DNA of 64,000 nt, taken from NCBI GenBank assembly GCA_037974965.1, contig JBBPFI010000019.1, positions 82,555 through 146,554 of the forward strand. Reading direction: 5' to 3'. Under the pieces are notes generated by a model that made no database searches, was not told the origin of the DNA, and saw only the letters and a list, made by a program, of their open reading frames with translations. Position numbers and translations under genes: made by a program. This document shows, piece after piece, positions 1 through 64,000 of this stretch; position 1 is the first letter of the stretch; every line of letters starts with the position of its first letter. The stretch comes from Dacryopinax spathularia. Taxonomy: Eukaryota; Basidiomycota; Dacrymycetes; Dacrymycetales; Dacrymycetaceae.

Positions 1-197
1 TTATTTTTAATTTACCTTCAGCAGTAAGGTGTTCTTTATTTTTAACTAAATTAACAGCTTTTTCACGCCCGGACGAGAAAATTAAAAATTGAGAATATTT
101 AGAACTTTTTAAAGAAACACAATTTAAAATAGGTATTATACAATTTATCAATGAATCTTTATTATTTATAAAGAAATTACATCTATTTTTTGTTTGC

Positions 198-243
198 AAG
201 TTTGTATACAAACTTAAAAACCTGACTTTTTAAAAAAGTCAGG
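198..243 (-). repeat. double hairpin of a different sequence (family D)
   Basis: Two consecutive palindromes, AAGTTTGTATACAAACTT and CCTGACTTTT...AAAAGTCAGG, inside the cox3 intron 3 LAGLIDADG ORF between recognisable segments GKISIS and NRCNFF. They disrupt the frame. The two-stem design matches families A and B but the sequence does not. Confidence 0.65.
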
Positions 244-453
244 AAATTGAAATTTTACCACATCCTAAATTTTTTTGTATATATTTTAATACTTCTAAAT
301 CATCAATATGTAAACCTATTTGTTTTCAAAAATTATTATAATAATTTTTAAAAACCTACATAAAAATTATTTTTGTAGGAAAAGTTAAATTTAAACTTTT
401 ATAGTTATTTGATTTAAAATACTTTAAACTTATATTAAAATTTCCTTCAGCGT

Positions 454-518
454 TCTCGATTTTTATTTTTAAGAATAAATCGAGATCTTTATTTTTTTTG
501 TTCAAAAAAAAATAAAGG
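454..518 (-). repeat. double-hairpin element, family A (in cox3 intron 3 ORF)
   Basis: Same double-stem architecture and same ends (CCTTTATT at the 5' end, TCGAGA at the 3' end). It sits after the first base of the Asp codon of GFI-D-AEGNF (G|insert|AC). It is 65 nt long, so it shifts the frame. Confidence 0.85.
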
Positions 519-722
519 CTATAAATCCAGTTAATCAATGTATAAAATTTAAATTAGGTTTAACTTCATTTATAGAGTTATTAAAATTAGGAGAAGTTCA
601 TAGCTCCTTAATTAAATTTTTCTTGATCCTTTCGGTTTGAAAAGGAATTGTTACGCTAAATTTCCGTTTATTTATTTTTTCTGTGTGAATAATATTAAAA
701 TTGAAAGGGGCTACAAAAGTTA

Positions 723-3674
723 ACCCATGAAGACCAGTTGAAGCAAAGAAAACACTTCCATAAACAGAGTCAGCAAAACTAAAAGAAGCTTCACTATATT
801 CGACATATTGTAAATAAGTGAATAATATAGCTAATATTATAGTTAAAAAGGTTCCTATGATTGCACCGCTTCTATTCCCTGCTATTAAAGCATGATGCCC
901 ATATGTAATAAAAGCCAATAATTTAAAAATTATCCGACTGTACATTAAGCCTAGTTCTATTTAACTAGACCCATCAAAGAACCAGTCTGTAGCAGTTTTT
1001 AATAACTGACGGTCTTGATTACTAAATAGAAATATATAATATTAAACAATTTATTGTTATTTAGTTTATTATTGACCGTTAACTTCGATGTCGCTGTTAA
1101 ACATTGAATTTAAAATTACAATGTTTAACAACTATATAAAATATTTCATATTCATTATAATCTTTTTTTTTTTTTTTACATATTATTTAGAATGCCTAAT
1201 TTATATAACATAGTTGGTACTATGAAAGGTTTAGTTAGTTGAATTAAATGAGGCAAGGAACTTTTATTTATATATATACTATAATAATATTCTTCTCCTT
1301 GTTTATAGTGTTTTTTAAGAGTTTTTAAACTTCTATGTATTGAAACTTTTAGTTGAAATTTTTTATTTAATAAATTACTTAAATATATTACTTCTGATTG
1401 AGTAAAACTATGAGTAGCAATTACAAGTCCTCTATTCTTTATATAATAACCATCATCCATTATCCATATAGCTAAAGTTTGTGGAGTTAAAAATTCACCT
1501 ACAAAATTTGGTACAACTTTTATACCATTGACATAAAAAGATTAATATATTCAATTTCAACTAGAAAAGCTGAATGTATTAAATCGTACGATTTGTCTAG
1601 TTAAATTTAAATTATTTAAGTTTGTACCTAAATCTAGTAATTTAGATACAGCAGGTATAAAAACACTTTTATTTTTATAAAATGTACGAGTGTTTGAACG
1701 AGTTGTTACTATAGGTTGATCTTGTTTACAATATCCTAAATTAGAAATTAAATTATGTAAATATAAAACATATTCTAAGTGTATAGCAGAATAATAAAAT
1801 CTAAAAAAAGTCCCATCCCCACGCTTTTCAGCATAACAGTCCCCTAATAAACCAATAATCAAAATAGCTAATATATTAAAATTATGTGGACCTATTCTAT
1901 TATGAACAGGTGTTTTAGGTTTATTAAAAGGTAAAATAGCTAAAGAACTAGTGATAATTTGAATATTAGAGGATATTTCACATTTGTGGCAATAAATTGA
2001 ACATTTACCACTTGATAATAATAAGATTGTATTTAATAAAGGAATTCCAAAAGGATCTAAAGCTTCTATACCTTGAGGAGGCCAAGTACCAGCTATTTCA
2101 ACAGTAGGTGCTAAACTAGAATGAAAATATGCTCAAAATACACTTAAAAAAGCAAACACTTCACTAACAATAAATAGAGCTACACCTAAAGTTAACCCTT
2201 TTCTAACTTCACTAGTATGATTACCTAAATAGGTCAAAGTTTGTTTCAATTTTTCAATTGAAAATGGACTATATCTTATTAAAAAAAAATTTTTTAATTT
2301 TACGTCTAGTCTCTGAGGAGTCCCCAGTCGCCGTGTGGGGTTTCCTGCTGATTGTCCCTATATCTTTGAGATTGAACATAAAGGTACTTAAAGCTTTAGG
2401 AGTTTACAGCATATAGTAAATTTTTAGAAGGCACCTATTTAATTTATTTTTCTTTTGTTATTCATATTGGATTTAATAGCTAAAATTTTAGTTCGACCTT
2501 GTTTCGTTAAATGTTCTTTAGTTATTATCATATTATAAACTTTACATCAGTCTAGGTAATCTTTATATTTTGTACCCTTTAAAGGGTATAGATTTAAATA
2601 GTTGATTAAAGGTTTTATAGATACAACAGAAGAAAGACTTATTGATAATGCCTCTTTTTTTACACCCTCAACATTAGTTTTATATTGAGTCTTCATAATG
2701 TTACAATTTAAGTAAGACGCTATAAATTCCATAACTTTATCCAGAGATAAACCTGAAGGTTTGTCGATAGCTCGTTGATCTATTCTAAATACTATATGAA
2801 TACTTTCACTTCGGGATCTGATTCTGGAAGAACTTGTAGGCAAAGCCGTACGATAATTTATACCAAAATGACCATCTGCCTCAATCATCCCCGTAAATCA
2901 ACTGTTTTTAAATAAAGGCGATGTATCTATTAGACTCTCATTTATATTTATACTATACTTTGTATTGATAAAATGTATTAGTTGGTTAAATCTGATATTT
3001 TTAGGAGTTCTAAGTTTTCCGTGTACTAATTGGATGAATTTAATGATCCCTTCTTTATCACCTATAATGTAACAAAGAGTGTTAGTTCGTTTTGAGAATC
3101 TACCAATATTGCCTAGTTCTTGTTGTATATAACTATACATACCTAAATTGTTCATGTGCGAAGTAAAAACTATTCGAGGATTTAAAACTCTATTTAATTG
3201 AGTCTTACCTATTGAAGGTAAAGAAATATGACCATCTCCTTTCTCGATTTATTATATATATAATAAATCGAGATCTTTATTTTCTAAGAAAATAAAGGCT
3301 AGTAAACCTGCTAAATAGTATCCTAAATTTAAGTCATCACTTTGAAGATTAGGAATATTTTGTTCTTCTTTACAATAAAGATCATAAGCTTTCTTTACTT
3401 CTGTTGGCGAAATAACGTTTGAATTTATAACTTTATAGAATTGAAAATTTAAGGAACCTTCTGTTATAACATCTTTAAACCATAGTGTCATACCGAAAGT
3501 TGTCAATAAGAAACCTAATAACAACATATAGCCACTAAAAGGAAAACCATGAAAGTAAGAAACCGCAGATACAGTAAGAGTTAATAAAGCAAAACTAGTT
3601 AATAAAGGTCACGGAGATGGTTCTACTAAATGATAAGGAAAAGGTTGATATTCTATTCTAACTTTTTGAATCAT
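723..3674 (-). CDS. cox3: cytochrome c oxidase subunit 3 (partial, 3 of at least 4 exons)
   Basis: Membrane core subunit of respiratory complex IV. Exons read 3674-3456, 2234-2007 and 915-723; the C-terminal exon lies left of the window. The start ATG at 3674 gives [20 protein letters not shown], a normal Cox3 N terminus. Later landmarks are [44 protein letters not shown] and [17 protein letters not shown]. Each 5' exon ends in T and each intron ends in G, as group I splicing requires, and the phases join cleanly. TGA codes Trp. All three introns carry LAGLIDADG ORFs in frame with the preceding exon. Confidence 0.95.
916..2006 (-). pseudogene. cox3 intron 2, group I, with degenerate LAGLIDADG ORF
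   Basis: The intron follows [11 protein letters not shown] of cox3. Its ORF has the GPHN entry and a first motif reduced to IIGLLGDCY where the family reads GLLLGDGY. The second half contains [19 protein letters not shown] and MLYKLG. A TAA interrupts the frame near 1550 (NWIY-stop-SFYVNG). The group I core lies near the 3' end, at about 960-1110, and carries the pairing-element sequence ACAGACTGG. The cox2 intron 2 ORF is its closest relative here. Confidence 0.75.
2235..3455 (-). pseudogene. cox3 intron 1, group I, with LAGLIDADG ORF split by a palindrome
   Basis: The ORF continues from exon 1 (KDVITEG) and ends at 2439. Motif 1 is LAGLL, then a 57-nt double hairpin (3242-3298), then GDGHI. 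Excising the hairpin gives LAGLLEGDGHI. Motif 2, [12 protein letters not shown], is intact and needs TGA as Trp. The C terminus shows [12 protein letters not shown]. The hairpin carries TAA codons, so the ORF is closed without its removal. The group I core follows the ORF at about 2250-2420 and includes AAGATATAGTCC, the S element. Confidence 0.8.
3242..3298 (-). repeat. double-hairpin element, family A (in cox3 intron 1 ORF)
   Basis: Two adjacent inverted repeats on the minus strand: CTTTATTTTC...AAAATAAAG and CTCGATTTATT...AATAAATCGAG. The element lies after the first base of the Glu codon in LAGLL-E-GDG (G|insert|AA). It is 57 nt long and contains TAA in the host frame. Confidence 0.85.
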
Positions 3675-3883
3675 TAAAAAAAGAATACAAAGATTAAATA
3701 GTTAATTTTTGGCTAAAAAATAAAAATTTTAAACATATAAAACAAATATTATTAAATATTAAAAAAATAAGATTGTAATAGTTTTTGCTATAAGTAAAAA
3801 TAAAAACCTTTTTTTTAAAAGAAAGAGTTGTTTACTTTAGAATTTAAATTTTTCCTATAAGAAAATTTTTAATAAAAATCAAA

Positions 3884-3967
3884 GGATTTGTGGTAGAGTT
3901 GGTTTAATACGATCGTCTTGAAAACGATTACTTGAAAAAGTCATGAGTTCGAATCTCATCAAATCCG
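3884..3967 (+). tRNA. trnS(uga): tRNA-Ser(UGA)
   Basis: Acceptor stem GGATTTG/CAAATCC, anticodon arm ATCGT-CTTGAAA-ACGAT (anticodon TGA), a long variable arm and T loop TTCGAAT. It is one of very few plus-strand genes in the window. Confidence 0.93.
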
Positions 3968-4039
3968 TTATAAAATAAAAGAATTAAAAATATTTATTTA
4001 TTTCGTCTGGAAAAAAAAAAAGGTTAAGCGAAACTTAAT

Positions 4040-4114
4040 TAAGACTAAGGAGAATTGAACTCCTACTCTATCCATTATGAGTGGATTGCATTAACCAAAT
4101 TATGCTATAGTCCT
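4040..4114 (-). tRNA. trnM(cau): tRNA-Met(CAU)
   Basis: Acceptor AGGACTA/TAGTCTT, anticodon arm ATCCA-CTCATAA-TGGAT, T arm AGGAG-TTCAATT-CTCCT. Whether it is initiator or elongator cannot be decided from the sequence. Confidence 0.92.
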
Positions 4115-4123
4115 TAAAATTTT

Positions 4124-4206
4124 TGAGCAGAGAAGGATTCGAACCTACATAGGTAAATACCAATTGTTTTACAGACAACCACTTTAACCAATTCAGTCAT
4201 CTGCCC
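4124..4206 (-). tRNA. trnY(gua): tRNA-Tyr(GUA)
   Basis: Acceptor GGGCAGA/TCTGCTC with one G-T pair, anticodon arm TTGT-CTGTAAA-ACAA, an extended variable arm as in class II tRNA-Tyr, and T loop TTCGAAT. Confidence 0.92.
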
Positions 4207-4227
4207 TTACTATAAAATCTAATTAGT

Positions 4228-4301
4228 TGCTCCGAGACCGAATTGAACGATCGCTCCCTACTGCTTCAAAGTAGTGCTTTAACCGGCTAAGCTACCGAAG
4301 C
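4228..4301 (-). tRNA. trnF(gaa): tRNA-Phe(GAA)
   Basis: Acceptor GCTTCGG/TCGGAGC, anticodon arm CTACT-TTGAAGC-AGTAG (GAA), T arm GATCG-TTCAATT-CGGTC. Confidence 0.92.
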
Positions 4302-4902
4302 TTAACATATTTATGAATACTGTGAGAAATAAATAAATTTTACAAGTTACTAAAATAAAAAATGCCCGCGTAAGCGCACGCGTGGCGGATATAAAAAAAA
4401 ATGTTTTATTTTCCTTTTTAATATCTTAAATTTTTAATTAAATAAAATAAAAATGAATAATACTAACGTTATTTTAAATATAATTAATATAAAAATTGGT
4501 TTTAATTTACATATTACCCTTCATCTTTTTATAAATAAAATAAATGAAGATCTTACTTTTTAATTTTAAAAAGCAAGAAAACAGACAAAAAATGTGTGTT
4601 TTCTTTAAAAATTTTTTTACCTTAAAATTAAATGAGTACTATAACGTAATTCTTTTTTTTTTATTTTCAGCTTAAGAAAATAAAAAATAATTTCATACAA
4701 TATATAAATTAATAAGATTATTATATTTAAAATTTAATAAAATAAAGGCGTTATGAAATCGTGGGCAGAAAACGTAAAAAAAGAACGAATAGTTAATAAA
4801 TTTTCAATGTTTTGTTTAAGTGACCAGAGATAATAAATTAATTTTTTTTATTTAAGTAAATTTAAATAAAAAGTAAAAAAATTAGAATTATTACAATTAA
4901 TT
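4302..4902. other. AT-rich spacer with one GC-rich palindrome
   Basis: No gene is recognised. Near 4363-4388 there is a GC-rich inverted repeat (GCCCGCGTAAGCGCACGCGTGGC), one of the CGCCACGCGG-type clusters. A 27-codon plus-strand ORF starting near 4752 (MKSWAENVKKER) has no recognisable identity. Confidence 0.5.
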
Positions 4903-4975
4903 TGGAGAAAAATAGAATTGAACTATTATTTATGTATTGCAAATACATTAGATTAACCATTTATCTGATATCCCC
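4903..4975 (-). tRNA. trnC(gca): tRNA-Cys(GCA), copy 1
   Basis: Anticodon arm TGTAT-TTGCAAA-TACAT (GCA). The acceptor GGGGATA/TTTCTCC has one mismatch. A second, quite different tRNA-Cys(GCA) gene lies at 42661-42732. Confidence 0.82.
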
Positions 4976-6126
4976 TTTTCAAAATTTTAACTTTTTTTAG
5001 TTTTATCATAAAACAAGAAAAATAGAACTAAATCTAATACTTTTATTATTAAATTTAATATATATACTAACGGGGTTGTTATTTTTTTTTTTTTATAATG
5101 CAGCTGCACCTTCCAGTACAGCTACCCTGCTACGACTTCATCCCAATTATAAAATTAGATTGGAAACACCTTCTTAAATAAGATTTATAAGTTTATTTTA
5201 GTAATATCTAACTTAAATATTATAAATCCTAAATTATTCTTTAATTCTAAAATTAACCTTAAAGATTAATTAATAAATTAAAGAATTATATAAAGTTTTA
5301 TTCTTAAAAGCACAACTTCGGCTAACTCTACTTTCAGCACGTGACGGACGGTTAGTTCATTACGGATTATCTATTCACCGTTGCGTAATTATCAACGATT
5401 ACTCGAAATTCCTGCTTCATGTTACCGAGTTTCAGGTAACAATCTGTATTCATCTTTTTTTTAGTGATTAGCTTTTCCTTTAATACAGCAATAATTTTTT
5501 AAAAATTATCCATAACACGGTTTTGCGTCACATTGTAAAAGATCTTGTGGCACATCTATCATGGTTATCAAATTTAACTAAAAAAAAATTTTTTTTTTTT
5601 CGTAAAAAATTTATTTTTCATTTTCATAGCCTTTTATATTTCATTTTCTATGCAAATTCATATTATTTATTATTTTTTTTATTTTATTTAAACCTTCTAT
5701 TCTTTCTTGAAAAAAAATAAGTATTTTTATTTCTCCCGTGGGGAAAGATCTTCACTTTAAGTAATAAAGTGAAGAAAATGATCTTTATTATATACCATTT
5801 CTGCTATTAATTTAAAATCTAAAAAATCTAAATATTTTACACCCATAATAGGATATTTTATAAAAAATGGTATTATCCTTTTTTTAATTATATCTAAATT
5901 CTTAATTTGTAATAAGATATTACCTTTAATTCTTGATTTATAAATATATTTACTATTTTTTATATGATCTGACTCTAACAATAAATAATCTCTTATACCA
6001 AAAATTAAAAGTTCATCTTTAATATGTAGGTTTGTACCAAATAATAAACGAATTCTAAAGCCTAATTTTACATGTTTAGCTGTTTCTATTGAAACAGCAA
6101 AACTAGAGTCTCCAGAAATAAATCCT

Positions 6127-6183
6127 GTTGTGTTTTTTTTAATAAAAAAAACCAACCTAAGCTTGTTTTTACAAAACAAGCTG
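6127..6183 (-). repeat. double-hairpin element, family B (rns intron 3, motif 2)
   Basis: Stems CAGCTTGTTTTG/AAAACAAGCTT and TTGGTTTTTTT/AAAAAAACACAA. Inserted as TC|element|A, so removal leaves Ser codon TCA immediately before GFISGDSSF. It is 57 nt long and entirely open in the host frame. Confidence 0.87.
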
Positions 6184-6717
6184 GAAATTCAAAAAGGATT
6201 AGGAATTCCTTTAAATATGTAATTTGGTTTCTCTACAGTTTTAATATCTGTGAAAGACACCTTTAATTCTTCAGTTAAACCTTTATTAAGATTAGTTTTT
6301 AAAGAAATAATTTTGTTTAAACCATTTAAAGTTAAATGCTTTTTTTCTCTTATTAACATATAAGATTCTTTAAATAATAAATAATCAGATTGTTTTCTAC
6401 TAATTAAAGGATATTTATCCTTAAAAAAAAATGAATCTTTTTTTTTTAAGGCTTTTAAGTTTGATGTTTCAAACTTGCAAGCAAAATGTTTTATAATAAC
6501 TTCTAATTCTTTAATATTATCTACTCTATATAAAACACTTGTTTTACTATTTATGCGAACATTCCCCACTTTTAAGGTTTCTTTAATATTTTGTAATAAA
6601 TTATAATCTTTAATATGAATATGTATAGAAAAGCTGGGTATGACCCGTCATCCCAATTTTAAACTAGAATCACGATATATAGAAATAATAAAAGAACCTT
6701 CTGCATCACTAAACCCC

Positions 6718-6775
6718 GTTGGTTTTTTTTCTAAAAAAAAAAACCAACCTAATCTTGTTTTGGAAAAACAAGATG
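6718..6775 (-). repeat. double-hairpin element, family B (rns intron 3, motif 1)
   Basis: Stems ATCTTGTTTT/AAAACAAGAT and TTGGTTTTTTTT/AAAAAAAACCAA. Inserted as AC|element|G, so removal leaves Thr codon ACG followed by GFSDAEG. It is 58 nt long and therefore shifts the frame by one base. Confidence 0.87.
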
Positions 6776-8172
6776 GTTATAAATCAAGGATTTAGATTAT
6801 TTTTAATTATCATTATTATTTTTATTTTTGTTTATTTGTACTTTGATTTTTACTACGGTTTTGAAAAAAAATTTTAATATCTATTCGTTCGAAAATTTTT
6901 AAAAATATTTGTGCGTACTATATTTTTATTTAGTAAGGATTTTGATTTGATTACTATTTTCATAGTTCATTAGAGTATATCTTAAATTTGATTTTTTCTA
7001 ATTATCAAATTAACTATCATTTACTCGTTGCTCTTTTACACTTTGACTAGAACCAAGTCAAAGTGATTTAGATCCGCGATTACCTATTTCATTTTATTTC
7101 ATTTTTTGAATTATTACCATACATGACTTATTAGATCATTCAATCTTTTTTTTTTAATTTTAATTTTTTATTTTTTAAAATTTGGTATCAAAAATTTTAA
7201 GATTTTCCCGGAATTTGATAGTTAGAGCCAATTAAGTGTTTTCCTAAAACACATATCAGCCCATTCCATTAAGGCCATAACGACTTGTCGTCTCCCCAAT
7301 TGTTTTCCCTCATCCATTATGGACTTTACCATTATTAACAAAAAAATTAATAATAAGGATTGCGTTCGTTAACTGGAACAAACCAGACTTCTTGCGATAC
7401 GAACTGGCAACAGCCATGCAACACCTGTAACATGATTCTAAACAAAGTTTGTAAAAAAAAAACAAACTTATGTTGAATCCTAAAAATAAGTATTTTTTTA
7501 AAAATACATAAAAAACATAGGTAGTATTTTTAGTTGTTATACAAGAAATGGTAAGATTTTACGCCATTTCGCCAAATTTATCATTACTAGTTTAATAATA
7601 TAAAATTTTTTTTATAATCTTTATTAAATATCAATAGTTGATAGCATTAAGTATAAATATAATATGATTTATTATTTCCTATGCCACCCACGGCTAAAAA
7701 AAAAAATAAAAATAATATATTTTTTTTTATTTTTTTTTAAGTATTTTCTTGTTTTTTTTTATTTTTTTTTTTATTTTATAATTTATTCTACCCTTGCCTT
7801 TTAGAATTCATACTTTGTTTTAATTTCATTATTTGATTTAAGCCGTTTTCAGTTAAATGTTTGGATTCTTTAATTATATTTGCTGCTTCACATCAATTGT
7901 TAAAATCTTTTTTTTTAATACCTATAATATTATTATTATTAAAAAATGGAATAATAATATTATAAATATCTGAAAATTTTGTTACAGAAAAATAAATACT
8001 TCCTCTGTCTTCTGTTATATATCCACAATTAAAATATGAAATAAAACTTTTTAATAAATTTTTATCTCGTTTATGTTGGCTAATACTAAATTTTAATTGT
8101 ACATAGTTTTTGTTTTGGGATTTATTTGTAATAATATTTATAAAAAAACAAGCTTCACCTGAGACAAAACCT

Positions 8173-8232
8173 GTTGTGTTTTTTTTATTAAAAAAAAAAC
8201 CAACCTAAGCTTGTTTTGAATAAAACAAGCTG
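8173..8232 (-). repeat. double-hairpin element, family B (rns intron 2, motif 2)
   Basis: 60 nt with stems like the copy at 6127. Inserted TC|element|A before GFVSGEA. It keeps frame but contains an in-frame TAG between the two hairpins. Confidence 0.86.
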
Positions 8233-8727
8233 GACATTCATTGAGGGTTTGGTATTATAGAATTTTGAATGAGTGGACGAGGTACTGGAAAACAATTAAG
8301 AAAAGTATTTTTTAAAACAGACGTAAGGCCTAAATTCATAGAAGCTCTTATATTAATTATTTCCGCAATACCATTAACTGTTAAATGTTTCTTAGTTTGC
8401 ATTAATATAACAACATTCTTAAATAGTAGATAATCTGCTTTTTTCTGTGTTATTAAAAAATACTTATCAAAATGAGGGATTACTTTAGAAGTTATATTTT
8501 TCAAAGATCTTATAGAAAAAACACATCTTTGTCTTTTTTTATCTATTCTAATATTACTAATATTACCTTTGCCCTTGGCTTCAGGCAAGGGTCGAAATAA
8601 TTTCTAATTATATTTAATAATTCTAAATCTTTCATATGTAAAGAAATCTCAAATGTAGGTTCTATTGCTCATCCTTTGTGGAGTGAAGTTAATTTTCGTA
8701 TTTTGATCATAAATGTACCTTCTGCAT

Positions 8728-8789
8728 TCTTGATTTGTAATATTAATATTACAAATCAAGATCTTTATTTTTTAAATAAAAAATAAAGG
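8728..8789 (-). repeat. double-hairpin element, family A (rns intron 2, motif 1)
   Basis: Stems CTTTATTTTTTA/TAAAAAATAAAG and CTTGATTTGTAATATT/AATATTACAAATCAAG. Inserted G|element|AT, splitting the Asp codon of GIT-D-AEG. Only 11 nt separate it from a family B copy. Confidence 0.87.
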
Positions 8790-8800
8790 CAGTTATACCT

Positions 8801-8852
8801 GTAGGTTTTTTTATAAAAAACCTACCTAATCTTGTTTTAAAAAAACAAGATG
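8801..8852 (-). repeat. double-hairpin element, family B (rns intron 2, motif 1)
   Basis: 52 nt, stems ATCTTGTTTT/AAAACAAGAT and GTAGGTTTTTT/AAAAAACCTAC. Inserted AC|element|A just ahead of GITDAEG. Confidence 0.86.
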
Positions 8853-9632
8853 GTTATAAATCAGCTTAAATTCTTATCTAATATCATATTGTATTTATTT
8901 TTATGGTTAGTATAAAAAAATCGTTTTAAAAAATTTTGTTTAGAAAGGATTTTGGCTATATAGTAATTTTCATAAACTAATAGATCACACCTTAAATTAT
9001 TTTTCAATAATCAACTACCATCTGTTCGTTGCTCTTTTACAAATTCAATATTAAATCTTTTACCACTTAAATTTTTATATTTTAAATTTGAAAAAGGTAA
9101 AAGTAATGAATATGATTTAGATACGCGATTGCCCATTTTATTTTCATAAATCTTCTGACTTATTACTGTATCTGAATAATTAGTTCAGAGTAACATAATA
9201 TTTATTTGTTGTTTTAGTATCAGAAGCTTTAGGGTGTCCCCGTAATTTGATAGTTTACACCCAAAAAATGTAGATTTCCTAATTCTACTTTCGGGTTATC
9301 GTATTAAACAACATGCTTCACTTCGTTTGCTCCGAAACCGACTAATTTTTTTGATTTCGCTTTTGCAAGTATAGTGTCAAGGCGGAATGCTTAACGTTCT
9401 TTTTACATCGACACCAATTCAATTTGAACTAGCGATCTAGCATTCATCGTTGACTGTCAGGAGTTCCTGGGTCTCTATTTGGAATAGGTAGACTTTCTCA
9501 AGTTTTCCCCTCCTAAGAACCGGGCAAGCGACTTTCACCGCACACGGCTCAAGCATGATACTTACTTTTTTATAAATTAAATTTTAGTTTTCCTGAAAAA
9601 AATATTTTTTTTCAAGTTTGTAACTTTTGATT

Positions 9633-10464
9633 TCAAAAGTTGCAAACAATCTTTATATTGTTTTTTTTATAACCTAATAAAACTTCATTCATATTTAAAT
9701 ACTCAGTTAAAGATTTTAAATCTTTTTTACTTGTTATATTTAATAAATAAGTTGTTTTTCTAGTATCTCTAGTACGAACTAATACTTTTGGTCCAAATTT
9801 AAAATAATCCTTAATATAGTATATAATTTTTTCATCAGTATGTTCAATAAAAAATCTAGGTATTTGCTTATTTTTTTTTGATATATACGTAAAAGAAGCT
9901 TCACCATTCTTGATTTTTATATTAATATAATAAATCAAGATCTTTATTTTTTAAATAAAAAATAAAGGTAATAAACCCTCCCAATCAGTTTTTCCAAAAT
10001 TCAATTGTTATTTGATTTAAATCTGGAATTATTTTTTCAATTGCAATATTTGATAAATTTTCATCTTTTTTTAAGTAGTTTATTTTATTTAGAATACATC
10101 ATTTTATTTGTTCTAATCGTGTAGATTGATGACTGATTAATAAATTATTTTGAGAGGTGCTTGAATGAAAAAAATTATTTATTAATCATTTTTAATCTTC
10201 ATATTTTGCAATAGATAAGTGAACTTCATTTCTATGCTCATACTTATATATTATACCTCTATATCCTAATTTACTATGTATTTCTTCTATAAGTAAAGTA
10301 TCTCTTATATGTAAACTTAAATGAAAAGAAAATTGTAGTGTATAATGTGTAAAAATCCCTTTACTATTAGTTCTTTTTACTTTTGTTGTTTGAAATTTTC
10401 CTTCGGCGTCAATAAAGCCAATTAATCATTGTTTAAATTTTTCATCGTTTCAAATTTTTATCAT
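9633..10464 (-). pseudogene. LAGLIDADG ORF of the rns group II intron, interrupted
   Basis: ATG at 10464. Motif 1, WLIGFIDAEGKF, is intact. HIRDTLLIEEIH follows. An in-frame TAA lies near 10195 (YED-stop-KWLINN). Motif 2 reads FWKNWLGGFI, then a family A element (9908-9968), then GEASF. Excision gives GGFINGEASF. The remainder shows HTDEKIIYYIKDYF and ends at 9633. At least two lesions make it inactive as read. Confidence 0.8.
9908..9968 (-). repeat. double-hairpin element, family A (rns group II intron ORF)
   Basis: Stems CTTTATTTTTTA/TAAAAAATAAAG and CTTGATTTATTATATT/AATATAAAAATCAAG. Inserted A|element|AT, splitting the Asn codon that replaces the catalytic Asp in GFI-N-GEASF. Confidence 0.86.
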
Positions 10465-11982
10465 TATTAATATTTAGTAGCTACACTTCTTAAAAAATTA
10501 GATAAAACTAAATAACATTAAAATTAAGTTTATTTGTATTAAGGTTTATTGGAGCTGGAGCAAAATATTTTTAGTTTTATTTATTAATTTATATTTTATT
10601 TTTAATTTAAAGTATAATTTGATCACACCAAAAGAAAGTCAGCATCCTTTCAGATTAGTTTATATAAACCTATCTAATTCATTACAAATTAGCATTTGCT
10701 TTTTTCTTATCATTTTACCTCTAATTAATATATTTATCCTCACGAATAAAATAGCAATAAAACTATCATTGCAAATTATAGGTATTACCTTGTTCCTAAA
10801 TAAATACAATAGATAACATTAGGTTCTTACTTTACTATATTAAATAAAATGTTCGTCACCAACTCACCAGGACGTTAAGTTGTCTATTTAATAAGTTTTA
10901 AAACATAAGTTCAGTTTCCTTAACCTTAGAAATCAGTCCTCGTTAAAATAATTAATTTTATTAAAAAAATTAAAAACAGCAAGATAATCTTTAATTAACT
11001 TTATCCTAAAGCTTTATACAAAAATATTACTATCTTTGCATATTTAGGTGGACTATTATCTGACGAAAGATAACATACTTTTTAAGTACAATATTATATT
11101 TAAGCTTTCAAGTCGCACATCCTGTTTCCTTCCCTGACCTTAGTTCCCTCAGCGTCAATTAAACTTGGATAATTGCCTTTGCCTTTATCATTCCACTTCT
11201 CATCTCCAAATTAAGCCTCTCATAGAAGCGTTCTATTATCCTCTATAAAATTCAATCATCTTATATAAATATAAAAATGCTGCCTACGAACCCTTTATGC
11301 CTATTAATTATGAATAACGTTAGCACTAGCCGTTTTACCGCGACTGCTGGCACGGCGATTGGTCAGTACTACGAGGTAATATCGTGTCATTATCTAATTA
11401 TTACTCTATTCTTGATGACGTAAAGACGTTACCAATGAATTCTAGTTAGCTCCATCAATCTTGCGATCATTGTGAAAAATTCTTAGCTGCTGCGGAACAA
11501 TTCCCGGAGGGTTGATTTCATCCCCACTGTGGCCGGTGGCCCTTTCGAGACGACTATGGATCATCGGCTTGAGCTAGTCCGTTACACTATCAACTACCTA
11601 TACCAAATTAAGCAAATCCTATAACAGAAACATTCCTTTATATTAACTTAAAAGCTCTTTATTAGAGACTCATGATAACAACGGATCAAAGTTTCGTAAG
11701 TTAATTGTTCTTAATCTCTAAGAATTATAGGGTATCTTCTTAACCATTACTCACCCGTACGCCAATTATCTCATTGAGATAGATTAACTTGCATGCTTTA
11801 GACTACTAGGCAACGTTCCATCCGAACCAAAATTAAATTCCTTCTTATTGTTAACTTAAGATTTTAGTCTTAGCGTATTATATTCACATTGCTTGTGATT
11901 TTTCTAATTTAAAGAGAGATTTTTAATTCTCTTCTTTTATATAAAAAGAAAAAAATTCTAATTATATTTTGTTTTAATATTT

Positions 11983-12063
11983 TACGAACAAAGAGACTTG
12001 AACTCATACGGATTTCTCCACTTCTACTTAACAGAAGACTGGCTACCATTTCAGCATGTTCGC
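11983..12063 (-). tRNA. trnL(uaa): tRNA-Leu(UAA)
   Basis: Acceptor GCGAACA/TGTTCGT, anticodon arm CTTCT-GTTAAGT-AGAAG, long class II variable arm. Confidence 0.92.
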
Positions 12064-12119
12064 TTAGAATTATTTAATTTTTAATAATTAAAATTAAATA
12101 AAATATATTAGTATTATTT

Positions 12120-12192
12120 AACACCTTACAGGAGTCGAACCTGGATTATATTACTCCGAAGGTAAACGTATTGACCATTATACTAAAGGTGT
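12120..12192 (-). tRNA. trnR(ucg): tRNA-Arg(UCG)
   Basis: Acceptor ACACCTT/AAGGTGT, anticodon loop CTTCGGA (TCG), T arm CCAGG-TTCGACT-CCTG. Confidence 0.88.
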
Positions 12193-12228
12193 GCATAAAA
12201 AAGTAAAATAAAAAGTAATTATTATAAT

Positions 12229-12311
12229 TACGAGTAAAGAGACTTGAACTCTTAGTCCTAAAAGGATGAACGCCTAAAATTCACTTGGCTACCAAATTTC
12301 AACATACTCGT
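12229..12311 (-). tRNA. trnL(uag): tRNA-Leu(UAG)
   Basis: Acceptor ACGAGTA/TACTCGT, anticodon arm TGAAT-TTTAGGC-GTTCA, long variable arm. Confidence 0.92.
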
Positions 12312-12526
12312 AAAATTAAAGTTAAACATTGAAATTCAAAAAGCTTTTAGAATTGAAAATTTTTTTTACTTACTTTTCTTTTAAACGGGGTGGAAATTTT
12401 TATAATTATTTTTTAATTCTAATTGTAATTATATTAATAAAAAGTTTAAGTTTAATTAAATAAATAATTAATTATAAAAATGAAATGTAAATTCTCGTTC
12501 TGGGCTAACCATGGCTGCCCACGGCA

Positions 12527-13333
12527 CTAATGTAAATGTATACTATCATTTAAATAACTACATACTAAAATACAAAATACATAAGCTTGGATTACTGATA
12601 CAACTAATTCTAAACCTAATAGTGCTACAAAAATAGTAAATGGAACTAAGGTTATTATAAATGAGATAATACCGCTAGTAAACATTTGGCCTAAAAAAGT
12701 AGATAATATTTTTATTAAAGTATGACCACTAAGCATATTTGCAAAAAGTCTGATACCTAATGAAAAAGCTCTTGCTAAATAAGATACAAATTCGATTAGT
12801 GCTAATAATGGAGCTAATAATAATGGAGTACCTCCTGGTATAAAAAAAGAAAAAAATTTGATTTTATGTATACTTAAAGATAAAAGTGTTACAGCAATAA
12901 AAATTGTAATACTTAAACCCATAGTAACAATAACTGAAGTTGTAACTGTATAATTATAAGGTACATTACCAGTTAAATTTGCTATTAATATAAAAAAAAA
13001 TAAAGTATAAATTAAAGGAAAATATTTATCATTATTACCTGATATTTGACTTTTTACCATACTTAGTATACTGGCATATAAACTTTCCAATACAATAGTC
13101 ATTTGAGATGGTACTATTTTTTGGTTATTAATACTATAATAATGAAATGATATTATTAAGAATAATGTTAATAAACAGTATAAACCTAAATTAGTTAGAC
13201 TTAGATTTAAATAACCAAAAATAGGAGCTTGTATACTAAAAATACTATTGACTTCAAATTGATCTAAGGGTGAACAAAATATTGAAAATTGAGGTTTTGA
13301 AAACAACATTAAAAGAAAAGGTTTTTCGGACAA
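12527..13333 (-). CDS. atp6: ATP synthase F0 subunit a
   Basis: Proton-channel subunit of complex V. It is a 268-residue uninterrupted ORF. The conserved C-terminal half includes SYLARAFSLGIRLFANMLSG, with the essential Arg, then GHTLIKIL and LVVSVIQAYVFCIL. Five to six membrane helices are apparent, with the expected SPLDQFEV segment near the N terminus. The first ATG (13333) is used; an internal ATG 8 codons on is possible. The gene is flanked by trnL(UAG) and trnD. Confidence 0.97.
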   Translation of the reverse strand: MSEKPFLLMLFSKPQFSIFCSPLDQFEVNSIFSIQAPIFGYLNLSLTNLGLYCLLTLFLIISFHYYSINNQKIVPSQMTIVLESLYASILSMVKSQISGNNDKYFPLIYTLFFFILIANLTGNVPYNYTVTTSVIVTMGLSITIFIAVTLLSLSIHKIKFFSFFIPGGTPLLLAPLLALIEFVSYLARAFSLGIRLFANMLSGHTLIKILSTFLGQMFTSGIISFIITLVPFTIFVALLGLELVVSVIQAYVFCILVCSYLNDSIHLH

Positions 13334-13518
13334 GATAATAATTTTGAGTTTTAATTGAGTATTTGACTTATTAAAAACTTTTTTTTTTAATAGGATGCCA
13401 TTTTTAATCGAACACCTAATGAGAAAATTAAAGTTTTTTTTTATTATTTTTCTTTTTGAATCGAACGCCTTGTGATAAAATTAAAGTATGTTTTTATTTT
13501 TATTTTTAAAAAATATTT

Positions 13519-13592
13519 CGAGCTTTATCGGATTCGAACCGACACCCCTCTAAGTGACAGTTAGAGACTCTATCCAATTAAGATAAAAGCTC
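13519..13592 (-). tRNA. trnD(guc): tRNA-Asp(GUC)
   Basis: Acceptor GAGCTTT/AAAGCTC, anticodon arm TCTAA-CTGTCAC-TTAGA, T loop TTCGAAT. Confidence 0.93.
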
Positions 13593-14349
13593 ATTAAGTT
13601 AGAAAAATTTCTATTATTATTTGAAATTCTTTCTAATCTTTTAAAAAAAGTTTAAATTTAATGAAAATAAAAATTTCAATTTCAATTACAATTTTTTAAA
13701 TGATTTATGTAATTATATATATTTTTTTCCGTGGGGAATGATTATTAATTTTATGCTATTGATAAAAGAAATAAAATTTTATTCATTATTCAATAGTTTA
13801 TATAAAAGAAAAATAAAATTTATTAAATATTTAACTTATCTAAAGCAAACAATAGAGATAAAAGAGATAAAGGGGTGTTAATTATAAAAAAATATTATTT
13901 TGGATTAGTTTGTATATAATAATAATATTTTATTTTAACTTTTGTAGTAAAGGGGAGATATTACATTTTTATAAAAGGGTTTATAAAATTAGTGCCGTGG
14001 GCAGCCGTGGGCAGCCGTGGGCAGCCGTGGGCAGCCGTGGGCAGCCGTGGGCAGCCGTGGTTTAAAAAAAATTAAAAAAATATATTTTTTTTAAACGTGG
14101 GCGAAAATTTTGATTATTTTTATAAATTCGTAATAATTCTGAATTATTGATTATATTACTTATTTATTTAAATATTTGGTTACTTATTCAAAATTTTTAT
14201 TTTTTTTTTATTTTTAATAATTTTTTTAATAATTGTTCATTCAACTATTATATGAACTTTTCATTTATTTCCCATAGCATGAACCTTAAAAATAAAAAAA
14301 AAAGATTTTTTTTTTTATTTTTAATTTTTAGGCAAATGTGAACAAAAAA
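13593..14349. other. AT-rich spacer ending in a GC-rich tandem repeat
   Basis: No gene seen. The plus-strand ORF at 14147-14341 is low-complexity Phe/Leu/Asn and looks like chance. Confidence 0.5.
13991..14060. repeat. tandem GC cluster, about seven 10-bp units
   Basis: Units of GCCGTGGGCA repeat head to tail, followed directly by an A/T palindrome. The same unit appears inverted at 18590-18650 and singly or in short runs at many spacer sites. Confidence 0.9.
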
Positions 14350-15250
14350 TATTAAAATCTTTTATTAAATATATAATATGTTTTAAAGCTTTAAATTCAG
14401 CATCTATAGTTTGTATCTCAGCTAAGCTTTTTTACACAAAACATTTAAAATTTTCAACCTCAGTATTCTTAGGTATTTATATGCTAGTTAAAAAAAGCAA
14501 AGTAAGCATATTTGTCACCTGCTTTTAATAATTTGTCCATACCTAATATTATACTTCAAATTACTGCTGCAGGTTGTGGCTGATCTTATGTACCTTTTAT
14601 ACTAAAAATAGCTTTTACAGATAAATTTTTTCCTACGGCACTAATGCTAATATTTTCTGTGATGAATTACATATATTAAGAGCATTAGTGCCGTGGGTGA
14701 ACCTAGTAATTTATAGAAATAATTATATATAATTATAGCTATAATAACAAGTTAGATTCAAATTTCAAAAAAGGAATATTATATAAAAATAAATAAAGAG
14801 TATAGGAATATTTTAAGGTTCTGGTAACCTTTTTTAATATAGTAAACTTAAAAATATTAATCCACTTGTTACAGGAAATAAACGAACTATTGGTTTATTT
14901 TTTAATTTATAATATTTTATTTCTTTTATTAAAAAAAAAAATATACATATTTTTTTTTTTAATAAAAAGCTTTTTTCTTAGAGAAAAGGGTAAGATTGAT
15001 ACCTTAAAGCTTTTTTAGCTTTTTATCATATTATACCAGTCACAGTATTATTATACAAAACTACGTCTGAAAACATCCTTATATTTGCTAAACCAGAATC
15101 AATTTTATCTGATTTACCAGAATCCTTATTAATATTTGATTTGCCAGAATCTTTTTTAATTTTAGATAAATAAAATAATAATTTATCTGATTTAAAAAGA
15201 TTTATATCACGTAACGTATTCTATATAATACTGATAATTGGATTTATTAA
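14350..15250 (-). pseudogene. decayed fourth copy of the cob-tail accessory ORF
   Basis: The region is collinear with 17300-18130: the charged tail, the small hydrophobic domain, the membrane region and the Asp/Ser/Lys-rich linker can all be followed through many frameshifts and stops. It ends near the equivalent of ENTLQDV, the end of Cob homology. A family C double hairpin (about 14926-14989) interrupts it. No upstream cob exon is clear. Confidence 0.65.
14926..14989 (+). repeat. double-hairpin element, family C
   Basis: An A/T palindrome around ATATACATAT plus the stem GCTTTTTTCTTAGAGAAAAGG. A reverse-complement copy lies in the cox2 intron 1 endonuclease ORF at 59916-59980. Confidence 0.75.
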
Positions 15251-15685
15251 TATAATAATAAAAAATGTAACAAATAATAGAATGTAAATATAACTTATTA
15301 GGAATAAATCTAATAAGTATATAATAAGATAAAAGATCAATATATGAATCTTATATTATGATATTAAAACTAATAATAATAATGAATTATTAATATAAAC
15401 TATCTTTCTAGTATATCTTTATAGACTAGATATATAAAAATAAAAATAAAAATAAAATTTAAGAGGAGTCTCTAATATATTTAAAAAATAAATATTATAA
15501 TAAGTTAATAAAAAAATAAAAAGAAATTTATTAAGTAAAAATCATAAACAAAAATTTCTAGCCTTTTTTTCTGGTGTAAAAATTAAGAAATTATAGATAT
15601 TATATGGAGATATAAATTTATAAAACCTAAAAAGGGGTTAAACTTTTTTTATAAAAAATAAAGATTATTAAAAAAATAATTATAA

Positions 15686-16800
15686 TTATTTTTTTTTAGA
15701 GAAATCTTTATTTTTTACCAACTCCTTAATTTCATTTTTTAATTTATTAACTTGTTCTTTGTTGTCTATAATTTGTTGTTGAGTTCCAGTCATTAATTCT
15801 TTAACATCACTAGTTGAGAATTCTGCAGAATGTTCTTTTATATATTTTTTAATTTTTAATCATTCAATGATTTCATCATGTGTTCTGATAGTTTCTGATA
15901 GTTTTTTCTTGATTTCAGTCATAATTTTACCTTGTGGTGTTTGAGACCCAGGTATTAAACCAGCTATAAATGGTCTAAAAAAAGGATCTTTACCAGCTAT
16001 TGTAAGAGCAGTATCATAACTTAACATAAGACCTCTCACTGCACCAACTGGTGCAGCTTCATTACATAAACCTTTCACACACATAAGTTCTCTTATAGCT
16101 ATTGTGGCAAATTGGTTTATAGGTTAATTATAAACATCTAATTTACCAGAATGAATTAAATAATAAATATGAACTCATCTATTATAGGATATATATAGAT
16201 GATAAATCCCAAATAATGTACCAATAAAAAGCAAAAAATATATAATATAAATATTAATCCCTAAATTAAACCTATGATTACTTAATATAATTAACAAACT
16301 TAAACCACCTAAAAACCGTAAAATTCTAATTTGTGGTAATAATTGAAACTTTAAAATCTTGTCAGGTAAAGTGGGTGTATTATAAGCTATTTTAAAAGCT
16401 AATCAAATTCTAGAGGATAAACTTTTAGTATTATTAGTAGAATTTAAATCTTCTAAATTATTTTTTCTATTAATAATATTAATATCATATAATGTATTTT
16501 CTACTATTCCAAATAATGGTGTCAGTATAAAAAAAAATAAAAAATAATAGAAAGTAAAGAGTTGACCTAACTCTAAAAATGGTTGATCCGGATGTTGACT
16601 ACCTATTCACCCTAAAGCAATAAAATTGAAAACAAAAAATCAAAATTGGAATTTTGCAATAGGTCTAAATTGATTTCCTCGTAATCGTGAAGTATCTAAT
16701 AATGGCAAGGCTAATAAAATAAGCAATGATCCAAACATGGCAATAACCCCTAATAGTTTATTAGGAATAGATCTAAGAATGGCATAATAAGGTAAAAGAT
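15686..16800 (-). CDS. cob 3' exon copy 3 fused in frame to an accessory membrane ORF
   Basis: From 16800 the frame reads [17 protein letters not shown] through [14 protein letters not shown] to VENTLYD, which is the Cob C-terminal domain with two to three helices. It runs on without a stop through a Ser/Asn/Lys linker, the sequence [15 protein letters not shown] and two hydrophobic segments to TAA at 16124. The same frame continues after the TAA to 15686 with [15 protein letters not shown], a hydrophobic patch and a Lys/Glu coiled-coil-like tail. The extension is homologous to that of copy 2 and is not part of normal Cob. Function unknown. Confidence 0.7.
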
Positions 16801-17269
16801 CACTATATTAATAATTTTTTTTTTAATAACTATCTATTTGATTCAAATTTATTATAAATTAAATATAAATATAAAAAAAAAATCTTAATCTTAAAGTTTT
16901 AAAGAGTTTATGAAAAAATATATTTTTCTATGATTTTTTTTTTATTTTTTTTTAAGGCGTATAACAGCCTGGAAAAAAAAAATTCATATGTAATCTTTAT
17001 ATCCTTCGGGCTATATTATTAATAAAATATAAAAAAAATTATTAAAGATTTACAATTTCAAACCGTAAAGATAAAATAGATGAAGGGTTATTAAGTATAA
17101 GGAAATCTTATTTTTTATTATTTTTTATTAAAATTAATATCTTGACCTTATTAGTAAAGGTAAGATTCTACATTTGTTTATAAAAAAGGGTTATATAATT
17201 TTTTTATTTTATATTAGATTTTAGATATTTTTGAACAATTAACTATAAAGTTTATTTATTTAAAAATTT

Positions 17270-18415
17270 TTTTACTTCTTCAAAAATTTTACTTCATTGT
17301 TTAGCATTATTTAATAATTGTTCATTCAGTAATTTTATGAACTCTTCATACTCTTCTGCAGGTAAACCTTTAAAATCTTTAAGTGAATTTTTAACCTCTT
17401 CTAAGTTTTTAGATTCAGCCTCTATAGCATTTATTTCTGTTATACTTTTTTGAATAAGATGTTTAATTCATGTAGCATCATAAATTTTAGGTACTAATAT
17501 GCTAGCTAAAAAAGGGTGCAAAAAAAGCATGTTGAGAACATGCTTTTAATATTTCGTCTACACCTAACATTATACCTAATGTTAATGCTACAGGTTATGC
17601 AGTATCACAAGTACCTTTTACACAAGCAATAGCTTTTACAGCTAAACTTGCTAATCTATCCTATGGTGAATTACGAACATTGAGAGCATCAGATCGCAGT
17701 AATTTATATAAATATTTAATTCTAATAATAGATATAACTATATGATAGACTAAAAATAATACTCCTATAAACAAAAAAACACAGAGCATATGAAAACTCC
17801 AGGGTTCTGGTAAGCTACTATTACTTAGTAAAGCTAACATACTTAATCCACTTATTACACGAAATACACGAACAATTAGTTTATTCTGAAAGTCCAATAC
17901 ATTTTGTGGTAATGTTGGTGTGTTAAAACCTTTCTTAACACCATATCAAATTCTACCAGTCACAGAATTACTATAAATAACTCCAGTAGAATCTTTCCTA
18001 ATATCTGATGAATTAGAAAAAATTTTATCTGTTTTATCAGAATCCTTTTTAATATTTGATGTATTATAAATAAACTTATCTAATTTAAATTGATTTACAT
18101 CTTGTAAAGTATTTTCTAAAATACCGGTCATTGGTATTATTAATATATAATATCCAAAGTAAAAGGCTGTAAAACCCTGACCTAACCCTAAAAAGGGTTG
18201 ATCTGGATGTTGACTACCTATTCACCCTAAAGCAATAAAATTGAAAACAAAAAATCAAAATTGGAATTTTGCAATAGGTCTAAATTGATTTCCTCGTAAT
18301 CGTGAAGTATCTAATAATGGCAAGACTAATAAAATAAGCAAAGAACCAAACATGGCAATAACCCCTAATAATTTATTAGGAATAGATCTAAGAATGGCAT
18401 AATAAGGCAAAAGAT
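17270..18415 (-). CDS. cob 3' exon copy 2 fused in frame to an accessory membrane ORF
   Basis: The frame from 18415 gives [30 protein letters not shown] and [12 protein letters not shown], the most typical Cob C terminus of the three copies. It continues without a stop through a linker rich in Lys, Asp and Ser ([12 protein letters not shown]), then [16 protein letters not shown] and two membrane segments to TAG at 17661. Degenerate same-family sequence follows to about 17270 ([12 protein letters not shown], then a Glu/Lys tail) with two stops and a frameshift. Upstream is about 70 bp shared with copy 3 but no intron core that I can see. Confidence 0.7.
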
Positions 18416-18589
18416 CACTATATTAATATTTTTTTTTTAACTATTTAGTTAATTCAAATTTATTATAAATTAAATATAAAAATAAAAATAAATTCATTTA
18501 TAAACACATAATTATTGAAATTTACAAATGATACATGTAAAATAAAAAATAATAAAAAAAGGGTTTTTTTTTTATTTTTTTATTTTATC

Positions 18590-18650
18590 AGCCCACGGCT
18601 GCCCACGGCTGCCCACGGCTGCCCACGGCTGCCCACGGCTGCCCACGGCT
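18590..18650. repeat. tandem GC cluster, six 10-bp units (inverted relative to 13991)
   Basis: GCCCACGGCT units head to tail followed by an A/T palindrome. It separates the ORF region at 18710-21500 from cob copy 2. Confidence 0.88.
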
Positions 18651-18709
18651 AAAAAAAAAAATATTTTTTTTTTAACCACGACATTAAAAAAAATTAATCA
18701 AAAAATATA

Positions 18710-21500
18710 TTAATTTCTTTTAAACATATTAATAAATAAAGTTATTAATATTATGTATGGGAAAACTGGTATAGAAGTAATAGTAATAAATAATAATACT
18801 AGAATAGTACAAATTAGTAATTTAAAAAAAATACATAATCAATTATCACATAATATATATCTTATTTTTGTAATAAGATAAGTAATAGGAACACCTAATA
18901 ATATTTTTTTATTAAACATTAGATTAAGAATATCTAATGAATCAATATCTATAATAGGACAAGAAATTAAATAATGAATAGTAAATAAAAAAAATATTGA
19001 AACGAAACAAAAACAAATTAAAAAATATAAAGCTATAGGTAATAAAATGAATTTGTCTGTAATTGTTAAATTTTCTTTTAAATTTTCTTTTTCTTCTATC
19101 TTTAATCAGGTATAGATATCTAGGATAAAAGAAATAATGAATCTAATAAATATAATTCATAAAATTTCTTTTGGTAAATTTGATAAAATAAAATGTAATG
19201 GTGTAACTAATAAAAACATACATAAATAATATGTTTTTAATCCAAAAATAAAATTTGAAACTATTGGAAAAATAAAGGATAACTCATTTAAATCTAAAAA
19301 TTTAAATATGGTTTTTGTTAATAAACTACTTTCTTCAAGATTCAACTTGGTTGAATCTAAAATAAAGGTTTTAATTTTTTCTGGTATAGTTTGTAAATAT
19401 TTTAATGGCTTATCTGGTATATTTTTAATAAGTTTTCACAGCTTATCATCAGTATGCGCACGTAATCCATTACCTAACATCCTATTAAAATCAGGTAGTA
19501 AAACCATATTGATTTGGGGAGAACTACCGGTAGGAGGAACACTATCCCTATATCTAATATAGGTTAACATGTGTTGTCTAATCAAATCTTGCCCAGGATA
19601 AGTTCCGTATTCTCTAATATGATCTCTGATATAACCAAAAAGATAATCATACATTTCATGAGGGTTTACTCTGTTAGAACGTAGCTCGGTAAGCTCATTC
19701 CGGTATCCTGTGTTACCAAGAGATGCAAACATACTACCCTCTCTCACCCGAGCTACCCATAGGCTAGTCAAGTGATGCATATCTCAAGATGCAAAAGCCG
19801 GCACAGTTTCATTTGGATTTCGAGATAGGTAGTTATTTTGAAACATAAATATATTTTCCATATAAAGACGAGATTGCGCATCATCACTGGTTAAACCTAA
19901 GTATAGAAACATAGGAGATAAATGACGATAATTATTTATCATATATGTCAATATATCTATTAAGTTTTCCATACTCCGACTAGTATTTTCTACACTTTCT
20001 AGTATAAAAAATATGTTAGGGATAAGGTTACTTAACATTATTGAGTTGGGACTTTGATTTAAAAGGCCAATTAACTGAGGATCAGTCCAAATTGTATCTA
20101 AAAAAGTTTGTGGAGTTTGTGGGTGACTGTAAATGCTGACGAACATCCTGTAATAAATATCATATTGATGGTCTTCCCACATCAGACAAACGACGATCAG
20201 TCATAATATCATTTATTATTAAATCCATTAACTCAGGCTCAATTCAATATCTGCATAGAAAGAATCGAATAAACCCAGTGTACTCCTTAAATGTTCGATA
20301 TTGGTATACAACCTTTGTCTGTTAATATCTAAAGATATTCTTATAATATCTCAAACGTTTAAATTGTTTTGATTAGTGATTATGTTTAGGTTACCACCAT
20401 AATTAAGGGTAACAATAAGATTTATGTTGCTAGTTAAATCTTGATATACTACAATAACTTCATTATATCTATTAAGTAGAATATCTCTATTAGCATTAAC
20501 AGAGCTATTATTGATAATACGGCTTATAAATCGATTGAAAAAATCTGACCTAGGATTCCGTTGGAAATTCAATCTCACTCTTATAACAGTATTAATAGCT
20601 TGATTATTAGCGAAAGATAAAGGTTGACGTGAAGCTTCAGATAAATGAGATCTTCTGATGAATTCTAAGATATTTATTCTACCCTCATTTGATTCTAAAT
20701 TATTTATACGTGGAAAACCAGCTCTACTTCTTAGTGTACCTAAACGGTTAGTATTATATACATAAGTCATAAAGTCATTTCCAATACAACGAAAACCTAG
20801 CCCTAGCATGCATCATAGTTTCGTAAGGCTGGATCGTTCACTTGAGTAGACAACGAACTACTAGTAGCTATATTACTAGAACTTGGCTGTTGGTTCTGAG
20901 ACACTTGATTCATAATTTCCCGTCCCTGTCTTAACCTAGACTTTGGGCTCAAGGCTAAATTATTTTGATCAAATAGTTCTAATGTATCATCAGGAAGATT
21001 AACTATTGCCGGATACCTAATATGAGATTGATTATTATTGCTTCTTTCTAAATGAGTCCTTCTGCTTCATCAGATTCTCTCTAATTCATCCTTTGGTACT
21101 AAATTTCAATTTCGATTCATCATTGAACTTTGACTCCTGTTAAAAGATGCTGAAACGATTTTTTGCTCAGAGGAAGTTGGAGTATCCTCTGAATTAGTTT
21201 GTATTTCTTTTTCTTTTCCTTTTCCTTTATTGTTAAGCTTTTCTGACTTTTAGTCTTGTTTTTAGTCTTAATAATAGGTTCATCTCAATCAGTTGGTTTT
21301 CAGTTACTCTTTTTATTAGGATCGTTTGGGATCATCTTCATCATCATCTTCATCACGACTGAATCCCTTCCCCCACAGAACCGGACTAGGTAAACTAAGC
21401 AAAACATGATTTTTATTACTAAAATTTTTTGTTTTGCTTAGTTTATTAACTTCTCCTCCTCCTTTTCCTCCTGCCTTTCCTCTTTTTCACCCAAAAAATT
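18710..21500 (-). pseudogene. large unrecognised accessory ORF following cob 3' exon copy 1, frameshifted
   Basis: Coding-like sequence runs for about 2.7 kb in at least five frame segments. It opens with a Gly/Lys/Glu-rich stretch and an acidic run (RDEDDDEDD). A Ser/Asn/Gln-rich region (NQQPSSSNIATSSS) follows. A globular segment (MLGLGFRCIGNDFMTYVY to NLNV), WIEPELMDLIINDIMTDR and SRSMENLIDILTYM come next. The end is a hydrophobic C terminus of three to four membrane helices finishing NMFKRN at 18710. Frame changes fall near 21330, 21240, 20810, 20240 and 20160. A GC content and codon use above the spacer suggest acquisition. I do not recognise the family. Confidence 0.6.
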
Positions 21501-21565
21501 ACATCATGTAAGGAATTTTCTACTATTCCAAATAATGGTGTCAGTATAAAAAAAAATAAAAAATA

Positions 21566-24500
21566 TTAGAAAGTAAAGAGTTGACCTAACTCTAAAAAGG
21601 GTTGATCAGGATGTTGACTACCTATTCATCCTAAAGCAATAAAATTGAAAACAAAAAATCAAAATTGGAATTTTGCAATAGGTCTAAATTGATTTCCTCG
21701 TAATCGTGAAGTATCTAATAATGGCAAGGCTAATAAAATAAGCAAAGAACCAAACATAGCGATAACCCCTAATAATTTATTAGGAATAGATCTAAGAATG
21801 GCATAATAAGGCAAAAGATCAAATTTTTATTATTATTAAATTTAAAAATAATTTATAAAATTAAAAAAAAAAATACTAAAAGATGTATATTTTAAATAAA
21901 TTAACTAGTAGTCTCTTGAAAATTTCAATCTAAATTAAATTTTAAATTTAGACTTTTTTATTAAGTATATGGTAAATTCATCATTGTTTTTAAAATATAT
22001 CCTATTTTTTATCTCTATTTATTTTTTTTTATAACTCCTAAATAAAAATTTTATTATTCTGTTATTTTAAAATTATAAAAAAATTCTATATCCTCTTGAA
22101 AATTAAAAAATTAATATTATCTTTATTTTACAATAAAGCTTGGACTATCTATTTATCTTAAACGTTATAAAGATATTTCACATATAGTCTCTGAAAAAAA
22201 ATTACTTCTAAACTATTCCTTAAAAAAAACCACAGCAGCTGCTGCAGACCACGGCTACCCACGGATGCCCACGGAAAAAAAAAATAAAAAAAAATTTTTT
22301 TTATTTTTTTTTTTTACTACGGTAGAAAAAGGTTAAAATTAGAAATAAAATTCCTGCTGATTGTCCAAAAATAGGATATTTTAGCATATAGTGAAATTTA
22401 TTAAAATTTTAAAATTTAAATTTTATTAAGAATGGCATCTTATTAAGCACCATTCAGGAACAATAGATGCCGGTGTTGACATTGGATTTGCAGGTATATA
22501 GTTATCTGGATGCTATCAAATAAATAATTTTATTTAATTGGACTATATCTTCTAAATAATTTATTTAATAGATAATATTCTACGCTATGGGTAATTTAAT
22601 AAATTTAATATATACCATGCGTAAAAAAAAAAAAGAAATAAATAAATCTTCTAATAAACGAATTTATTTATTTAATCCTATATTTATGTATAAGTATAAA
22701 ATAATAGAAAAAAAATATCTTAAATTATTTTCAGATAGGACTACCGTATAAAAAAAAAGATAAGTGAGATAATTACTAATTTGTTAATAAGATATCTCTT
22801 ACCTGAGTTGAAGGGTAGCCAAAGGTAAAGGAAAGAAAATAAACAGAAGAAAAAAGAAAGTTTTTAAATTTTGACTTTATGGTTTATGATAAAATAACGA
22901 TAATATTTAATTTTAACTTTTATTGTTTCATTTTTTCATAAATAATAATCATTTTTTATATAATATAGAATTAGGACTTTGGTTTAAATAAGCCTTTAAT
23001 TCATTTTAATTCATGAAAATCTTGGATCAAGTATGTTCTATGTCTTTTTATTGTTTTAGGTGGAAAATTTCTAAAATATTCATATAATTTTAAATGTAAT
23101 AATTTAGAGTTAGCTTTTCAAATATAATAACCGTTTTGAGATTTATCAAAAAAGATTTGACCACTCTAGTATTTCAGGTAAATAACTCTAAATTTGTTTT
23201 ATATTTACTACTAATGCTGATTGTCAATTGATATCTATATAAATTATCATTTAATTTTTGTTCATAAATATTAATAGAACCATCAGCATCTAATAAACCA
23301 CTTAAATAAGCAGAATCAATAGTTGGTTTAATACTCTCTAATATTGGAATATTTTAAAGCTAAACAAGCTTTATGTAATTGTTTTAATCTTATATTATTT
23401 ATGATTAAATCCATTCAAACAATGAATAATTTTTATTATAGCTTGATTATTTTGAGTTCTATATCGTATAGCATTCACACCTGAACGAGGTTTAATATTT
23501 CCCCCAAATTTATTTTGTATAATACGTAAAACTTTTTCATCACAAATTGGTAATGTGATTTCATACCCAACATAATTTTCTTTTGTTACATAAATATAAC
23601 CATCCCCATCTGTTAATCCTGCAAATCACTCTTTAAAATTTAAAGAAATGATATTATTATGATTATCTGTTATTTCATCACTTGTCTTTGCTTCTAAATT
23701 AATTTCACAATCTTTTTTATTTATAATACTATTACTTAAAATTTTAGTATTAGTACTATAATTTTTATGAAAGATAGTTGATTTAATATATTCAGTCTTA
23801 GGAACTCCCCATAAAGAGAAAAATTATAAAAATGTCTTATATTTTGTGTGCGTATAGTCTCTGAAATTCCTACTGGTATATTAGTATTTTTACTTTTTAA
23901 GGCGTGATATTTTATGCTCATAATTAAAAGCCGAAACGCTTGAAAAGGTAACTTAATTATTTTTGTTAAATCCGACTTATTTAGTATAAATTTGAATCCG
24001 TGACATAAAAAAAAAAACGCATGATGATAAAAAGAATTATTATAATATACTTTGTGTTATCTGCTGATTATATATTTTATTTCAATATTTTACTAAATCG
24101 TGATTTAAATTTTTATTACTTAGAACGAATTCATTATTTAATAAATATAGACTCACACCCAAGAAAATAAGTTACAATAAAAGTTATTTTCGGTTATGGG
24201 ACTTATATAAATCGTTTATAAATTTAGTTTTGGAAATAAATTTTTATTAAGTAAAATCTTAATATATACTTCCAGCTTATAGCACAAATTGTTATAATAT
24301 AAAAAATATTTCATATTATAATAGGCCAAACAAGACCTAATGTATTAGGCATATAGAACACTACAAAACTTAATACCCAAAAAAATAATAGTATTGTTAC
24401 TAGATCATTGAACTAAGGCCGCGAACTATATAAGATCTTTCGGACTCGTCACCGAACGGTGCAGGAAACTTTCGTATTCACACCGCTCTCCACTAAATAC

Positions 24501-27500
24501 AAAAATCTAGTTATAGTTATTTATTCCTCTTTTGTTATATGATAAGAAGCTTTAGGTATTATTAAGGAATTATTATGATATTTCATATGACATTGTCTAC
24601 ATAAGGTATTTGTTTACGATTAGCTTTTACCATTAATGCATCTAAACCTTTAGTTTTAGGAGATAAATCTTTCATCATTCTTACATGATGCATTTCAACT
24701 CTATATTTACTATTACAAACTAAGCACTCTAATCTATCTAAAGTAGCTAAAGAATACCATCACTATAAGATATACTTGGTATATTGTTTTTATTTCACCC
24801 TTAAAATCTCACACATTCATTAATTTCACCATTAGATGCTTTTATTTGTTCCTTAATAGTGATATTACTTCCAAATTTTTTCACTACTTTAGCTCGACGT
24901 TTTTAAAGAGAGTTTATGAGCTATAGTTCTTAAACATGAGTCCCATATTATATAATAAAGTCAATTCATTAATATTCCTTTATTATGAGTAAAAGAATAA
25001 TAGTTTTCATATCCTCTAGTTATAGAATTATAATTGTGAAACAATTTGTCTAAGTGTTAATGGTGTTCAAGAAATTCTAGAGATACCTCCTATTATTTTT
25101 GGCTATCCCTTTTTCACTTAATTTCTTTTTTAATTAAATTTAAAGGTGCAGTTAACATTAATGCCAGTCTATTTCTTTGTAGAAAGCCATTTCTATGTAC
25201 TGAATAAGTACGATGAATAGCATGTCTGATATAAGTTCCCAAAAAATAATATTTTATCTTTATATGAATTAGTTATTTTTGTTTTAGTAGGTGAAATAGT
25301 TAAGCCAATACTACTACAGAATTTAGTGATTTTTTTCTAAAATGTCTTTCGTTTGGTTATAAGATCCGTTTATAGCAACAATTCAATCATCTGCATATCT
25401 AACGTATTCTAATCTTTGAGTTCTTGAATCATTAAGCTTAGCTGGAATATTTTTAGCTTCAATAAGTAATTTTCGTAAATCTTTACCACATATTCCTTCT
25501 TGTTTGGCTTTATTAATTTTATATTTATATGCCTCAATATTGTGAAGTTTTTAGATTTCGATTAGATGCTTTACTATCAAAAATTATTTTTAAGCTCCAG
25601 TATAAAAAGATCAAGTTGATGCATATAAATATTAGCTAAGATAGGACTTATAATAGAACCTTGAGGTGTTCCTATAATATTGGTTTCATGTGTTTTTAAA
25701 ATCAAAATATCCAGTATTTAAAGCTTTTCGAATTAATTGAGTAAATCTTTTATCTTTTATTTTGGATTCTAATATAATCATGAGTTTATCATGAGGAATG
25801 GTATCAAAGCAATTTTGTATGTCACCTTCAATTCATCAAGTAGTTCCTACAAATTTAGTAAAAATATGTCTTAAGGCAGTATTGACAACTTCGTAATGGC
25901 CTAAATCATGTGAATTATTAACAAATAACGGTTCAAATATAGCTTCTAGAATCAATCTAATTACTTCTTGTATTATCTTATCTCTAGGTTTTCCAACCCA
26001 CTAAATGTCTTGTGCCTCCTGAATTTTTTTTAATTTTAACAAGTTTTCCAGGAGTAAATTGGAAAGATTCATCCTTTAGATTGTCAATAATTTTCATTAT
26101 TTCATCTAATGACATACCATCTAGGTAGTTGGATTTATACAGGAGTCATAGAGCCAGGTTTAGATCTTAATTTTTGATAAGCAGCTAAATACATAGTAGG
26201 ATTTAACATAAACTGCTTATATAAGCTTCTATCTATAATTTTAGTACGGACTTTTTTTCACTATAATTACGTAGATCATCTAATTTGTTGAATACATTTT
26301 TTTCCACTTCCTGTGGCTGTATCAATATTTTTAGATTGTAATTTAGCTGGACCACTTCGCCTTCCCTCTACTTTCGTAGAAGCGTATCGTTTAAAAACAC
26401 TTTTTTGTGAATTTTGTGAATAAACACCGGCTACTAAAGGTCCTCTGTAGGCTTTCGCAATTAAGCTAGGAGTCCGCCCCCCTTAGCCCACCCACGGTAC
26501 GAATGTTTGTACAAACTGTAGTTTTAGGTTGACCACTCATTTCCCTTAATTATATAATTAATATAACTCAGTTCTTTTGTCTCCTTTGCAGAATCTTTAA
26601 AGCCTATTCTGCAACAATAGAACGATATCCCTACACAAACTGGATAACCCTCTTCACTTGAAGGTAATGGAAATTGATCTTTAAGCAGTAAAGCTTTAAC
26701 CATGACTACGTTGTCTTGAGTATCTTTACATATTTGCTTCTGCATTATATACTCTTTTTTCTGTACATGCTCTGTTCAGCAAGTGATTTCCCACATTACC
26801 TAAGTACAGTGACTTTATTTCATTGGAGAAGAAATAGATTTGTAAAATCATTACAAACATCGCCGCGTGGCGCAATTTAAAATGTGAAATAAGGATGAAA
26901 TGGTAATCTATCACTATTCCCTGAGAATCCTAAAGGATTTCCTGAACCATGTGTATGGATCGTCATTAAATGCAATATAGCTAAAACAGCTAAAATAAAA
27001 GGCAAGAGATAATGTAAAGAAAAAAATCTATTTAAAGTTGCATTATTTACACTGCATATTTATTGATAGTCACAATATTACAAAATTTTTACTAAATTAC
27101 AAATGCGTCTCATCACGTCTAATTTTAATCAAGCTTAAATCAAGTTTAAGTCGATGATAAACAAAAGAGGGAAAGACTGTATTTTACGACGTAAAAATAA
27201 AATAATATTCTCACTATACTCAAATCATTTCTTCATTGTTTGGATAATATCTTGATCTTTATTACTTAATTATAATAGAATTAATAATTAAAAAGGTATG
27301 TTAATCTTTTTATTATATCTATCAATTTTTCTTAAATTTTTTAATCATAATTGATATTGTAATTTCTTATAGCCTAACAATTTTTATAGGTGAAATTTTT
27401 AAAAATTTTATAACATTTTCTATATTTATAATACTGGTACATTTTAATTTAAAACAATTATTTTTATCAGGATATACTACAGGTGTAATAGATAGATAGT

Positions 27501-30500
27501 CTCGAATAGCCAATAATAAATGTTCTCCATATTTTTGACTAATTTCAAAGCTAGCTATTAAATAATCACTATTTGGTTTAATAGGATAAATACTAAAAGA
27601 ACCTTCTGCTTCTATGAAACCTACTAACCAAAAGGAAAAATAATAAGCATTTTTTATTTCTTCAATAATACTATTTAAAGGTATTGTACTTCTAGTATAA
27701 TTTGGTAAATCAGAATATCTTATAATATTAGATAATAAACTATTTTTAAATCTTAAATAATCATATTGTTTATTTGAAAACATAGGATATTTATCAAAAA
27801 TAGGTAACATTACTAATTTTAGATGATTTTTATTTCTTATTCTTAAAGATACCATTTCACTATGTTTTTTTTTCTGAAATAAATCTCACCTACTCCCAAT
27901 ATTTTTTTAATTTTATAAATTAATTGAGTATCTCTAACAGATAACTCTATTCCAATCTCATAAGATAAATATATACCTTTTTTGTTTATAGAAAAAAAAA
28001 CCATCACCTTCAAATAATCCTACTATATAAGCAAAAATAAGATCTCCTGTGTTTAATCTCTGAGAAGCTTCGAAAGTTGTTAAATTTCTTACCCCGGCTG
28101 ATTGGTCCCCTTGTCATTACAATTGTCACGTAAAAAAATATAAAATTTAAATTAATACGTATGTAATTTCTAACATTGAGGATATTTTAGCATCAAACAG
28201 GATTTTAAACAATATTTCAAAATATTGCGGTTCCATGTGTTTAAAACCTCCCCATACAACAAAATTTTTAATGATTTTTGACAAATCATGACATTACTTT
28301 TCAATAATGATAAGACTATGTTATTAACCTTAATAATAGGTTATAGAGTTATTATTTTTTTTTTTTATAAATTCTACCCTACGTCAGCAAATGTATAAAC
28401 TTTTAATTAGTCGTTGAACAAACATAAATAATTTATTGTTTGCTGCAAATTTTCTTAATATTGGAGATAATTTAAAAAAAGAATTTTTTGCAATTTACTC
28501 TATTAACTTATAATATGTACTATTTTAAGGAGCCTGTATATTATAGATCAATAAATTATGTTATTTATTATAACGTAAATTAGCATATCGTTTACTATTT
28601 TGTAAAGATAAGATTCAATTCTTATATTGAATAGCTTTAAGCCCAATTAAAGGATGATGTCCTGAAAAAGAAAAAAAATCTATCACTTTTTGAATATCTG
28701 TTTTAGAACTAACAGAAAATTGTTGATATTTAGAGTCTTGATAAATTTTTTCTATTTGTGTTAAATGTTAATTTAATAGCTTCAAAAAGCAAAATATGAA
28801 TGCGTTGTTTAAGTTGAAAACACCCTTCATTATTTTTTTTTATTAAAAAAGAACCTTCGGCTACAGTAAAACCTACTAATCAATCCTTAAAATAAGGTAA
28901 ATTTAAAATATATTGTGAGTTTTCAAATAAATATAAACTCGAATACGTTGTAAGAGAATATTTTGTATTACCTATCTCTTCGTATTTTTTAATGTTATTT
29001 TCTAATATATAAGTAGATAATTGAAATTGAGATCTTCTAGTTTCAGTTAAAAAATTTATATTATGAAAAATTAACAATGGAAATATTACTTCTTGTAATT
29101 CTGTACGATTAAATATTAATTTACAAGTAGGACTCTTAAGATTTTTGTATATATTTAATTTACCTAAATTAAAATTAGATTGTATATATTCTAGAGTAGC
29201 CATATCATTTAAGTGTAAAGATATAACTAATTTTATAGTTATAAACCCTTTTAAAGTTTTAGTTATTTGAATATACCCATCACCATCTATTAAAACCAAC
29301 TAAAAACCCTAAAAAGTTCACGGATATGTTAAGATATTCCTTTTTTATCTTTACTTAATATCGGTTTTTTTTTAGTAGCTTGTGGACTTATAATACCTAT
29401 TACAGGTAAAATTGTAAATTCAATTGAAGAAAAGATTGATTTAATTCTATAATTAATTTTGACTCAACAAAATCTTTACCCAACCAAGGTATTGCACTTA
29501 AAAGATTTGTAATAACGGTAGCACCCCATACATGGTTTTATCAAATTCTACATTACAATATAGTTAATATATCTATCTTTCTTTATTTTATATTAAAAAA
29601 AAAAATCTTTTTTTCTTTTATGTAAATATATATAAAACCTTTTTTGATTAGTAAGGATTTTGATTTGACTACTATTTTCATAGTTCATTAGAGTATACCT
29701 TAAATTTAATTCCTCACAGTAATTAAATTAACTATCGTCTACTCGTTGCTCTTTTACAATTAATTATCTACCATTAGTCTATGATAAAATATTATTGATT
29801 TAGATCCACGATTATCTCTTTCATTTTCATTCATTTTTTGAATTATTATCATACATGATTCATTAGATCATCCACTATTATGATATATAAATAGTTTGAT
29901 ATCAAAAATTTTAAGGTTTCTCTGGAATTTGATAGTTAGAGCCAATTAAGTATTTTCCTAAAACACAAATCAGCTCATTTGACCCATAGGTAAAACATAC
30001 AAACTTACTAATTATTTTTAACTTTTTATTATTATTTTTTATTAAATCTTATATTATACCTTCATTTCAATTATTAAAAATAGAAAGAAAGATCTTATAA
30101 AAAAAAAATGAAAGTCTAGATTTTAAAATTAAAAATAAAGAATTATTTAACAGATTCAAATAAAAATCTATTTTTATATAACTTACCAGTGTCTATTTTT
30201 TTTGATATAATAGAAGCAATATCTCTATTACCTATAACTATAGCTGCTTTATTATATGATTCAAAAGGAGAACCTTCTACTAATTTACCATTATCAAAGA
30301 CATTTACTTTGATTCCTTTTTTTAATTTTGAAGATTTTAATACTATATTAGATAATTGACGATAAGATAGTCCACTAGTAAGATCAAAAGGTGGGGGTGT
30401 CTCTGATAAAAAAGAAGTTATTTCATCTATATTTGGGATTATTCTTTCATTTTTGTTATTAATTGTTATATATGTTGAATAACGTTTATTATTAATATAA

Positions 30501-33500
30501 TTAGAAATAATGATTAGATAATTTCAACCTTTAGGTAAGGTATGATAACCTAAAGCTCTTATTTTTACCATATTCATCCAAAGTATAAAATCTACTTTTT
30601 TTCTCGTTTTAAATTCTAAAGAACTTAAAAAAGGTAAAATATAATTATACAATTGTAATATATTACTAATTGTTAAATTTAAAACAGAAGTATTTAAAGC
30701 TTTACCTGTTGCATTTGAAATACAAGGTGTTGGTTTAGTATTAAGAATATCTAATTTAGGACCAATTTCAGGATTATAAGGTAACTTATTTAAAAATGAA
30801 GCTATATCTTCTAAATATTTTAAATTTTTAGAATGTTGTTTAAACACAATCATAGGTAACATGTTTGATGAACATAAAGAACCATCTCCCTCCAAAAATC
30901 CTAATAACCTATAAGGTGTAAAGGATCGATAAGGTATTGAAGAAGTATTATGAACTTTTCTATTTTTATTCATTTTTGATTTTAAATTTAAAATAAATTG
31001 TTTATCTCGTAGGGACTCCATGTTACTTATATCTAAACCCTGTTCTTTATTATTTAAAGCAGTTTCTATAATGTAAGCTGCTGATTTTCAATCTTCAAAA
31101 TCATAATATTTAGTACTAGTAAAAAAAAAGGTATTAAATATTGGAATAATGATCTTAATAATATCTAATATAGTATGTATCTCAAATCTACAAGCATTTT
31201 CAGAATTTAACACTCTAACTATACCTACTTTTCTATTAACAAATTTACTTAATATATCTTGAATAAAATATAAAGTATTTAAATCATCAATATGTAATTT
31301 AATACGAAAAGTTAAATGAGCTGTATTAGTTATATAAAAATTAGATTCAGCCTCTGAAAATCCACTAAACCATTCCAAATTATTTTTATCTTCCTCACTT
31401 AAATATTCTAAATTTAAAGGTTCAATAAATTTTGTTATTTTTTTTTTATTTTGTACCAAAATAAAACTTGACATTTGTCAAATTGGTTCTAAATTATTAT
31501 ACTAACCTTTATTTGCTCTGGCTAAACCATTCTAATAAAAAAAAATACATTTTATTTTAAAGCTTTTTTTTAAAAAGGCCAAATATAAAAAATTTAAATT
31601 TACCGCGTGGCGAGTAAACAGAAACATAATAGAAAAAATAAAAATAAAGTAAAAAGTCAATAAAAAGTTAGAATTACTAAATATTAGTATCTTCTATTAG
31701 TTAATAAAAAAAAAAATTAACTTAAAGTTTCGACTGTGCATTAAGCAGCATTTCAGCTACCCATCAGTGATCCAGTCTGTAGCGATTATTTATGTAACCG
31801 ACGATCTATTAGTATTTTATAATTTAATCGTTTTCACTGACATTGCCAAATAAATAAAACGTATTATTTATTTTATATTCTTATTAAATGATAGATAAGG
31901 GCTAAAAAGAAAATAAAAAAAAAAATATTTTTTTTATTTTTTTTTTTTTATAAATTTTTTTAAGCCGCGTGCTACTAAAATAATAATTTAATAAAAATAT
32001 ACCATTCTTATCTTTTTTTCTCATAAAAATTACAAAAGATATTATATATCTATGGGACTATAATTTTAGTTTAAATTTAAATAATTAGCAAAATATTTAA
32101 TAAAAATTTAGATTTAATTTTATTGATATTAAAATATAATTTTATAAAATTCAAACTAAACTTCTTTTATTCTTCTACTATATATTTTTTAATTTTATCT
32201 TAAAAAAAAAATTATTTTAGGCTATAAATATAACCTAAAAACGCAGTAGCCATCATTAAAATAAAAATTATTACCCCTATTGAAAATGGTAAAGTTCTTG
32301 GTGATTTAAAACTTCCATAATATATATTTCTTCCTATGTGTAAATATACAAAGATGAAGAAAAAAGATGCTGTGTTGGCGTGAAAATATCGAACCATCCA
32401 TCCATTATTTACATCTCTCATAATCTAAAAAAAAAAAAAAAAGAAAAAATTAGTGTTTATATTTTTATATTATTTAGTTTAATATAATATTATATTATAT
32501 TAACTATTACCTGCCTTATTTATTTTATTTGTATCGATATATCTATATCTATAAACCATTCTGTTATTAGATTTCAAAGCAATAGCTTTTTGAGCTAAAC
32601 TATAATTTTCAAATTCTCTTATAAATTTATTAAAACGATATACAAAAACATTATTTAAATTACCTAATCTACGGGTTTAATAGAAAATTTTCGTGCTTCT
32701 GATTAATAAGGCAACAAAGGATCTAATAAACGCGACAATTTAAATAATGGTCTAATTTATCTATAATAAAATTTATATTATAAATAGAAAATTTTTATCT
32801 TGAGTATATGGCTTTATTTATATTTTTACTAATTAGAACTAAAAGTGATTTACCTTCTTTTGTTTCTTGCCCGGATAAAAAAAATATATTTTTTTTACGT
32901 CTAAACGAGATGTCCAAAGGATAATTTTCTTTAAGCCGTGGGTCGCCACGCGGGAAAAGGTATAAATAAGAAAGTATTTGAAATCGATATTTATAAGTAA
33001 ATTTTGAGTTTTTCTATTACAATATCATAATAATAAAACTCAATCAGGTTAAGTAAAAAAAAGTTCTTGCGCGTGACAATCTAAATTTAAACACAATAAT
33101 TTTTAATTTTAAGTATTCAAGTATTTTTAAATACTTCTTAGACTATTTCTTAATTTTATATAATAATTATAAAAAAAGTAAAAATTTATTTAATTAGTTT
33201 AATCTTTTATCTTTTACTAATTATAGTTTTAACATCATAAAAATTTTTTGCGTTTAGTCTTTGAGGAACTTTTTTTTATAAAAACTTTTTTAAAAAGTGT
33301 CCTGCTAATTGTCCTTTTAATATAAGAATTTTTTAGCATATAGCAAAATTTAAAGAACACATTAATACGAAAAAAATTTTAAATAATAAATTTCGTAGAG
33401 AGTTTAAATTTTATGTTCTACTGAGATAAATGCCAAATCAACATTTGGCGTATAATGCATTGCCAAAAATATTCCACTAATTATTTGAATTCCTAAACAT

Positions 33501-36262
33501 ACTGCTAGTAAACTATAGGGGTCAGATAATACTGCCCTCAGAACTGTACGTGATAGTTTCCCATCATACAGCTCGCACCCGAAATATATTATAAAATATT
33601 ATTCATGAAACTCATTTAAAGTTCAATTTTTATATTTCTATATTAATTGAATTCTAGATTGGGATGTCCTTTTTTTTTTTTAATAGATTTATTTAGAAAA
33701 TTTGCTAATTTTTCTTAAGTCAGAAGCTGTTAGATTACCATTATAGTAAAGGTGATGGTGATAAGAACAAAGTGGAATTTGTTTTCTTAATGTAGCTCCA
33801 ATTCATTGCGCATACGTAGAGTTACCAGTTCTCATTCGAGTACGTACATTTTTTACAGAACGAAGATAATGCATTTCTATTTTATAAGAAGAACCACATA
33901 AAACACATTCTCTATTAAAAGTATTTTGAGTTAATTTAGCAGACCATGAAACTCGAGCTAAGTACGAAAATTTAGGTATATTTGTTTTATTTTTATAATC
34001 ATGTTAAACTTTCATTGTTGTAGGTCAAACTAATTGTATACCTGTATCTGGATCTTTTAATAATTTACCAAATTGACTGAAAGATTTAGCAAAATTATTT
34101 AATTTATATTTTCTAGCCAAGGTGTATGCACATGACATTTGGAGAAAGTGAAGAATGTATTTTAATCTATTATAATTAGAAGCAAAAGAATAAAAATTTA
34201 ATAATCCGTTTATTTTTGAGTTGTAAAAAGTTATAATTTCATAATGACTTAAATTAGTTATTTTAGTATAAGCAATAGGATAATATTTACCTAATTTATC
34301 TTGTCTTATGAAACCATTTTTCTTTAAAGTTAATAAAAGATCATCCAAAGGTGCTTTAATTAAAAGTCTAGAGTGACTTCTCCTTTTAGATTTACGTCCT
34401 AAAGAGTATTTTATCTTATGAACAAAAGTAGGATTATTTTTCATTTTTACAATTTCTGCTCCTAAAAATTTAAAATTATTATCACTTAAATTGGTAATAA
34501 GAGTTTTATCTAAGTTTAAATTAAGACCACAATTTTGTAGTAAAAATGACTTTATTAGATTTCTATGGTAAATAGCATCATCTTTAGATCCTTCAATCAA
34601 TACCACGAAATCATCACGATATCTGATAAACATCATTCGTTTATAGTTTGGATCTTTAGAAATACCAGAAGGAATAGTTCTTGATTTTAATCTCATAGTT
34701 GATTTGTCATTAGTATCTGATTTCTTTATTTGATATTGCATTTTTTTATATTCAGGATTCATTTTTCTTTTAGTTCCTTTTGAAAATTTAATAATTAAAT
34801 TTTCAACAAAGTGATCAAAGTCGTTCAGAACTATATTTACTAAAATAGGACTTAGCATACCACCTTGCGGTGTACCAATATCCGTTTTAATTAATTTACC
34901 ATTTTTAGGTTTTGATCCTGTTTTAAGATATTTTTGTATTAACTCTAAAAATCGTGGATCTCCAATTTTTTGTGATACTTTTTTCATAATAGCAGCATGT
35001 GGTATCATATCAAAACATTTACTTATATCACCTTGTATAACTCAGGTATAATTTCTACCCTTTAGATATAAAGGTAATAAAGCGGAATGGACAGATTTTC
35101 CAGGTCTGAAACCATAACTATTTTCTGAAAATATATCTTCTCAAATTGCTTCTAAAATAACTTGTAAAGCTTTTTGTACTATTTTATCTCTAGGTGAGCC
35201 TACAGACAAAATTCGAAATTGACCTGGTTTGTTAGGTTTAGGTATAATAACTTGACGAGTTGGTTTAAATTGAAATTTACCATTTTTTAGCTCTTCTACA
35301 ATATGTTCAAATCATTTCAAGTTTATTCCATCTAATGTCTCAGGAGTAAAACCAGGTGACATATTACCATACTTACCTTTAATCTTTAAATAACAACTTA
35401 CCAAAAAATCAACATTATATAAAAGTTCTTCTAGATTGTAAATCTTTTGATGAGTTTTCTGAAGTTTGCATATCCTACTCTTTAATTCTGTTTGAAAAGC
35501 ATTACGTGAAAAGGCTTTTGAATTATTATTATCTATGAGAATATTAGGATTCGCCAGCTTGTTCTCAAGTAAAGCCTTTTTATTATTCAAATCAGAAACT
35601 TTTTCAGATATGCTATTTCGGCTAGGACCCTTCATTCTTACAACTGAATTACTAAGTTCCCTCTGTGTCCGCGGTACTGCGGTATGCAGTCTGAAGCGGT
35701 TTGTTCCCAAGTTTGCTATTATGTTACGTTTTATGTCTATTTTCCCGTAGATGCTTGCGCACATTATATTAACAGTGTTTTCGGTTAATATTAAATTACT
35801 ATCCTGTAATGCCGTCGAAATTACTGACAACATCTTATCTATTGGAGCTGATAAAATGCATAATTCGAACCCTACCAAACTATTCTGCTTTATAAATGGA
35901 TAGAGCCACTGGAAAAGATTGCAGCTGTACGTGTCAAGTTTGTAAACCTCATCATAGGAAATCCTACTAATACCGTCCACTAGAAGTGGCAGACCTTCTT
36001 TTACGGTACATTGCATGATTGCTATCCGATTAAAGAAGTTATTAGCCTCAGAAACCGTATCATACTGTAGTACGTATATTAATAATCATATAAATATTAA
36101 TGTCAGAAATACGTAAGAGCTCAGACAGAAAGCTCAATAAACATAAAGCTTTAAATGGCGCACACCAAAATTCCACATATAACTAATATTTGAAGGCTCA
36201 GGGTTATCTACAACATATGAATTTACAAAACCCAAGATATAATTCTTCTTCAACGTCCTCAT
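21566..36262 (-). CDS. cob: apocytochrome b, ten exons
   Basis: Quinol-oxidising subunit of complex III. Exons are 36262-36164, 33514-33413, 32424-32230, 29996-29972, 29530-29462, 28259-28244, 27054-26880, 24409-24335, 22512-22449 and, nearest candidate, 21819-21566. The phases join exactly. Landmarks are [79 protein letters not shown], the second haem region, PASIVPEW and [12 protein letters not shown]. Haem-ligand His residues are present. The nearest last exon ends prematurely at TAA (21566) after GQLFTF, so one of the downstream exon copies (18415 or 16800) may be the one used. Exons 4 and 6 are only 25 and 16 nt. Confidence 0.92.
21820..22448 (-). other. cob intron 9, group I, no ORF
   Basis: Inserted after PEWY (TGG T|). 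It ends in G before ATCTTTTGCC. Core-like elements CAGAGACTATATG and AAGAGACTACTAG both occur, suggesting a partial internal duplication. A GC cluster and A/T palindrome sit at about 22226-22320. Confidence 0.7.
22513..24334 (-). pseudogene. cob intron 8, group I, with degenerate two-motif LAGLIDADG ORF
   Basis: The intron follows YMPNTLG. ORF segments include [14 protein letters not shown] and [21 protein letters not shown] second motif resembles [13 protein letters not shown]. Several frameshifts break the ORF between about 22980 and 23900. AATCAGCAGATAAC near 24065 matches a group I Q-type element. Confidence 0.7.
24410..26879 (-). pseudogene. cob intron 7, group II, with wrecked reverse transcriptase ORF
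   Basis: Domain V (GAGAGCGGTGTGAATACGAA then CACCGTTC) lies at about 24450-24495. RT fragments are clear but scattered over frames: [14 protein letters not shown]-like, [13 protein letters not shown], and an HNH-like tail with CLVCN...HHVRMMK. The 5' end does not show GTGCG; instead exon PYFTF is followed by TAAATTGCGCCACGCGGCG, which looks like a GC-cluster insertion at the splice site. The intron may be unable to splice normally. Confidence 0.72.
27055..28243 (-). pseudogene. cob intron 6, group I, with two-motif LAGLIDADG ORF (frameshifted)
   Basis: It follows VWGGF and precedes SVNNATLN, a common cob intron site. The ORF overlaps the core (TCAGAGATTAAACA), then [46 protein letters not shown] and the intact second motif [12 protein letters not shown], ending at 27367. 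Frame breaks fall at a run of nine T near 28005 and a run of A near 27872. Confidence 0.75.
28260..29461 (-). pseudogene. cob intron 5, group I, with two-motif LAGLIDADG ORF (frameshifted)
   Basis: The ORF starts in frame with exon 5 (LGKDFVE). Motif 1 is [13 protein letters not shown] and motif 2 is [12 protein letters not shown]. The middle has [20 protein letters not shown]. Frame changes occur near 29420 and 29340, and the tail after about 28800 is disrupted. The most intact stretch is 28880-29299. Confidence 0.78.
29531..29971 (-). other. cob intron 4, group I, small and ORF-less
   Basis: It splits LPMGQMS-L at AGCT|; it ends ACCATG before TATGGGG. The 441-nt sequence is almost entirely core and closely matches the cores of rns introns 2 and 3 (shared stretches include CTAACTATCAAATTCC, GTAAAAGAGCAACGAGTA and AAATCAAAATCCTTACTA). 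Confidence 0.82.
29997..32229 (-). CDS. cob intron 3, group I, with intact-looking LAGLIDADG endonuclease ORF
   Basis: The group I core lies 5' at about 31730-31870 (CAGACTGG, ACAGTCG). The ORF follows: open from about 31495 to the stop at 30146, including [37 protein letters not shown] and [14 protein letters not shown], then a C-terminal NUMOD-like region ([12 protein letters not shown]). This is the only LAGLIDADG ORF in the window without a clear lesion, given TGA as Trp. A TAG lies upstream of YNNLEPI, so the start is probably ATG at 31474. Homing enzyme or maturase. Confidence 0.8.
32425..33412 (-). other. cob intron 2, group I, with ORF remnants
   Basis: It lies between EH and IMRDV. 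Core elements near 33260-33310 (GACAATTAGCAGGACAC, CCTCAAAGACTAAACG) identify group I. Weak coding remnants at 32520-32930 ([21 protein letters not shown]-like) are too broken to assign. Contains a CGCCACGCGG GC cluster near 32938. Confidence 0.68.
33515..36163 (-). CDS. cob intron 1, group II, with reverse transcriptase/maturase ORF
   Basis: It begins GTGCGCC after WNFG and ends GACCCCTAT before AGTTTACTAG. Domain V is GAGCTGTATGATGGGAAACT...GTACAGTTC. The ORF continues from exon 1 to TAA at 34004. RT blocks include [39 protein letters not shown] and [11 protein letters not shown], so the catalytic motif is YRDD rather than YADD. A maturase X domain follows. Beyond the TAA the same frame encodes an HNH-like region ([17 protein letters not shown]), cut off by that stop. 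Confidence 0.87.
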
Positions 36263-36809
36263 AGAAGTTTTTTTATTATCTGAAAGCCATTTTTAATTTA
36301 CTATTTAAAATAATAAATATATTAGTATGAATACATTTTAAATTTTAATATTAAAACATATTTTATTAAATTAAAAATATCTTTCTAATTTTAATTTATT
36401 ACTTTAATTTCAATATTTATGTGAAAAGTGCGTGACGAGCGCATGTAGATTCTATGGATAAAGAAATTAAATTTATAAAAAAAAAATTTTTTTATCGCCA
36501 GTCTTTTGCCAGACGTTATCAAATTTTTTTTTTATTAAAAAATTAAATATTAGTATAATAATAGTTAAACACTATATAAATTTGAAAAATTAATAAAACC
36601 ATAATAAAACATCAGCTCTAGCATGCCGTGAGCACAAATAATTTTTAATAGGTTTAAATTTAATAATTATTTTTATTGATTACCTAAAATAAAGAATATA
36701 GCAAATAGCTTATAACTTCTCTTATTTTTAACTTTTTAGAAGATAAAAATCACCGTTTTTTTGAAAAAAATTTTTCAATAATATTAAGCCCATAAAAAAA
36801 AAATAAGTT

Positions 36810-36880
36810 TAAGCTCAAGAAGAATCGAACTTCTATAAGTCTCGCATCAGGAAACTATTTTACCTTTAAATTATGAGCTT
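36810..36880 (-). tRNA. trnI(gau): tRNA-Ile(GAU)
   Basis: Acceptor AAGCTCA/TGAGCTT, anticodon arm GTTTC-CTGATGC-GAGAC. Confidence 0.9.
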
Positions 36881-37040
36881 TTATCATATATTTTAAGTCT
36901 TTATTTTCGTCACAGTATGTTTAAAAGATTTGAAAAAAATGAACTGTCGTAATTTAAGCAAGATAAACATACGATAAAAAAAAAAAGAGAAATACAAGTT
37001 AATTAAATACTTTATCATTATAAATTTATTTTTATTTAGC

Positions 37041-37111
37041 CAAGAATAAAGCGATTCGAACGCCTACCATTGATTTTGGAGATCAATATACTACCATTAT
37101 ACTATATTCCT
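37041..37111 (-). tRNA. trnW(cca): tRNA-Trp(CCA)
   Basis: Acceptor AGGAATA/TATTCTT, anticodon arm TTGAT-CTCCAAA-ATCAA. The anticodon CCA reads UGG only. It closely resembles the neighbouring trnW(UCA), with which it shares most of the D and T arms. Confidence 0.88.
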
Positions 37112-37249
37112 AAAAAAAAAATATTTAACTTTTTTTTTTAAAGGCTTTTAACTTTTTAAATATAAAAAGTTGCAAGCTTTTTTTATATTACTATTAAAAA
37201 ATAGTAAATAAAAAAAACTATAATTAATTTACTAAAACAAAATATTTTA

Positions 37250-37320
37250 CAAGAGTAAAGCGATTCGAACGCTTACTAATGATTTTGAAGATCATGATAC
37301 TACCATTATACTATACTCTT
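37250..37320 (-). tRNA. trnW(uca): tRNA-Trp(UCA)
   Basis: Acceptor AAGAGTA/TACTCTT, anticodon arm ATGAT-CTTCAAA-ATCAT. It decodes UGA and UGG, matching the many UGA Trp codons here. A degenerate duplicate lies at 42333-42403. Confidence 0.93.
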
Positions 37321-37387
37321 AAAAAAATAAAGGGAGTTAATAAGAATTAAAAATAAAAATAAAACTCTATAAATAAAAAGGGGGTTG

Positions 37388-37620
37388 TCATTGGGAATAT
37401 AAACCAAATATACACTTTAGAAGAATGTTACTTTTACCTTTCGGTTTTGGGTAAATATAAAAATGGTTTTTAACAATGAATATAAATTTTATGCTGGGGT
37501 ATGATTGTAAACATATAAAAATAAAAAAGTTTTTTTTTCTAGAAGGAATTGAATATTTAAAAACCATATTTACAATCCAGGGTTTAGCCATTTATACTTC
37601 ACTCTAAATTTAAACTTGTC
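37388..37620 (-). pseudogene. remnants of trnR(UCU) and trnC
   Basis: The TTTAGAAGAATGTTACTTT core of trnR(UCU) is preserved on the plus-strand text near 37420, but its acceptor and T stems are destroyed. Near 37560 a trnC-like anticodon arm survives with substitutions, including loss of the GCA loop context. Confidence 0.78.
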
Positions 37621-38152
37621 CTATCTAGATAAGATACGTACTAAATTTAATTACATTATTTTTGTTTAATTACTAAATAAAAAAAAAAAAGGATAATTTA
37701 AATATTTAAATTTATTAGTTTAATAGCTAAATACTTTTTTTATTATTTGTAATTAAGCCTTAAACTTAATACTCTAGGTCTAAATATTAATAAGAATAAT
37801 ATAAACCCCTTAATTATTAATAAAATCAGAAGTATATATTATTTGACGTAACTTTTTTATTTATAAAAAAGTAAATATATTACTATATGATTAATTTAAA
37901 AAATATAGCAAATTTACATATATTTTCATTCAAAAAATATAATATGTATTATTATTATTTATTTAATTTGTTGCCGTAGGTTGTTTTTTTTTTTATTTTT
38001 TTTTTTAGCCATGGGCAGAAATTTTAATTTTATTTTTATTTATAAATCATAATGGTAAAGATAGTATTAAATCATAATTTAAATTTATATAAGAATTAAT
38101 TAACATTGCGTATAAAAATAAATTTGTAAAGATTTAATCTGATGGAAAATTT

Positions 38153-38431
38153 TTAGTATATTTTTAACCTTTCTAATAAGTTTACTAATTTTATATTGAT
38201 CATCATAATAACAAATAGAAATAAAACTGTAATAGCACCTACGTAAATAATAAGATAAGATAATCCTACAAAACCTACTCCTAATACTAATAAATAACAA
38301 GCAGAATGAATAAAAACTGAAGTTAAAAATAATACTAAAATTATAGGATTTTTAGAAGTTATAACTAATATTCCTGAAATAATTACTTCAAAAGCTAAAA
38401 TATCTAATAGAAAATAACTAAATTCCATCAT
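38153..38431 (-). pseudogene. truncated nad6 copy
   Basis: 92 codons matching residues 1-86 of the intact nad6 with about a dozen substitutions (for example MGLSH to MMEFSY), then a frame break and stop. Scattered C-terminal remnants continue to about 37740. Confidence 0.92.
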
Positions 38432-38818
38432 TAATATATTTTTGGTTATTTAATTTGTTTGGTTTTTTTATTAAATATCTTATATAATATATATTATTAT
38501 AGTAAAATATTTACTATATATTAAAATTTTTTATATTTAAGTATTAATCTTAAAAAATTTTTTTTTTTACTTTTTAAGTAAAAAAAAAGGATAAGGCATA
38601 GTTAGTGCGTAGCGAGTAAATTTGAAATAATTTATTAAGAAAACTAAATAGGAGTTAAATTTATTAACTTTCCATCAGTTAAAAGTGTAAATTTAAATTT
38701 GTTTGTTTAAATTTAATTAAAAAAAAGGATAGAATAATAAATTAAAAAAAAAAAATAAAATTTAAATATTCTTATTAAAATTTATTTATATATACATAAA
38801 TAAAATCGTAAGTAAAAT

Positions 38819-38890
38819 AGGTATTAAGAGGATTCGAACCTCTGTAATGAGTAGTAACAGTACTCTGCATGACCACTATGCTATAATACC
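38819..38890 (-). tRNA. trnN(guu): tRNA-Asn(GUU), copy A
   Basis: Acceptor GGTATTA/TAATACC, anticodon arm GAGTA-CTGTTAC-TACTC. Identical in sequence to copy B through the whole tRNA as far as I can see. Confidence 0.9.
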
Positions 38891-39026
38891 AGAAATATTA
38901 ATTTAGCAAACAAATGTTTAAATTTATATCCTAAAAATAATTTAATACCACCGACAAAAAATTTATATAATATTCCTTTTTTTAAATTTACTTTTATTTA
39001 TATCAACACCTTGATAGAATAGGGGA

Positions 39027-39099
39027 TCTGGTGGGTCCGATTCGAACGAACAAATACATAGTCCCAAACTATGCGACAAGCCAATTAGTCTTCCACCAG
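39027..39099 (-). tRNA. trnP(ugg): tRNA-Pro(UGG), copy A
   Basis: Acceptor CTGGTGG/CCACCAG, anticodon arm CATAG-TTTGGGA-CTATG. Same as copy B. Confidence 0.9.
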
Positions 39100-39405
39100 T
39101 TATAATAATTAATATTAAATTTAATTTTTTGCCGTAAGTTATTTTTTTTAACATACATACTTCTTTTAAACCTTTATCTATTTTTTAAAAAAGTTTATAT
39201 TTATTTCTTTATTTAATCTTAATAATATTTGTTGATATTTTTTTTTTAATTAGAAATTAAACTTAAAAAAAAAAATATTAAATTCGATTAAAATTTAAAA
39301 GTAGAATTTAGAATTTAAATATAATTTAATCCGCATTCCCACAATCAGTTAGATTAAACAAAGTTGTCAATAAATTTGATTTACTTCTATATATAAAGGC
39401 TCGAG

Positions 39406-40794
39406 TTGCCAACGATAAATATAGTAACATTGTACTTTGCATTTATTGCAGTACCTAACACAGATTATATAAAAATAAAAATAATTAAAAAAATATTCCC
39501 AAATTTAGTCAGCACTTTATTTATACACAAAATCCTTGCTATTATGCACACGGTACAAAAATTTAATAATAAAAATAATAGTAATATTAAAATTTTTAAT
39601 AATGCAGGAGATATTGCCTTTTTTCTTTCTTTAATGTTATTTATGTTTTTTTTTCTATATTATTTAATAGTATATTCAAATTTTAATTGGTTGATTTTTG
39701 TTATAGGATTTACATTTTCTTTTTGTATACATTATTTTATTTTAGATAAGTTTCATTATTCAGAGAATATAGTTATCAGGTTATTACAAAAATTTATTAT
39801 TAATTTTATTATATGATTCTTATTATTGGTCCTGGGTACCGGTTTGCTTTATGAAAGCGGAGTCATAAAATTGGTATATTGTAGTACAGATGACATAGGA
39901 TCTAGTGCAGGTTCAAATAGTGCCGTTGAAAACACAAATAAATCAATTCTAGATGTAAAAGAGGTGCATGGGGCAGATAAAACTGAAACTGTGGAACAAA
40001 AACCTTATTATGAAGCTAGAGTGGACAAAAATGTAACTGATACGGTTTTAAGTGAATTAACTTATTTGGCTGGAAAAGCCATTGAACAAGCTGGTATTAC
40101 TTTAGGAGCTAGTGCTGCAGGAGGTACAGTAGGGGCAACTGTTTTCAAAGGAACAGCCGGTATGCCAATGGCGCCTCGTATTGCTGTAACTGCAGCTAGT
40201 GCAGGTTTAACAGATGGTACAGTTGCAGTCGGGGGCATGGTCGGTAAAGCAATCGGTCAAAATATTTTAGACACTGCTAATTTAAAAACACAATCCTATA
40301 ATTTGGATACTAGTAATCGTCCAAATAGTCCTACTGACAATTTTTTTGCCAGTCCATTCGAATCCTTAAGTCCTATGCAAGAATTATTAATTTATTCTAT
40401 TATTTTAGATGTTATAGCCATAGGTGTAATATTATTATTAATTTTAATTTTTCTGCTTAGATTATTATCTAGTTTTGATAAAAATCCTATTAAAGAAAAA
40501 TTGGCCAAGTATCTACCAGTTTTTCTTAGTAGTTGGAGTATTAAGTGATTAGATAATTTTTTTAAATTTAGCAATACATTTTATTTATTAATAGCAATAT
40601 ATTCTATAATACTATTAATAATAATTATATTTATGCAAATTTATATTAGTAATGAATTATTTAATAATATTGATAATTATATACTTGTTCATAATAGCTA
40701 TAAAAATTTTTGTTTATTTTTAACTCTTAACACTATTTCTAAATCTTCATCTTATAATAGAAGTAGTTCAAAAACAAATATAAGACTTATATAA
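39406..40794 (+). CDS. plus-strand hypothetical membrane protein, possibly plasmid-derived
   Basis: 462 codons read through two TGA Trp codons (39814 and 40546). The start is uncertain: TTG at 39406 follows a TAA, and an ATG occurs near 39541. An N-terminal hydrophobic region (two to three helices) is followed by an acidic linker (KEVHGADKTETVEQK), then a Gly/Ala-rich hydrophobic segment (GASAAGGTVGATVFKGTAGM and on to GLTDGTVAVGG), then three further membrane helices. Codon use is less A/T-biased in the Gly/Ala part. Its opposite strand and position between the two tRNA-nad6 copies suggest insertion. Family not recognised. Confidence 0.78.
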
Positions 40795-42189
40795 AATAAA
40801 TATAAGTATAACAACCCCTTATTTATATATTTTTTTTTTTATTTTAATGGTGCAAAGTGTAAATAGTATTTATTTTTATAAAATTAAAATAAAAAAAAAA
40901 GTAAAATGGTATAAACAAAGAAAAATAGATAAAAAAGGTTAATCAACTAGTAATATAAAATGTATTACTAAAAAAAAAATAGTAATATTCAGAGTATATA
41001 AGAATAATAGATTTTTGTTAAAATTTTACCCAGTATAAAATTTCAAAAATATTTATTGTTAAAAGTAAAAAAAAAAAATAATAATTAAAAAATGATTACT
41101 ATTACTAATAATAAAAAAGATTTATAAGATTTAAGGTATCCATGTAGCAAATGAATGATTTCATTAAATTAGCTTAGTTTTACATGAAGTTTTAATAAAC
41201 CTAAAAAAGATTATGAAAATATTCAGTTGATAGATTAAATTTGTATTCTAATAAGTAAATAATTAAGAAATTTTTATATAAATATAGAGTATTATATGAG
41301 GATTTTCTACAGGAAAAATTATAAACTTTATATTTAAATTTTATAACAGTAAAAATGAGCCTTCTACCGAGAAAAAAAAAATAGAAATAACATATACTTA
41401 TTTTTATAATTTAGTTTCTTAGATTTTAGTATTTTACAAAGTGAAATAGTGATAAATAATTTTGGAGAATAAAGTCTAAATCTAAATTTTAAGAAAGTAT
41501 AAATATTTTTAAGTATTTTTCTATTTGAAAAAAAAATGTGGAGTAATGTCTTAGCTAAATTAAATTTTTATAACATAGCTAGCTATAAATATTCATTCTA
41601 TTTATAAACGCTATCTTATTCAGATTATTGGGTTTTATTGACTATTTAATCTATTAGAAATATTCTTATAATATAAGAAGGTTATAAAAATTAGAATTTA
41701 TGGCTGCCATAGGCGGTAATTTAAATTATTCTAGATTATCTTTATATACTCAATAAGATTACAACACAAATTATTTACACTTGATATCTAGTATTAAAGA
41801 ATTAAAAATAAAAAAATTTTTCATGAAAATGTTTAAAAATTTTATACCTCAAATCATTCTAATAAAAAAAAAAAGTATAATACTATTCCCAACAAAATTT
41901 TAAGAAGGACTATCAGTTTATTAATTATTGATATTGAAAACGACATATATGATATTCTTGTAAATATTACTTTTAATATTGGAAAACTTAAAAGAAATTT
42001 ATATTTTTTGCACTATGAAAAAGACAAATTTACAAAAATTCAAAGTGTTAAAATAAGAAATATGTAAAATAAAAATAAAAAAGAATTTGAAATTTTTAGA
42101 AATAAAGTGCGAAATTATAAGTGAGTAAGTAATTAGATAAATTAATTATAACAGTTAATTCTTTAGAATCCAAAATAAAGAAAAGAGGC
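40795..42189. other. long AT-rich spacer
   Basis: No established gene. A short plus-strand open stretch at about 41860-42067 (LLIIDIENDIYDILVNITF) is more peptide-like than its surroundings and may be a plasmid ORF remnant. Confidence 0.4.
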
Positions 42190-42332
42190 TAATAAAAAAA
42201 AATAAAAAAAAAAATATTTACTTTTTTTTAAGGCTTTATACTTTATATTATAAAAAGTCGCAAGCTTATTTAAAAAAAGTATAAAAATCATTTTATTAGA
42301 ATATTACTATTTTACTAAAATAAAATATTTTA

Positions 42333-42403
42333 CAAGAGTAAAATGATTCAAACGCTAACTAATGATTTTGAAGATCATGATACTACCTATATATTATACT
42401 AGT
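42333..42403 (-). pseudogene. degenerate trnW(UCA) copy
   Basis: The anticodon arm ATGAT-CTTCAAA-ATCAT is kept, but the acceptor (ACTAGTA against TACTCTT), D arm and T loop (TTTGAAT) carry mismatches relative to 37250-37320. Confidence 0.82.
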
Positions 42404-42506
42404 AAAAATAAAAAATAAATAAAGTTAATAAATATGCTACTATGGCTTACTTTAAGGCTACCCTAGGAACAAAAAATTATAAATAAAATTACATAAATAA
42501 AAAGGT

Positions 42507-42578
42507 TTTTCCCATTGGGAATCGAACCCAAATAAACACTTTAGAAGAATGTTACTTTCACCATTAAGTCATGGGAAA
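42507..42578 (-). tRNA. trnR(ucu): tRNA-Arg(UCU)
   Basis: Acceptor TTTCCCA/TGGGAAA, anticodon arm ACATT-CTTCTAA-AGTGT, T loop TTCGATT. Confidence 0.92.
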
Positions 42579-42660
42579 TATTAAATATCATTATTTGACA
42601 GTTACTTTAAAATTCTTTATTATTTCGTATTAAGCAAACAAAGAACGTAAAAGAGATAAA

Positions 42661-42732
42661 AGAGTTAAGAGGGAATTGAACCCTTAAAAACCAGATTTGC
42701 AATCCAGTCATAGAACCATCTATACTTAACTC
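42661..42732 (-). tRNA. trnC(gca): tRNA-Cys(GCA), copy 2
   Basis: Acceptor GAGTTAA/TTAACTC, anticodon arm CTGGA-TTGCAAA-TCTGG (GCA; the stem includes two G-T pairs). Sequence unlike the trnC at 4903. Confidence 0.85.
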
Positions 42733-42920
42733 GAAATATTAAGTTTGTTTTTCCCCAATGAAAGATTTTAGTCGCCACGCGAGTCGCCACGCGGGAAATT
42801 AAATTTTAACTTTTTTGTTCAAAATTAAGTCTAGACAACTTGTACATAGAACAAAGAGTTTTTTAATTAAATATTATTAAATATAAAGGGGAGATATTTT
42901 TAAATTTAAATATTTAAAAA

Positions 42921-43568
42921 TTAATCATCTTTATGATTAATTCTTAAACTTAATACAATAGGTCCAAACATAGCTAAAAATAATATAATACCCATTATTA
43001 TTAATAGAATGAAACCATAAGTATATAATGTTTGTCCTAACATTTCTATTTGTAAAAAATTATAAATTGTAGTATCTGATATGTTTTCAATAGATGGTAA
43101 ATTATTTTTGTTTTGCATTAAAGCTAAATATTCAATATTATTATCATTGTAATTTAACATCATAGCATTTATTTTATTTATAAATCATAATGGTAAAGAT
43201 AGTATTGAATCATAATTTAAATTTATAGGAGAAATAGTTAACATTTCATAAAAAAATAAACTTGTAAGAATTAAACCTAATGGTAAACTTTTAGTATATT
43301 CTGATCCCACTTCTAATAAGTCTACTAATTTTATATTGATCATCATAATAACAAATAGAAATAAAACTGTAATAGCACCTACGTAAATAATAAGATAAGA
43401 TAACCCTACAAAACCTACTCCTAATACTAATAAATAACAAGCAGAATGAATCAAAACTGAAATTAAAAATAATACTGAAATTACAGGATTTTTAGAAGTT
43501 ATAACTAATATTCCTGAAATAATTGCTCCAAAAGCTAAAATATCTAATAGAAAATGACTAAGTCCCAT
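42921..43568 (-). CDS. nad6: NADH dehydrogenase subunit 6
   Basis: 215-residue complex I membrane subunit, open through a TGA Trp codon at 43182-43184. Five hydrophobic helices; LLVLGVGFVGLSYLIIYVGA, with the conserved YVGAI segment, in the third helix region. The N-terminal half is duplicated as a pseudogene at 38153-38431. Confidence 0.95.
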
Positions 43569-44077
43569 TATTATTTTTTTTTTATTTTTTTTTCTTTAAT
43601 ATTTTTAACTATTCGTTATATTTAATAATAAGATAGTTATTTAAAAAATATCAAGGTTTTTAGTAAGATATTTACATTTACTATATATTAAAATTTTTTA
43701 TACTTAAAGATTAATGTTAAAATTTTATCTATTTAATTCTTGTTTTTAAATATTAAAATCAGGCTGCCTTAGGCTACTGTAGATGGATAAAATAGAATAA
43801 TAAAATAGAAAATTTTAGAAATTTAATTAAGAATACTAAATATGAGTTAAATTTATTAACTTTTATTGGTTATAAGTATAAGTTTTATTTTTTTATTTAA
43901 ATTGAATAAAAAAAAAAAGGAATAGGATAATTAGAAAAGTTTTAAGAAAGAAATAAAATTATTATTTCTTAATTTCATTTTACTTACCTTTGTCTATAAA
44001 AAAAAAATCAAAAAAAGAATTATATTTTTTTTAGCTTCAAGCAAGGACGCATAGATTACTAAAATCCTAAGTAAAAT

Positions 44078-44149
44078 AGGTATTAAGAGGATTCGAACCT
44101 CTGTAATGAGTAGTAACAGTACTCTGCATGACCACTATGCTATAATACC
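44078..44149 (-). tRNA. trnN(guu): tRNA-Asn(GUU), copy B
   Basis: Same cloverleaf as copy A: acceptor GGTATTA/TAATACC, loop CTGTTAC. Confidence 0.9.
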
Positions 44150-44274
44150 AGAAATATTAATTTAGTTAGTTAATTTGTATACTCATTTGATAATATGAAT
44201 TATATTAAATTAATTGTATACCTTTTTTTTTAGTTTACTTTTATTTATATCAACACTTTGATATAATATGAGGA

Positions 44275-44347
44275 TCTGGTGGGTCCGATTCGAACGAACA
44301 AATACATAGTCCCAAACTATGCGACAAGCCAATTAGTCTTCCACCAG
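44275..44347 (-). tRNA. trnP(ugg): tRNA-Pro(UGG), copy B
   Basis: Same cloverleaf as copy A: acceptor CTGGTGG/CCACCAG, loop TTTGGGA. Confidence 0.9.
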
Positions 44348-44547
44348 TTATAATAATTAGTATTAAAAATTTTTTAATTTTTTATTTTTTTGGTTTAATA
44401 CTTCTTTTAAATCTTTTTTTAAATATAAGGGGTTTTTATTATTATTTATAAATTAACAATAAATTAAATTATCATATAATATATTAATTATATAAGTATA
44501 TGTTAATTTATTTGACAACTTATTATTAAAATAAATATTTTTGTTTA

Positions 44548-46083
44548 TTAGATATTTTCTATATATAAAATATTTGAAACAGAAAAATGTAAAATATCTA
44601 AAATAATATTAGGATATACCCCTAATATCAAAGTTAAAATTAAAAGTGGTAAAAGTAAGTGAAATTCTCTTCTATTAATATCAAACATTGGTTTTAAATA
44701 AGGACTAAAGCTACCATAAGAAACTCTATTATACATTCAAACACTATAACAAGCGGATAAAATAATTCCTATTGCACCAAAAGCAGATATAATAGGAGAT
44801 TTTTCAAAAGTACCAGATAAAGCAAGAAATTCACCTATTCAATTTAATGATAATGGTATAGCTGTATTAAATATAGTAAAAATAAAAAAGAATATAGTAA
44901 ATACAGGCATAATTAATGCTATACCTCTATAATAATTAATAATTCTACTATGATATCTCATATAAAGTATCCCTCCTACACAAATAAATAAAGCTGGACT
45001 TACAAAACCATGAGCAATACTTAATGTTATTGCACCCTCTATTCCTTGTATAGTATTAGAAAATAAACCTAATATTACAACAGCCATATGAGCTACAGAA
45101 GAATAAGCAACAAGAGCTTTTAAATCTATTTGTCTTAATGTTGCTAATGAGGAATAAATCAATGTTATGATTGAAAAGGTTTGTATTACTGGTAAAAAAA
45201 AATAAGTAGCATCTGGTAAAATACTTATCATTATTCTTAAAAATCCATAAGTTGCTAATTTTAATATAACAGCGGCTAATACTATAGATCCTGCTAGAGG
45301 AGCTTCTGCATGAGCTCTAAATAATCATAAATGAAAAGGTACTAATGGTGTTTTTACTGCAAAACTAATAAAAAAACCTAACCATAATCATTTTTGGCTT
45401 ACTAAATTAATTTCAGATAAAGATATAAATTGTAAATCGGTAGAACCAAAATAATGATATATTATTAAAATAGACAGTAACATAAATAAAGATCCTCATA
45501 ATGTATATAAAAATAATAAATAAGAGGCTCTAATTCTTTCTAAACTAGCTCCTCAAATACCAATAATAAAGAATAAAGGTATTAAAACACTTTCAAAAAA
45601 AATATAAAACATTAAAAGATCTAATACTACAAACACTGCTATTTGCAGTGTCTCTAAAATTAAAAATGATATAAAAAAATATTTTTGATTGTGTTTTATA
45701 TCATTTCAACTAGATAAAATACATATTGGTGTTATAGTTGTAGTTAATAATACAAAAAATATTGATAAACCATCTAAACCTAAATAAATAGAAGGACCTT
45801 TATATTCAGAAAGTATCTCATTAAAAAAAATATCTAAAGGTAATATCTGAGATATAAATTGAAAAAATATTGTATCATTATTATATTCTAAGATTAAAAT
45901 TAAAGAAATAATAAAATTTATTAAAGAAGTTACTAAAGCAATCATTTGTATCCAATATCTTTCTTTAATTTTATTTGAAACGTCTGAATAATCTAAAAAA
46001 GTATTTTTTTTACTATAAGAAGGTAATATTGCTATTAGTAAAGATCCTATTATTGGTATTATTAAAAGTAAATTGATAATCAT
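44548..46083 (-). CDS. nad4: NADH dehydrogenase subunit 4
   Basis: 511-residue intronless complex I antiporter-like subunit. Read through several TGA Trp codons. Landmarks: GLDGLSIFFVLLTTTITP, FVVLDLLMFYIFFE, PLVPFHLWLFRAHAEAPLAG, VAYSSVAHMAVVILG, and LSLNWIGEFLALSG. About 13 to 14 membrane helices expected from the hydrophobic pattern. Confidence 0.97.
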
Positions 46084-46730
46084 AAAAAAGTTATAAACCT
46101 TGTCTAATTAAGAAAACGATATTACCATTTAAATACTTTTTATTAAAAAAAAATTTTTTTTTATTAAGCATTTAATAATAAATAAAGAATTACTCTACTA
46201 ATATCTGTATTTATCCATAATAACTTGTTCATTGATTAAATATCCCATATGTCATCAACCACACCACCGGGAGCCCCACGGGAGCCCCACGGGAGCCCCA
46301 CGGAAAAAAAAAAAATAGATAAATATATATTAATTTTTATCCTTATAGATATTATGATATTACTACTAGACACCCTTTTTTTAGTGTTAGATTTATTAAG
46401 ATTCTTTTTTTTTTTAGTTTAATGTTTATAATTATTATCTTGTCCACGGCTTAAAAAAAAATTTTTTTTTTATTTTTTTTTTTAAGCATGGCATCCCACG
46501 GCAGCCCACGGCAAACTGTTTAATTATAATCAATAATATAATAAATTAATGAAATTCTTTTTTTATTCTCGCATTTATATTTTTTATTTTATACTATAAT
46601 AGTAAATATAACTTTTGAAATAATTTATTATTTTTAAATTTTACTATACTAGTAAAATATAAATTCTGAAATAAATTGTTTAGTTATGGTTAATAGTGAA
46701 AATAAAAAAATAACTGTAACTAATTTTTTA
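46084..46730. other. spacer with several GC clusters
   Basis: Three GAGCCCCACGG-type units at 46268-46305, then an A/T palindrome flanked by CCACGGC units at 46441-46515. No gene seen. Confidence 0.7.
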
Positions 46731-47729
46731 TTAAAAAGGACCTGGATTACAAAAATCAAAGGCTACTAATAAACAAGGTATTAAAATTAAAAAAGAAATA
46801 GCTATAGGTAATAATCCTGTTCATGCAAAATTGATAATTTGATCTCATCTAACTCTTGGTAATGTAGCTCTAAATCATACAAATAAAAAACAAAATAAAC
46901 AAGATTTTAAAGCTAATATAAAAGATTGTATATTTATTATGCTATAATTATAAAATAGTTCAGGTAAATTATAACCTCCAAAAAATAAAATAGCTGTTAA
47001 TGTCGACATTAATACTATAGAACAATATTCACCAAGAAAAAAAAATACAAATATAATAGAAGAATGTTCAGTCATAAAACCAGAAACTAACTCAGATTCT
47101 GCTTCTTGTAAATCAAAAGGTACTCTAGAAGTTTCAGCTAAAATAGCTATGAAGAAAAATATAAAAATAGGAAATAAAGGTAAAATATATCAAATAGCTT
47201 GTTGACTCTCAATTATAGCTATATAGTTAAATGATCCCGATAAAAATATAATTAATAAAACAGCAGAACTTAAAACCAATTCATAAGATATCATAGCTGC
47301 TGTAGATCTAATAGAACCTAAAAATGCATATTTAGAATTTGCACTTCAACCAGCTAATAAAACTCCATATATAGATAAAGATGATATTGCTAATGTTAAT
47401 AATATACCCAAAGAAAAATCTAAAATAGTCAAACCTGACCCAAAAGGAAAAACACATCACCCTAATAAACTACAAATTAATGTTCAAACTGGAGCTAAAT
47501 AAAACAAACTTTTTGTAGATTGGGCTGGAACTATGGTTTCTTTTAATACTAGTTTCAAAGCATCTGCAAATGGTTGTAAAATACCATAAATTCCTACTAT
47601 ATTTGGTCCTACTCTTCTTTGCATAGCTGCTAATATTCTTCTTTCTATAATAGTCATAAATGCAACACCTAATAAAACTGGTACTATTAAAACAAGAACA
47701 TCAATTAAACCAAATAATATAGATTCCAT
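46731..47729 (-). CDS. nad1: NADH dehydrogenase subunit 1
   Basis: 332-residue intronless complex I subunit lining the quinone chamber. Landmarks: [67 protein letters not shown] and [14 protein letters not shown] used as Trp at several places (for example [10 protein letters not shown]). Stop TAA at 46731. Confidence 0.97.
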
Positions 47730-49618
47730 TTATTTTTTTTTCTAATGCTCATATTATATTTAAATCTTTTTCTTTATAAAAATAAACCCTTATAAATATT
47801 CTTAATTTCTCACTTTTAACTTTTATATTTTATAGTTTATTATATAAAAGTTTTACCTAAATATTTATGGAAAAATTTAAATACCTTTTTTTTTAATGGT
47901 TAAAAAAAAATTTAAGGCCCACGGCTGCCTACGGCTGACCACGGCTGCCCACGGCAAAAAAATATATTTTTTTTTATAGCCTGGGCTGCCGTGGGCTGCA
48001 TCTAAAAAAAAATTATATTAAAGTTTAACCAGGCTATAAAGATTTAAGATTTTAACCTTATTTTTTTTGTTTATAGGAAAAACTAAGTAATAAATAAAGG
48101 GAGTTCTTAAAAAAAAAATAATATATACTCTATTCTTTTTATTTTTCATACATATGCTTTTACATACTTCATTTTTTTTTTTTAGTATTTCAATATAAAA
48201 TACTAACTTATTATTAAATATTTATTTTTAGAAGAAAATGTAGTCTAATTTATTCTAAATTTATTAACTTCTTTTTTGAGAAGTTCATCACAACCATATA
48301 ATAATATAATACATTTTTAAAAAAAGAATGTTTATTTTGAATATACGGGCTAGCGTAAAACCCTTAATCTTTTTTTTTTAATTAATCAAAACTTATATTT
48401 ATAATAAATATTATTAGAACTATTACATTTATGTAATATTATAAGTTAATGGTTTGTATTTAGAGGATTGTTATTACATATTTCTACTTTCTTTTTAAAT
48501 ACCCCTTTTTTTTTACAAAAATTTTCTTTAATAAAAGTATATTTTTTACTTAAATTTATATTTTTAAATATTTAGATATTCATATGTTTAAAAAACTTTA
48601 AAGTAGTTATAATTATAATTATATCCTCAGGTACTCAAAATCGATTGATGGGATTATTCTTGTTAATTCTCGCTTATCTGATTAAATATTAAGTTACTCT
48701 AATTTTTATTTTTTTATTATATTTAGGTTAAAAGATTTATTTCATAAATTTATTTTCATAAACCAAATCTTTTTTTTTTATTAATAAAAGTTATATTTGA
48801 ACATGTACACTTTATTTAATGATAGGCCCTTCATAAATAGAGTTAAGCCTGGATATTTTAACATCAATTTGTATGGTAAGGGCTGGGGCTGGTAACGCTT
48901 TTTAAAAAGACTTAAAGCATATAGCATGAGTAATTAAATTATAGATATAAGTAAATAAAATAGTAAATAGTATCTGTACAAATTAACGTATGAATTTAAG
49001 TTAAGAAGATAATAATACTGTAAGCAGTTTTTGATTTAATTTTGTATTTATAAAAAGCACTTTTTATTTATTTTTATTATTAATCTTCCACCCACAGCTG
49101 CCCAGGGCAGCCGTGGGCAGCCCTGGGCAGCCGTGGGCCATATTTTTTAAAACTAGTTTTAATTTTTAAAAAATAAAATATTTGTTTTTTTTTTTACTCT
49201 ACTAAATAATGTATTCTCTAACTCCTTTTAATAAGCCTATTGTTTTTATTTTTTTTGCTTACTTTTTTAAACCTGGAAAGAAATTTATTTTTAAATAGAT
49301 TAAAGAATTTATTAAACATAAAAAAAGAATATAATTTTTTTATTCTTTTTTTATTTTAATTAAGGATAATGACTTAAAGTAAAATACTGAATACTGGCTA
49401 TAAAGATTTTTATTTTTAATTATTTTTAAAAGCTTATGCTTATTAAAAAAAAAAAGGTATATTAAAAATTATTGGCGAGATTTATTATTATAATAATAAA
49501 ATAATTACTTTAAAGTACGAATAAAATATAAATTAAATATATTTATTTAATTTATATTTAGTAAATGGTCTAAATTCCTAAATAAAAATAAAAAAAGTCG
49601 CACATGGCAAAAAATTTT
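47730..49618. other. long spacer with GC clusters and a possible group I intron relic
   Basis: GC clusters at 47919-48002 and 49090-49140, each beside A/T palindromes. On the minus strand near 48840-48930 the order of short motifs (GCTATATGCTTTAAG, AAATATCC) recalls the 3' part of the cox3 intron 1 core. I cannot show it is functional. Confidence 0.4.
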
Positions 49619-49690
49619 TAGGGAATAAGGTATTCGAAACCTTGTCTATAATGTGTAAGATTATTGCTATACCAACTCAGCTAATTCCCT
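49619..49690 (-). tRNA. trnV(uac): tRNA-Val(UAC)
   Basis: Acceptor AGGGAAT/ATTCCCT, anticodon arm ATAAT-CTTACAC-ATTAT, T loop TTCGAAT. Confidence 0.92.
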
Positions 49691-49746
49691 TGGGAGGAAT
49701 ATATTTAATTTTATAAATATATTGTATACTTTTTTTTATTTTTATT

Positions 49747-49850
49747 TAGAGAATTGTCTAGACTCTACCTTTAAAGAAATAATTTATTTATTATTTTTTT
49801 TTAGAAAATTGTCTAGACTCTATCATTTAAAGAAATAAATTATTTATTTC
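49747..49850. repeat. imperfect direct repeat, two units of about 50 bp
   Basis: AGA(G/A)AATTGTCTAGACTCTA occurs twice, each followed by TTTAAAGAAATAA. The unit contains the palindrome TCTAGA. Confidence 0.8.
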
Positions 49851-49950
49851 TTTTTTTTAACAAAAAGAGAATTTGCTATCATCATTGAATTAATTTAGTT
49901 TGCATAATTCATTGAAGCATTCGTTGTATCCTAATATTAGAATAACTAAA

Positions 49951-52677
49951 TTAATCTCTAGTTGATCTAACATTATATCTATCTACTACATTACTATTAG
50001 AATCTCGTCTGCCTCTAATTCTAGGACTCAGACTTCTAGAAGATCTAATTCTAGGACTCAGACTTCTAGAAGATCTAATTCTAGGACTCAGACTGCTAGA
50101 AGAACTAATTCTAGGACTCAGACTGCTAGAAGAACTAATTCTAGGTCGTGGGAGATCATTATTATCGTATATCCTTACAGGACTAGTACTATCGTATAAC
50201 CTTACAGGACTAGTACTTCTAGATGAAGCCATGCTAATATCTTTATCTAAAATATCCGGCGTAACATTACCCTCAGATCCATCTCTACTGCTTGATTGAA
50301 CTATTTCATCACCAAACTCAGAATCTCCAAGTTCGTTAACAGCCTGAGAATTTACATGTACGTTCTCGAGAGCGAGAGATGGTACTCATTTAGGATCCTG
50401 TCTAGGAATGTCTACTTGATTATTGGCAACTCTCCAATTATAATAATCGACTATTTTTTGGGTTTTTACAGGATCACCCACATATTCCTCCATAAATTCA
50501 GAATAATTCTCTCTACAATAAGGCTCATTCTCTTGAACATCCTTATATAATATTTGTCTACCGTGGAATGCTTCGGGTACAAATTCGGCATCTCGGGGAT
50601 TAATATCATATAACTCTTCTCAAGTAATAAATTTAGTACTTGGAACCATATATTCACCATCACCACTACCCTGTACATCTCGTAGAAACTCTATGGCTTC
50701 AGCCTTATCATCTGGAAAATCTTCTAAAGTTCCACCACCATCATCTAAAAATGGGAAATCTCGAAAAACGCTAGAATAAGTTAATTTAACATTTACCGTC
50801 TCAGGATTATTCTTAAAAAAATGGAACAAAGGATATTCGACTAATATAATATCCTTTCGTATACTACAGTCCAATGGATTTCATACATTTTTAATATAAA
50901 TCCCTGTTTCTGTACGCTGATTTACATCTATAAGACGTTCAAAGTTATCTTTAATCTTAAACAGTTTATCGGGATTCTCACCTCTGTAAGAACTATGATA
51001 TGAGATAGGTGAGCCCGAACCAGAAGAAGTCTGTCCTTTACTAGAACATACTCAGTGATCCATCTCTAAATTGAAATCATTATTAAATTTAATTGCTATT
51101 TCGAAATAAGAATTAAATTTGCAATTTACTAATAATTCAGTGAAGTAAAAATGAGATTCAGTAGATAATAAACTTACAAATAAAAAAGTATTATCTAAAA
51201 AGAGATGTAATAATAAATAACACACCCAACAAAAATAAGCTACTTTAATAGTATATAAGTTATAAATTATAAAAAGTTGAGATATTACAATATGACATTT
51301 AATAATATCTCTATTTTTTTTATCTTTAATAAATGGTAATAAAAATAATAAAGCAATAATTTTTATACAATTATAAAATAAACCTATAAATTTAGAAATA
51401 AAAGGATAAATCAAATTTTTAACAACAATTATAATAAAATTATAAATTCAATAAAAATGATTTTTTATTCTGTTGACAATAGAATTATATAAATATAGGG
51501 TTTTAATTGAGTCGTATATTCTTAAGCATATGCTAAAAACTATAGAACTACCGAACGTCAAATTTGAAGGGGTTATTCTTTGAATTATCAATCTAATAGT
51601 ATTCAATTTTGTATTAAAAAAAAATACGAATTTTAGATTCGAAATTGATTTATTCAAAGCGGTTCAAATGCTATTCACATATAACCAAGATGAAAGATTT
51701 TTTAATCTTCTAAATTTTGAATTAAAGATAATAAACCCAATCGTTTCTTCGTCTTCGTTTCGGTTAATAACTATATTACTTCTACCACCTTGTTCTTCTA
51801 TACTATCCTCGATATCTGAGTCTGTTGTATCTTGATATCGGTATACAACAGGTAAATCTGTCCTAATATTATTATAAATTTCATCTGTTAGTATAGCCCT
51901 CTGCTCTGAAGTTAAATCATCAATAGATTGTTTTACTTCAGACTCGTGATACTTAGGACTTCCAGAACCAACAAATGTATTTCTAACAACTTCTTTATTA
52001 CCAAAAGTATCTTGGTAAGTTTCAACGTTATTAATAATTTGTCCAGCTTTTGAACCAGTTTCATTTGCTACAGGTTGAACGTCTCCAATCAAAAAATGAG
52101 ACTGACGCATCTCAACGTGATAAGAAGGTTCAGACATATTATCATCATCAGAGTAGGTTTCATTTACTTTTGATTCGATTACAATTATATTCACTTGAGG
52201 ATTAACTCCTTCTAAGTCAGGTTTATTTGGTCTCGCATCTGCAAGTTGATGTGGATTGTTGGGATGAAGAGTTGCGTAATTTGCTTCATCATCTAAATCG
52301 AAAGTAGAGAATGATATTCCTGTGTCTGTATCCAGATCCATACAAATTGAAAAATTAGAAATAAATAATATAATATCAATATTAGAAATAAAACTAAAAA
52401 TAAAATTTAAACCTATAATAGTATAGATAAGTCCACTAATAAATTTATTGATATTTAAGAAATACATATTTCAATAAATATTATTTTTAATTATTAGTGA
52501 CAATATTCCCTTTTCTTTATCATTGCTATTTTTAAAAAAATTTAGAATATAAGAATAAATTTCTTTAATGAAACTAAATGTACTCTTAACAAAATAATAA
52601 CAATTACCTGTCATATATATAATAAAAAGATATAGTATGAAGTAAAAAATATTATAAGTTAAGGTTCCAGCTTTCAT
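49951..52677 (-). CDS. 908-codon accessory ORF downstream of cox2
   Basis: Continuous from ATG at 52677 to TAG at 49951 once TGA is read as Trp (at least seven such codons). The frame is also open upstream to 52794, inside the last cox2 exon. Layout: N-terminal membrane helices (to about residue 110), a long acidic soluble region (SDDDNMSEPSYHVEMRQ, SDIEDSIEEQGG), a second hydrophobic region, another soluble region (FLDDGGGTLEDFPDDKAEAI), and a C-terminal Ser/Arg-rich tail with four to five copies of SLSPRI(R/S)SS. No family recognised. The C-terminal half uses more G and C than neighbouring genes, suggesting acquisition. Confidence 0.8.
50022..50145 (-). repeat. 30-bp in-frame tandem repeat in the accessory ORF
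   Basis: Units built on ATTCTAGGACTCAGAC(T)TCTAGAAGA encode ten residues each (SLSPRIRSSR or SLSPRISSSS). A shorter pair, TSPVR(L/I)YD, lies just upstream. Confidence 0.9.
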
Positions 52678-52730
52678 TCCGATAGCAATGGCATCCGTAG
52701 CAAGGTTCAGAACTACGGATGCGCATGGAC

Positions 52731-55700
52731 CTACAAAAGGAAGAGGTCATGCAATCAGATCAAAAAATGATTTATCGAAACCGCTTCAATAGCTATAGGA
52801 TGAAATAGAACGCAGGTTCCAAGGGTATTACGCTTGGAATTCTACGCCCCCTTCCCGAACCGGACGGGATATTTTCACATCATCCGGCTCTCCAGAATAT
52901 TAGCTGCCCATTCTGCTTTTGTTAGGATACTTCGCCCTTTTTCTAGATTTCTCTTTCTGGATCAGTCTAGAAGGGAAGTGCCTATCCATATGACACACCC
53001 GACATAGGGGAATCTGTTTCCGTCTAGCTATACTCATTACTCTATCCACCGGTCTAGCTTCGGGTCTTAGGTCTTTAAGAGCTCGTACGTGATGCATCTC
53101 AATTTTATTTGATGATCCACACATAGCGCAAATAAGGTTGTCTAAGTTGGCCACAGACTTGCTAGATGCAAATAGGGCAGCAATGTGCGGCATAGGCTCT
53201 TTAAGCCTTCCTATTGCAAATCGGTTAATACCATGGAAATTGGAGTACGATGGTTTTATTAATCCAATTTATTTCTTATCTCCTTTACCGAAGTCCAATC
53301 CATATTTCTTAACTATTTTCGCTACCGAAGTTCCGTATTTGTTAGCTAACGTTCGTCCACACGAAAAGAATAAGGTTCATCTAACGAAGCTAACCATTTT
53401 TCCATAGTTAGCGGCGAATCGGTAGTAGTTCACATATCCTCGTAGAACAGAGTTATATAAAGACACGATTTGGTTTTTCGAAAGTGCAATTCATATGAAT
53501 TTAGGATTAGGTCTACCTTGTGAAATGAAGCCTGCCTCAGTCAGTTTAGTTCTTATTCTGTCTAAAGGGGCTTCAAATCTGATGCTTCTCGCCGTTCTTT
53601 GGTTTATCTCATTTATCCCTCGTGTATTGTCTCTTAGACTTACAACACGTTTTATTCTTTTGAATTTTACGTGTTGTCCTCTTAAGATATTCGCTCCCAG
53701 AAATAAGGCTTTGTCTCTGTTTAGGTTAGTTATTTTGGTTTTACTAGAGCTAAGAGTCAAATGTAGTGACTCGTCCAGAAATTTTCTAATTTTCTCCAAG
53801 ATAACTGAGCTTTCTTCGAAAGTACCTTTGATCCCTACAATTCAGTCATCAGCGTATCTACAGTAGAACAGTCTTTTGTATGTGGGGCTGTCATATATGT
53901 TATATGGAAGGGTTCTAACAATTTTGCTAATCGTTTCGAAGCTATCCATATTGTCTTTCAGTCTCGCTCTTCTGGCTGCTGTAGATAGTTTGTGATATAT
54001 CGGGTTTCTAGGTATTTTCGTTCCTACATCAAACGAAGTTTTTAGTTCTTTCACGAATTTATCGAGCTCATGCATGTAGATATTACATAGAATAGGGCTT
54101 AAGATAGATCCTTGAGGAGTCCCGATTATATTATGTTCAATAATTTTCCCCATTTCTCCGTATCCTACTCTTAACGCTTTCGCGAGGAGTTTCAAGAATG
54201 ATTCGTCTTTGATTTTAGTTCTCAAAATCGATAACAGTTTGTCATGGTTGAAGTTATCAAAGCAACCTTTGATATCTCCTTCAATCATTCACGTGGTACT
54301 TCGGAAGTAAGTGTCCACATGTTTCAGTGCAGAATGACATCCCCTTCCGGGTCTGAATCCGTGACTGTCCTCTAAGAATGTTGGCTCATAGATTGCTTCG
54401 AGTATCATTCGCATGATTTCTTGAACAATTTTGTCTCTAGGAGATGCTATAGTTAGGGGTCTCATTCTTCCGTCAGCTTTGGGAATTTGTATTCTTCTAG
54501 CTGGGGAGAATTGGAACGATTCATTCTTTAGTTTGGCTATAGTTGAATCTATTCAGTCCAAATTCAGTCCATCTAAGGTGTCTGGATTAAGACCAGGCGT
54601 CATATTTCCTGGTTTTGATTTGAGTCTGTGATAAGCTAGGTGAAACATATCTCTGTCGAGCATTAATTTATAAATATTTCTATCTACATATTTGTCTGGG
54701 TATTCCGAACAAAATTTTGCCAGGCTTACTAGTTTATTAGGTACGTTTTCGTGACCTCCATCACAGTATCCTCTATTCTGAGTAAGTAATATTCCTGGAA
54801 CCCTTCCCCTTTTTAGCGCATTACCGCTACCGTATATTAAACCGCAGTTCAAAACGGGTACTACGATTCCTCTGTTACCATAGAGATTGCTCCCCTTAGG
54901 TAATCCGATGGTATCTAATATTGTGGATGTAGTTCTTTTAGGTTCCTTACTCTCTGGTTCTAATTGACTTCTTGTCAATCCGTCGGAGGTCATATCCTGA
55001 AGTCTCTTCATGCCGTAGACTACAGACCATCCGCCTAGCCATTTACAAATCAAGCTAGGATACCACGTTCCATATCCCAACCAGATAAGGTTCAAGCAGT
55101 TTAGCTTTAACCATGAGAACATCAACTCGAGACCCTGTAGTATACATTTGCTAATACCCAGGATCCCTTTTAACGGGAATGCTATGTTCAGCATGCGGCT
55201 TTCGCCCATACCTAATCCCGATGTTGGGAGAATTTGATATGAATTCCCAAAGACTTCTGTCTTCGTCACAATATCGACCACACCGCGCACCATGAAACCA
55301 TGATAAACTCCACAAATTTCCGAGCATTGTCCATAGAACAAACCCGGGCGTTGTACCAAAACTGACGTCTGGTTTAAGCGTCCAGGCACTGCATCTACTT
55401 TCAAACCCAAACTTGGTACAGCAAAATCATGAATTACATCGGCTCCTACAACTATAAATCTTATATGTGTATCTACCGGTATAACTACTCTATTATCTAC
55501 ATCTAATAATCTTAATTGACCTATTTCTAGATCAGTCTCAGGCAAAAGGTAAGAGTCAAACTCTATAGCATCCCCTGCTTCGTTTACAAAATCTGAATAT
55601 TCATAACGTAGGGTCGAATACCCGCACCGTGATTACTATTATTCACAGTAACTGGCAACGAATACCCTCCCTCCGAACCGTACGTGCAACTTTCACTGCA

Positions 55701-58700
55701 TACGGCTCTCCATCTTCTTTATCAAAGGTAATTATCAGGTTTTAGTTCTAGTTAATTTATTAAGAGCTATTCCATCGTATTTACCCGAATGAATTTTTGT
55801 ATGGCAAGAAAAACAAACCGGAATTTGTTTTCTATTTAATTGTTTCATAATTTGTGTAAATCCCTTAGTTTTCCCTTTTTTAATATGTTTTACATGATGC
55901 ATTTGAACATTCTCACTTTCTCCACATATTAAACAATCTTGATCTCATAAATGTTGAGATCTCACCTCAAAATATTTGACTGAAAATGGGTCAAAGTTAA
56001 AATATTCACCTAGTTTAAAAGTACGATCTCTACTTAAAGTATCAGGTTGATAAAGTCTTATTACTCGTTTATTGTCCTTTACATTGTAATAAATAGTAAT
56101 AGGATTACCATATTTTTTTCATACTTGTTTAGGACTTATATTTAATTTTCTTGCTAGTGTAAACACTGCGGAAAATTTTAATATCCATAATATATAACTT
56201 AATTGATTTCTATTTTCCACAAAACTATAATAACCTAAAATACCCCTAATCACCGCATTATATTTTAAGATAATCTCTTCAGGTTTTAAATAAATTCATT
56301 TTGTCACGGCTTTTGGTTTGGTCCTTAGTCCTCCATGGGCATATCCTTGATCAATTAATTTATCAATCAAGAATTTTATGGGAGCCTCAATTATTATAGA
56401 AGCATAACTTGGTCTTCTTATTACTTTAGTAGATTTAACGGTCGAAAGTTGTGATTCTGTGTATCTACGGTTTCTTCTTGAAATTAAAAATCCAAGATAT
56501 TTTACTTTTTCTGTTTCAAGGTGAGTTATTTTTGTTTTATCATCATTAAGAGTTAGTAATAAAGTGTTATTGAGAAAGTCTTTTACCTCTTCTTTTATTT
56601 TCTTAGCAAACTCTAAAGATCCGCTTATTCCGATCACTCAATCATCAGCATACCTATTATAATAAACCCGTGTGGCTGTGCTATCATTTCTTATTACACT
56701 AGGTGTTTTAATTAAATTAGTTTTTAGAGTTCTAAGTTCGTTAATTTGTTCTATACTTAAATTTTCTTGGTTTTCCAATTCTGATATTTGTTTTTTTAAT
56801 TTTAGATATTTTGGATTACCTTTAGATACTCTTTTACTTAGATCAGTATACTTAATTTGAAGATCTTCCATAAATACATCAAATTCATGAAGATAAATAT
56901 TAGATAGTAAAGGAAATAAAACCCCTCCTTGAGGTACTCCTAGATTAGATTTACTAAAGTTACCATCATTGATGTACCCTGCTTTTACTAGTTTCCAATA
57001 TAAATCAATTAAATTCTGATCTTTTATTTGTTTTTTTAGTAATTTAGCTAGCAAATGATGATCAATATTGTCAAAGTATCCCTTTATATCACCTTCAATC
57101 ATTCAGGTAATACCATTTCATTTTCTCACTTCGTATACCGCTGTTATAGTAGATCGATTTGGTCTAAATCCATGAGATGTATTAAGAAAAATCGGTTCAT
57201 ATACTGATTCCATCATCATCTTTATAGCCTGTTGAATTATTTTATCTTTTGGTGAGGGAATACCCAGAGGTCTCATTTTTCCATTAGATTTAGGAATATA
57301 GACTCTTAATGAGGGTTTAAAATGAAAATCTCTGTTTTTCATTTGTTCTATAACTTTTTCACCTCAAGTTATTGATATATCGTCAAGGGTTTCTTGGTCC
57401 GTACCCTTTGTCATATTTCCGGGTTTAGATTTAAGGATCTGATAAGCAGATTTATACAAATTTATGTCAAACAATTGCTTATACGAACATTCAATCTCCT
57501 GTTTTATCTCAGAATTGATTACTCTTTTTTTGCCCGTCGAATAGTGTCTATCGGAAAGGTTTGAAAGAGTATTAGAAGACTGTCTTCCTTTTGAGAAAAT
57601 ATCTCATACTACGAAAACTCCGTTTCCACGATATATATTTTTGCTATACCGTTTATTGGTTCCAGCCCAATAATAGGAGTTACCTCCCTTAGGAAATCCC
57701 CAATTCCTATTATTACTGAAATCTTCTGTTTTAGATTCTAAATTCTGTCCTGCCAGTTGCAGTGAATCTCTAAATGTGACTATATTTTTCAACTGAACTT
57801 TAAAAAATATATTTAGATAGCCTATAAAAATATCCGCATGGGCTAGAGTAGTGTTAACTCGATAAAATTTAAATAAATGAATCATGACAGAATTAGGTAG
57901 ACCATTATTCTTGCTAAGGATATTATTAGCGCAAATAGTCTTTACAGGCATGCTACACTCCCCTAGTTTTTCAACATCGGATAAGCCTGTTCCTTTATTG
58001 CCTAATGTCACAAGGCAAACAGCTAAGCTGCATCAATAAGAATAATTAGAGGGCGCACTTCAGTATCATTGATGCAAAATATAAGGTTAAACATAAAAAA
58101 TATTATATTTAATTCTTATATTTATTCGACTGTACATAAAGCAATAAAACAAATAAATATATATTTAAATTTTATCACCCACCAGTGACCCAGTCTGTGG
58201 CAACCATAAAATTTTTATAAATTTTTATAACTGACAGTCTTGTATTTAATCTGATACAAAAAATTAAAATATTTTAACTGTTTTCACTAGCATCGCCAAA
58301 AATAAAAATAGTATAAATTTAAATTTATATATCTAACCTATTAATATTTTCACAAAGTATGTCTACTAAGTAAAATCATATAATTTATATAGACATTTAT
58401 ATAATTCACGACTATCAATAAAAGTTTATTCCTATTATTTTTTTTTTTTTTAAATTATTTACAAACCTAATTTATATAACATAGATGTATGGAAATAAGG
58501 TAAAACTAACTTTGCATTAATGCAAAGTCCTTTTTTATATAAATATTATATTTACCTTTAATAGAAATTTCTTGCATAGTACAATTTAATAAAAAATTTA
58601 TTTCTTCGCCACGCGAGTCGCCACGCGAGAAATTATTATTAATTTAAATATCTCTTCTTTAGTAAAAGAATGTGTAGCTATCCTAACCCCTGGATTCGCA

Positions 58701-60955
58701 TAACCACCATCATCCATTAACCATATAGCTAAACATTGAGGAGTTAAATAAAATTCTAAATTAACAGGTACTTTTTTTATACCATTTTCAAAAAAAATTC
58801 ATATATTCAATAAAAACTTCTAAAAGTATAAGTATTAAATTCAAATCCACTATAAATATCTGATTTACCCTTTATTTTTCTTTCATATTTTCTAGGTTTT
58901 AAATTACTACAATAACCTCTTAAATAAAAAAAAGAATATAAAAAGAACAAATAATCTTTATGAATCACACTTTGTTTTATTGCAATTCTAACCCCTTCAC
59001 CAGAACGGTTATTAGCATAACCATCTCCTAATAATAATCCGAAAATAACTGAAATAACATCTTGATTATGTGGACCTATTCTTTGAATAGATCTACAGTA
59101 AGTATGAAAAGATTTAGTATTAGAATTTTTCTTACAATAAAAATAAAAAGGACAAGATACTATAATTAAATTATTAAAAAAAAAATTATTGTCAAAAAAA
59201 TAATATAAATTATATTCTATTGATTTCTGGCCATCATTAAAAAAACCAGCAACTTTAATTGTCAATGTTGGTGATATTACTTCATCTAATAAATATAATA
59301 ATTTAAATGATGGAAAAGCAATAACCATTAATATAAGAGCTGGTGTAATTGTCCAAATTAATTCTATTAGTGTCTTTACATAAATATTTTCATATTTAAC
59401 AGGACTATATCTTACCATTAATTTTTATTATAAAATGGTTTCCACGTGTAGTCTCTAAGGATCCTACTAAACTATTTAATATCTAGTGGTTTCCTGTTGA
59501 TAGTCCTTTTAGTTTTCTTTTGGAAAGTTAGACCTAAAAATAGGTTTGTAAATTTTTTAGTTACTAAAATTTTCATGAATTTTCAACATATAGTGGAATT
59601 TTAATCATTGTTTTTTTTAAGTTTATTTGAGAATAATGCGAATAAATCTATATTTATTTTTAAATCATTTTTCACGCCACGCGGGGTATTTAAATACAAT
59701 CTTATAGTATTACTACTAATACCTAAAAATTTAGCAGCTTTTCTGATTGAAAAAAAATTACCTATTACTTTAATTTCTTCTAAATCAGATTTTTCCTGTA
59801 TATTTACAATATAACCTTTACTAGCACTCATTTTTAATCAAGTTGCTTCAGAGTGTTTTCTACCTAAAGCTTTTTGACTCATTAACTTTTTAGTTTCTTC
59901 AGTATGATTCTTACCCTTTTCTCTAAGAAAAAAGCTTTTTATTAAAAAAAAAAATATACATATTTTTTTTTTAATAAATGAAATAAAGGATTGTTTTTAT
60001 TAATTTTCTTTAAAGACATAAGTGCTTTGGTTGCTTCACTATGAGTACGCCCAAATAAAGCTGACTTTTCTTTAATATAAATTCCCTTTAAAGATTTACT
60101 GATTTTTTTCTTAGTTTCTTCAGTATGTTTGCGACCTAAAGAACTACCTGCTATTTTTAAAGTATTGTACTCAGGATTCAATTTATCTAAATAATATTGT
60201 TCTCTTTTTGTTAAGTTATTTATATCACAGTATTCTTCCTTACTTTTTTTTTTTTAATAAGGATCTTTAAAAAATAAATTTATTTTTTAAAGAAAAATTT
60301 CTAAAAAAAATTAGAATAACCGTATTTAATTAAATCCCTACTTATTACCATTTAAAAATAAATTTTATTTTTAAATTAGGTTATTTATAAAAATATGCAA
60401 TATTTTTATAAATTACAAGTGTTTTTCTATTTTGTAAATAACTAAGATTGAAATATCTAATAAATCTTTTAGCTAATTTAATTGATTGCCCAACATAAAT
60501 GTCATTTGTTAATTTATTAGTTCATTTATAAATACCTGATTTATATTTATTATCTTTTATTATTAATTTTCTCATAGAATAAGCATCATCATAAAATTTT
60601 ATACTATTAATCTTTGATGAAGTTGCTGAAGAGCTTGTACTATAAAAACGTACATACTTAATCTAAACTTAAAACACTTTTGAATAGGCACACGTGTACC
60701 ATGATTTAAATATTTATAAACTATTGCGGAATTTTTAGTATTAAAATAGTACATTACTGAAATTAATACCCATAAAACTCCAAAAAATATTACTACTAAA
60801 AAAAAGAATATAGTATTATGAAGTGTAGTTATTCCTTCAAAGCCTGGTGTAGCACCATCTTGAAATCCTAAAGCTCATGGTAATGGAGCATCATTATATA
60901 AATATAATGCACTAAAAATATTATTTAATATTGTATGAAATTTTGATAAAAACAT
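52731..60955 (-). CDS. cox2: cytochrome c oxidase subunit 2, five exons
   Basis: CuA-bearing subunit of complex IV, 262 residues. Exons are 60955-60698, 59373-59245, 58074-58059 (16 nt), 55607-55291 and 52799-52731; the phases sum exactly. Landmarks: [62 protein letters not shown] and the CuA site [14 protein letters not shown]. The last exon reads [12 protein letters not shown] and ends TAG at 52731. Introns 1 and 2 are group I, 3 and 4 group II. Trp residues of HQWYW use TGA. Confidence 0.94.
52800..55290 (-). CDS. cox2 intron 4, group II, with RT-maturase-HNH ORF
   Basis: It begins GTGCGCGGTG after GVYHGFM. Domain V is GAGCCGGATGATGTGAAAAT...GTCCGGTTC (about 52850-52895). The ORF runs in frame from the exon to TAG at 52900. 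It shows [71 protein letters not shown], a maturase domain, and the HNH signature [17 protein letters not shown], with CRVCHMDRH. All catalytic parts look intact. Its GC content is clearly higher than the surroundings, pointing to recent arrival. Confidence 0.92.
55608..58058 (-). CDS. cox2 intron 3, group II, with RT-maturase-HNH ORF
   Basis: It begins GTGCGCCC after the 16-nt exon 3 and ends CGACCCTAC before GTTATGAATATTC. Domain V is GAGCCGTATGCAGTGAAAGT...CGTACGGTTC. The ORF is continuous from the exon to TAA at 55732 with TGA as Trp. It shows [69 protein letters not shown], and an HNH tail [17 protein letters not shown] with [11 protein letters not shown]. Appears intact. Confidence 0.92.
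58075..59244 (-). pseudogene. cox2 intron 2, group I, with damaged LAGLIDADG ORF
   Basis: The ORF continues from TLTIKVAG and has [21 protein letters not shown], then [25 protein letters not shown] frameshift at a run of T near 58795 separates it from [27 protein letters not shown] double CGCCACGCGAGT GC cluster (58607-58632) and a palindrome (TTTGCATTAATGCAAA, near 58513) are inserted further on. The end MLYKLGL matches cox3 intron 2. The group I core follows at 58090-58330. Confidence 0.78.
59916..59980 (-). repeat. double-hairpin element, family C (in GIY-YIG ORF)
   Basis: 65 nt. Stems TTATTAAAAAAA...TTTTTTTAATAA and CTTTTTTCTTAGAGAAAAG. It separates NNPLF from GKNHTEET; excision gives [13 protein letters not shown], a perfect NUMOD3 repeat. 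Confidence 0.82.
60270..60297. repeat. 28-bp perfect palindrome
   Basis: CTTTAAAAAATAAA followed by its exact reverse complement, within the GIY-YIG ORF of cox2 intron 1. It is one of three palindromes within 150 bp. Confidence 0.9.
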
Positions 60956-62300
60956 TAATATTAACTAAAAAAAAAATACGCAAAAAAATAATTCTAAGTA
61001 ATATTAAAAAAAATATTTTTTTAATATTCTTAATACTTTATTTTAAAGAAATTCGTTCGAACGACAAAAAATTATTCCGTTTAGACAGAACGGAATAAAA
61101 TTTTGATGCCGTTTTTACAGCGCGTTTCGATGAAAAATTTAAAATTTAAAATTTAAACCTAAAAAGGAATAAATAATAAAAGTTTTCTTTAAAATAACCA
61201 AAAAACAAATGAATAAGCGTTATTCCTATTATAAACAAAATTTAAAAAAAAATTAGTTTGTTAAAATTAAAATATAAAAATAACAAACTAATTTTTTAAA
61301 CCAATTAAAAAAATAAAATTTAATTTATAAATTTAATTGTAATATCCGGACGGATCCGAAAAAAAGGGTAATATGAGATATTTAATAATATATATACCCA
61401 GGGCTTAAAAAAAAAATATTTTTTTTTTACAGCTAAGATTTACTATTATTATTAAATATTCACTTACCTAGATGCTTAAGATTGAAATATTTTTCAATCT
61501 TAAACTAAAACTATGTATTAAAAAAAAATAAAAACACATTCATTAATAATAATTAATAATATTTTAATATTTTTAATTATCATTAATAATAATTAATAAT
61601 ATTTTAATATCTTTATAACGATTTAAAGGGGTTATGTTATGTTATAAAAATAAATAATAAAAACTAAATATATAAAAAAAAAAGGACTTAAATTAATATA
61701 AAATATCTTAAAAAACTTACCTAGTAACAAATGTTAATTTAATGATAAGATCTAATTTATTTTATTAACTAATCTTATAAATAAATAATACTTAATTCTA
61801 TTTTCTTAATAAAATTAAAATAAAAAATTAATAGAATATAAATTAATATAAAACTAAATATAAAAGGATATAACCTAGCCCTCTATTTTTATTTCTGTGA
61901 TTCGGAGTGGATCATTAATTTTCTTTCCGTTACCCAAGCTAAAATTAAACTATATAAATTAATCATTTTATTAATATATAAAAAATAAATAAAAATATTA
62001 AAACTAATATAAAAAGATTAAAATGAGATCTAAGAGCGAACGAAGTTAACCTAATTAAAAAAAAAATCATATGTTTAACTAATATTTGAATAACTTTTTT
62101 TAGAATTACTTTAATAAGATCAGGGTTTTTTCATATTTTATATACTAATATTAATTTATTTTTAATTCATTTATGAAATAAAAAATACATATTAATATTA
62201 TATCTTATTGCTACTCTAATTATAATTACATAATCATAAACTTTATTTAGGATTTTCTGCATGGCGACCGCACAAGAATTATATACCTTTACAAATTTAC
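60956..62300. other. AT-rich spacer with a direct repeat
   Basis: Two adjacent copies of about 38 bp (CATTAATAATAATTAATAAT then ATTTTAATAT) at about 61539-61615. An A/T palindrome near 61405-61430. No gene seen. Confidence 0.6.
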
Positions 62301-63137
62301 CTAGCGATTTACAATAACAATAATTAAATTTAAATTATAGTCAAATATGGATATTATTCTATACTTCATAGCTCAATATTTTAATATTATTTTATACTTC
62401 TTAATTGTATATTCTAATTTTATCTTTGATCAAAGACAAGTTAGAAAATTGGATTTATATTTTTTATTATACTTATCCATTAATAATTTAAAAATTAGCT
62501 CAGTATAATTTAATCTATCTCTAAAGTCATAAATAATACAAATCAATTTTATTCCAAATCATATATTCTCTTTCACATTTTTAATTTCAGATCCTATTTT
62601 CTTTATCACATTTTTTATATAAGTACATTTTCGTGAAAAAAATAGTAATAACATTATAATTATAATAAAAAAAAAAATATATCAAATGTAAGAACCATCT
62701 CTGTCCACGTCACTTATATTAAAAGAAAATAAATATATACTAAATCTCACATTCTTTAATAATTTTAAAAATATAATTCACTCTATAAATTTTCTTATTT
62801 TATAAATTATATTTCTACAAATATCTATTATATAAAATATTATATCTAATCTCAAAGACAAATTAAGAAATTTAAATTTATTTATAATTAATAAAAATAA
62901 TAAAAAAATAAAGATCTTTAAAAAGTAATATATTAAACCATATGACGACCCTAATTGAAATCATATAAAAAATAGAAATAAATATATCTTTAATAAAAAT
63001 AAAAGTAAAAAAATAAATATAAAAAAAATTTTTACGCCTACGGCTAAAAAAGATTTATCCTTACGCGTGACAATACGCATAGCAAATAAATTAAATCATT
63101 TTGAATAATAAATATACTTAAAAATATTATCTTTCAT
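62301..63137 (-). CDS. unrecognised 278-codon ORF overlapping the end of nad3
   Basis: Visible only when TGA is read as Trp: about eight TGA codons interrupt it under the standard code. ATG at 63137 overlaps the nad3 stop by 11 nt; TAG at 62301. Two to three strong hydrophobic segments near residues 35-90 and 165-180 alternate with Lys/Asp-rich stretches (SDVDRDGS, KKIGSEIKNVKENI, DFRDRLNYTELIFKLL). The overlap suggests co-transcription and coupled translation with nad3. An open frame of this length is very unlikely by chance at this A/T content. Family unknown. Confidence 0.72.
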
Positions 63138-63512
63138 TTTTATTACTCGAATGTAATGGTAAAACATTTTTAATTTTTAAAGCTCCTTTACCTATTTCAT
63201 ATATAAATCCAAAGGTTAATAATACAAAAAATAACATTGCAATAATTAAACCATAAGAATCTACATTTTTAATAGAAAGAACAATAGGTGCAAACAGTAT
63301 AAGCTCTACATCAAACACCATAAATAATAAAGCTAAAAGAAAAAATTGAACATTAAAAGCTGATCTTGTTTGTTCTCCTACAGGATGAAAACCACATTCA
63401 TAAACTTCTACTTTTTCAGCATAAGGTTTATGTACTGCTAATAATAGATTTAGTAATAATAAATTTATTACTAATATTGGTATAAATATAAAAAAACTAT
63501 AAAGGTTGTCAT
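63127..63512 (-). CDS. nad3: NADH dehydrogenase subunit 3
   Basis: Complex I subunit. Landmarks: KPYAEKVEVYECGFHPVGE, RSAFNVQFFLLALLFMVFD and ELILFAPIVLS. The expected ATG at 63512 is one base out of frame with the body; the body frame has a TAA 12 nt upstream of AATGAC and no ATG. A single extra T in the run of seven T after ATGACAACCTTTATAG would join them. So this is either a sequencing or true frameshift, or a non-ATG start. Stop at 63127. Confidence 0.9.
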
Positions 63513-63519
63513 TACTTCT

Positions 63520-64000
63520 TTATAAAAAAAAACTGGCTTCAGCACAAAGTAGTGCACTATTTAGTATAAATGAGGATTTAAATATAAAAGCTAAAATAAA
63601 TAAAGTTAAAAATGAAATAATAAAACTTTGATAATTATTAATAATTTGAAAATCTTTAATATAACTGTTCAATAATCTTGAGATTAGATAATTTCTCAAA
63701 AAAAGATTTGTAATCGTATCTTCAGGATAAGATGTATATTTATATATTTTTAGAAATAAACCTTCTGATGAAAAACATAATACTCTTATTATTTTTAAAT
63801 AATAAGAAGCACTTACTACACTAACAAGTATAGCTATAAAAGACATAAAATAATATCCACTATATAATGTAGCAAATAATAATTGTTGTTTTGCAAAAAA
63901 ACCAATCATAGGCGGAGTACCTGCCATTGAAAATAAACAAACTGCAAAACTTAAAGATAATAAAGGAAAAATATAAAATAAACCTTTTAAATCTTCAATG
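63520..64000 (-). CDS. nad2: NADH dehydrogenase subunit 2, C-terminal part
   Basis: Runs off the right edge. Contains LSLSFAVCLFSMAGTPPMIG, FFAKQQLLFATL, and SASYYLKIIRVLCF, the conserved end of Nad2. Stop TAA at 63520, 7 nt from the nad3 ATG, the usual tight nad2-nad3 pairing of fungal mitochondria. Confidence 0.94.
   Translation of the reverse strand, partial: IEDLKGLFYIFPLLSLSFAVCLFSMAGTPPMIGFFAKQQLLFATLYSGYYFMSFIAILVSVVSASYYLKIIRVLCFSSEGLFLKIYKYTSYPEDTITNLFLRNYLISRLLNSYIKDFQIINNYQSFIISFLTLFILAFIFKSSFILNSALLCAEASFFL

What the first reader, a model, noticed from the sequence alone, without database searches (positions are those of the whole stretch)
8728..8789. Family A double hairpins split the catalytic acidic codon of LAGLIDADG genes
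Four copies (454-518, 3242-3298, 8728-8789, 9908-9968) lie in four different endonuclease ORFs. Each sits after the first base of the codon for the motif's acidic residue (Asn in one). Removing them leaves G|AC, G|AA, G|AT and A|AT, giving GFIDAEG, LAGLLEGDG, GITDAEG and GFINGEA. Double-hairpin elements are known from chytrid mitochondria, but repeated insertion at one codon position of a catalytic motif looks new to me.
Basis: partly seen in the sequence, partly recalled or inferred. Interest (0 to 1): 0.95.

Follow-up and report, generated by a model that had tools for sequence, protein, structure and literature searches.

The report
Hairpin inserts splitting homing-endonuclease motif codons
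In what looks like a fungal mitochondrial genome, a short double-hairpin insert sits at the same nucleotide of the signature motif in four very different mobile endonuclease genes, and a second insert family sits just upstream of that motif, which suggests short hairpin elements that strike other selfish genes at a conserved coding site.

Summary
Four family A double hairpins (454-518, 3242-3298, 8728-8789, 9908-9968, minus strand) each split one homologous codon of a LAGLIDADG motif after its first base; leaving them out gives GAC, GAA, GAT and AAT. Two corrections: the codon is the first acidic position of the motif, two codons before the catalytic Glu (I-OnuI E22/E178); and A is not alone. 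Family B has four copies just upstream of motifs in two of these genes, and four more inserts lie elsewhere in three of them. Of nine motifs in five genes, seven carry A or B. Nucleotide-exact placement in proteins 18-38% identical argues for repeated targeted insertion, or copying between genes, rather than inheritance. Outside the 12 catalogued inserts and one probable further one, these genes show one stop and no frameshift in about 1,330 codons; three hairpin-free LAGLIDADG genes each have a frame break. So the inserts are recent, or the genes are still expressed past them; no RNA data decide. Matching take-off and landing codons were not found near the inserts. Short hairpin insertions in LAGLIDADG domains are already published; I found no report of a recurrent codon-exact site in the papers searchable here.

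The parts
454..518 (-). A1, family A double hairpin, 65 nt, in motif 1 of HEG I (cox3 intron); leaves G|AC
3242..3298 (-). A2, family A, 57 nt, in motif 1 of HEG II (cox3 intron, frame continuous with the upstream exon); leaves G|AA; in frame but holds TAA TAA
8728..8789 (-). A3, family A, 62 nt, in motif 1 of HEG V (intron in the SSU rRNA gene region); leaves G|AT (the finding's coordinates)
9908..9968 (-). A4, family A, 61 nt, in motif 2 of HEG VI; leaves A|AT
6128..6184 (-). B1, family B double hairpin, 57 nt, before motif 2 of HEG IV; in frame without stop
   Evidence: no counterpart in the solved homologs aligned
6719..6776 (-). B2, family B, 58 nt, before motif 1 of HEG IV
8174..8233 (-). 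B3, family B, 60 nt, before motif 2 of HEG V; in frame but with a stop
8802..8853 (-). B4, family B, 52 nt, before motif 1 of HEG V, upstream of A3
323..379 (-). C1, double hairpin, 57 nt, in HEG I before the IGLHIDD block; contains a stop
193..243 (-). C2, double hairpin, 51 nt, in HEG I after GKIS; contains a stop
6420..6482 (+). D1, double hairpin, 63 nt, in HEG IV between HF and DKYPL; its second hairpin resembles that of C2 but the element lies in the opposite orientation; in frame without stop
   Evidence: no counterpart in the solved homologs aligned
8572..8591 (-). E1, 20-nt GC-rich single hairpin in HEG V that shifts the frame; the fold is weak (z -1.4, 18 of 200 shuffles as stable)
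5704..5774 (-). F1, probable further insert of about 71 nt near the C-terminus of HEG IV, containing most of the hairpin 5749-5775; it breaks the frame; boundaries approximate
   Evidence: profile positions 15-124 and 123-145 lie either side, the second fragment at only 6.2 bits; hairpin
1..553 (-). HEG I (LAGLIDADG), truncated by the window edge
2442..3434 (-). HEG II (LAGLIDADG_1, two motifs)
5760..6836 (-). HEG IV (LAGLIDADG_1, two motifs), relative of I-PanMI and I-CpaMI
7791..8893 (-). HEG V (LAGLIDADG_1, two motifs), relative of I-SmaMI and the I-OnuI set
9573..10476 (-). HEG VI (LAGLIDADG_1, two motifs); in-frame TAA at 10192-10194; a group II domain V match lies at 9479-9552

Best explanation
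Family A is a short double-hairpin DNA element of a fungal mitochondrion that has entered, several times and recently, the same nucleotide of the LAGLIDADG-coding motif in four divergent homing endonuclease genes; family B has done the same a few codons upstream in four motifs. Shown: the two-hairpin anatomy, the exact shared site, and that solved homologs run through the sites without an insert where the alignment covers them. Inferred: that the elements are mobile; that the shared site is set by the target DNA, one of the few stretches these genes have in common, through an unknown cutting or priming activity; and that a frame-breaking insert silences its gene unless it is removed from RNA or bypassed.
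For: 4 of 4 A copies and 4 of 4 B copies lie at homologous motif positions, with no other copy of either core with its hairpins in 64 kb. The host proteins are 18-38% identical in pairs. V scores higher against solved enzymes without inserts (I-SmaMI 251 bits, 3qqy 256 bits) than against IV (167 bits), likewise I (up to 95 bits, against 56 to V) and VI (61 bits, against 34 to V); phmmer and BLASTP bits are only roughly comparable. IV aligns to I-PanMI and I-CpaMI with only B1 and D1 left over; joined I and V run through the A site in solved homologs without a gap. IV lacks A where V has A3, and A is in motif 1 of three genes but motif 2 of the fourth, so common inheritance is unlikely. 8 of 8 non-A inserts can slide one base to the right, none of 4 A copies can, an insertion rule that differs by family. 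Pairing is kept through changes on both sides (TCTCGA/TCGAGA against TCTTGA/TCAAGA in A; AGC/GCT against ATC/GAT and TTGG/CCAA against TAGG/CCTA in B). HEGs commonly decay after fixation (PMC13405050, abstract and passages).
Against: No empty-site allele from a close relative was found (A and B patterns and three endonuclease queries in viral contigs: none), so mobility is inferred. No enzyme for it is identified. For A in HEG II the solved homolog covers the motif with only 6.8 bits, and the alignments shown for HEG VI do not cover A4. The five genes are otherwise nearly intact, which long-silenced genes need not be. Insert boundaries were chosen partly so that the frame closes.
Confidence: 0.58

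Rival explanations
1. The inserts are removed from RNA (mini-intron-like) or skipped by the ribosome (byp-like), so the endonucleases are still made; the two hairpins would bring the flanks together.
For: Leaving the inserts out gives continuous frames that, for V, match a solved enzyme over 291 residues. The hairpin-bearing genes lack the small frameshifts seen in three hairpin-free genes. Excision gives Asp, Glu, Asp at position 6 in A1-A3.
Against: No RNA data. No known RNA family overlaps an insert. No take-off codon equals its landing triplet in 48 offsets (4 nearest codons for each of 12 inserts); reading on at the nearest codon would give Asn, Lys, Asn, Asn, against Asp, Glu, Asp, Asn by excision. 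HEG VI also has a plain TAA, and the hairpin-free frame breaks number only three with good support. Any clean insertion closes the frame when left out.
Confidence: 0.18
2. The element spreads by ectopic gene conversion or template switching between endonuclease genes at the short conserved block, so the shared position reflects copying rather than a recognised target.
For: Same position in paralogs. B subtypes follow the motif (B1 and B3 before motif 2, B2 and B4 before motif 1), and B2 and B4 share the 10 bases TGATTTATAA on the left.
Against: By eye the flanks of A are no more alike than the protein motif demands (not tested statistically), so the copied tract would be little more than the element.
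Confidence: 0.25
3. The inserts were present in a common ancestral endonuclease gene and were inherited.
For: Same site in several family members.
Against: A lies in motif 1 of three genes and motif 2 of a fourth; V, I and VI score higher against solved homologs without inserts than against each other where compared.
Confidence: 0.04
4. Chance palindromes in AT-rich DNA or an assembly artefact.
For: GC is 24.8% and many simple A/T hairpins exist.
Against: 30 hairpins score 26 or more against 0 in each of six randomised sequences (most of the 30 are not A or B); B core 4 matches against 0.00 expected, A core as above.
Confidence: 0.02

Closest known systems
Short hairpin (SIR) fragment insertions in Annulohypoxylon stygium mitochondria (PMC6140425; abstract, sections 13 and 16 and other passages seen)
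   Same: [quoted passage not shown] thought to hinder the enzyme
   Different: The parts read report no recurrent codon position; 27 fragments have a single hairpin and three have two
Double-hairpin elements of Allomyces (Paquin et al. 2000; paper not held, known from citations and from recall)
   Same: Two adjacent hairpins, short, proposed mobile
   Different: Described as GC-rich motifs in PMC6609731; A and B are AT-rich and in this window found only in LAGLIDADG motifs
Mitochondrial ultra-short elements of Podospora (Koll et al. 1996; not held; a passage about them in PMC7272585)
   Same: Very short repeated mitochondrial sequences
   Different: Sequence and sites could not be compared
Byps of Magnusiomyces (Lang et al. 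2014 not held; passages in PMC5009743)
   Same: Short blocks inserted in mitochondrial coding frames at many positions (81 there)
   Different: There 12 of 15 protein genes are affected; here endonuclease genes only as far as examined, and no matching take-off and landing codons
GC clusters in yeast free-standing endonuclease frames (recalled; only listed papers)
   Same: Short inserts interrupting LAGLIDADG frames
   Different: GC-rich; a shared motif codon is not recalled

Membership tests
Allomyces-type double-hairpin element | Two adjacent hairpins in under 100 nt | tested here: met
   8 of 8 A and B copies fold so
Allomyces-type double-hairpin element | GC-rich | tested here: not met
   GC 0.18 for A2 and 0.13 for A3; the feature is as described in PMC6609731
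Allomyces-type double-hairpin element | Optional presence between close relatives | not testable with these tools
   no close relative found in viral contigs
Byp (translational bypass element) | Take-off codon matches landing triplet (not perfect in all known cases) | tested here: not met
   0 matches in 48 offsets over 12 inserts
Byp (translational bypass element) | Block retained in mRNA, absent from protein | not testable with these tools
   no RNA or protein data
Group I or group II intron | Match to a known intron RNA family at the insert | tested here: not met
   no Rfam match overlaps any insert
Small-inverted-repeat insertion in LAGLIDADG domains | Short hairpin fragment inside a LAGLIDADG_1 domain | tested here: met
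LAGLIDADG_1 endonuclease (host genes) | Match to PF00961 or to solved members | tested here: met
   HEG I was not scanned with Pfam; the HEG VI C-terminal piece is below Pfam's cut-off (21.2 against 23.1 bits)

The most novel reading that the evidence does not exclude
The double hairpins are gene-sparing parasites of parasites: they home into the most conserved coding block of other selfish genes and are removed from RNA precisely enough to rebuild the interrupted codon, so the endonuclease stays functional and carries the element along.
Probability: 0.14. Interest if true: 0.92.

Novelty: new variant of a known kind. Interest (0 to 1): 0.58.

Why it matters
Short hairpin elements are widespread in organelle genomes, but how they choose sites is not clear to me from the papers seen. 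Here two families recur at exact bases of one protein motif in genes otherwise barely alike, which gives a defined target sequence and a testable rule. If the inserts are tolerated at the RNA or protein level, that would be a new expression mechanism; if not, it is a targeted way in which homing endonucleases are switched off.

Tried and rejected
B pattern in viral contigs, none. Relatives of three endonuclease proteins or pieces in viral contigs: pattern hits but no relative by tblastn.

Inheritance from a common ancestor was rejected on score comparisons and domain position. A synonymous/nonsynonymous comparison of IV and V (pS 0.54, pN 0.43) shows only mild constraint and is near saturation, so I did not argue from it; it does not favour strong selection. 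The first hairpin scan had a filter fault and printed no pairs; it was redone. MAFFT misplaced the first hairpin of A, so no covariance model was built. Papers seen in passages that added little: PMC7218506, PMC6609731, PMC3943268. Literature searches behind the statement on novelty. After checking, the frame-break contrast was weakened from five to three well-supported breaks and F1 was told as a further break; I lowered the removal rival from 0.20 to 0.18 and the novel case from 0.15 to 0.14.

Full report
What the window is. The 64-kb window is mitochondrial-type DNA, most likely fungal (24.8% GC), read with code 4: cox3 exons, small-subunit rRNA pieces, tRNA genes, and frames that I read as atp6, nad and cox2 genes from recall. 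The organism was not identified and no whole genome is held. The stretch 1-10,600 holds, on the minus strand, five LAGLIDADG genes of interest: HEG I (cox3 intron, cut by the window edge), HEG II (cox3 intron, frame continuous with the upstream exon), and HEG IV, V and VI, which lie between the 5' SSU rRNA match (11062-11840) and the 3' one (5372-5556); a group II domain V match lies at 9479-9552. HEG III at about 1000-2000 is a LAGLIDADG_2 gene without an A or B core.

The observation. A1-A4 lie at 454-518, 3242-3298, 8728-8789 and 9908-9968 (65, 57, 62, 61 nt). Each is a C, a hairpin CTTTATT...AATAAAG, one A, then a hairpin TCTYGATT...AATCRAGA whose last pair is the last base of the insert. 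The folds are far more stable than shuffled sequence (z -5.0, -6.2, -8.9, -5.6; 0 of 200 shuffles each). The core has one further exact match, at 62905, where no double hairpin was found. Each A splits one codon after its first base, and leaving it out gives GAC, GAA, GAT and AAT in GFIDAEG, GLLEGDG, GITDAEG and GFINGEA. A1-A3 are in motif 1; A4 is in motif 2.

Which codon. In chain 6uvw_A (I-OnuI derivative) residue 20 of the HEG IV frame, Thr of TGFSDAEG, aligns to chain position 15, and the first residue of its motif 2 region aligns to 164. The split position is then chain 19 and 175 and the second acidic position 21 and 177. A single offset of +1 puts the second acidic position at E22 and E178, and my recall of the I-OnuI motif agrees. 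E22Q is described as inactive and E178D as an active-site mutation (PMC3769382, passages). So A splits the codon two before the catalytic Glu. Residues there vary: Asn with A4, Ser in motif 2 of IV and V.

Several elements, not one. Family B (57, 58, 60, 52 nt) lies just before the core of four motifs, both of IV and both of V; each copy starts with CC and, with the boundaries used, follows the first base of the Ser/Thr codon before Gly. C1 and C2 lie in HEG I, D1 in HEG IV, E1 in HEG V. D1 carries the second hairpin of C2 in the opposite orientation, so that family is bound to neither one site nor one orientation. F1 in HEG IV is probable; its downstream profile fragment scores only 6.2 bits. 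Of the nine LAGLIDADG motifs of the five genes in the window, four have A, four have B, one (V, motif 1) has both, and two (II motif 2, VI motif 1) have neither: seven of nine. In the folds the outermost pairs coincide with the boundaries in B1-B4, C1 and D1; in A the first C is unpaired; in C2 the predicted second hairpin stops short of both its ends; E1 is a single weak hairpin. Boundaries were chosen partly so that the frame closes, so this agreement is supportive, not independent proof.

Independent insertion. With inserts left out the five proteins are 18-38% identical in pairs. V aligns over 291 residues to aHE15 (289 bits), a reconstructed ancestor and so not a natural empty site, and to 3qqy_A (256 bits; I-OnuI by recall, listed as a ribosomal protein 3/homing endonuclease-like fusion) and I-SmaMI (251 bits), against 167 bits to IV. 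I scores up to 95 bits in solved structures and 56 to V; VI 61 bits and 34 to V. phmmer and BLASTP bits are only roughly comparable. IV aligns to I-PanMI and I-CpaMI with only D1 and B1 left over; the alignment starts after B2, so B2 is not tested. Joined I and V pass through the A site in solved homologs without a gap; for II the homolog covers the motif with only 6.8 bits, and the alignments shown for VI do not reach A4. A lies in motif 1 of three genes and motif 2 of another, and IV lacks A where V has it. Inheritance would need many losses. What remains is repeated insertion at one base, or copying from gene to gene through the short conserved block. By eye the flanks of A share little beyond the motif itself; those of B2 and B4 share ten bases on the left.

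Insertion rule. 8 of 8 non-A inserts can be slid one base to the right, because the right flank starts with the insert's first base; with D1 turned to its own orientation that flank reads CAGG, CGGG or CAAA in all eight. None of the four A copies slides right. To the left, A4 and B4 slide one base and B2 two. I read this as a one-base C duplication, or a preference for C, in the non-A inserts, and a different rule for A. The numbers are small and the boundaries partly chosen.

Damage or tolerance. HEG I (138 codons in the window), II (312), IV (299), V (303) and VI (281), together 1,333 codons, contain with the 12 inserts left out no frameshift and one stop inside a gene (TAA at 10192-10194 in VI); the other two stops printed are the first codon shown for IV and VI, upstream of the genes. 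Beyond its listed end, HEG IV is broken once more by F1. Three LAGLIDADG genes in a stretch with no hairpin scoring 22 or more (22,314-31,903) each show one well-supported change of frame between profile matches (at 27.87, 28.75 and 23.4 kb) and two further changes rest on fragments of 7-8 bits; a fourth, 30146-31501, is open throughout. So the hairpin-bearing genes have not decayed by small indels. Either the inserts are recent or the genes are still read past them. The second would need removal from RNA or bypassing. Bypassing finds no support: take-off and landing triplets never match in 48 offsets, and reading on at the nearest codon would give Asn, Lys, Asn, Asn (for A4 excision gives Asn as well). 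Known bypass sites are not always perfectly matched (passages of PMC5009743), so this is not a refutation. B1 and D1 are in frame and stop-free and could simply be translated. Constraint measured between IV and V is mild and near saturation (pN 0.43, pS 0.54) and does not decide. Decay of fixed endonuclease genes is the usual course: of several hundred novel ones about 10% were expressed as functional proteins (PMC13405050, abstract and passages).

What is known. [quoted passage not shown] abstract, sections 13 and 16 and passages). Allomyces double-hairpin elements, Podospora ultra-short elements and Magnusiomyces byps are the other comparisons; their primary papers are not held. None of the literature searches made listed a report of recurrent insertion at one motif codon, judging by listings and the passages opened; most subscription papers were not searchable.

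Judgement. The feature is real and its site choice is striking. It belongs to a known kind (short hairpin inserts in fungal mitochondrial endonuclease genes) and adds codon-exact recurrence within the LAGLIDADG motif. Mobility, the targeting activity and the effect on expression are inferred.

Noticed in passing
5704-5774: Probable further insert in HEG IV near its C-terminus, overlapping hairpin 5749-5775 and a GC-rich stretch.
   Followed up: partly
9616-9647: A further hairpin (15-bp stem with mismatch) inside the C-terminal part of HEG VI, read through in frame; whether it is an insert was not examined.
   Followed up: no
about 60-85: HEG I has four extra residues against solved homologs at a short GC-rich stretch; it could be a small in-frame insert.
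   Followed up: no
29276-29300: By eye, a hairpin-free LAGLIDADG gene has a one-base insertion within motif 1, close to the family A position.
   Followed up: no
59604-60662: A gene that looks by eye like a GIY-YIG endonuclease in a cox2 intron is interrupted near an A/T double hairpin (60350-60413) and further hairpins (59938-59978, 60264-60293).
   Followed up: no
1542-1544: In-frame TAA in the LAGLIDADG_2 gene of a cox3 intron.
   Followed up: no
16475-16774, 18090-18389, 21494-21793: Three copies (86% and 95% identical to the first) of a stretch that I read as coding the cob C-terminal part, each with a different continuation.
   Followed up: no
37010-39119 and 42302-44367: Duplicated block with tRNA-Asn and tRNA-Pro and what look like a truncated and a full nad6 copy.
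   Followed up: no
13981-14072, 18588-18669, 49087-49148: Arrays of a 10-bp GC-rich unit (CCGTGGGCAG or its complement), unlike the rest of the AT-rich genome.
   Followed up: no
49984-50163: 30-bp tandem repeats inside a long open frame of unknown function.
   Followed up: no
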